Shown: piece by piece, positions 1 through 35,957 of the stretch
Layout of the letters: every line of letters begins with the position of its first letter
How positions within the stretch are numbered: position 1 is the stretch's first letter
NCBI GenBank assembly: GCA_020073105.1
Contig: JAIQFW010000015.1
Location: 1-35,957, forward strand
Direction: 5' to 3'
From: Terriglobia bacterium
GTDB lineage: Bacteria; Acidobacteriota; Terriglobia; Terriglobales; Acidobacteriaceae
DNA: 35,957 nucleotides
Position numbers and translations under genes: made by a program
The notes under the pieces: generated by a model
The model's input: only the letters and a program-made list of their open reading frames with translations
Databases searched by the model: none
Told to the model about the DNA's origin: nothing

Positions 1-299
1 GTGCACTGAGCCTCAACATTGAAATTCAATAGTCGGGTGCCCTCGCTGGCAAGTTTGTCGATTCTGGGCGTAGGCGCTCCACGAAGGATGCCGCCGCCAT
101 AGATCCCGAGCTCACCATAGCCGAGATTGTCTGTGAGCATCAGGACGATGTTAGGATTCGCCCTGCTGCCAGCCAGCGACCTCTGCTGATGTTTTCCCTG
201 CTCCGGTGAGGGCGACGGCGGCTCCTGCCCAGCCAGAGTCAGCACCGTGGAGACTAAGAAAAGGATCGCGGCGCAGCGGTTCTTTCTCAGAAGAGTCAT
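1..299 (-). CDS. Sulfatase (arylsulfatase family), N-terminal part, cut by window edge
   Basis: Partial exported sulfatase that would hydrolyse sulfate esters in the periplasm. The 99 visible residues start with a signal-peptide-like segment (MTLLRKNR, then a hydrophobic run to about residue 23). A sulfatase N-terminus follows: [17 protein letters not shown] at residues 49-65, containing metal-ligand Asp57, then [17 protein letters not shown]. The last complete codon (bases 5-3) is Cys99, and the next two bases begin a Thr codon. The C-T therefore matches the start of the CxPxR signature whose Cys is converted to formylglycine in this family. The start is supported by GGAGG at 304-308 on the minus strand, just upstream of the ATG. 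It is transcribed divergently from the kinase. The exact substrate class cannot be told. Confidence 0.9.
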
Positions 300-530
300 G
301 GTTCCTCCGATAGGCTACATCGCATCTACCGAGGACACCTATGGCGATGCGCCTGAAGTTTACCCCGTACTTTCCCCATCAGCATAGAGGGTCAACACGT
401 TTGTGGGATACGCCCGAGTGACGGGCTAACCGGAACTAATCTCCCCGGATTGGTCTCGATAAACGCGCATGTATCGACTGATCGGGGCAACTTCCGGGTG
501 GTCGCGGGCCGGAAGTTGGTGTGGCTTTCT

Positions 531-626
531 GTTGCCGCCACAGAGTCGCGTGGCGTGACTCTGTGGTCTCTTGCAAGGAGTTCGGAAAGTCCGTCGATTG
601 GCTACTGACCGGACGGGAGGGCGAAT
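531..626 (+). pseudogene. Relic of an XRE-type (HTH) regulator, copy A
   Basis: Bases 575-626 encode KEFGKSVDWLLTGREGE and a stop, the C-terminal end of a small Xre-family helix-turn-helix regulator. Bases 578-616 are identical over 39 nt to copy B at 4163-4201. Upstream of 572 the match is poor: short pieces resembling VAA and GVT occur near 531-560 in shifted frames, while the central QGYLSALEHGEK-like helix of copy B is missing. No start codon or ribosome binding site can be assigned. This is a truncated, frameshifted remnant upstream of the kinase gene. Confidence 0.6.
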
Positions 627-987
627 GAGGCCACCCGGGAACAACGCTTCGGTAAGCGGGGTGCTCATCGAGTTCCGTTCAGGCACGCGTCACCCTCGAA
701 TTCAGCCTGGTTCAGAGAGGCACTCGGCTGAAGCTGACGCACGAGTTCTTCCCCGATTCTCAATGATCAGGCGGTCTCCCAGACTTGCCGCCTGGTGCAT
801 GGAGTGTGTCCCCATCAGGGTGGTCAGCTTATCACGTGTAATCACCTAATCGGTCAGCGCGATGACTAGGTCCGCACTTTTGGTATCAAGCGCCGCGGTG
901 CGCTCGTCCAGTAGAAGCGCATAGGTTCCGGTTTGCCGACCACCGGCGCAGAATTCGTCACATCTGCTCCAACGTGCTGCCACAGGC

Positions 988-993
988 TATAAT
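988..993 (+). promoter_or_regulatory. Consensus -10 box placed for a leaderless kinase transcript
   Basis: A perfect TATAAT lies 10 nt before the ATG at 1004. With the usual distance to the start site, transcription would begin at about 1000-1002, leaving almost no leader. No Shine-Dalgarno sequence precedes the ATG, which agrees with leaderless translation. No convincing -35 is seen. Confidence 0.5.
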
Positions 994-1003
994 TGCGCCA
1001 CTC

Positions 1004-3586
1004 ATGGCGCTTACCTCTGGTACGAAACTTGGCCCCTATGAAATTCAATCACCGCTCGGTGCCGGCGGTATGGGCGAGGTGTATCGCGCCCGCGACAAGC
1101 GCCTCGACCGCCAGGTCGCGATTAAGGTTCTGCCTGCGGGCCTTTCCTCCGACATTGCTCTAAAGCAACGCCTGGAGCGCGAAGCCAAAGCTGTTTCCAA
1201 ACTCTCGCATCCTCACATTTGCACTCTCTATGACATCGGTCATCAGGATGGCGTGGATTTTCTCGTCATGGAGTACCTGGAGGGCGAGACAATTGAACAT
1301 CGGCTGCTGAAGGGGCCGTTGCCGCCGGACCAGACTCTGCGTTATGCCACACAGATTGCCGATGCGTTGGCCAAAGCGCACAAGCTGGGAATCACGCACC
1401 GCGACCTGAAGCCAGCGAACGTCATGCTGACCAAGAGCGGTGCCAAGCTGATGGATTTCGGCCTGGCGAAACAGTCGGGCGGGGCGTCGCTGGCGGACGA
1501 ACTCACCGAAATGACCGTGGAACAAGCGAAGCTGACCAGCGACGGCATGATCGTCGGCACGTTCCAGTACATGGCGCCGGAGCAAGTGGAGGGAAAAGAG
1601 GCGGACGCACGCACTGATATTTTTGCCTTCGGGGAGTTGATCCATGAGATGGCAACCGGTAAGCCGGCGTTTTCCGGGAGGAGCCGGGCGAGTTTGATCG
1701 CCGCCATTCTGACCGCTGAGCCTCCCTCGATTACGCAATTGCAGCCGCTCACACCGCCGGCGTTGGAACGAGTGGTTAAGAAATGCCTCGCGAAAGATCC
1801 TGAAGAACGCTGGCAGAGCGCGAGCGATCTGGCCAGCGAGCTGCAGTGGATAACAACCACATCGCAGTCGGGATCGACTTCCGCCGCGCCGGTAAAGAGC
1901 GGCTGGCGAGCCAACACCCCGTGGTGGCTGGTTGGGGCATTGACGGTTGTGCTAGTACTGGCGGCGGGGACGTGGATGGTGGGCCGGTGGTCCGCCGTCA
2001 AACCACAGCCAAGATTCACCCGGCTGACGTATCAACAGGGCTATATCTCGAATGCACGCTTCGCCAAGGACGGGCAGACGGTCGTCTATAGCGCGCAGTG
2101 GAGCGACGAGCCAATGCAGGTGTACTCAGTCGGCACGGAATTCCCCCAATCCACGAAACTGGATCTGCCCAGCGCAGGGCTGCTGGCACTTTCCCCTGCC
2201 GGAGACATGCAACTCGCGGTGGATCCCATCTATCACCACAATTTTCTGAACGGCACGATGGCGCAGGCACAAATGGCCGGGAGCACGCCCCGTTCGCTCG
2301 AACGGGAAGTCATTGCGGCCGATTACGCTCCCGATGGCAAGACCCTGGCGGTGGTGCGCTATGCGGACCGCAAAGTGCAACTGGAGTATCCCGCCGGGAA
2401 AGTATTGTTCACCACCTCCGGCTACGTGGATCATGTGCGGGTGTCGCCCAGCGGCAAGCAGGTTGCGTTCCTGGAACATCCGGTGTACGACGATGACCGG
2501 GGATGGGTGGCAGTTGTGGATGACGCCGGCAATCATAAGCAATTGACCCAGGAGTTTCCTGCGACGCGGGGGTTGGCCTGGTCCCGGACCGGCACGGAAA
2601 TCTGGTTCACCGCCGCCGGGGAGACGCAGTCGGCCGATCTGTTGTTGAGTGGGGTCAGCCTTGCAGGCAAACAGCGGGAGATCTTGGCGGCACCGAATCG
2701 GACACGGATTCTCGACATCGCCGCGGATGGGCGTGTCCTTCTTGCCAACGAGCAGGCGCGCACCGAGATCACGGCGATCGACCCCGCCACCGGAAAAGAA
2801 CGGCGGGGCCTGGAATGGTTCAATGGCTCGGGGGCACCCGAGATTTCGCCCGACGGGAAGGCCATGGTTTTTCAGGAATGGTCTGGACCGGCGGGGCCGT
2901 TCTATCTGGTGGTTTACAGGAAGCTGGATGGTTCTGCGCCAGTGGCGCTGGGCCCGGGCTCAGATCCGAGATTTTCACCTGACGGGACCACAGTCGCTGC
3001 GATCGTCTTCTCCCGACCTCCGCAGGTGGCGCTGCACCCGATTGGAGCGGGAGAAAGCCGGCGTTTGCCCGTGGGCGACATTGTGAGCCTCACACACGTG
3101 GCTTGGTTCCCGGATGGAAAACATCTACTGCTTACCGGAGCAACCGAAGGGCAACCGCTGCGGACCTATGAGATGGATCTTGTGGGAGGAAAGCCCGAGC
3201 CTCTGGGGCCCGCTGATTTCAGGGGAACGGTCGTCGCCAGCGATGGAAAGCGCATTGCCGGGCAGAACGTCTCCGGGGAAGCGATGGTGTTTGATCTCGG
3301 GACCCAGAAAGTGCAACCGGTCCCGGGGATCGAGCCCGAGGGGAGGGTTGGCCAATGGACGGAGGACGGGAAAGCGCTGTTGGTGTACTCGGGAACTCCG
3401 TGGGACACCCGCGTGGATCGGGTGGAAGTGGCGACCGGAAAGCGGACGCCACTTCGGAAGGTGGAACTAAAGGAGAAAGCGGGTTCTACGCTCCTCTACC
3501 TGCAGTACGCCGAACGCAGCAAGACTTCGGTTTATGTTACGTTGCGCTTTCTGGGATCCTTGTACGTGGTGGAGGGATTGAAGTGA
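1004..3586 (+). CDS. Membrane Ser/Thr protein kinase with C-terminal TolB-like beta-propeller
   Basis: Pkn-type (Hanks) kinase of 860 aa anchored in the inner membrane; it would phosphorylate proteins in response to an external or envelope signal. The catalytic domain spans roughly residues 10-285. It shows the glycine loop (GAGGMGEVY, 19-27), the ATP-binding lysine (Lys41 in VAIKV), HRDLKPAN with catalytic Asp134, DFG at 151-153 and APEQ near 191. One membrane helix follows at about 307-327 (WWLVGALTVVLVLAAG). The remainder is a propeller of TolB/WD40-like blades with repeated SPDGK or FSPDG turns, a common architecture in Acidobacteriota. The start at 1004 is chosen because MALTSGTKLGPYEI is the usual N-terminus and a TATAAT sits 10 nt upstream; a GTG at 974 is possible but less likely. 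All catalytic residues are present, so it should be active. Its target is unknown. Confidence 0.93.
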   Translation: MALTSGTKLGPYEIQSPLGAGGMGEVYRARDKRLDRQVAIKVLPAGLSSDIALKQRLEREAKAVSKLSHPHICTLYDIGHQDGVDFLVMEYLEGETIEHRLLKGPLPPDQTLRYATQIADALAKAHKLGITHRDLKPANVMLTKSGAKLMDFGLAKQSGGASLADELTEMTVEQAKLTSDGMIVGTFQYMAPEQVEGKEADARTDIFAFGELIHEMATGKPAFSGRSRASLIAAILTAEPPSITQLQPLTPPALERVVKKCLAKDPEERWQSASDLASELQWITTTSQSGSTSAAPVKSGWRANTPWWLVGALTVVLVLAAGTWMVGRWSAVKPQPRFTRLTYQQGYISNARFAKDGQTVVYSAQWSDEPMQVYSVGTEFPQSTKLDLPSAGLLALSPAGDMQLAVDPIYHHNFLNGTMAQAQMAGSTPRSLEREVIAADYAPDGKTLAVVRYADRKVQLEYPAGKVLFTTSGYVDHVRVSPSGKQVAFLEHPVYDDDRGWVAVVDDAGNHKQLTQEFPATRGLAWSRTGTEIWFTAAGETQSADLLLSGVSLAGKQREILAAPNRTRILDIAADGRVLLANEQARTEITAIDPATGKERRGLEWFNGSGAPEISPDGKAMVFQEWSGPAGPFYLVVYRKLDGSAPVALGPGSDPRFSPDGTTVAAIVFSRPPQVALHPIGAGESRRLPVGDIVSLTHVAWFPDGKHLLLTGATEGQPLRTYEMDLVGGKPEPLGPADFRGTVVASDGKRIAGQNVSGEAMVFDLGTQKVQPVPGIEPEGRVGQWTEDGKALLVYSGTPWDTRVDRVEVATGKRTPLRKVELKEKAGSTLLYLQYAERSKTSVYVTLRFLGSLYVVEGLK

Positions 3587-4048
3587 AGAGTCCTTCGATT
3601 TCTAGAGCCGCTTAATGTGTCCCGTGATTGCTCCCGAGTAACGGGCAACCCTCCCATAATCCGGTAAGGGAAGAGTTGCCGACTATTCACTAGAAGGCCG
3701 CTCTTTTCTCGCCTCGATTCTCCTGAGCTCTACCGAAATTACGCAACCGCCAGGAAGAACGCCTCATTCTTCACCTTTTCGGATTTAGGTCTTGCCTGGG
3801 ATTGGAGCCACTGGTCAAGCGCTCTTGCCAGTGGCTCCGTGTCTTCCCGGAATCAAAAATATGGGCCGCGCCGCAGTTGCTTCTGAACTCGGGAAGGCAA
3901 GTCTCCCATCTTCACAGGACCGCGGGCGTTGGCGAAGAATGCCAGTACACTCATGGGAGAGTCGAGGAGGTACGACTCATCGCTTGCCGAGGCGGAGTCC
4001 GACGATAGCAGAAGTGCCCACGACGACACCGACTGGAAATGATGCTGG
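3587..4048. other. Intergenic region after the kinase gene
   Basis: About 460 bases with no convincing gene. It holds a strong inverted repeat (3804-3838). A short frame opens at ATG 3953, in phase with the regulator relic at 4049, but is stopped by TGA at 4040-4042. It may be the lost N-terminal half of that regulator, although it does not resemble one clearly. Confidence 0.5.
3804..3838. other. Long perfect inverted repeat (hairpin) downstream of kinase
   Basis: GGAGCCACTGG (3804-3814) is exactly complementary to CCAGTGGCTCC (3828-3838). Inside it CAAG (3816-3819) pairs with CTTG (3824-3827), leaving one bulged T and a CGCT loop: 15 paired bases in 35 nt. No T-run follows on either strand, so it is not a classical Rho-independent terminator. 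It could be an RNA structure, a processing site or a short palindromic repeat element. Confidence 0.6.
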
Positions 4049-4213
4049 ATGTCCGAGGCAACCGTTGCCGCGCGCCGTGTTGGTGTCACGCAAGGTTACT
4101 TGTCGGCGCTGGAACATGGGGAGAAGGAGCCAGGCGCCGCCGTACTGCTAGCTATCAGCAAAGAGTTCGGAAAGTCCGTCGATTGGCTACTGACCGGACG
4201 GCAGAGCGAATGA
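4049..4213 (+). pseudogene. XRE-family HTH regulator fragment, copy B
   Basis: 54-codon reading frame from ATG 4049 to TGA 4211-4213, encoding an Xre-type helix-turn-helix. VAARRVGVTQGYLSALEHG at residues 6-24 contains the recognition helix, and KEFGKSVDWLLTG is at 38-50. The N-terminal first helix expected in the family is missing. A TGA at 4040-4042 separates this piece from an upstream frame starting at 3953, so the gene appears broken, though a short functional DNA-binding peptide cannot be excluded. No ribosome binding site is visible at 4049. The C-terminal 39 nt match copy A exactly. Confidence 0.55.
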
Positions 4214-4297
4214 CATCACAGGGAACAACGACCTGATAAGAGTGTGTCAGGGGAGTTTTGTTCAGCCGACGCCACTGTCTTGAGTCCAGAAAATCGC

Positions 4298-4325
4298 TTG
4301 CGCTCTGCGGAGACCAGGGTATAAT
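4298..4325 (+). promoter_or_regulatory. Sigma70-like promoter upstream of hypothetical gene
   Basis: TTGCGC (4298-4303), a 16-nt spacer and TATAAT (4320-4325) lie about 100-120 nt before the candidate starts of the 4422-5774 gene. The match to consensus is good; there is no other evidence. Confidence 0.4.
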
Positions 4326-4421
4326 CAAGACGTAACGAGCAAGCTCCCAGACATTCTAACCATCCCTTCGGACGCGTTTCCATCGTAGTTCAGTTTTTGA
4401 CCAAGACGAACTTGAGTCAGC

Positions 4422-5774
4422 GTGTGCAGGTCTATACCGCTGATCATGGCGACCGCAACGCGATGGAGGTGCCCCGTGGCCAGGACTACTCGTTTACCGA
4501 AAGGCCATTCTGGATCGGAAACCCAGATTGTCTCGACCGCGGGAACGATCTTCGGCGATGGCACAGCGGTTGAGCTCGTTGGTGGGACGGGCGACAAGCC
4601 CAGGTTGCTCTCGTGGAACGGAAGAAAATCGACCATCGCGGCGCAGGTCGAACGCGAGGGCAAGATTTACCAACCGGTTGACCTGCATCCCAGCATTTGG
4701 AAAGCGACAAGGCTACCCAACAGCGTCGCCGACTACGGCAAAGGGTCGGACTTGTTTACCGAAACCCGAGAACTGCTGGAGACTCATCTCGGTTTCTCCG
4801 CTGCTGAAGCTGCGCTGGCTACGGGTTGGATTTGTACTTGCTGGTTCGCAGATTTTCTGTCCAGCCCGCCTACTCTCTTCGTTTACGGATCGGACATGGG
4901 CCTCGCGATCACGCTGTTCCAGCTGCTCAGCTGCATCTGTCGTCATCCTCTGCTCCTCGCGGAACTCAACCGCGCTTCACTCTGTGCGCTGATGGCCTTG
5001 CGGCCCACTTGGCTCATCAATCAGCCAGGGATGACGTCTCGACTCCTTGATTTTTGCGGTGACTCCAACTACCGAGGAGTCCTTGTACCCGGAACCAGGG
5101 GCGACGTGCTCGATCTAGTGAGCTCAAAGTCAATTTTCATGGGGGCGAATAGCGCCGCACACTCGTGGTGTGAGCACAGCCTCCATCTCGCCTTGCCTCC
5201 TGCCCGCCGCGGGCCGCCACCGCTGGACGAGGCCAGGCAAGTTCAGATCGCAGACCACTTTCAGCCGCGTTTCCTGTTGTACCGACTACATCATTTACAG
5301 CAAGTTCGCCAATCTCGATCCAACGGTTCGGCACCGCCCATGAGTGACCTTGCTGGCACGCTGCAAACCTGCAGTCCGAACGGTAACCAAGTTGAGTCAC
5401 TATGGCTGCCCCTGCTTCAGGCACAAGAGCGTGACGCTCTCGCGCAGCGGTGTTGGGATCCGGGTTCGGCAATGATCGAAGTGTTATTGTCGCTTCGGCA
5501 TGCGAGCGAAAGCGAAACAGCCATGAAAGAGTTGGCCGCACTCACCAATGCTCTCTTGCGCTCGCGCGGGGAGAATCGTGAATACAGCGAGGAGGAGCTC
5601 GGCAAGAGACTGCAAAAGCTCGGGGTGCACCGCCATCGCAAGAACATCGGCATGGTCATCGTGTTCGATCGAGCGAACAGTTGCCGGGTGCACCAGTTGG
5701 CCCGCAGCTTCAGTGTCGGGAAGAGTGTAACCGGGTGTCCAGATTGCGAGGAAGCTCAGGTTGCTAAGGAATAA
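4422..5774 (+). CDS. Hypothetical protein with a possible degenerate P-loop-like core
   Basis: Protein of up to 450 aa that I cannot assign to a named family. Codon use and length argue that it is real. A central part reads like an eroded P-loop NTPase: LFVYGSDMGLAITLFQLLSC (starting about residue 150) sits where a helicase or primase ATPase would have a hydrophobic strand plus Walker A but lacks the GKT, and LMALRPTWLINQPG follows where a Walker B strand would be. The C-terminal half (ALLRSRGE, YSEEELGKRLQKLGV, then basic residues) looks like a winged-helix end, and the last residues hold CPDC. Both readings are inference from pattern. The start is GTG 4422 or ATG 4446, neither with a ribosome binding site; an in-frame TGA at 4413-4415 closes the frame upstream. 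It probably forms an operon with the next gene, 68 nt downstream. Confidence 0.7.
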   Translation: MCRSIPLIMATATRWRCPVARTTRLPKGHSGSETQIVSTAGTIFGDGTAVELVGGTGDKPRLLSWNGRKSTIAAQVEREGKIYQPVDLHPSIWKATRLPNSVADYGKGSDLFTETRELLETHLGFSAAEAALATGWICTCWFADFLSSPPTLFVYGSDMGLAITLFQLLSCICRHPLLLAELNRASLCALMALRPTWLINQPGMTSRLLDFCGDSNYRGVLVPGTRGDVLDLVSSKSIFMGANSAAHSWCEHSLHLALPPARRGPPPLDEARQVQIADHFQPRFLLYRLHHLQQVRQSRSNGSAPPMSDLAGTLQTCSPNGNQVESLWLPLLQAQERDALAQRCWDPGSAMIEVLLSLRHASESETAMKELAALTNALLRSRGENREYSEEELGKRLQKLGVHRHRKNIGMVIVFDRANSCRVHQLARSFSVGKSVTGCPDCEEAQVAKE

Positions 5775-5842
5775 CGCACCTGTGAAGGCGCGAAGGGTGT
5801 GTAGGGTGTGCAAGAAATCTAGTAAGTAGTTACGGAGGACAA

Positions 5843-6556
5843 ATGCCACATTTGAAAAGCAGGCTGACCAAGGATGAGATGGTGGCGTATCTAGCTTACG
5901 CGAAGAAATTGTGCGCTCTCGGATTCGACCCTGAGGTTCCGGAGGAGGAAGCACCCCATTTGCTCACCATCGAGATCGCTTCTCCGCCGGCAAGCATGAT
6001 GTACGTTCTTCGCAGCGGCGGGGTTGTTTACGACATTTTGACTCGATTTGTTCCCCTGCAATCGGGGTTGATACTGAAAGATTGTCTGGTTGGTACCTCT
6101 TGGGATACCCAAGCCGTGCTCGAGAGCTTCGAGAACCAGAGAGGCCCGGTTTGGGCGCTTGGCGATATTGAATATTCGAGGCACGAAGTGCTCAATCAGC
6201 GCATACAGAACTATCTCCGGTTTCATCGTGCGGGCGATATGGTCGAAGGTCGGATCTTGGCGACGAGTTTTAGACCGATTCCTGCCGAATATCGCAATGG
6301 TGCGATCGTGCCATTCCACATCACATTCGTGGATCAGTTCGACCACCCACTCACCAAGCAAGGGCAAATTCAAGTCTTGCGTCCAACCAAGCGGGAACAG
6401 GAAGCCCCCAGAGCTCATGGCGGGTTGTACCAGCCATGTGAGCCGGAGGAAGGGAGGGAATCAGTTGAAGACACGATTCGGCCTCCGTCCGCTGATTACG
6501 GCATCGTTCTCCCGCGAACCCTGACGAGCGACGGGGAAGACGCTGAGCTTTCTTGA
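5843..6556 (+). CDS. Hypothetical protein, 237 aa
   Basis: Not recognised. The start is well supported by GGAGG (5834-5838), 4 nt before the ATG. It has no signal peptide, membrane segment or obvious catalytic motif. It has a soluble, mixed composition with an N-terminal stretch rich in charged residues (KSRLTKDEMVAYLAYAKK) and a polar C-terminal tail after about residue 185. Its position directly after the 4422-5774 gene, on the same strand, suggests the two are co-transcribed and work together. Confidence 0.75.
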   Translation: MPHLKSRLTKDEMVAYLAYAKKLCALGFDPEVPEEEAPHLLTIEIASPPASMMYVLRSGGVVYDILTRFVPLQSGLILKDCLVGTSWDTQAVLESFENQRGPVWALGDIEYSRHEVLNQRIQNYLRFHRAGDMVEGRILATSFRPIPAEYRNGAIVPFHITFVDQFDHPLTKQGQIQVLRPTKREQEAPRAHGGLYQPCEPEEGRESVEDTIRPPSADYGIVLPRTLTSDGEDAELS

Positions 6557-6581
6557 AAGCGTGCTCGAAGGTTCTTTCAAG
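6552..6581 (+). terminator. Possible terminator hairpin overlapping a stop codon
   Basis: CTTGAAAG (6552-6559) pairs with CTTTCAAG (6574-6581) around a 14-nt loop. The TGA of the upstream gene (6554-6556) lies within the left arm. No T-run follows, so the terminator call is weak. Confidence 0.35.
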
Positions 6582-6606
6582 TACGGTAGGGGCAGGTCCG
6601 GAACTG

Positions 6607-6722
6607 GTGGCTGAGGCCAGGGCTCACGAAGAGTTCGGCCAAAAGGGCTAAGTCTTGGAACGTCAATTGCTATAGCTCGTGACCGGACAGGGGGAGAAAT
6701 GACGGCGCGGGGGCGGCGAATG
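6607..6722 (+). repeat. Imperfect direct repeat, copy C (regulator-tail relic)
   Basis: This stretch aligns with 24294-24397 over roughly 105-115 bp with few gaps; shared blocks include GGCCAGGGCT, TTGGAACGTCAATTG and GCGGCGAATG. Its part around 6657-6702 also resembles the tail of regulator copies A and B (a CGTCRATTGG block, then TGACCGGACRGG and an AATGA end), so it may be a further decayed copy of the same XRE gene tail. It lies immediately before the GntR promoter. The link to copies A and B is inference. Confidence 0.5.
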
Positions 6723-6750
6723 CTGGCGGGGCAAAAATACATATTCTCGC

Positions 6751-6778
6751 TTGACACGCGGAGGATATTGTATACAAT
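6751..6778 (+). promoter_or_regulatory. Promoter of the GntR regulator gene
   Basis: A perfect -35 TTGACA (6751-6756), a 16-nt spacer and a -10-like TACAAT (6773-6778). The predicted start site near 6785 leaves a leader of about 80 nt. The -10 is embedded in a GTATAC palindrome, so a bound repressor would block RNA polymerase. Confidence 0.6.
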
Positions 6779-6814
6779 TCCGTGCTGCCGGTGTGAATAC
6801 TGTATACGATATTC
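6767..6814. promoter_or_regulatory. Two GTATAC-centred operator-like palindromes
   Basis: Site 1 is the perfect 12-bp palindrome ATTGTATACAAT (6767-6778), overlapping the -10. Site 2 has the same GTATAC core (6802-6807) with outer arms GAATA (6795-6799) and TATTC (6810-6814) and two mismatched positions on each side. The centres are 32 bp apart, about three helical turns, so two dimers would sit on the same face. Palindromes with a GTATAC-type core are common operators of the FadR/UxuR side of the GntR family. The adjacent GntR gene is the obvious binder, giving autoregulation by inference. Confidence 0.6.
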
Positions 6815-6863
6815 ATCAAGTCTGGTTTGACAATGCAGTTTTCTGGGTTTGGAGCGTGGTGTG

Positions 6864-7577
6864 ATGAGCGATAGCTTCGTGATCCCCAGCGATTACAAGA
6901 CCATTCAGCAGATCGTGACGGACAAAATCCGCAACGCGATTCTGAACGGCATGATCAAGCCGAATGAAAGGCTGAATCAGGCGGACCTGGCGGAGAAGTT
7001 GAACGTTAGTCGGATCCCAACCCGCGAGGCCCTTCGCACCCTCGAAGCGGAAGGGTTGGTCACATTCTATCCTCGCCGCGGAGCGGTGGTGGCGACCATG
7101 TCTCCCGAGGAGATTGAAGAAGTATATGAGATACGCATTCTGCTGGAGACGAACGCCGCGCAACGTGCACTCAAACGCATGAGCGAGTCTGAACTCCGGG
7201 AAATCTGCGACATTCAGGAAAAGATGGTCGAGACCTCTGAGTTAGACGTCTGGATTGGCCTGAATGACCTCTTTCACCAGGCCATCTATAAGCCATCCGG
7301 ATGGACACGGCTGGTTTCCGTCATTGAGATGTTGCGCAATCTCACGACCCCATACGTCCGCATGTATGTTTCCGATCAATTTGACCGGCATGCTGCTGAC
7401 CTCGAACACGCCGAGATCGTGGCAGCTGTGGAAGCCCGAGACACAGTCGGTCTGAAGGCTGTGCTGCGGCGTCACTTGGCACATTCGTGCCAAGGAGTTC
7501 TTGCGTATTTGAAAAGAGTTGAACAGGAGTGCAGTTTGTCCGAGGCCAGGGACGAGCCCGTCCCCAAAACGGGATAG
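6864..7577 (+). CDS. GntR-family regulator, FadR/FCD subfamily
   Basis: 237-aa transcription factor that most likely senses a substrate or intermediate of the downstream pathway. The N-terminal winged helix-turn-helix covers about residues 10-75 (ADLAEKLNVSRIPTREALRTLE, then LVTFYPRRGAVV). The C-terminal FCD effector domain has the expected metal-ligand pattern: Asp and His in LNDLFHQAIY, then His in EHAEIVAAVEARD and in LRRHLAHS. Start ATG 6864 is preferred because GGAG (6851-6854) lies 9 nt upstream; TTG 6849 is in frame but poorer. It is the first gene of the catabolic island and has two candidate operators in its promoter. It is probably a repressor relieved by an organic acid, as usual for this subfamily. 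Confidence 0.92.
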   Translation: MSDSFVIPSDYKTIQQIVTDKIRNAILNGMIKPNERLNQADLAEKLNVSRIPTREALRTLEAEGLVTFYPRRGAVVATMSPEEIEEVYEIRILLETNAAQRALKRMSESELREICDIQEKMVETSELDVWIGLNDLFHQAIYKPSGWTRLVSVIEMLRNLTTPYVRMYVSDQFDRHAADLEHAEIVAAVEARDTVGLKAVLRRHLAHSCQGVLAYLKRVEQECSLSEARDEPVPKTG

Positions 7578-7633
7578 CGCTCGTCTTCTAGGCTGGTCTC
7601 GGATCGTAGTGCCCTTTCGCAAAGAACAAACAG

Positions 7634-7662
7634 TTGAGCTCGACCTCGCGACGGCGTAGACA
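7634..7662 (+). promoter_or_regulatory. Possible second promoter before the receptor gene
   Basis: TTGAGC (7634-7639) and TAGACA (7657-7662) are separated by 17 nt, 59 nt before the receptor ATG. I saw no GTATAC palindrome in this gap, so if used it may not be under direct control of the GntR protein. It is a moderate consensus match only. Confidence 0.3.
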
Positions 7663-7720
7663 ATCGCCCCGCGGGTGACGTGCAGGATTGTTTTTCACAC
7701 CGTCTCTAAGAGGGGGGCAT

Positions 7721-10700
7721 ATGAAGATGCATGCCGGAAACGGGGCAAGGCTGATCCTGGTTTCGCTCGTTGTACTAACCTTGGTGGGGCTCAGCCAGAA
7801 ATCGCACGCTCAAGGCACTGGGACGATCGTTGGTGCAGTTCACGACCAAGTGGGTGCGGCTATGGCGGGCGCAACGATCACCATAAAGAACGCCCAGACA
7901 GGCGTCTCAAGAACTGTAGGCACCGACGCGAATGGGTATTACACCGCCAGTGAGCTGCCGACGGGTCAATACGAGGTCGAAGCGCAGTCGCGAGGATTTG
8001 GGACAGTGGTACGAACCGGCATCAATCTATTGCTCGCCCAGACGGCAAGGGTTGACTTCACACTCAAGGTTTCTCAGGTTGAGGAGAAGATTGTCGTTTC
8101 CGAGGACGCCCCCTTGGTCGACACGCAATCGGCATCGTTGGGTAACGTGGAGGTCTCTCAGCGCATCGAAGAACTTCCTCTGAACAAGAGAGATTTCTTC
8201 CAACTTGCGGTTTTGCAGCCTGGCGTTCTGCCACCTTATGCGGGCAGGGGCTCGATTGGAACTCCACAAGTGTCGGGCGCACTGGAGTCACAGCCTCAGG
8301 TGAACGGCCTGCGCGAATCCAACAATTACACCGTTCTCGATGGTGGTTTCATCACAGATCCTTACTTTAATACTGCGACGGTTGTGCCTAACCCCGACGC
8401 AATCGCAGAGTTCAAAATTCAGACTAACCTCACGAGTGTCCGCTATGGAAGAGGAGGGGGCGCGGTCATCAATATCGTGACCAAGTCTGGTGCCAACCAA
8501 TTTCACGGAGGGGCGTACGAGTTCTTTCGGAACAAGGTGTTCGATGCGCGGAACTACTTTTTCGACAAGGTTCCAGCCTTGAACCGCCACCAATTTGGCG
8601 TGAACGTCGGCGGTCCGATCCAGAAGGACAAAAACTTCATCTTCGTGTCCTATGAAGGATTGCGACAGATACGCGGGGAAGCAATTAATGCCGTTGTACC
8701 GTCAGTTGCAAATCGCAACGGGGATTTCTCTTCCTCTCCTGCCGGATCGATCATCAATCCTTTTACTAACCTCCCCTTCTCGGGTCCCCTCAACTTCGAC
8801 CCGACCCTAATCAATCCTCTGGCCCAGAAGGTCTTGAACCTTTATCCCATTCCCAACACCGACAGCAATGGAGACGGAATAGTCAACGATCAGGATACAT
8901 TGTGGAGTGGCGCGCCAATCGGTCGTCAACAAAGTGATCAAGGCGTGGTGCGCTGGGACGATTCGCTAACTTTAAGGCAGAACATCGGTGCCAGGTACGT
9001 CTATCAAAATCAGACAGCACTGAAGAACTTTCAGCGATTCGCCTTTTCGGGGCCTATTAGTGTGCCCGGCTTTCCCACCCAGGACAGGTCCACGACCAGC
9101 AATCTGACCGCGTGGCACATTCTCGCAGGGACTCAGTTCACCAACGACATCCGCTTTACATACCAACACAACAATGTGGTCTTTGGCCGCCCCAAGAGCG
9201 GTTTGGGGCGTCTTCCGTTCGGCTTTACTTTTCCGCAAGCCGGCCAAACCGGGCTCGGGGATGTCTTCCCCCAGTTCGGAATCGGTGGATATTCGAGTAT
9301 CGGCAATGCTGATGGCGACGTTTTCAGGGTCTACCAAGTTTATCAATTCCAGGATACGGTGACGTACGTCCATGGGAAACACAACTTTACGGCGGGAGCC
9401 GAGGTCAATCGCTTCATCATGGACTCGCAGGCTTACTTTGTTCGAATGGGGATTTATTTTAGCTTGGGATTTTTTAGCTTCAACCCGGTTGCAGACATGC
9501 TGTTGGGGATGCCTTCGTTCGTTTCCGGAGCGTTGGGCGATCCGGCCAGGAATTTCCGGTCAACCGGTTTCAATTGGTTTGTCGAGGATAGCTACCGACT
9601 GCACCCACGTTTTACACTAACCTACGGTCTGCGATATGAAATGCAGACTGCTCCGACTGAGGTCCATAACCGTCTCGCCGCATTCTCGCCCGAAAACGCT
9701 GCCGCTGGGACTATTTCGAAGCTTCACCCCGAAGCGCCTGCTGGAATGGTTTTTGCTGGTGATCCAGGCTTTCCACGCAGCGTGATCGCAACTGACAAGA
9801 ACAACTTTGCTCCCCGGCTAAGCTTTGCCTGGGACCTGACCGGAAAGGGCACGACCAGCTTGCGCGGTGGTTTCGGCATCTTTTACGACGTTGCCCCGAT
9901 TATTCCGTACGCAGACTCAAGCCTGAATCCACCGGAATTTCCGTTGTACTTCTACACGCCCGATCCTTTCAACCCGACAACGTTCGCGAATCCGATCACC
10001 AGCAATCCAGATCTGCCTCAAAACCAAGCCGACGCCGACAAACCAGGAACCACCGTATTGCCATTTTCTTCGCTGTTCGGGCCAGGAATCCACAATCGAT
10101 CGCCTTACGTGAAGCAGTGGAACCTTTCACTGCAAAGAGCTCTTACCTCTGACATCGGTGTAACCGTCGCTTATGTCGGGAACTCGGCGACCAAACTACT
10201 GGGTAGTGTGGAGACCAATCAGCCGGTTTTCATACCGGGCCAGAGCACCTTTGCCAATGCTCAAGACCGCCGCCCCTACCCCCTGCTGGGCTTGATTTAT
10301 GATCACGGTACCAGGTTCGCCTCCAACTATAACGGCCTGCAGATTTCGGCAACGAAAAGAATGAGTCACGGTGTATCGTTCGTGAGCGCTTACACCTGGT
10401 CAAAAACGATCGACTACAACTCGCAAGCCATCACCTACTACCACATTCTGGGGCATCCTGTGTTTCCCCAGAACTCTTACGATTTGAAGGCGGAGCGAGG
10501 TCTTTCATCATTTGATGTTCCCCATCGCGTTGTCTTTAGTGGGACATGGAACCTTCCCGGCCCCGGGAAGAATGCCAATGCTGTGACTCGCATGTTGCTA
10601 GGCGACTGGGAGACTAACGGTATTGTGAGTTTGAACAGCGGTTATCCATTTACGGTCGTGGATTCGGCAAATCCTTCCACTACCGGTGAGTACGGTCCAA

Positions 10701-11047
10701 CCGATCGCCCGAACCTCGTTGGAGACCCCAACGCCGGGCCGCACACGGTTGCGAGTTGGTTCAACACGGCAGCCTTTCAGGCCCTCCCCCCTTCCGGTGG
10801 TTTTGGTAATGCAGGAAGAAACATTGTCCGTGGACCGACTCTTAAGGCTGTCGACCTGTCAGTTTTCAAGAATTTCAATATCCAGGAAAAGTGGAAGGTC
10901 CAATTCCGAGCTGAGTTCTTCAATCTCTTTAACCACCCGAACTTCCTGCCGCCGGTCAACGATATCAGTTCACCGACATTCGGTCGGATTACGGAAACCA
11001 GCACAGATGCGCGAGAGATCCAATTTGGACTGAAAGTGTCGTTCTAA
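7721..11047 (+). CDS. TonB-dependent receptor, Oar-like with carboxypeptidase-regulatory domain
   Basis: Outer-membrane protein of 1108 aa, of the kind abundant in Acidobacteriota, proposed to import large or scarce substrates using TonB energy. A signal peptide with cleavage after SHA (residues 28-30) is followed by a carboxypeptidase-regulatory beta-sandwich (about 33-115: GTIVGAVHDQ, AGATITIKNAQTG, YYTASELPTGQYEV). The plug-like region contains LPLNKRDFFQLAVLQPG, NNYTVLDGG and GRGGGAVINIVTKSGANQFHG. A long beta-barrel ends in the terminal strand EIQFGLKVSF with a C-terminal Phe, as expected for outer-membrane assembly. The start at 7721 is chosen because it follows an AGGGGGG ribosome-binding stretch and gives a clean signal peptide; a TTG at 7688 would bury it. 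It lies 143 nt after the regulator and before the catabolic enzymes, suggesting it imports their substrate. No ABC or MFS permease is seen in the window. Confidence 0.93.
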   Translation: MKMHAGNGARLILVSLVVLTLVGLSQKSHAQGTGTIVGAVHDQVGAAMAGATITIKNAQTGVSRTVGTDANGYYTASELPTGQYEVEAQSRGFGTVVRTGINLLLAQTARVDFTLKVSQVEEKIVVSEDAPLVDTQSASLGNVEVSQRIEELPLNKRDFFQLAVLQPGVLPPYAGRGSIGTPQVSGALESQPQVNGLRESNNYTVLDGGFITDPYFNTATVVPNPDAIAEFKIQTNLTSVRYGRGGGAVINIVTKSGANQFHGGAYEFFRNKVFDARNYFFDKVPALNRHQFGVNVGGPIQKDKNFIFVSYEGLRQIRGEAINAVVPSVANRNGDFSSSPAGSIINPFTNLPFSGPLNFDPTLINPLAQKVLNLYPIPNTDSNGDGIVNDQDTLWSGAPIGRQQSDQGVVRWDDSLTLRQNIGARYVYQNQTALKNFQRFAFSGPISVPGFPTQDRSTTSNLTAWHILAGTQFTNDIRFTYQHNNVVFGRPKSGLGRLPFGFTFPQAGQTGLGDVFPQFGIGGYSSIGNADGDVFRVYQVYQFQDTVTYVHGKHNFTAGAEVNRFIMDSQAYFVRMGIYFSLGFFSFNPVADMLLGMPSFVSGALGDPARNFRSTGFNWFVEDSYRLHPRFTLTYGLRYEMQTAPTEVHNRLAAFSPENAAAGTISKLHPEAPAGMVFAGDPGFPRSVIATDKNNFAPRLSFAWDLTGKGTTSLRGGFGIFYDVAPIIPYADSSLNPPEFPLYFYTPDPFNPTTFANPITSNPDLPQNQADADKPGTTVLPFSSLFGPGIHNRSPYVKQWNLSLQRALTSDIGVTVAYVGNSATKLLGSVETNQPVFIPGQSTFANAQDRRPYPLLGLIYDHGTRFASNYNGLQISATKRMSHGVSFVSAYTWSKTIDYNSQAITYYHILGHPVFPQNSYDLKAERGLSSFDVPHRVVFSGTWNLPGPGKNANAVTRMLLGDWETNGIVSLNSGYPFTVVDSANPSTTGEYGPTDRPNLVGDPNAGPHTVASWFNTAAFQALPPSGGFGNAGRNIVRGPTLKAVDLSVFKNFNIQEKWKVQFRAEFFNLFNHPNFLPPVNDISSPTFGRITETSTDAREIQFGLKVSF

Positions 11048-11082
11048 GGGTTCGTTGAAGCAAATTACTAAGGAGGCATCGA

Positions 11083-12462
11083 ATGTCGACCCAGGCCAGT
11101 CAGACCAAAAGAACGCTCATCCGGAACGGGACCATCATCGATGGAACTGGCAAGCCTCCTTTGAAGAATGCATCCGTTTTGGTGGAGGGTGACAAGATCG
11201 TCGCCGTAGGAGCCGACGTGAAGGCGGATGCCAGCGCACGCGTGATCGATGCCGCTGGAAAGACCATCATGCCGGCTCTTATTGACGGCCACTGCCACAT
11301 CAGCTACGGAGACGTGCGCACGCAGGAGGAGTCAGACATCTGCGCTAGTCGTGAGTACAGGGCTATCCGTGCTGTGTGGAATGCCCAGAAGGTGCTGCGA
11401 GCGGGCGTAACCTCCATCTGTGATCCTGGCAGCACCTGTATGGTTTCTGTCGCGGTGCGTGATGCCATCTACTCAGGCATGTTCGAAGGCCCCAGAATAT
11501 TTGCCGCCGGGCCGTTCTTGACCAGCTACAACGGAATCGCGGACTACTTTCCGACCTGGGTAAATGTGCCCACCGGAATCGGGGTGCTGACCAACACTCT
11601 TCCGGAAATGATCACCGAGGTGCGCAAACAGGTGAAGGAGGGAGCGGACCTGATCAAGGTGGCAGCCAGCGGCGACATTAGCAATCCAACTGCGGGCGCC
11701 GACACCTCATCCCTCTCCTTGGAGGAACTGACAGCAGTTGCAAAGGAAGTGCACAGATTGGGGCGGAGGGTAACCGCGCATGCCCGCGCTGGCTTATCTG
11801 CGGCAGATTGTTCGCGGGCTGGGTTTGATTGGGTTATGCATGGCACCCTGATGACCGATGAACACCTCGATGTCTTGCTGGCAAATAAGACCCCGCTCAT
11901 GCCGAGCCTGACATACCTGACCAACGCGGTGGAATTCGGCAAGGATTGCAGCCTCCCCCAATCCATGATTGATGGCTGCAAGTGGGAGTTGGACCGTGCC
12001 ATCCCAATCTTATCCAAGGCCCACAAAGCTGGCCTGCCGCTACTGATCGGCTCCGAAAGTGGCTTTGCTCTGATTCCCTACGGCCACTGGCACGCCAGAG
12101 AACTTGAAACCTATGTGAAGTATTTGGGTTTCACTCCCATGGAAGCTATCGTTGCCGCCACCAAGTTGAATGCAATCACCGTTGACCTTGCCGGCCAGAT
12201 CGGTACGATCGAGCCCGGCACGCTGGCTGACGTGTTGGTCGTCGACGGTGACCCTCTCGCCGATATTTCTGTCCTGCAAGATCTACGAAAAATCCTTGTT
12301 GTGATGAAGGCTGGTGAGCTCGTCGATCTGGATCGACCTTGGCCCACGAAGAAGGACTGGAGTTTTGAACAGACCATCACGTTCGGTTGGAGACTGGCAG
12401 AAAATCCGGCGGTCAGAGCTCTGAGTACCGGCTCCAAGAGATCTGGCGAGGTTGCTGCCTAG
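11083..12462 (+). CDS. Metal-dependent amidohydrolase (imidazolonepropionase/prolidase-like)
   Basis: 459-aa amidohydrolase-superfamily enzyme expected to hydrolyse a C-N bond in a cyclic or linear amide. The N-terminal beta-sandwich (RTLIRNGTIIDGTGKPP) leads to HCH (His70, His72). The likely carboxylated lysine is Lys192 in LIKVAASGD, and further ligands are His233 (VTAHARAG) and His253 (WVMHG). The position usually holding the catalytic Asp (GTDSG) reads GSESG, so Glu325 replaces it. The family tail TIEPGTLADVLVVDGDPL is intact. AAGGAGG precedes the ATG. It lies 35 nt after the receptor gene, with the FAH-family gene directly following. In this setting it may open a ring or deaminate or deacylate an intermediate; the substrate is unknown. 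Confidence 0.9.
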   Translation: MSTQASQTKRTLIRNGTIIDGTGKPPLKNASVLVEGDKIVAVGADVKADASARVIDAAGKTIMPALIDGHCHISYGDVRTQEESDICASREYRAIRAVWNAQKVLRAGVTSICDPGSTCMVSVAVRDAIYSGMFEGPRIFAAGPFLTSYNGIADYFPTWVNVPTGIGVLTNTLPEMITEVRKQVKEGADLIKVAASGDISNPTAGADTSSLSLEELTAVAKEVHRLGRRVTAHARAGLSAADCSRAGFDWVMHGTLMTDEHLDVLLANKTPLMPSLTYLTNAVEFGKDCSLPQSMIDGCKWELDRAIPILSKAHKAGLPLLIGSESGFALIPYGHWHARELETYVKYLGFTPMEAIVAATKLNAITVDLAGQIGTIEPGTLADVLVVDGDPLADISVLQDLRKILVVMKAGELVDLDRPWPTKKDWSFEQTITFGWRLAENPAVRALSTGSKRSGEVAA

Positions 12463-12504
12463 CGCAGTGCGCGCAGGATCCAAGCAGCACGGTCATGGGT
12501 GGAT

Positions 12505-13290
12505 ATGAGATTTGCAAGATTTGCTTACAAGAAAAAGGTTTCCTACGGGATCGTAGATGGCGAGGTCGTCCGCCCCATTGAAGGTGACATTTTCAGCGAC
12601 CCGCGGACTGACGGTCACCCAATACCGATCCGTGAAGTGAAGTTGTTGGTGCCCACAGTGCCGACCAAGGTTATAGCCCTGGGAATGAACTATCGTAACC
12701 ACGCAGCGGAATTGAAGCTCGAAATTCCTGATGAGCCGGTGCTGTTCTACAAGCCCCTTTCGTCTCTGATCGGGATGCACGATTGTATCCAATATCCCCC
12801 TCAAAGTCACCGCGTGGATTACGAGGCAGAGATGGCTTTTGTGATTGGACAGCCAGCCAAGAACGTCCCCGTGGCACGGGCGTTGGAATATGTACTGGGT
12901 TACACCTGCTTTAATGACATCACCGCACGCGACATCCAGTTCAAGAAACCTCCCATCGAGTTCGTCAAGTCCAAGAGTTTCGACACCTTTGGTGGGGTGG
13001 GTCCGTGGATCGAAACTGAGGTGGACGCTCGTAACCTGGCGCTAGAGTGCTTGGTCAATGGGGTCGTCAAGCAGACGGGAAATACCGGTGACCTTATTTT
13101 CGGGGTGGCCGAGATCTTGAGTTATATCTCCAATATCATGACGTTGTGTCCGGGTGACATCATCGCTACCGGCACACCTTCAGGAATCGGCCCCCTAACA
13201 GTCGGGGACGTGGTGTCTGTGCGCCTGGAGGGCGTTGGGACGCTGGAGAACATGGTTGTCCCTCAACCGAAAACTGCGGAGGCAAAGTAG
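12505..13290 (+). CDS. Fumarylacetoacetate hydrolase (FAH) family protein
   Basis: 261-aa enzyme of the FAH superfamily (fumarylpyruvate, acylpyruvate and 2-oxo-hept-3-ene-dioate enzymes), which cleave, isomerise or decarboxylate dicarbonyl acids at the end of aromatic pathways. The catalytic core starts at GMNYRNHAAEL (60-70). Metal ligands Glu107 and Glu109 (VDYEAEMAFVIG) and Asp138 (FNDITARD) are present, as is Lys157 in KSFDTFGGVGPW. The C-terminal core TGTPSGIGPLTVGDVV is intact. Start ATG 12505 fits the family N-terminus (MRFARF); GTG 12499 is two codons upstream. It lies 42 nt after the amidohydrolase and 3 nt before the RidA-like gene. It probably acts on a ring-cleavage product late in the pathway. 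Confidence 0.9.
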   Translation: MRFARFAYKKKVSYGIVDGEVVRPIEGDIFSDPRTDGHPIPIREVKLLVPTVPTKVIALGMNYRNHAAELKLEIPDEPVLFYKPLSSLIGMHDCIQYPPQSHRVDYEAEMAFVIGQPAKNVPVARALEYVLGYTCFNDITARDIQFKKPPIEFVKSKSFDTFGGVGPWIETEVDARNLALECLVNGVVKQTGNTGDLIFGVAEILSYISNIMTLCPGDIIATGTPSGIGPLTVGDVVSVRLEGVGTLENMVVPQPKTAEAK

Positions 13291-13293
13291 CGA

Positions 13294-13725
13294 ATGTCGC
13301 CAACATCGAAAACAAAGGGAAAGTCTGGACGGCTCGAACGGCAGGTTATCAAGGAAGGCCACTTCGACAAAATACTTAACACACATTATTCCGAGGGCAT
13401 CCGGGTCGGCAACCTAGTGTTTGTGGCGGGGCAACTTGCAGTTGACGACCAACTTAACCTGACCGGCAAGGGTGATCCAGACAAGCAGGCTCGCAAGGTG
13501 TTCGAGAATATGAAGGGCATCCTAGAAGAAGCTGGAGCGACGATGCAGGATGTCGTAATGCTCAGTCTGTACGTCACTGACATTCGTTTGATCTCGAAAA
13601 TCGCGCAGGCGAGGCGCGACTATTTTGGTTCGAACCGGCCGGTAGCGACGCTGGTGGAGGTCAGTAAACTGGCACACCCTGATGCCATGGTGGAAGTGAA
13701 TGCAATCGCGGTGATTAACCGCTAG
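13294..13725 (+). CDS. RidA/YjgF-family protein lacking the canonical arginine
   Basis: 143-aa Rid-family protein. The fold signature is clear (VGNLVFVAGQLAVD, ARKVFENMKGILEEAGATMQDVV, YVTDIRLI, VEVNAIAVINR). In enamine/imine deaminase RidA, an Arg in the PARSCVEV motif is needed for hydrolysis. Here the same place reads PVATLVEV, so Ala118 replaces it, while the Glu at 135 is kept. It therefore belongs to a divergent Rid subgroup, like those found in catabolic operons of aminomuconate or pyrimidine type, where the role is often deamination or hydrolysis of a pathway intermediate. There is a GGAGG ribosome binding site inside the end of the preceding gene, 3 nt intergenic. An extra basic N-terminus (about 18 residues) precedes the fold. 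Confidence 0.88.
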   Translation: MSPTSKTKGKSGRLERQVIKEGHFDKILNTHYSEGIRVGNLVFVAGQLAVDDQLNLTGKGDPDKQARKVFENMKGILEEAGATMQDVVMLSLYVTDIRLISKIAQARRDYFGSNRPVATLVEVSKLAHPDAMVEVNAIAVINR

Positions 13726-13754
13726 GCTCGGAACGAAGGCGGGCAGGAGACTAT

Positions 13755-16121
13755 ATGGCGTATATCGGACAAAGGGTATTGCGGAAAGAAGACTACCACA
13801 TCCTGATGGGGCGGAGTCGGTTCGTTGCCGATATGAAGCTGCCGGGCATGCTGTATGCCAAGGTTCTTCGTAGCCCGTTTGCCCACGCGCGAATTAAAAG
13901 CATGGACAAGAGTGCGGCTGAACGCCTTAACGGAGTAGTGGCAGTTGTGACCGGCGAGGACATCAAGGACAAGGTTGCCTACTGGGGGCAGATCGGTACG
14001 GGATGGCCGGTGGGAGACCGCCGTGCGCTCACCATTGACAAGGTTCACTTTGTTGGCGACGAAGTCGCGGTGGTGGCGGCAGAGAATCCCTATGCCGCGA
14101 TGGACGCTTTGGAGCTTATCGAAGTCGACTACGAAGAGTTGCCTGTGTACACCGACCCGGAAAAGGCCATGCAGGCTGAGGCCGAGTTGATCCATCCCGA
14201 ACTAGTGGAGCAGCGGATCATTGAGAGCAATATCCTTTCCCGATACAAGCTGCGCGCCGGTGATATCACTAAGGCGGAGAAGGAGGCGGACTTGATCGTG
14301 TCCGGGCGTTTCTATTCCAATCGCCCGGTTTGTAACGCATTGGAGCCGCACGGGGTACTGGCGAGCTACGACCAGTACCTGGACAAGCTTACTGTCTGGT
14401 CTTCGACCCAGGTGGCGCATCTTGTACGGGATGGACTCTCCGAAGTACTCCGTTACCCGGCGAATAACATCCACGTCATGGTTCCGGACATGGGTGGCGG
14501 GTTTGGTTCAAAGGCGGAGCTGTTCGCCCACGAAGTTCTCGCGGCATACCTCTCCTTAGTTACAAAGCGCCCTGTCTCCCTCATCCTGGACCGCACAGAA
14601 GTGTTTCAGGCGTGCACATCCCGCTGTTCGCAGATCCACTATGCCGAGCTCATGCTCAAGAAGGATGGCACGTTCATCGGTTACCGCAGCAAGATCGTTC
14701 AGGACCAGGGTGGGTACGCGAGCTGGGGTACACAAGTCATCCAGATCGGAACCCATGTCGGAATGCTCCCCTACAAGTACCCCAATGTGTGGGTAGACGG
14801 TGTTGACGTGTACACCAACAAGAATCCGGGCGGGGCCTATCGCGCCTTCGGTGTGCCCCAGACCAGCTACGTTCGCGACTCGTTGGTCCACATGGCCGCG
14901 GTGAAGCTGGGAGTGACGCCCGAGAACTTAATGTTGAAGAACACGGTCAAAGGAGACGAATGTCCCTACACCATGGCGAGCGGCCAGGTAATTGACAGCA
15001 CCGGTATCGACGCAGCGATCGAGAAGGTGATGGAAGAGGTGAAACGGTTGGGTTGGCAGACGAACCGGAAACCATACCAGGGCATCGGGTGGGGCTGCAC
15101 GCTGAAGCACAGCAGTTGCCGCCACCCGCAGATTGATACGGATTACGACTCGGTCCGGGTTCGGATCGAACCCGACGGCACCGTCACGGTGTTCACCAGC
15201 GCCTGTCCCCACGGGCAGGGAATCGAAACAACCCTGGGACAAATCTGCGCCGACCAGGTAGGAGTCAGCCTGGACAAAGTGCGGGTCATTGGCAACGACT
15301 CGCAAGGGCCACACGGTCTTGGAACATGGGGGAGTCGCACAATCACCATTACTGGCAGTGCGCTTAAGCGAGCCGGAGATGTGATTAAGGAGAAGTTGTT
15401 CAAGGTCGCAGCCTTCAAGCTGGAGGTGGGAGAGGGGGACCTCCAGATTGCCGAAAATTGGATTTCCGTCAAGGGAGTTCCGTCCAAGAAGATCTCGGTC
15501 CAGGATGTGGCGATACTCTGCCATTTTCATACTCACGACCTGCCGCCCGGTATGGAGGCGGGTCCAATCGAGACGACCCAGTCGTACGACAGCCCGACTA
15601 CGCGCTTGGACGAGAACGGTCGCGGCAATATGGTGGTCAGCTACAACGGCGCCGCGCATGCTGCTTTAGTGCAGGTTGACCCTGGCACCGGGAAGGTGGA
15701 CATTCTCGACTATCTAATGGCTGATGACTCAGGCGTGGTCATTAATCCAATGATCGTGGAAGGACAACATCAAGGGTCGGTGCCCTTTGGGCTGGGGCAA
15801 GCCTTGGGCGAGGATTTAATTTATGACGAGAATGGTCAGCTTCTGAACGGAAACTATCGCGACTATTACATTCCGCTCGCGACCGACGTCCCGGACTTGC
15901 GCAAGTTCTACGACTGTGGAGTTCCGTCGCGGGTTACCCCTTTGGGCCAAAAGGGGGCCGGCGAATCCGGTAACGTGCCTCCGCTGGCAGTGGTAGCAAA
16001 TGCGGTAGAAGACGCCACTGGCGTCCGAATCACGGAATTGCCGGTGACCCCAGACAAAGTGCTGTTGGGGATAAAGAAGGCAAAGACTACGCGGCCGGGC
16101 TCCAATGGTGGCCGCAGATGA
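13755..16121 (+). CDS. Molybdenum hydroxylase large (molybdopterin-binding) subunit, xanthine dehydrogenase family
   Basis: 788-aa catalytic subunit of a three-component molybdenum hydroxylase that would hydroxylate an N-heterocycle or aldehyde with water and pass electrons to 2Fe-2S and FAD partners. N-terminal part: GQRVLRKEDYHILMGRSRFVAD. Cofactor loops include MGGGFGSKAELFAHE, GGAYRAFGVPQ and CPHGQGIETTLGQIC. The essential C-terminal Glu is present as Glu737 in QKGAGESG. The GGAYRAFG loop is that of xanthine dehydrogenase or hydroxybenzoyl-CoA reductase relatives and is not the CO-dehydrogenase AYRCSFR loop, so it is not CoxL. A GCAGGAG ribosome binding site precedes ATG 13755. The FAD and 2Fe-2S subunits lie 1.5-2.5 kb downstream, separated by a hydrolase and coxG. 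No signal peptide is visible, so it is probably cytoplasmic. Confidence 0.94.
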   Translation: MAYIGQRVLRKEDYHILMGRSRFVADMKLPGMLYAKVLRSPFAHARIKSMDKSAAERLNGVVAVVTGEDIKDKVAYWGQIGTGWPVGDRRALTIDKVHFVGDEVAVVAAENPYAAMDALELIEVDYEELPVYTDPEKAMQAEAELIHPELVEQRIIESNILSRYKLRAGDITKAEKEADLIVSGRFYSNRPVCNALEPHGVLASYDQYLDKLTVWSSTQVAHLVRDGLSEVLRYPANNIHVMVPDMGGGFGSKAELFAHEVLAAYLSLVTKRPVSLILDRTEVFQACTSRCSQIHYAELMLKKDGTFIGYRSKIVQDQGGYASWGTQVIQIGTHVGMLPYKYPNVWVDGVDVYTNKNPGGAYRAFGVPQTSYVRDSLVHMAAVKLGVTPENLMLKNTVKGDECPYTMASGQVIDSTGIDAAIEKVMEEVKRLGWQTNRKPYQGIGWGCTLKHSSCRHPQIDTDYDSVRVRIEPDGTVTVFTSACPHGQGIETTLGQICADQVGVSLDKVRVIGNDSQGPHGLGTWGSRTITITGSALKRAGDVIKEKLFKVAAFKLEVGEGDLQIAENWISVKGVPSKKISVQDVAILCHFHTHDLPPGMEAGPIETTQSYDSPTTRLDENGRGNMVVSYNGAAHAALVQVDPGTGKVDILDYLMADDSGVVINPMIVEGQHQGSVPFGLGQALGEDLIYDENGQLLNGNYRDYYIPLATDVPDLRKFYDCGVPSRVTPLGQKGAGESGNVPPLAVVANAVEDATGVRITELPVTPDKVLLGIKKAKTTRPGSNGGRR

Positions 16122-16189
16122 GCGATAGGCGCGGCTACCTGCATGAGTCAGGCCTTCGATCATCGGTCGCCTAGAAAGGAAATAAAACG

Positions 16190-17023
16190 ATGCCAAACGC
16201 AAAAATAAACGGAGTCAATCTCTACTATCAAGTGGAGGGCGAGGGTGAACCGGTACTCTTCATCATGGGAACCGGTCTGACACACGCCTTGTGGAGCCGG
16301 CAGATCGATGCGTTCAAGCACAAGTACCAATGCATCAGTTATGACAACCGCGGCACCGGCGAGACTGACCGCACGAAGGACGGACACACCGTTGCTAATT
16401 ACGCGGAGGATGCGGCTGGCTTACTCGACCACCTGAAAGTGTCGAGTGCTCATGTTGCCGGCTGGTCGCTTGGATCCTGCATTGGCCAGGAACTGGCAAT
16501 CCATCATCCCGACAAGGTCCGGTCTCTCATCCTGATTGCAACCTGGTGCCGGCCGTATCCGTTTCTGCGTCGTCGATTTGAGGTTCAGACCGAAATTGCG
16601 AAGCTGGGAAATCAGCGTCTTCTGGGCGAATATTCAGTACTGCACCTGTTTCGTGCAGACCATCTCGATGAGCACGACGATGAGGTGTTGCAGTTCCAAC
16701 GGCGTTCCCTGGAGGGCCCGGGCCGGTCACCGATGGAGACCATGATTGCGCACTACCGCATGGATATTGAGCATGACACCGCGGAGAGGCTCTCACAGAT
16801 CAAGGTGCCGACCTTAGTGCTAGGTGGCGAAGACGACGCGCTGATACGTGCGCCGTACCAGGAGGAAGTGCATCGTCGGATAGCGGGATCGGAAATTAAT
16901 TTGATACCGAAGGCCGACCACATGGCCCTCGCGCTGATACCGGACCAGGTGAACAGGATCGCACTAGATTTTCTGGAACGACGTTTTGGCAAGCAAGCTG
17001 GCCCCAAGGCTCGAGCATCTTAA
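16190..17023 (+). CDS. Alpha/beta-fold hydrolase
   Basis: 277-aa cytoplasmic serine hydrolase. Nucleophile Ser93 is in GWSLGS, the acid is Asp215 or Asp216 in GGEDDALI, and the base is His244 in KADHMAL; the oxyanion region is FIMGTG and the family motif YDNRGTGETD is present. Length and layout match the meta-cleavage-product hydrolase, enol-lactonase and N-acyl hydrolase type of alpha/beta enzyme. AAAGGAAA precedes the ATG. It sits inside the molybdenum-hydroxylase operon between the large subunit and coxG, so it should act on the hydroxylation product or a ring-opened form. The precise reaction cannot be stated. Confidence 0.9.
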   Translation: MPNAKINGVNLYYQVEGEGEPVLFIMGTGLTHALWSRQIDAFKHKYQCISYDNRGTGETDRTKDGHTVANYAEDAAGLLDHLKVSSAHVAGWSLGSCIGQELAIHHPDKVRSLILIATWCRPYPFLRRRFEVQTEIAKLGNQRLLGEYSVLHLFRADHLDEHDDEVLQFQRRSLEGPGRSPMETMIAHYRMDIEHDTAERLSQIKVPTLVLGGEDDALIRAPYQEEVHRRIAGSEINLIPKADHMALALIPDQVNRIALDFLERRFGKQAGPKARAS

Positions 17024-17043
17024 CGTGTCGGTAAGGGAGTTGC

Positions 17044-17661
17044 ATGCATTTCGAAAAGGAGTTCGTGCTGAAAAAACCTCTGCAAGAGGTGTGGACATTC
17101 GTCGTCACGCCGGAAACGATTGCTCCATGCATTCCAGGGGTCGAGTCGGTCGAGACAATCGATGCGACTCACTACCGGGCGAAAGTGAAGGTGGCAGTGT
17201 CGTTCGTTACCGCGACTTTTATGCTCAATGTGGAAATCATCGAGCGCCGCGACCCGATGTTCTTGAAGAGCCGTATCAAAGGCAAGGACAGCGGTATCGG
17301 CAGCTCGATCAGCGCGGAAACGACGTTGGAACTCATGTCTCTGTCTGAACTCGAAACCCGCGTCAAATATGGCGCTAATTTTGTCTTTACGGGTCAAGTT
17401 GCGTCCCTGGGGCGCTCGATCATGCAGGCCAAAACCGAAGAGCAGACCGCTCTTTTTGTGAACAATCTGCGCCGTAACATCGGGGAAGAAGGCGCCCAGG
17501 ACGATGAAGTCAAGAAGGTCGGTGTAGGCCGTATGGCACGCATGTTGGCCCATGATGTGGGCGCAGCGGTAAAAGATCGCTTTGCAGGTGCTGGTTCCGC
17601 TCCGGGCAAAACCTTTGCAGGCACTGGTTCCGCTCCGAGCAAGAACGAGGAGACCCCATGA
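17044..17661 (+). CDS. coxG: CoxG-like SRPBCC protein with repetitive C-terminus
   Basis: 205-aa protein of the carbon-monoxide-dehydrogenase subunit G family, a START-like fold that in other bacteria helps to place the molybdenum enzyme at the membrane. The core covers residues 1-150: FEKEFVLKKPLQEVWTFV, IPGVESVETID, FTGQVASLGRSIMQAK. The tail holds two 11-residue repeats (FAGAGSAPGKT and FAGTGSAPSKN) encoded by 33-bp units at 17581-17646. It starts 20 nt after the hydrolase, and its TGA overlaps the ATG of the FAD subunit (ATGA), implying coupled translation. The cox name is by homology; this operon does not encode CO dehydrogenase. Confidence 0.9.
   Translation: MHFEKEFVLKKPLQEVWTFVVTPETIAPCIPGVESVETIDATHYRAKVKVAVSFVTATFMLNVEIIERRDPMFLKSRIKGKDSGIGSSISAETTLELMSLSELETRVKYGANFVFTGQVASLGRSIMQAKTEEQTALFVNNLRRNIGEEGAQDDEVKKVGVGRMARMLAHDVGAAVKDRFAGAGSAPGKTFAGTGSAPSKNEETP
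17581..17646 (+). repeat. Two 33-bp tandem repeat units in coxG
   Basis: Units 17581-17613 and 17614-17646 begin with TTTGCAGG and share most bases (TGGTTCCGCTCCG is identical). They are in frame and add an Ala/Gly/Ser/Pro-rich linker. The slight divergence suggests an older duplication that could vary in number between strains. Confidence 0.8.
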
Positions 17662-18536
17662 GGAGCTTTGAATATCTCCGTCCCACCAGTCTTGATGAGG
17701 CAGTGAAGCTGATGGCTAAGCATGGCCGTAAAGCCCGTGTCTTGGCAGGAGGCCAGTCGCTGCTCAACATGATGAAACTGAGAATTGCCAGCCCCGAGTA
17801 CCTGGTGGACCTCTGCGAACTGGATGAACTGACCACCGCCGAAGCGGATTCCCGCCAAGGCCTGAGGATCGGAGCCATGGTTACCTACCACCAGTTGCAG
17901 AAGTCGGGGCTCCTCAACTCCGCATACGGGATGGTTGGCGACGCGCTCGAGGTAATCGCGGATGAGCAGGTACGCCATGTCGGCACGCTCGGAGGTTCCT
18001 GTTGTCAGGCTGACCCGCACGGCGACACGCCCAATGTGGTGGTGGCGCTGGAGGCAGAAATGGAGGCTGTCAGCAGTAAAGGGCGACGCCTTATTCGGGC
18101 CGGTAAGTTTTTTGCGGGGCTCCTGGAGACTGCACTGGCCAGCGACGAGATTCTGGTCAACATCCGCTTGCCACAACAACCTGCTTCCACCGGGAGCGCG
18201 TACGAGAAGTTTGCCTGGCGGAAGGGGGATTACGCGATCATTTCCGCGGCCAGCCTGATTACTTTGGGCAACGGAGGCCAATGTGCACGAGCGAGCATGG
18301 TGATCGGTTCGGCGCGTTCCAGTCCACTGGTACTGGGGCGGGCACCAAGTGTGCTAGTCGACAAGAAAGTCACCCCTGAAGTGATTGCCAAGGCAGCCGA
18401 GGCCGCCTTCGAAGAGGTTGAACCGGAAGCTGACGCCATCTACGGTTCATCCGAGTACAAGAAGGAACTGGTGCGTACCCTGGCCGAGCGTAGCTTGCTT
18501 TCCGCCTGGAAACGTACGCAGCGGGGGATCAACTAG
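17658..18536 (+). CDS. Molybdenum hydroxylase FAD-binding (medium) subunit, CoxM/XdhB type
   Basis: 292-aa flavoprotein subunit that carries electrons from the 2Fe-2S subunit to the acceptor. The FAD-binding motifs are AGGQSLLNMMKLR (30-42) and GTLGGSCCQADPHGD (109-123); the C-terminal CO_deh_flav_C-like region contains ARASMVIGSARSSPL. The start is fixed by the ATGA overlap with coxG. The gap to the iron-sulfur subunit is 9 nt. Full length for the family. Confidence 0.93.
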   Translation: MRSFEYLRPTSLDEAVKLMAKHGRKARVLAGGQSLLNMMKLRIASPEYLVDLCELDELTTAEADSRQGLRIGAMVTYHQLQKSGLLNSAYGMVGDALEVIADEQVRHVGTLGGSCCQADPHGDTPNVVVALEAEMEAVSSKGRRLIRAGKFFAGLLETALASDEILVNIRLPQQPASTGSAYEKFAWRKGDYAIISAASLITLGNGGQCARASMVIGSARSSPLVLGRAPSVLVDKKVTPEVIAKAAEAAFEEVEPEADAIYGSSEYKKELVRTLAERSLLSAWKRTQRGIN

Positions 18537-18545
18537 GAGACACTT

Positions 18546-19049
18546 ATGCCCAGGGTTTCATCGAGGATTAATGGAAAGCTGTACACAGCGGAAATTGATC
18601 CACGCACATTGCTGCTCGACTTTATCCGCGACTATGCGGGGTTGACTGGCTCCAAGCGAGGCTGCAACGAGGGGAAATGCGGCGCCTGTACTGTGATGGT
18701 CGATGGGCTCACAGTCAAATCGTGCAATCTCCTCGCCATGCGGGCGCACAATAAAGAGGTGCTTACAATCGAGGGCTTGGCTACCGATGGCCACCTGAGC
18801 CCCTTGCAGCAATGTTTCCATGAAAACCATTCGCTACAATGCGGATTCTGCACGGCAGGCTTCTTGATGTCGGCCAAGTACTTGTTGGAGCATAATGCAA
18901 AGCCCAGCGACGGTGAAATCCGTGAGTCCATTCACGGGAACGTCTGCCGTTGCACGGGTTATCAGAAGATCGTGGAGGGAATCCAAGCTGCGGCCCAACG
19001 CCTTCGAGCTGGGCGGGAGGAGCCGGTGGTTGCCAAGGTTGGCACCTAA
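18546..19049 (+). CDS. Molybdenum hydroxylase 2Fe-2S (small) subunit, CoxS/XdhC type
   Basis: 167-aa electron-transfer subunit with two 2Fe-2S clusters. The plant-ferredoxin-like cluster is bound by Cys40, 45, 48 and 60 (GCNEGKCGACTV). The second cluster, in the four-helix domain, is bound by Cys99, 102, 134 and 136 (CGFCTAGF and CRCTGYQ). All eight cysteines are present, so the protein should be functional. It has no twin-arginine signal, so the complex is probably cytoplasmic. It lies 9 nt from both neighbours. Confidence 0.95.
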   Translation: MPRVSSRINGKLYTAEIDPRTLLLDFIRDYAGLTGSKRGCNEGKCGACTVMVDGLTVKSCNLLAMRAHNKEVLTIEGLATDGHLSPLQQCFHENHSLQCGFCTAGFLMSAKYLLEHNAKPSDGEIRESIHGNVCRCTGYQKIVEGIQAAAQRLRAGREEPVVAKVGT

Positions 19050-19058
19050 CCCGCGCAT

Positions 19059-19955
19059 ATGATTCAGGGTGTCCATGAAATCGAGCTGCGCATGCATGAG
19101 AATGGCTACGTCTCGGATCAGGCGATTGCCACTTCGATCTTTTTGCTGATGGAGCTCAAGAAGCCGATCCTTATTGAGGGACATGCCGGAGTTGGGAAGA
19201 CGGAAGTAGCTAAGGTTCTGGCGAAAATACTCGACACCGAGTTGATCCGCTTGCAGTGCTACGAAGGATTAGATGTTTCGACCGCTCTCTATGAGTGGAA
19301 TTATCAAAAACAAATCCTGCGGATGCGCCTGGAGGACGGCTCCAGCCATTCGGTTGAGGAGAAAGAAGAGGTTATCTTCGGCCCGCAATTCCTGCTGAAG
19401 CGGCCCCTGCTCTCAGCCATCACGAACCCTGACCGAAGCGCGGTCCTGCTCATCGACGAAGTTGATCGTGCCGACGAAGAATTCGAAGCCTTTCTGCTTG
19501 AAGTCCTTTCCGATTTTCAGGTTTCGATTCCAGAACTGGGGACGATCAAGGCGACTCATATCCCTTATGTCATTCTCACCTCGAACCGGACCAGGGAACT
19601 GAGCGACGCTTTGCGGCGCCGTTGTCAATACCTTTGGATCGACTATCCCAGCTTTGAAAAGGAACTTTCGATTCTGGAGCTGCGGCTACCCGGGATCAAC
19701 CCGAAACTAGCGCGACAGATCACGGCGTTCATGCAAAGGATCCGCACCAAGAGCCTCTTGAAGAAGCCCGGAGTCGCGGAGACACTCGACTGGGCCGCCA
19801 GTCTGCTGCTGTTGCATCGCGACTGGTTGGACCGGGATTCCGTGGAAGCCACCTTAGGGTGCATTTTCAAGGATATTCACGACCTTCAGCGCGTTTCCAA
19901 GGATCAGCTGAACGAGGTGCTGGCCGAAGTAGAGGCAGTTCAAAATGGACCCTAG
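19059..19955 (+). CDS. coxD: CoxD-like MoxR-family AAA+ ATPase
   Basis: 298-aa AAA+ chaperone. In CO-dehydrogenase systems CoxD acts in maturing the molybdenum-copper centre; in wider MoxR families it works with a VWA partner. Walker A GHAGVGKTE is at 41-49, Walker B LLIDEVDRAD at 130-139, sensor LTSNRTREL follows, and the arginine finger region DALRRRCQYLWIDYP is intact. Its last 11 bases overlap the start of the VWA gene, the standard MoxR-VWA pairing. Its presence beside a non-CoxL enzyme implies a general role in molybdenum-enzyme maturation (inference). Confidence 0.93.
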   Translation: MIQGVHEIELRMHENGYVSDQAIATSIFLLMELKKPILIEGHAGVGKTEVAKVLAKILDTELIRLQCYEGLDVSTALYEWNYQKQILRMRLEDGSSHSVEEKEEVIFGPQFLLKRPLLSAITNPDRSAVLLIDEVDRADEEFEAFLLEVLSDFQVSIPELGTIKATHIPYVILTSNRTRELSDALRRRCQYLWIDYPSFEKELSILELRLPGINPKLARQITAFMQRIRTKSLLKKPGVAETLDWAASLLLLHRDWLDRDSVEATLGCIFKDIHDLQRVSKDQLNEVLAEVEAVQNGP

Positions 19956-21156
19956 TTTCCTAGAGGCGTTGGGCGGTGCACTTCAGCCGTCGGGATACCG
20001 CAAGGTGTCGGCCCGGCAACCCGAGGGGGACCTGCCGCAGAACATGCTCCAATTCTGTGCTTTGTTGAGGAAACGGGGGTTCATGGCCGGCACGGCGGAA
20101 GCGATGGAAGCGCTGCGCGTCTTGCCGCACATCGATCTGGCGGACTGGCGGGGGTTCTATTTGGTCCTGCGGAGCTTGTTTGTCTCGCGCCGAGAGGAGC
20201 TCAATGGGTTCGATGCACTCTTTCATTCCTTCTGGACAGGCTGGGGAGGATTCGAACAGAGTGCGCATCAACTCTTCGAAACGCCACCCGAGCATACCGG
20301 ATCTCCCACCAGTCAGAACCACCTTGCGGAAAAGGAGGGCACGGCTGACCTTGCGCCCGATGGGCACAACCCGAATGAGGAGACCTCAATCGCCTTGTAC
20401 AGCCCCGAGGAAATTCTCGCGGGACGGCTGTTCAGCCGCATTGAGCAAGATGAGCTGAAGGAGATGGAGAAGAGAATCAAGCGACTAAGCCAGCGATTGG
20501 CGACCAAGCCGGGGCGGCGTATGCGCGTCGGACGCCGGGGACATGGTGTGGATCTGCGAAGGAGCCTGCGCCACAGCCTCGGATTTGGCGGCGACATTGT
20601 GACGCTGGTCCGGAGACAGCGTCGCCTGCGGCGGCTCCGTCTGGTGTTGTTGCTGGACGTCAGTCGGTCCATGGATGTTTATTCGTCTCTTCTGCTCAAG
20701 CTGATTTATTCCCTGCACAATCTTAGGGGTAAGACTGAATCATTCGTATTTGGAACCAACTTAAAACGTGTGACGGACTGTTTCAGATCCGCTGATATCA
20801 ACACCGCCCTGGTGAACCTTTCCCGCCAGGTTCCTTTCTGGTCGGGCGGAACGCGTATCGGGCACAGTTTCCGGCTGTTTAACCAGAAATATGCCCACAA
20901 AGTTCTAACCACCCACACCGTGCTGATCATCCTGAGCGACGGCCTCGACACCGAAAAAGCTGAGGTGGTGGCTGAAGAGTTGGCGATCATGAAGCAAAGG
21001 GTTGCCAAGTTGATCTGGCTAAATCCCCTGTCTGATACGCCCGATTATGAGCCTGCAGCCGCAAGCATGGCTGCGGCTCTGCCCTACATTGATGTGTTTA
21101 CATCGATCAACCGGCTGCTTTGGGGAAAAAGCGGGCCGGCAGCGCAAACTGCCTGA
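19945..21156 (+). CDS. coxE: CoxE-like VWA-domain protein
   Basis: 403-aa partner of the MoxR ATPase. The N-terminal CoxE region includes QNMLQFCALLRKRGFMAGTAE and LFHSFWTGWGGFEQ. A highly charged middle (EMEKRIKRLSQRL, then the Arg-rich RRMRVGRRGHGVDLRRSLR) leads to a VWA domain with the MIDAS motif DVSRS (Asp238 onward), TRIGHS and LSDGLDT. It would bind a metal and the target protein during maturation. It overlaps coxD by 11 nt; a GAGG site sits upstream of its ATG. Confidence 0.92.
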   Translation: MDPSFLEALGGALQPSGYRKVSARQPEGDLPQNMLQFCALLRKRGFMAGTAEAMEALRVLPHIDLADWRGFYLVLRSLFVSRREELNGFDALFHSFWTGWGGFEQSAHQLFETPPEHTGSPTSQNHLAEKEGTADLAPDGHNPNEETSIALYSPEEILAGRLFSRIEQDELKEMEKRIKRLSQRLATKPGRRMRVGRRGHGVDLRRSLRHSLGFGGDIVTLVRRQRRLRRLRLVLLLDVSRSMDVYSSLLLKLIYSLHNLRGKTESFVFGTNLKRVTDCFRSADINTALVNLSRQVPFWSGGTRIGHSFRLFNQKYAHKVLTTHTVLIILSDGLDTEKAEVVAEELAIMKQRVAKLIWLNPLSDTPDYEPAAASMAAALPYIDVFTSINRLLWGKSGPAAQTA

Positions 21157-21168
21157 CGAGGGGATTTT

Positions 21169-21560
21169 GTGTATTCGGAACTGGTTCGCGAACATTATCA
21201 GCACCCGCGAAACGTCGGTACTCTTCCGAACCCGTCCGGCACAGCCATGGTCAAAAGTCCATTCGACAGCGACACCGTGTTGGTAACGCTAAGAATCGAG
21301 GACAACCGAATCGTGGATATCCGCTTCAAGTGCGTGGGCTGCCCTGTGGCCATCGCTAGTTCTTCCATCGCCACCGAGATGGTCATGGGGAAGCCGGTGG
21401 AGGAGGCTTACGCGCGCTCCAAGGAAACGTGGCTGCGGCGCTGGGTGGTATGCCCGACTACAAAATGCTCTGCAGCAATCTCTCTCCGGATGCGATCAGG
21501 CTGGCCATTGACGATTGGAGAGCTCGCGTAATTGAGGGCGCTGCCCATAAAGGAGTTTGA
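21169..21560 (+). pseudogene. NifU/IscU-like Fe-S scaffold, interrupted by a frameshift
   Basis: Starts at GTG 21169 after a GAGGGG site. Residues 1-86 fit the NifU_N/IscU fold (YSELVREHYQHPRNVGTLPN, FKCVGCPVAIASSSIATEM). The frame then changes: from 21429 the family sequence resumes in another phase (VAAALGGMPDYKMLCSNLS, DAIRLAIDDWRAR) and ends at TGA 21558-21560. One missing base near 21427-21429 explains the break; read straight on, the first frame ends at 21531 with an unrelated tail. The joined product would be about 130 aa, the normal IscU size. Of three expected cluster cysteines, the second (GC in CVGC) and third (MLCSNLS) remain, while the first place (usually PxCGD) reads PFDSD. The cause could be a real mutation, a sequencing error or slippage. 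It lies 12 nt after coxE and 6 nt before the XdhC gene. Confidence 0.8.
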
Positions 21561-21566
21561 GACACG

Positions 21567-22436
21567 ATGTCGACGGGGCTGTATCAAAAGGCAGGCGAAC
21601 TGGCAGCACAGCGGGTACCGTTCGCCGTGGCCACCGTTGTCCGAGTTGAGGGTTCCACCTCCGCCAAGCCGGGCGCGAAAGCACTCATTGATGCGGAGGG
21701 CAGGGTTCTCGCCGGCTGGGTGGGTGGTGGGTGCGCGGAGACGGCCGTCCGCAGCCAGGCTCAGAAGTGTCTTGCAGAGGGCAAGTCCGAGACAATCACG
21801 CTCGACATGATGGATGAAGTGCTTGGTGTTGGCATGCCCTGCGGAGGACTGATGGACGTCTTCATCGAACCTGTTATTCCGAAGGCCACCTTGTTAGTTC
21901 TCGGACATGGACGCATTGCCGAAACCCTAGCGGAACTTGGGTATCACCTGAATTTTTCTGTCACAGTAAGTGACCCTGGAGCGACCCGAGACAAGTTTCC
22001 GCATGCCGATACCTTGATTAATGACGATATCGATTTCGATGCGTGCAAAGTGACACCTGCAACGTGTGTGGTGATTGTTACCCAACATAAGAGCGACCAC
22101 CTTTGGCTGCAAAAGGCCCTACAGGGGAATGCCTCTTATATTGGGCTCGTTGCCAGCCGGAAAAGATCGAGGCTGGTGCTGGATTACGCCCTGGCGGAAG
22201 GGGTAAGTCCTGAAAAACTGAACTGCGTATCGGCCCCAGCAGGTTTAGATCTTGGTGCGGCTACGCCGGAGGAGATTGCCCTCAGTATCATCGGCGAGAT
22301 CGTTGCTTTGAAGAGAGGCGGGGATGGTCGTCCTCTGCGGCAAAAAGCTGACCAAGATGACGACGGGAGCACGCCGTCGCAGGGAGTGCGTGAAAAGCGC
22401 GGAAAGGTGATTTCGCAGTGCGAGAGCGGTTCCTAA
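21567..22436 (+). CDS. XdhC/CoxF-family molybdenum-cofactor maturation protein
   Basis: 289-aa protein that in related systems binds the molybdenum cofactor, helps its sulfuration and inserts it into the large subunit. The N-terminal XdhC/CoxI domain has VEGSTSAKPGAKALI and WVGGGCAETAV. The C-terminal Rossmann domain has LLVLGHGRIAETLAELG, VIVTQHKSDHLWLQKAL, IGLVASRKR and APAGLDLGAATPEEIALSI. The start is preceded by AAGGAG, which lies inside the end of the frameshifted NifU-like gene, so the two were probably translated together. Full-length and apparently intact. Confidence 0.92.
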   Translation: MSTGLYQKAGELAAQRVPFAVATVVRVEGSTSAKPGAKALIDAEGRVLAGWVGGGCAETAVRSQAQKCLAEGKSETITLDMMDEVLGVGMPCGGLMDVFIEPVIPKATLLVLGHGRIAETLAELGYHLNFSVTVSDPGATRDKFPHADTLINDDIDFDACKVTPATCVVIVTQHKSDHLWLQKALQGNASYIGLVASRKRSRLVLDYALAEGVSPEKLNCVSAPAGLDLGAATPEEIALSIIGEIVALKRGGDGRPLRQKADQDDDGSTPSQGVREKRGKVISQCESGS

Positions 22437-22498
22437 GAATGATGTTATCTGTGGTTGAGATGAGAGCTGGGCAATCGGCCGTTCTTTGAGGAGACAAG

Positions 22499-22927
22499 AT
22501 GACTAAACGCAGGTTGTTTACGATCACGTTCTTGCTGGTTCAACTTGGCGTTCCGGCAGTAGCTCAGCAGCCGGAAATCAAGAAAGGCTCCATCCACTAT
22601 ACTTCGCCCACTTCAGGCAAAGAAATGTTCATGAGTTACTGTGCTGTCTGTCACGGCAAGGACGGCAAGGGAAACGGCCCTGCGGCCGCCGCGCTTAAGA
22701 TTCCGCCCGCCGACCTGACGACCCTCACAAAGCGGAATGGTGGGAAATTTCCAGCAGCCCATGTTTCCAGCACTATTCTTGGCGAGGCTGACGTACCCGC
22801 CCACGGGTCAAGGGAGATGCCTATCTGGGGTCCTCTTCTGCGGATCTTGGACACGCATGGTGACCTGATAGTCCGGCAACGCGCTGTGAATCTTACGGAG
22901 TACGTCCAGTCCTTACAAGAAAAATGA
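22499..22927 (+). CDS. Exported monoheme c-type cytochrome
   Basis: 142-aa periplasmic cytochrome c. The signal peptide (MTKRRLFTITFLLVQLGVPA, cleavage near VAQ) is followed by the heme motif CAVCH (Cys48, Cys51, His52) and the likely axial Met107 in REMPIWG. A GAGGAGA ribosome binding site precedes ATG 22499. It is the last gene of the island, 62 nt after xdhC. By analogy with cytochrome-linked molybdenum hydroxylases such as nicotinate dehydrogenases, it may pass the enzyme's electrons to the respiratory chain, although a cytoplasmic enzyme would need an intermediary. The link is inference. Confidence 0.9.
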   Translation: MTKRRLFTITFLLVQLGVPAVAQQPEIKKGSIHYTSPTSGKEMFMSYCAVCHGKDGKGNGPAAAALKIPPADLTTLTKRNGGKFPAAHVSSTILGEADVPAHGSREMPIWGPLLRILDTHGDLIVRQRAVNLTEYVQSLQEK

Positions 22928-23013
22928 GGATCTGACGAAGCGAAGACCTGGTCGATGTCTTACGGGGTGACCCTTGCCCGAGTATGGGCTTTGCCTTCAG
23001 TGAGATCTCCGGC

Positions 23014-24180
23014 CTAGCCTGCTTGCCGTGCTTCGGAGGAAGCCCCTTGTTGGTGCCAGTGCTGAACAATTTCTGCCAGAATGCTCAGTGCGATCTCTTC
23101 CGGAGTGACCGCTCCAATTTGCAGCCCTGCAGGCGACCTAAAACTTGCTAGTCTCTCTGCGGATACGCCTTTCGACTCGAGATTCCGACGAATCTCAGAC
23201 GCTCGTTTCTTGTTTGAGACGAGTGCGATGTATTCCGTGTTCGTGGCCAGGGCCTCTTCTATGGCGTCCTCATCAAATCGGCCGCGGCTAGCCACGACCA
23301 CAGAAGTCCGCCTGCTGATCGGCAGGGAGGACAAGTTCAGCACATGAACGATTCGGTCGGCTCCGGGAAAATCCTGGATGCCCCCCAAGGGATCAACCAC
23401 CGTAACCGTAAAGTGCAACTGCTTGGCTAATGTAACCAGCGTCCGTACGACCGGTTCGCGACCGACGACCAACAACTCCGGCTGGGCCGACGGAGAATCT
23501 CCAGCAGCTTCGAACTGCTTGTCCTCCACACTCTCGTTCTCCGACAGTGCGGTCGGATCATTCTTAATCTCGGCGCAGGCTCGGGACAATCTCTCAAATT
23601 CTTCCGGGCTGTCAGCATCAATCAGGATTCCGGCATCATCTACCGACACCTTGAGAATGTTCTTTACCCGGCTTCCGAAAATCGCTCGGCAACCAATATC
23701 TCCCTCGATGGCCATAGCATCTGCGAAAACTGAGCGGTCCAACAGTACCGGATTACCTCGAAAGCCCCTATACATAGGGATGGCCACCTGAGGCTTAGAT
23801 TTCTTGTATTCATCGATAAGGCGATCAATCGTGGATGGTCTAACAAGCGGCTGATCTGCCAGCATGACTAGGGCAGCTTCCGACTGCGGGTTGACGTTCG
23901 CCAGCCCAGCCCGCAGAGAAGAGCTCATGCCCTCAGCGTAGGCCGCATTTATTACCACCCTCGCGTTGTCTAGAGAGACTTTGCCTCTTATCGCTTCCGC
24001 TTCGAAACCAAGAACCACGATGCACTCATCTACTTGCGAATTCCGGGCAGTCTCCAACACCCGACTGAGCAGCGTTGCTTCACCGAGCGAAAGCAGCTGC
24101 TTAACTTGTCCCATCCGCTTGGACATCCCGGCGGCTAGAATAACCGCGGAAACCCGTGACCGTTCGCTTTGCGCTGGCAT
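23014..24180 (-). CDS. Fusion of MocA-like nucleotidyltransferase and XdhC-type Rossmann domain
   Basis: 388-aa protein convergent with the island. Residues 10-205 form a MobA/MocA-like NTP transferase: VILAAGMSKRMGQVKQLL holds the LAAGxSxRMGxxK nucleotide site, and MLADQPLVRPSTID supplies a metal Asp. This activity would attach CMP to molybdopterin for hydroxylases. After a polar linker (about 206-232), the remainder matches the C-terminal half of XdhC (VVVASRGRFDEDAIEEAL, YIALVSNKKRASEIRRNL, SPAGLQIGAVTPEEIALSI). Its nucleotide loop reads VVGREPVVRTL, lacking the glycine pattern seen in the stand-alone XdhC (LGHGRIAETL). The N-terminal XdhC domain is absent. The fusion couples cofactor synthesis to insertion, presumably for the neighbouring enzyme. 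Confidence 0.9.
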   Translation of the reverse strand: MPAQSERSRVSAVILAAGMSKRMGQVKQLLSLGEATLLSRVLETARNSQVDECIVVLGFEAEAIRGKVSLDNARVVINAAYAEGMSSSLRAGLANVNPQSEAALVMLADQPLVRPSTIDRLIDEYKKSKPQVAIPMYRGFRGNPVLLDRSVFADAMAIEGDIGCRAIFGSRVKNILKVSVDDAGILIDADSPEEFERLSRACAEIKNDPTALSENESVEDKQFEAAGDSPSAQPELLVVGREPVVRTLVTLAKQLHFTVTVVDPLGGIQDFPGADRIVHVLNLSSLPISRRTSVVVASRGRFDEDAIEEALATNTEYIALVSNKKRASEIRRNLESKGVSAERLASFRSPAGLQIGAVTPEEIALSILAEIVQHWHQQGASSEARQAG

Positions 24181-24293
24181 TGGACCTTCGAATGTATCAG
24201 TCTGTCGAATTTTACTACGGTTTGCTTGGTTTTAATTCATTCCCCGTTCTTGTGCAGGTCGGTAGTGGAGAACAGCGTTGGCTGAAAAGATGG

Positions 24294-24397
24294 GTGGCCG
24301 CGGCCAGGGCTAAGGATTCTGCCAAAGGGCTATGTCACTTGGAACGTCAATTGGTTAGCTCTTGACCGCACAGGAGAGAAACGACGGGCGGCGAATG
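24294..24397 (+). repeat. Imperfect direct repeat, copy D
   Basis: Second copy of the element at 6607-6722, aligned from GGTGGCC through GGCCAGGGCT, GGGCTATGTC, TTGGAACGTCAATTG and CTTGACCGCACAGG to GCGGCGAATG. It is shorter at its 3' part, where a GC-rich insertion of copy C is missing. It lies between the MocA-XdhC gene and a broken Ig-like gene. The two copies are nearly 18 kb apart and bracket the catabolic island. Confidence 0.55.
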
Positions 24398-24519
24398 TGG
24401 ACGGTACGGTGCGGGGGCCAGCGAGTGCGGATTGGGTACAGACCGGGGGCTCCGAATTCCCCATCGAGCGAGTGCACTACAGCACGCTGCGCCCGCACAG
24501 TACCATCGGCTATGTAACG

Positions 24520-24906
24520 CTGCCGGACATGCTCCTGGCCGTCAGGCTGAGATGTTCCATAAACCGAACTTGCCACCCCAAACCCATAGACGTACCCAGG
24601 CGACTGTGGGGTAAAGGTCACGCTGATGGTGACTCTTTGCCACGGCGTTAGAGTCAAGGGCAGGTTCAGGTCGTCCGTGCTGAATGCAGGAGCATTAACG
24701 AGCAACGTTGAGACGGTGACCGTGTTCCTACCGTTATTGGTCAAGGTGACAGGTAAGGTGGCAATCTGGCCGGTCACGATGTTGCCAAACCAGAGCCTCC
24801 CTGGATTGCAAGTTAGCTGCTATCGGCGGGCATGGACCACGGGCACGACGGAGCCCAGCAAAAGGGTGACGACGAGTAAACGAAAAAGGGGGGACTTCGA
24901 GCTGGC
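24520..24906 (-). pseudogene. Broken exported protein with an ASPM-SPD2-Hydin-like (choice-of-anchor D) domain
   Basis: On the minus strand a secretion-signal-like stretch (FRLLVVTLLLGSVVPVVHA, about 24885-24829) is followed by an in-frame TAG at 24822-24820. The same frame continues QLTCNPGRLWFGNIVTGQI, LPVTLTNNGRNTVTVS and LPLTLTPWQRVTISVTFTP, which is the typical start of an Ig-like choice-of-anchor D repeat. Homology fades after about 24560, and no ATG is found upstream before another stop. It is a remnant of a secreted acidobacterial repeat protein. Confidence 0.6.
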
Positions 24907-25343
24907 TTGGGGGAGAGCGATGGGAGGAGTTGGCGGCCTTCACAGTTCGGAGAAAAGGTCTCGATAGTCGCAGCCAGCCTGGGAATTTGGATAAGACAGA
25001 GAAGAGGAAGTGCAAGGTCGAACCCTTGGCAGCCGGGCAAAGTCGGCCCGTGGAGGAAAAGCGATTAAGCTGGCCGGACAAAACCCGGCAACAAGAACGC
25101 CAGTAGGATGGCAGTTATGCAGCACAGTTTTGGGAGGGGGCTGGTAAGAATTACTTTCTTACGAAGTTCCGATGGCTAACAGCCCTCAGCAAGTCATTGA
25201 GTCTTCAATGCATTGCTCGTCTGCGAAATGGCAAGCAGACTGCCTCTGAGAAATGTAAGTAGATGCATATTCGCGCTCAGGTCACGGGCTTGGGGCAATC
25301 GGATAAAGGGAACCTAACTCCTCGTCAAGGGAGGTATTAGCAG
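24907..25343. other. Intergenic region before the propeller/diheme gene
   Basis: About 440 bases with no convincing gene. It has a small hairpin (GTAAGAA 25144-25150 with TTCTTAC 25156-25162) and a GGGAGG ribosome binding site (25329-25334) for the following gene. No clear promoter is seen. Confidence 0.5.
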
Positions 25344-27749
25344 ATGACCCGCTGCAAATTCCTTGCCTGTTTGCCATTCGTCCTCGCCGGGATGTTCTGC
25401 CTGCTGAGCTGTGGAGGTAGTGGGAGTTCCAACGCCTCCGACAATGGGGGGCCGCCAGCCGACCCGCCGCCAGCAGGATTTGCGAACTTCGAGCTAGCAC
25501 AGACCAGCCCGATCCGGCTTTCTGCGGATGGAACACGGCTGTTTGCGGTCGACACGCCTAACAATTCGTTGTCAGTATTTGACGTGACCCAGCCACGCAG
25601 TCCCGCACTGGTTGCCGAAATTCCGGTGGGGGTGGGGCCCGTCTCGGTGAATCCGCGAACCAACGAAGAAGTTTGGGTCGTCAATCAGGTGTCCAACAGC
25701 GTGAGCGTGGTCTCCGTCTCGCAGGGTATCGTCACCGACACCATCAAAACCGGAAATGGCACCGAGCCCATGGACGTGGTTTTTGCTGGAACGAACCAGG
25801 CCTACGTCAGTTGTTCCCGTAGCAACGCGATCGCGGTCTTCGATACAGGCACGCACGATTTGATCAGCACGGTTCCGGTATTCGGCGGCAGCCCGCGGGC
25901 GTTGGCTGTCAGTGCGGATGGGAATAAGGTCTATACCGCGTTTGCCATCTCGGGGAACGCCACCACGCTTATCCCCAGCCAGCTTGCACCCCCGCAGCCT
26001 CCACCTTTGAATAAGAATTTACCTCCACCGCCCCAGGTGAGCTTGATCGTCGCGGCCACCGATCCGAACTGGACGCAATACATCACCTTCAAGATGCCGG
26101 ACAATGACGTGGCAGTAATTACAGCTGGTCCGACTCCTGCTGTAGCTCGCTACTACTCCGGAGTGGGCACGATTAATCTGGGGCTTTCCGTAAACCCGGT
26201 GAGTGGTGATCTCTTCGTGGCAAACACAGATGCCCTCAACCTCACTTTTTACAAACCGGAGCTGCGCGGGCACTGGATTAATAACCGAATTACGCGCATT
26301 CAAACCAGCAATGGGCTGATCACGCCTTTCGATCTGAATCCAAATATTGACTACAACGTCCTCCCCAATCCACAGGCGCGTGCCACGGCGCTATCGCAGC
26401 CTGCCGGCGTGGTTTTCGATCCCGGCGGAAACTTCATGTATGTGGCGGCGTTCGGGACTGACCGCGTGGCTCAGGTGGACACAAACGGGAACGTGTTGTC
26501 GTTCGTAGAGGTCTCGTTGCCCGGCGGCTCCGGTTCAAACGCCGATCCGAAGAACAAGCGTGGGCCGAGAGGATTGGCCCTCAACCCAGCCACCCATACG
26601 TTGTACTCGCTGAACCGGATCTCCAACACGATTGCGATTATCGATACTTCTCAAATGGCGGAGTCTGGCGAGGTCGCAATCGGGACTGACCCCACTCCGC
26701 TAGCCATCAAACAGGGACGCGGATTCTTGTACGATGCCAAGCTCTCCGGGAATGGAACGGGCTCATGCGCATCCTGCCACGTGGACGCCGACATGGATCA
26801 CCTGGCATGGAACCTCGGTGATCGCAGCGGCGACATGAGCCAGATCATTCAGAACGGTCAGGTCATCAAATTTCATCCCATGAAGGGTCCGATGACCACG
26901 CAGACCCTGCGGGGACTACTCAACCTCTCTCCGTACCACTGGCGGGGAGACCAGATCGACTTTGCGGCGTTCAACTCCACCTTCGATGCGCTGATGGGGA
27001 GCTCCCAGATTTCCGACTCGGACATGAAGACATACACCGCCTTCATCAATAGCATCCTGTACCTTCCGAACCCAAACCAGAACCTGGATCGCACTCTTCC
27101 AACTTCACTGGCCAACGGCAATCCGGGCAGGGGACAAAGCGATTTTCTGACCATTCCTGGGACGGGTTCCGGAAACACCTGCGATAGCTGCCATAAATCG
27201 AATCCCGGTCCCGGCTCGAACCGGCTGATAATCCCCGATTTCACGCCGCAGCCGATGAAAATCTCGCACCTCAGGAACATGTACCAAAAGCAACTTTACA
27301 CTCGGCACGACGCCGAGAGCATCGATGGCTTCGGATTCGCACATGACGGCGATGTTTCCGGTTTGTTGGACTTTTTAGCTAAGCCGGCCTTCAAGAAATA
27401 CACCAGCCAACAGAAAATCGACATAGCTGCTTACGTGCTTTGCTTCGACACCGGAACCGCCCCGGCGGTGGGATTCACCATCACGCTGACCGCCGCCAAC
27501 GTCAACAATCAGCAAGAACAGAAGGATTGGGCGACGCTTCAGTCACAGGCGGAGGCTGGCAATATCGATCTCATTGCCAGGGGCACAACCCAGGGAGAGG
27601 TGCACGGGTTGTTGTACCAGCCCAAAGGCGGGCAGTACGTCAGCGATACCGACGTGAAGTACAGCCGGACGCAGCTGCAAACCTTCATTCAGAACGAAGA
27701 CACTTTGAGTTTCATGGGCGTGTACCCAGGCACGGGTTCGGCGCATTAA
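25344..27749 (+). CDS. Lipoprotein with YVTN-type beta-propeller and diheme cytochrome c domain
   Basis: 801-aa exported redox lipoprotein. The signal peptide ends in a lipobox (LLSCGGSG, lipidated Cys about residue 26), followed by a Gly/Ser/Pro linker. Residues about 45-450 form a YVTN/Lactonase-like propeller with repeated blades (LSADGTRLFAVDTPNNSLSVFD, AVSADGNKVYTAF, NRISNTIAIIDTS). The C-terminal part carries two c-type heme sites, CASCH (475-479) and CDSCH (613-617), and a region like diheme cytochrome c peroxidase/MauG proteins (MKISHLRNMYQKQLY, FGFAHDGDVSGLLDF). It probably transfers electrons at the cell surface, perhaps to an oxidised cofactor or peroxide. GGGAGG precedes ATG 25344. 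Orientation and spacing suggest its own transcript. Confidence 0.9.
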   Translation: MTRCKFLACLPFVLAGMFCLLSCGGSGSSNASDNGGPPADPPPAGFANFELAQTSPIRLSADGTRLFAVDTPNNSLSVFDVTQPRSPALVAEIPVGVGPVSVNPRTNEEVWVVNQVSNSVSVVSVSQGIVTDTIKTGNGTEPMDVVFAGTNQAYVSCSRSNAIAVFDTGTHDLISTVPVFGGSPRALAVSADGNKVYTAFAISGNATTLIPSQLAPPQPPPLNKNLPPPPQVSLIVAATDPNWTQYITFKMPDNDVAVITAGPTPAVARYYSGVGTINLGLSVNPVSGDLFVANTDALNLTFYKPELRGHWINNRITRIQTSNGLITPFDLNPNIDYNVLPNPQARATALSQPAGVVFDPGGNFMYVAAFGTDRVAQVDTNGNVLSFVEVSLPGGSGSNADPKNKRGPRGLALNPATHTLYSLNRISNTIAIIDTSQMAESGEVAIGTDPTPLAIKQGRGFLYDAKLSGNGTGSCASCHVDADMDHLAWNLGDRSGDMSQIIQNGQVIKFHPMKGPMTTQTLRGLLNLSPYHWRGDQIDFAAFNSTFDALMGSSQISDSDMKTYTAFINSILYLPNPNQNLDRTLPTSLANGNPGRGQSDFLTIPGTGSGNTCDSCHKSNPGPGSNRLIIPDFTPQPMKISHLRNMYQKQLYTRHDAESIDGFGFAHDGDVSGLLDFLAKPAFKKYTSQQKIDIAAYVLCFDTGTAPAVGFTITLTAANVNNQQEQKDWATLQSQAEAGNIDLIARGTTQGEVHGLLYQPKGGQYVSDTDVKYSRTQLQTFIQNEDTLSFMGVYPGTGSAH

Positions 27750-27828
27750 TCCCTTGGGAAGTGGCCGTGTTGTTTAGGGTGTCTTGGTTCACCTTGAAAT
27801 GGAGAAGCAGCGTTTTCCGTTAGTGTAG

Positions 27829-27852
27829 ATTCCGCCCCTCCAGGGCGGGAAT
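27829..27852. terminator. Possible bidirectional terminator between convergent genes
   Basis: ATTCCGCCC (27829-27837) pairs with GGGCGGGAAT (27843-27852) with one bulged base and a short loop. It lies between the convergent propeller and hydrolase genes. On the minus strand a run of eight T (complement of 27913-27920) lies some 60 bases upstream of the hairpin and is not adjacent to it, so the call is modest. Confidence 0.4.
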
Positions 27853-27943
27853 ATCGAAGCATCGGGGTCTATCGTCCGACTTTTTGATCTGAGCGACCTC
27901 CAGGAATTCGCTAAAAAAAACCCAGGATTTCTTGCGCTCGTCC

Positions 27944-29509
27944 CTACTGCGGCAGTCGAACGAAAATCGCATCCGTGAGCGGCGTATTCAGCAGATTAAT
28001 GACCGTGGCCGGGATCCCGCCCGTGTTGTCTAGTTCCGCCGGCGGGCCGAAACCCAGAAGCTCCGCGCTTGCCGAATGGATTACCCCGTTGACCAGGGTG
28101 AAATCCGTCAGCCCAGCAACCTCGCTCTGCGCCGGCACAATCGAGTCGCTGTCTTGATCAAAAACCCTGGGCCAGCCCTTTGAGGTCAGATGCTGGGCCA
28201 GATAGTCCGAAAAACAAAGTACCCGGATCGATTGCGCCACGGGAGAACTGTCCAGTCCATCCAACTGGCTTTGCGACTCCAGTCCCTGAATCAGCGCTGT
28301 AGGCAAAGGATGAGGAATTGGAGTTTGCAGTCTCTGCAGCGCGGAACTCAGTCGGCCCCCGAAACCGTCTCCTTTCAGGTCGCCCACGCCGCCAGCTGTG
28401 GTTACTCCGTTCTTGAACGTCACGGAAGTGAAACTCGGGCTTCCCGAAACCGCCAGAACTCCGCGCACGCACTGGTTGTCACTATCCAGAAGATGGATCG
28501 CCAACGGAGAACCCCAGTGCGGGGTTCCAATGGTGAGGACCTTGTGCACGAAACCCAGGGCGAAAGTATAGGGATGGTAAAAGTTCTTTACCAGGGGGAA
28601 GGCGCGGGTTATGTCGCCGCCCATGCTGTGGCTGACGATATCGACCTGGATCGCCGCCACCGGAATACCGTCGGGGTTCGTACCGCTCTTGAACTGGTTA
28701 ATGAAAGTGGCAAGTTGCTTCAGCACCACCGGCGCGTTGTAAGCGAAGCCCAACGAGTTCGCCTGCGCGTTCTTGATGCTGCCTGTTGCCCACCCTGGGT
28801 AGGACGGCCTATAGGACTGGATCTGCGGACCAATTAAAGCGGAATAGTCGGCACGGGTAATGCCGAATCGCGGGTCCGTGATCAGCGGAGTAAAGTTGTC
28901 CCATGAACCGGGGCTACCCCAGAGGCCGTGGATCAGCGCCAATGGTGGCCGCAGGATCGTGGCCATTGTGCTGGACGAGAGTCCGGTGTCCACCGCCAAA
29001 ACCTTCAGCGTGACCAAGCGATCGGCCACATCTGCGTCCTGCGCTTCGGGTCGCGGAAAATCTACCGGAGCGCCATAAATCGCAAAGGCCATCGGCCCTT
29101 TACTAGTGTTCACGGCAGCCACTGTCAGTTGGCTCAAGGTGAAGGTGGCGGATCCGATCGCACCTAGACCGCCATCCTCGGCAGCCGAATTACTTTGTTG
29201 GCCCTGGTCGTTGATGACCGTGAACGTAAATTGCTCGCCGGCCGAGTTCGCCGGGACACGCAGAACCAACTCCGTCGCTCCATCGGCTCCTGCTCCTTGC
29301 ACCCGCCGGCCCTTGCTGGCCAAAACGTTGGGGTCGGTGGTTACCATCGGTCCGCTGAGCAGCGCGGGCACCGGGTCCAGCAGAGTCATCTGGGGAGGCG
29401 CCTGAGCAACCAGCCAAGCCGGCACACACAGCACGACGATCCGGATCACAAGTTTTGAAAAGCCGTGGTCTGATTTAAGAGTTCGTAGGAAATTCAGGAA
29501 ATAGGACAT
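27944..29509 (-). CDS. Secreted alpha/beta-hydrolase (lipase/esterase-like)
   Basis: 521-aa exported serine hydrolase. The signal peptide (hydrophobic LVIRIVVLCVPAWLVAQA, cleavage near residue 38) is followed by a beta-rich domain of about 130 residues (VPANSAGEQFTFTVINDQG, ATFTLSQLTVAAVN). The catalytic domain has the oxyanion motif LIHGLWGSPGSWD and the nucleophile elbow VSHSMGGD (Ser near 295). A later Asp is likely in the DQDSDSIVP region and His in VNGVIHSAS. This resembles triacylglycerol lipases or PGAP1-like esterases. ATG 29509 is preferred because GAGG lies 5 nt upstream; a GTG two codons earlier is in frame. Substrate unknown. Confidence 0.88.
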   Translation of the reverse strand: MSYFLNFLRTLKSDHGFSKLVIRIVVLCVPAWLVAQAPPQMTLLDPVPALLSGPMVTTDPNVLASKGRRVQGAGADGATELVLRVPANSAGEQFTFTVINDQGQQSNSAAEDGGLGAIGSATFTLSQLTVAAVNTSKGPMAFAIYGAPVDFPRPEAQDADVADRLVTLKVLAVDTGLSSSTMATILRPPLALIHGLWGSPGSWDNFTPLITDPRFGITRADYSALIGPQIQSYRPSYPGWATGSIKNAQANSLGFAYNAPVVLKQLATFINQFKSGTNPDGIPVAAIQVDIVSHSMGGDITRAFPLVKNFYHPYTFALGFVHKVLTIGTPHWGSPLAIHLLDSDNQCVRGVLAVSGSPSFTSVTFKNGVTTAGGVGDLKGDGFGGRLSSALQRLQTPIPHPLPTALIQGLESQSQLDGLDSSPVAQSIRVLCFSDYLAQHLTSKGWPRVFDQDSDSIVPAQSEVAGLTDFTLVNGVIHSASAELLGFGPPAELDNTGGIPATVINLLNTPLTDAIFVRLPQ

Positions 29510-29624
29510 AACCACCTCGACTGGGTCTGCGGAAAGTCTAGGTCACAGCTGGAACTCGCCATCAAGAGCTCAGACTGTCTGCGTCGTCCAGCCTGTTTAT
29601 CACAGATCGCAGCTCACGACAATC

Positions 29625-29641
29625 GAAACCGTATCGGTTTC
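29625..29641. promoter_or_regulatory. Perfect palindrome, LacI-operator-like
   Basis: GAAACCG (29625-29631), TAT, CGGTTTC (29635-29641). Its symmetric AAACCG/CGGTTT arms resemble operators of the LacI/GalR family. It lies about 115 nt upstream of the secreted hydrolase gene. No LacI-type regulator is encoded in the window, so it could equally be a plain hairpin. Confidence 0.35.
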
Positions 29642-29726
29642 AATCGGAATCTCCTTTTTGGCTTCAAAAACGCCGACAACTATACGCCCATCTTGCCGTT
29701 CACGGTTCCGCCGGGCTCAGCAAGCC

Positions 29727-29743
29727 GGTATGTGAGACATACC
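29727..29743. other. Short perfect hairpin
   Basis: GGTATGT (29727-29733) pairs with ACATACC (29737-29743) around a GAG loop. GCC/GGC outer arms extend the pairing after a small bulge. No T-run follows. Function unknown. Confidence 0.35.
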
Positions 29744-29903
29744 ACCGGCCGTCGAGAAGGAGCAGATCCCCGAAGCCACCGAAAGCTGATACTCAGAGGT
29801 GAGCTGTCTTAAGGTGCTTCGAATAAGAGGTGAGAGCTGATGCCACAGTTGCGTGGCAAGCTTGCCGAACGAGTTCCGGGAGTTGAACAGGTCCGTGAAA
29901 CCC

Positions 29904-30110
29904 ATGAATCCCCTTGCCGAGCGCACGCGCGTGGTTTTCAGCGTGCTTGCACTGATATTCGCCGCTCTGCTGGGTACCCGACTGTTGAAAAGGGCGGATG
30001 CAAGGTTGACGACAACCATCCTGCCGCTCGCGTTCTTTGTTCTGTACGGTCCCGGAGCCTTGCTCCTGGTCAATACGGCGCACAACGGACTGGGCCCGAT
30101 TACACCGTGA
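29904..30110 (+). CDS. Possible small membrane protein, 68 aa
   Basis: Candidate gene from ATG 29904 (MNPLAERTRVVFSVLALIFA). It has two hydrophobic segments (VVFSVLALIFAALLG and TTILPLAFFVLYGPGALLL) separated by a basic loop (TRLLKRADARL), giving a two-helix membrane protein with positive-inside charge. The stop codon lies inside a CCGTGAGG/CCTCACGG inverted repeat (30105-30122), which may help transcription end. The ribosome binding site is weak (AACAGG), and a GTG at 29853 would extend it. No family is recognised. Confidence 0.4.
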   Translation: MNPLAERTRVVFSVLALIFAALLGTRLLKRADARLTTTILPLAFFVLYGPGALLLVNTAHNGLGPITP

Positions 30111-30122
30111 GGAGCCTCACGG
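30105..30122 (+). other. Inverted repeat overlapping the stop codon of the small gene
   Basis: CCGTGAGG (30105-30112) and CCTCACGG (30115-30122) are perfect complements; the TGA at 30108-30110 is part of the left arm. No T-run follows. Confidence 0.4.
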
Positions 30123-30297
30123 GTGAAACCTATACTCGTGATAACGTTATTCGCGCCATCGAGCAACAAACGGACTTCGGTAGGTTAACGGTTGAAGCAG
30201 AAGCGTCGCACGTTTCCGACCTTCTGAAGCAGATTGCACAGAATCTCCACACAAGCCTTTCGGATGAGCGCCCCATCTGAATGGCTGAATGTGATTC

Positions 30298-30329
30298 GCG
30301 ACGGTTGGAGCAAATCGTCCAACCGTCGC
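30298..30329. other. Strong 12-bp perfect hairpin
   Basis: GCGACGGTTGGA (30298-30309) is exactly complementary to TCCAACCGTCGC (30318-30329) with an 8-nt loop. Pairing resumes with ATT/AAT beyond one bulged C. No T-run follows on either strand. It lies 134 nt before the Met-rich protein gene and upstream of its promoter. It could end transcripts arriving from the left, be a small structured RNA or be a protein site. Confidence 0.55.
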
Positions 30330-30400
30330 AATTGGAAGCTGCCGCGGATCGTTGATGCGCAGCTTTCTGTCCGCATTCAATGTGCTCAGTCTCTCACCGC

Positions 30401-30429
30401 TTAAAACTCCAGGCCTCAGCGTCTATACT
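30401..30429 (+). promoter_or_regulatory. Promoter of the Met-rich secreted protein
   Basis: TTAAAA (30401-30406), a 17-nt spacer and TATACT (30424-30429). The predicted start near 30436 gives a short leader with an AAAGGAGA ribosome binding site before ATG 30463. Confidence 0.45.
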
Positions 30430-30462
30430 CATGGAGTGAAATTGTTGGAAAGGAGACATCCG

Positions 30463-30873
30463 ATGAAATTGAAAATCCTTCTACTCGTCCTACTGTTTAC
30501 CCTGACCTCTGTGGCGTGGGCACAAGATGCGCAATCACAAGCATCCGCATCCCCAAGCGGCCAGAGCAGCACAAGCCAGACGCGCAGCGCTTACCGCCAA
30601 CAGATGATGGAGATGCACAAACAGGAGATGGAGGCCATGGAGGCCGACCTGGAGAAGATGAAGTCTTCTCTCGCGCAGATGAAGGCTAACGTTCTCGCGA
30701 TCAAGGATACGAACGAGATGGCACGCTGGCGGAGCAACGTGGATATGTGGGAAACGATGGTCGGCCACATGGACCGGATGCTGCAGCACATGGAGTCGAT
30801 GGGGCCGGGCATGGGCCCGGGCATGGGACCAGGCATGGGCGGCCCTCCGCCAAGCGACAAGAAACCCCAGTAG
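30463..30873 (+). CDS. Small secreted Met-rich coiled-coil protein
   Basis: 136-aa exported protein. The signal peptide MKLKILLLVLLFTLTSVAWA is followed by a Gln/Ser-rich linker. A Met- and Glu-rich amphipathic helix (MMEMHKQEMEAMEADLEKMK to MDRMLQHMESM) is predicted to be coiled coil. The tail holds three GPGM units, then GGPPP. Clustered Met and His residues could bind copper or another soft metal in the periplasm (inference). The start is fixed by AAAGGAGA and a signal peptide; an upstream in-frame extension from 30352 is unlikely. A good terminator follows 11 nt after the stop, so it is monocistronic. Not a named family to me. Confidence 0.8.
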   Translation: MKLKILLLVLLFTLTSVAWAQDAQSQASASPSGQSSTSQTRSAYRQQMMEMHKQEMEAMEADLEKMKSSLAQMKANVLAIKDTNEMARWRSNVDMWETMVGHMDRMLQHMESMGPGMGPGMGPGMGGPPPSDKKPQ

Positions 30874-30884
30874 CAACTGAATCC

Positions 30885-30919
30885 AAGCCTTCACACTCTC
30901 ACGCGAAGGCTTTTCTATT
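30885..30919 (+). terminator. Rho-independent terminator of the Met-rich protein gene
   Basis: AAGCCTTC (30885-30892) pairs with GAAGGCTT (30905-30912) around a 12-nt loop, followed by TTCTATT. It starts 11 nt after the stop codon. Confidence 0.7.
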
Positions 30920-31114
30920 CCGCCAAGAAACAGGTTCCCATCCACCAGTAACAGGCGCCAGCCAAAAGGCAGGCAACATCACTGCACCGCAACAGGGAAA
31001 GGAGTAGAAGGAAACTAGGCCGGGAGCCGTCGAAAGTCAGCACTCAACCCCAGCGCAAACCGTGCGGGCGTGAGCGCACCTCTTCTATTTGGATCGAAGG
31101 CGCGACTTCATCGT

Positions 31115-31330
31115 CTACTCATCCAGAGGACAAGCCCGGCATTTTTCGGGGCGGAGGATTTGCTCTTCGGACAGATCAAGCTGCCGTACCACGAATTTGC
31201 TTGACTGTAGCATGTCCGGCCGGCGGGCGTCGGCCAAGTAATGTCCCACCAGTTCCAGAGCGCGGTACTTTGTGGGCGCAAGCAGGTAGATGCTGTCGGT
31301 GCCGTGCAGGGTGATTTCACAAACCTTCAT
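31115..31330 (-). CDS. Small hypothetical protein, 71 aa
   Basis: Not recognised. It starts MKVCEITLHGTDSIYLLAPT and ends with a CRACP motif. Its start is well supported: GGGGAGGA lies a few bases upstream of the ATG at 31330. The ATG shares one base with the TGA of the preceding small frame (TGATG), suggesting translational coupling. No signal or membrane segment. The paired cysteines near the end could bind metal. Confidence 0.6.
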   Translation of the reverse strand: MKVCEITLHGTDSIYLLAPTKYRALELVGHYLADARRPDMLQSSKFVVRQLDLSEEQILRPEKCRACPLDE

Positions 31331-31515
31331 CAGTCCTCCCCGTTGCGTTTCCCAAGGCACAGGCCTGGCCGAGTTCCCTTACGCAGGCGCAATGAATTTG
31401 CCGCCCAACCCGCCGACGATTGCTCCGAGGCAATGATTGCCGCCCCCGCGCCTTTTCGTCCACGCCACGCGAGCAGCCACGCCACGCCGTAGGCAAAGAG
31501 GAAACAAACCGCCAC
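31330..31515 (-). CDS. Possible small single-pass membrane protein, 61 aa
   Basis: Starts at GTG 31515 (VAVCFLFAYGVAWLLAWRG), giving one N-terminal membrane helix followed by a basic tail (RLRKGTRPGLCLGKRN). No good ribosome binding site is seen, but its stop overlaps the start of the next small gene by one base, which is the main argument that it is real. Function unknown. Confidence 0.4.
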   Translation of the reverse strand: MAVCFLFAYGVAWLLAWRGRKGAGAAIIASEQSSAGWAANSLRLRKGTRPGLCLGKRNGED

Positions 31516-31739
31516 GCTAAGCAGATGCGGACTTCACCACCAGACCATCTGCCGCAGCTCGGGCCGACTCAGTCCGAATGCTTGAGACAAGTTCCAGGAG
31601 GTTGCTCTGGGTATTACCTCGGTCCCGACGATCTTGCACATCCGTGGGCGGCCTTCGCCGCATGCTCCCAGAATGGTCGTGGAATCAGATGATCTGGCCG
31701 GTTTGCCGCTAGCTAGTGCCGCCCTTGGATTGTCACCTC

Positions 31740-34700
31740 CTATTTCACAGTTACAGTAACGCTCGCGGTATGGGTGACCGCGTTCGCGCCGGTGCCGGAA
31801 CTGCCCGTAACCGTGACAGTGTAGTTTCCAGCTGGAGTGCCGGCCGTCCCCCCTCCCCCGTTGCTGGTGCTGCCGCCGCCACAAGCTAGTTGGAAGAGCA
31901 GCCCACCAGCGAGAAGCGTCACCAGGAGGTACCCTATGAGTTGACGTCGCCTGGAGCGCTCAGCCAACAATCCAACCCCCAGAAAGGCCATTCCCGAAAA
32001 CGGCAGCCACAACCCATAGAACAGGCGAGTGTCCCGATGGCCTGTCGGCAGGATCTGCGAAGCCATTGCGGCGTGGGTGTTGACCGTCAACGTGGAAGGC
32101 GTCCCGCTGGCCGACGGTATAACGGACGTGGGATTGAGCGAACAAGTTGGCGCCAGTGGCGGCGCCGGAGAGACCGAGCACGAGAGCCTTACCGCGTCTG
32201 CGAAACCGCCGTGGGCCTTCCAGAGGATTGCAGCCGTGGCCGACTGCCCCGCAGAGATGGAACTGGGATTCAAGGAGGAAGGAGCGCTGGCGTCGAAATC
32301 CCCGACTCCGAAGCTCAGGGTCGAATAGGTATGTGAGAGCATCTCGGAAGTGCCCGTGACTGAGAGCGTGTAAATCCCAACCAGGGTCTTTGCATCCGAT
32401 TTGACTGTCAGGGTGGAAGGGGTTCCCTGCGCGGTTGGGCTTGCCGAGGCCGGGTTGAACGTACAGGAGACGCCGCTGGGCAACTCGGAACAGCTGAGCA
32501 GGACGGAATTTGCAAAGCCGTCAATCGAGCTAACCGTGACGACCGCGGTGGCAGACTCTCCGGCTCTGACGGAGCTCGGCGAGGTCGAAAGTGGAACGGT
32601 GATCTCGAAGTCACCGATGTTGAAACTCATCAAGTAGGAGCGCACGAGGGTACCGGAGGTCGCTACTAAAGAGATGGTATATGCGCCTGTCGGAGTACTT
32701 GCACTCGTACTGATTGTTAGCACCGATGTCGCCCCCTCCACCGTGGGTGTAACCGACGCGGGTTCGAAGGAACAGGCAGCGCCGGTGGGGAGTCCCAAGC
32801 AGCCAAGCGAGACCGGGTTGGCAAAGCCATTGAGCGCGGCCAACTCGACGGTCGCTGTGGCAGAACCTCCCGGCGTAATGACGCTAGGCGTGGAAAACGC
32901 CGGGCCGTCGATGGTGAAATCAGTCAAGCTCAGTCCCAGCGAGGCATTCCGGGAAAGTGAGCCGGATGTCCCGGTGATGGTGACTGTATAGTTTCCAGCT
33001 GGAGACTTGCTTGTGGTTGTGAGCGTGAGGGTGGATGTTGCCGTTCCATCGGGCGCGGGAGTCACGGAGGGCGGATCAAAGGCGCAACTTGCGCCACCAG
33101 GTAGTCCTTCCGAGCACGTCAGAGCAACGGCTGCGCTGAAGCTGTGGATGGACGTGACGGTAGTCGTGGAGGTCCCGGATTGCCCGACAATCAGTGGGCC
33201 TGGGAGAGCAGAAGTTCCAAGCGAAAAATCGGGCCCGTATATCACCTGGTTGACCTCAGGCGAAGTGCTGCCGATGAAGTTCGCGTCGCCCCCGTAGCTG
33301 GCAGTGATGACATGGGTACCAACTTCCAGGGTGGAAATGGTGAAGATCGCCACGCTATTCACCAAAGTCGCGGTTCCGATAGGGGTCACTCCGTCCAAGA
33401 ACGTAACGGTTCCAGTTGGCACTTCCGAAGCCCCTGTAGCCACCATGGCGGTTAGGGTCACCAGTTGACCGAGGTCGGACGGATTGGGTGACGACGTCAA
33501 AGTTGTGGTTGTCGCCGCTTGGCTCACGCTCACGACCACAGGTGAGCTCGTATGCGGCTGAAAATTGCTGTCACCCAGGTATCGCGCGGCCAGTGTGTGG
33601 CTACCGGCGGTGAGTTCTGAGGTTGTGAAGACAGCGGTCCCGCCACCCAGCGGCGCGGTTCCCAGTACGCTGTTTCCATCAAGGAAGCTCACACTACCGG
33701 TGGGGGCAGACTCCCAACTGATGCTAGCCGTCACCGTCGAGGTCAGAGTAATGGGCTCTCCGTAAGTCGAATTCAGAGCAGAGGATTCAAACGTCAGCCT
33801 AGTACCCTGAGCATTAAGAACTGCGCTGATCGAACGCACTCCAGAATTGACCGACACCATGTCGACGGCCTCATCCCCGTTCAGATCCAACGCCCCCAGC
33901 GCTGTCGGCTGCCAGCCTAACCCATAGGCGGGAGCCGGCGATTCAACCGAACCTTGGAATGTGCCGTCTCCGCTGCCGTAAAAGAGGCTTGCCGTGTTAG
34001 CCTGCTCGTTCGCGACGAGGAGGTCGAGCTTACCATCGCCGTTGAAGTCGCCCGCAGTGACGGCCGAAGGACCGCAGCCAGTTGGATAGGTGGTCTGATC
34101 TTGAAAGGTGCCGTCGCCATTCCCCAGAAGAACAGACATCGTGTACGAGTTCGCGCAAGTCGGATCACTGCCCCCGAGATTCGTTACCGCCAGGTCGAGA
34201 TTGCCATTGCCGAAATCAGCGGCCACAATGGCCGTCGGATTATTCCCAACGGGATAAGTGGAGGCCGGCAGGTGGAGAGTACCATCTCCGTTGCCCAACA
34301 ATACGCTGACGGTATTGTCCAGCGAGTTCACGGCCACCACATCGAGTTTGCTGTCCCCGTTGGCGTCCCCCACAGCTATGGCCCGCGGGTTCTCCCCCAC
34401 GGGGGATGGCGCCTGTGGCCGGAAGCTGCCATCGCCATTTCCCAACAACACTTCGACCGTGGAGTCTCCGCTGTTGCTGACTACGAGATCCAGTTTGCCA
34501 TCCTTGTCAAGATCCGCGGCCGCGATAGCCACAGGAGTAGCGCCAACCGTGATCGGGGGCAACGGGAGCTGCAAACCGCCACCTCCATCACCCACGCCCA
34601 GCAGTATGGTCACAGTCTCATCGACTGAATTTGTGACCGCCACATCGAGGGAACTATCTCCGTTGAAATCGCCTGCTACAACAGCGGAAGGGTTGTTCCC

Positions 34701-35840
34701 GGCGGGATACGTGGATTGCTTCTGGTAAGTGCCGTCGCCATTTCCGAGGAAGATACCCACGGTGCCATTGGCTTCGTTTGCAACGACCAAATCCAAGTTG
34801 CCGTCATCATTGAAGTCGCCCCAAGCGAATGCCACCGGCGAATCTCCGGTCGGATACAAGACATGCGAGCGGAATGTGCCATCCCCATTGCCGACAAGCA
34901 CGGTGGTCCGGGTGTCGTAACGGTTATTCCAACCCAGGTCGGGCACGGCCAAGTCGATCTTGGAATCGCCGTTGAAGTCGCCAGCCGCCAGAATGCCGGC
35001 ACCGTTGCCGGCCCAGTAGTCAACGTGCGTTTGAAACGTGGCATCGCCCTTTCCGAGCAGAATGCTGACTGAATCTGATCCTGCATTAGAAACTGCCAGA
35101 TCGACGCGCCCGTCCCCGTTAAAGTCAGCGGCGACGACTCCGTACGGTTCCCAGGGTGCGGATGCGTAGGGACCGTGCGGTTGGATGAAGCCGCCGGAGC
35201 CGTTTCCCACCAGAATGCTGACCGTGTTGTCATTGAAATTCCCCACCGCGAGGTCAGGAACGTGGTCGCCGTTGAAGTCCGCGGCTGCAATCGGTTGCGG
35301 GTTGTAGCCGACATCGTATGTGGTCTGTGCCTGGAAGGTTCCATCGCCATTGCCTAGGAGGATGGATACACTGCCCACACTCTTGCAGGTTGGGTCGCCT
35401 CCGCAGGAGTTGGTTACCGCCAAGTCCGGTTTCCCATCACCGTTAAGGTCGGCGATAGCCACGGCCCAGGGTGCGCTTCCCACGGTGTATTCCACCTGAG
35501 CGAGAGCTCCCCCGTGATTGTTGATCAGGACACTGATGGTGTTTGTGCCGCTGTTGGCGACCACCAAGTCAGGCCACCCGTCCCAGTTGAGGTCCTGTAC
35601 CGCGACCCCTTGGGGCGCGAGGCCGGTGTCAAAAAAACTGGCCGGTTGCAGATTTCCATGGCCATCACCCAGGAGTATCCGGACTTGCTGGTTGGGACTG
35701 TCTGCCTTGGATGGCAGGGTCACTACGGCGTCGAGATTGCCGTCGTGATTGAGGTCTCCCACCGCAATCGTCCCAAGTGTTCCGCCAACGTCGTAGTCGC
35801 CATGCGGCTTGGTAAAGGTGCCGTCACCGTTGCCCGTCAG
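31740..35840 (-). CDS. FG-GAP/VCBS and Ig-like repeat surface protein, N-terminus missing
   Basis: Very large exported repeat protein, at least 1366 aa visible. The first half holds about 13 FG-GAP/VCBS repeats with Ca-binding-loop signatures ([36 protein letters not shown]) alternating with LLGNGDGTF strands: an integrin-type propeller. Two Ig_3_5 repeats ([34 protein letters not shown]) and four related beta-sandwich repeats ([16 protein letters not shown] type) follow. The C-terminus has two hydrophobic helices ([20 protein letters not shown] and [20 protein letters not shown]), then a Gly-rich stretch and a final strand. It probably acts in adhesion or surface structure. Homology begins abruptly at LTGNGDGTF (35840) with no signal peptide. 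The frame stays open to the window edge but is antisense to mscL there, so the true start is unknown. Confidence 0.85.
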
Positions 35841-35843
35841 CTG

Positions 35844-35957
35844 ATGTTGCGAGAGTTCAAGCAGTTCATTTTGCGCGGAAGCGTGGTCGATCTGGCGGTG
35901 GCGGTCATCATCGGGGCGGCGTTCGGCGCCGTCATCACGGCGCTGGTGGCGGACTTC
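35844..35957 (+). CDS. mscL: Large-conductance mechanosensitive channel MscL, N-terminal part
   Basis: The 38 visible residues from ATG 35844 ([20 protein letters not shown], then a [15 protein letters not shown] stretch) match the N-terminal amphipathic helix and first pore helix of MscL. This inner-membrane channel opens under turgor and releases solutes. The conserved [15 protein letters not shown] gate helix is complete, and the gene continues past the window. No ribosome binding site or promoter is visible: the bases directly upstream are the antisense of an FG-GAP repeat, only 3 nt away. That is unusual and may reflect a rearrangement or misassembly. Confidence 0.9.

Follow-up and report, generated by a model that had tools for sequence, protein, structure and literature searches.

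The window analysed here, the whole stretch of 35,957 nt, is the entire contig C240 of a draft genome (G000; 5.14 Mb in 308 contigs, 97.6% complete and 1.2% contaminated). It carries an IscU-like gene within a row of genes on the plus strand (13755-22927), which encode in order a Mo-binding large subunit, an alpha/beta hydrolase, CoxG, a FAD subunit, a [2Fe-2S] subunit, an AAA ATPase, a VWA protein, the IscU-like protein, XdhC and a cytochrome c-like protein (Table 1). None of the 13 NCBIfam models listed, CO dehydrogenase models included, gives the large subunit a score that reaches its cut-off; the best is that of glyceraldehyde dehydrogenase alpha, with 517 bits where 790 are required. No XdhC_CoxI match was found in the MobA-XdhC_C fusion on the minus strand. 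The xdhC gene begins with an ATG at 21567 and is preceded by AAGGAG at 21550-21555, and the frame -1 TGA of the IscU-like gene (21558-21560) ends 6 bases before this start. At 11083-17023, genes for an amidohydrolase, a FAA hydrolase, a RidA-like protein, the Mo hydroxylase and the alpha/beta hydrolase follow one another, with a gene for a GntR/FCD regulator upstream of the row at 6849-7577; together these look like a catabolic cluster.

Table 1. Features of the IscU-like locus and its surroundings in window coordinates
Feature	Position	Strand	Basis
Mo-binding large subunit, xanthine-oxidase-type hydroxylase	13755..16121	+	Pfam MoCoBD_1/2
FAD subunit	17658..18536	+	Pfam
[2Fe-2S] small subunit	18546..19049	+	Pfam
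CoxD/MadB-like AAA ATPase	19059..19955	+	Pfam, NCBIfam
CoxE-like VWA protein	19945..21156	+	Pfam
IscU-like gene, N-terminal part in frame 0; Asp at first ligand, CxxC at second	21169..21428	+	PF01592, orthologue identity
-1 frame change of the family sequence (approximate)	21427..21430	+	Orthologue comparison, codon model
IscU-like gene, C-terminal part in frame -1, with third ligand Cys	21429..21560	+	Orthologue identity
Out-of-family tail (WLRRWVV...GELA) that frame 0 would append	21429..21531	+	ORF translation
xdhC, partner gene, XdhC_CoxI and XdhC_C domains	21567..22436	+	Pfam; orthologues at 6 of 7 other loci
MobA-like nucleotidyltransferase fused to XdhC Rossmann domain	23014..24180	-	Profile match

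The frame-0 ORF of the IscU-like gene (21169-21531; 120 amino acids, GTG start) matches the NifU_N family (PF01592) with 79.6 bits against a Pfam gathering score of 22 (E-value 2.9e-22), the match being confined to residues 1-92, and in a profile search of the whole genome the gene scored 78.1 against the same model. The frame -1 stretch at 21429-21560, which translates to VAAALGGMPDYKMLCSNLSPDAIRLAIDDWRARVIEGAAHKGV, gives no Pfam match alone. Identity to seven orthologous loci, which come from six related genomes, is 58-69% for the N-terminal part and 59-79% for the C-terminal frame -1 part, and tblastn with both pieces found them in a single frame at all the seven loci. A codon model built from 22 pieces of this genome favoured frame 0 over 21169-21428 (+9.5, the other two frames scoring -30.3 and -17.4) and frame -1 over 21429-21531 (+2.8, the others scoring -12.0 and -8.6). 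With 21429-21560 taken as a whole, frame -1 still led, but weakly, at -0.8 as compared with -11.5 and -19.0. Compositional segmentation over 324 kb of the genome, too noisy to yield a frameshift rate, did not flag the window break at the first setting; the second setting labelled 21450-21574 as non-coding and gave 72 frame pairs, the break being absent among the 27 listed. Frames 0 and -1 are both open over 21360-21528 and the exact base of the switch therefore rests on homology; as judged from the orthologues, it lies within a few bases of 21427-21430. The frame break is present in the assembly and is of an ordinary kind. The first-pass annotation had placed a phase switch at about 21428 with the family sequence intact from there to 21560, and had described a single-base break in an otherwise well preserved gene. 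The position is borne out by homology, with which the codon statistics agree, and the comparison of reading frames that it proposed confirmed the rest, all seven orthologous loci being intact across the break point and constraint being evident on both sides of it.

In comparisons with six of the orthologous loci, Ka is 0.21-0.33 before the break and 0.15-0.26 after it, with Ks values from 0.64 to 3.23 (not estimable for 3 of 12 comparisons). The ratio of the protein distance to the xdhC distance is 0.81-0.96 for the window and lies inside the range of the intact pairs (0.78-1.05, with one xdhC of just 109 residues); thus, no decay is visible so far. Six neighbouring genes, encoding the large, FAD and Fe-S subunits, the AAA ATPase, the VWA protein and XdhC, each align in a single frame with contig C80 of the related genome G174 (G174:C80), the xdhC comparison spanning 109 residues there and nearly the full length in other loci. 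CoxG aligned over just 66 of 205 residues and therefore says little on frame integrity. Seven genes on another contig of G000 also align with their relatives in one frame, and the assembly is, therefore, not visibly indel-prone. The genus of G000 contains one genome, G000 itself, which leaves the base without a near relative for testing it.

The annotation had considered the break to be recent, a sequencing error or a programmed slip. A programmed -1 slip that yields the full protein would account for the coding constraint on the frame downstream of the break and for a frame -1 stop that suits the operon spacing. However, the overlap at 21360-21528 holds no X_XXY_YYZ heptamer, three single-codon X_XXZ tetramers being found there, the RNA fold of the next 81 bases is no more stable than that of shuffled versions (z = +0.86), and none of the seven orthologous loci needs a slip or is recoded. 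Programmed frameshifting, which calls for a slippery heptamer and a stimulatory structure conserved in the orthologues, was rejected on these grounds and is considered highly improbable, while the recent or artefactual origin stands. With the orthologues intact, no slippery heptamer or unusual RNA fold and no relaxed constraint, either one base was lost recently or the assembly is in error, and as a one-base frame change in the last third the break leaves a gene that is newly inactivated or misassembled. An assembly or sequencing error, the gene being intact in the living organism, is given an even chance; the draft is in 308 contigs, the event involves one base of a gene otherwise intact and relaxed selection is not visible, whereas the single-frame alignment of the six neighbours and of the seven genes on another contig speaks against it. 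Only a shade under an even chance is assigned to the reading that the change is real and recent, and the gene a young pseudogene in the strain. The break is isolated within an otherwise intact region, the window has Ser instead of Cys at residue 64 and its branch is the longest in the clade described below (0.49 against at most 0.31 for the others), all of which favour a pseudogene, whereas a distance ratio inside the intact-pair range does not. A real break would leave the product without Cys102 (numbered, as are all residues here, according to the orthologues, with the first ligand position at 33) and the last helix, and hence probably inactive; the window copy may be dead.

Close relatives of the IscU-like gene were found in six genomes of a family sample of 200 that included its own (G000, G188, G174, G133, G158 and G058), those outside G000 having 61-67% identity, with two copies in G174. 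A search at the genus level added genome G568, with 4 of the 9 genomes in the genus of G188 matching; no further member was found in the genus of G133, where one of nine genomes, G133 itself, matched. In a phylum sample of 396 genomes no further member appeared at that level among the candidates scored (at most 11 per genome), and the best match outside the own genome reached 1.1e-47 (G318, locus L060), the members reaching 1e-70 or better. Of 20 loci found in named genomes, one is a member, L034 from Acidobacteriaceae bacterium CRAIB_MAG56, whose protein is the same as that of G058. Plasmid records gave 95 matches, all of them below 60% identity among the 20 listed. The members thus number eight, the window plus the seven orthologous loci from the six other genomes. 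In a tree of 80 rows and 124 columns, the columns being few for the number of rows, these eight (hereafter D-type) form one clade with a support of 100/97, or 99/93 when L060 is joined. The clade is a small group of IscU paralogues present in some genomes of one family, which the one named member places as the Acidobacteriaceae.

The cluster ligands of this clade are altered in a consistent manner. D33, D35, C55, C58 and C102 are present in all eight members, window included, and Cys55, which makes a CxxC with the second ligand Cys58, is found in none of the 72 other family rows; among the tabulated positions, it is the only one that is Cys in all the members and in no other row. Cys64 is present in seven members, with Ser in the window, and the His before Cys102 (His101) is absent from all eight. 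The region of the first cysteine reads KSPFDSDTV in the window as against APxCGDVM, and the LPPVK-type chaperone motif is replaced by IPEYK in seven members and MPDYK in the window. Six of 48 other rows, the group lacking the third cysteine being set apart, are without Cys33, and two of these, L060 being one, have Asp. The ligand counts and the tree leave out L047, L052 and L053, which are truncated or doubtful, and duplicate copies. The first ligand position had earlier been read as Asp or Phe; the alignment of KSPFDSDTV supports Asp and not Phe. A cysteine at an adjacent position, missed by misalignment, had been named as what would overturn the claimed absence; it was looked for and rejected, since none of the eight members has a Cys close to position 33. 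The absence therefore stands, but it does not mark out a single odd copy: judged across the eight sequences, the lack of the first cysteine is conserved throughout the clade and comes with changes elsewhere.

Ligand changes were also seen in other NifU_N proteins. In another genome of the phylum, a protein with Asp at the first cysteine (L095:8351-8743) immediately precedes a ThiF-family protein (L095:8745-10253). A protein without the first cysteine (L094:9221-9574) adjoins a class-V aminotransferase (9598-10764), possibly a desulfurase, with a NuoG-like gene near. Two proteins from Chloroflexota (L048:5001-5390 and L050:3372-3743) have a gap at the third cysteine.

An AlphaFold model of the intact L034 orthologue, computed with ten relatives, has a pLDDT of 95.1 and the fold of IscU. 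Its 29 best matches in the PDB are IscU/ISCU chains, with SufU following at rank 30, and it superposes on chain C of 4eb5, the IscS-IscU complex of Archaeoglobus, with a TM-score of 0.95 and 50% identity; 4eb5 also ranks first in a sequence profile search. The D-type protein has its length, fold, D35, C58, C102 and K99 in common with IscU and clostridial-type NifU, and differs from them in having Asp for the first Cys, the extra Cys55, no His101 and IPEYK for LPPVK, in being paired with xdhC and in falling under the NCBIfam equivalog cut-offs. The three cluster cysteines that define IscU are reduced to C58 and C102 in all eight members, Asp33 taking the place of the first, and the LPPVK-type motif is not found as such. 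Against the IscU model TIGR01999 (cut-off 192.4), locus L054 scores 95.8 bits and the window frame-0 ORF 68.8, and against the clostridial-type NifU model TIGR03419 (cut-off 187.9) L054 scores 137.2 bits. With the SufU model TIGR01994 (cut-off 92.5) the score was 62.5 bits, with Asp at the acceptor position. SufU, a zinc-dependent sulfurtransferase, shares its superfamily with the D-type protein, for which a role in sulfur transfer is plausible; the D-type protein is without the acceptor Cys and without the insertion of 21-23 residues given for SufU in the available part of PMC10216065. The same part names Cys40 as the sulfur acceptor of the Mycobacterium tuberculosis SufU, and this residue is here equated with the first cysteine of IscU.

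Seven of the eight D-type loci, window included, have an orthologous xdhC as a neighbour, in two arrangements. At six of the seven other loci its product is 54-65% identical to the window XdhC and the two genes are divergent, whereas they are co-directional in the window. In G174:C80, the xdhC adjoining the iscU-like gene is 65% identical to that of the window (over 109 residues before the contig end) and a second xdhC of the same stretch just 41%, which points to a pairing with one particular XdhC. The exception is the second copy of G174 (G174:C82; L055:14006-14443), an intact D-type gene with no xdhC in 17.9 kb. None of 48 other NifU_N loci (L001, L030, L035-L051 and L060-L089 except L066; 2-10 kb each, the first cysteine being absent in six) has an xdhC match with the window XdhC as query at an E-value of 1e-4, a threshold that a very divergent XdhC could escape. 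With flanks made equal at about 1.5 kb, xdhC is found in four of five D-type loci (L005-L009). Among 29 phylum loci besides the window, the six without the first cysteine (Asp, Thr, His or a gap) have no xdhC in wider stretches searched by tblastn, the closest of them (L060/L093) ending about 220 bases from a contig end on one side. The locus L052 (Chromatiales), doubtful and left out of the counts, likewise lacks the first cysteine, and 8.5 kb there gave no match to xdhC.

A separate MobA-like gene adjoins xdhC in G188, G158, G058 and G568, and the window has the MobA-XdhC_C fusion. Mo-hydroxylase genes were found by tblastn with the window genes near three of the eight loci (the window, G174:C80 and G133), some of the stretches being short (the G058 contig is 7.1 kb, and on one side the G568 stretch reaches past the gene by about 1 kb). 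The genomic pairing with xdhC that a part in XdhC-dependent maturation of the molybdenum cofactor (Moco) would entail is therefore present (7 of 8 loci against 0 of 48). Gene order gives good support to the tie of the clade to XdhC, and it is this tie that merits follow-up. The gene had been described as dedicated to this operon; the tie to xdhC holds, but that to a particular operon does not, given Mo-hydroxylase genes at three loci of eight.

The D-type protein is read here as a putative IscU-derived helper for the maturation of molybdenum hydroxylases, which would most likely act with XdhC as a sulfur carrier or a modified Fe-S scaffold. The fuller proposal, held with somewhat less than even confidence, is that the clade comprises IscU paralogues paired with a particular XdhC, that the intact protein hands sulfur to XdhC-held Moco or otherwise serves Mo-hydroxylase maturation, and that the window copy is newly inactivated or misassembled. 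It builds on the frame break, the intact orthologues, the residue changes, the clade, the pairing with xdhC and the IscU-like fold predicted for an orthologue; the canonical iscU next to a class-V aminotransferase elsewhere in the genome and the sulfuration of XdhC-bound Moco by NifS4 in Rhodobacter capsulatus also favour it. The intact protein would dock on a cysteine desulfurase as IscU does, its second and third cysteines would pass sulfur to the cofactor held by XdhC, and this sulfur would be linked to the Mo=S ligand of the Mo hydroxylase. The first acceptor is absent from the D-type protein, the second and third cysteines are kept and an extra Cys lies three residues before the second; this pattern, together with the gene pairing, would fit a persulfide carrier from desulfurase to XdhC, and a modified Fe-S scaffold nearly as well. 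Counted against the sulfur carrier are the lack of a class-V aminotransferase match on the contig, the G174:C82 copy without xdhC and the absence of the acceptor Cys of SufU.

Alternatively, and this is considered doubtful, the protein might be an Fe-S scaffold dedicated to the [2Fe-2S] subunit of the Mo hydroxylase, its ligand set containing Asp or CxxC instead of the three usual cysteines. The predicted IscU fold of the orthologue, the conservation of the potential ligands D33/D35/C55/C58/C102 in the whole clade and the gene for a [2Fe-2S] subunit within the window operon agree with it. However, Mo-hydroxylase genes are found at fewer loci than xdhC (three as against seven of eight, with some stretches short), changes affect the first Cys, the LPPVK-type motif and the His that precedes the third Cys, and a canonical iscU is retained in the genome.

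The transfer of sulfur to XdhC-held Moco may be compared with known systems. According to the available part of PMC2997495, XdhC of Rhodobacter capsulatus holds Moco while NifS4 exchanges an oxygen ligand for sulfur, and NifS4 contacts XdhC directly; IscU occurs nowhere in that text. XdhC and the need for a sulfur supply to XdhC-bound Moco are thus common to both systems, unlike the class-V aminotransferase, for which the window contig gives no match. As NifS4 acts directly on XdhC with no carrier mentioned there, a relay need not be invoked; if XdhC has a conserved partner of the IscU type, this could introduce a further step into the direct route. CoxD-, CoxE-, CoxG- and XdhC/CoxF-like genes around the locus recall the coxDEFG maturation genes of aerobic CO dehydrogenase (PMC4240915, in part), whereas the window large subunit, unlike CO dehydrogenase systems, scores under the CO dehydrogenase cut-offs; the portion available of the same source mentions no IscU-like gene with coxBCMSLDEFGHIK. 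More than one cysteine of Escherichia coli IscU may accept sulfur, Cys37 being proposed as the first, then Cys63, with a possible onward transfer to Cys106 (PMC2854127, in part). In the mitochondrial complex, Cys113, which lies on a fixed helix and is here taken to be the third cysteine, is the biochemically proposed acceptor though the most distant (PMC5668364, in part). Asp39 and His105 also join in zinc binding (PMC4243993, in part). Among the matches listed in a literature search for XdhC, xanthine dehydrogenase or Mo hydroxylases with IscU or NifU, the titles and abstract beginnings describe no such pairing, nor do the available parts of the papers cited here, and NifU has no occurrence in the available texts of PMC2276186 and PMC2432076. 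The XdhC-linked, ligand-altered clade is the part of interest, the frameshift mattering only as a caution for one assembly, and the altered ligand set would be a natural experiment on the role of each IscU cysteine.

G000 holds three NifU_N genes, namely the window gene, an intact canonical iscU on contig C200 that adjoins an iscS-like class-V aminotransferase (one of 16 such matches in the genome, none of them on the window contig) and a paralogue on contig C10 (L099:8587-8946; G000:C10:14586 onward) with Ala at the third cysteine. The order of genes in the C10 cluster is alcohol dehydrogenase, xdhC, MobA-like, HAD, iscU-like, periplasmic-binding-protein-like and NUDIX, with a carboxypeptidase-regulatory-like ORF between the HAD and iscU-like genes. 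This neighbourhood recurs: among 20 of 23 relatives with wider flanks, xdhC is found in 13 and a MobA-like gene in 17, several of the rest being cut by contig ends and the MobA-like gene of L106 being more than 7 kb away. The C10 group (24 rows, support 100/99) stands next to the D-type clade in the tree, the join having just 89/90. Cys64 occurs in 22 of the 24 C10-group rows, in 7 of the 8 D-type rows and in one of the 48 others, the sister row L060. An Acidobacteriota IscU lineage might have been recruited with XdhC to Moco maturation and then have split into two forms, each losing a different cysteine (the first to Asp with gain of the CxxC, the third to Ala) and turning from a scaffold into a carrier of sulfur or metal-sulfur for the Mo=S ligand; this is regarded as rather unlikely, and the shared Cys64 would under it be a mark of the common origin of both XdhC-linked forms. 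Selenium instead of sulfur was also considered as the element transferred and was set aside: a selD match is present in the genome and nothing ties it to the locus. This match (L148; G000:C206:1390-2355; 348 bits) has one in-frame TGA, which suggests a selenocysteine-containing SelD and the use of selenium in the organism.
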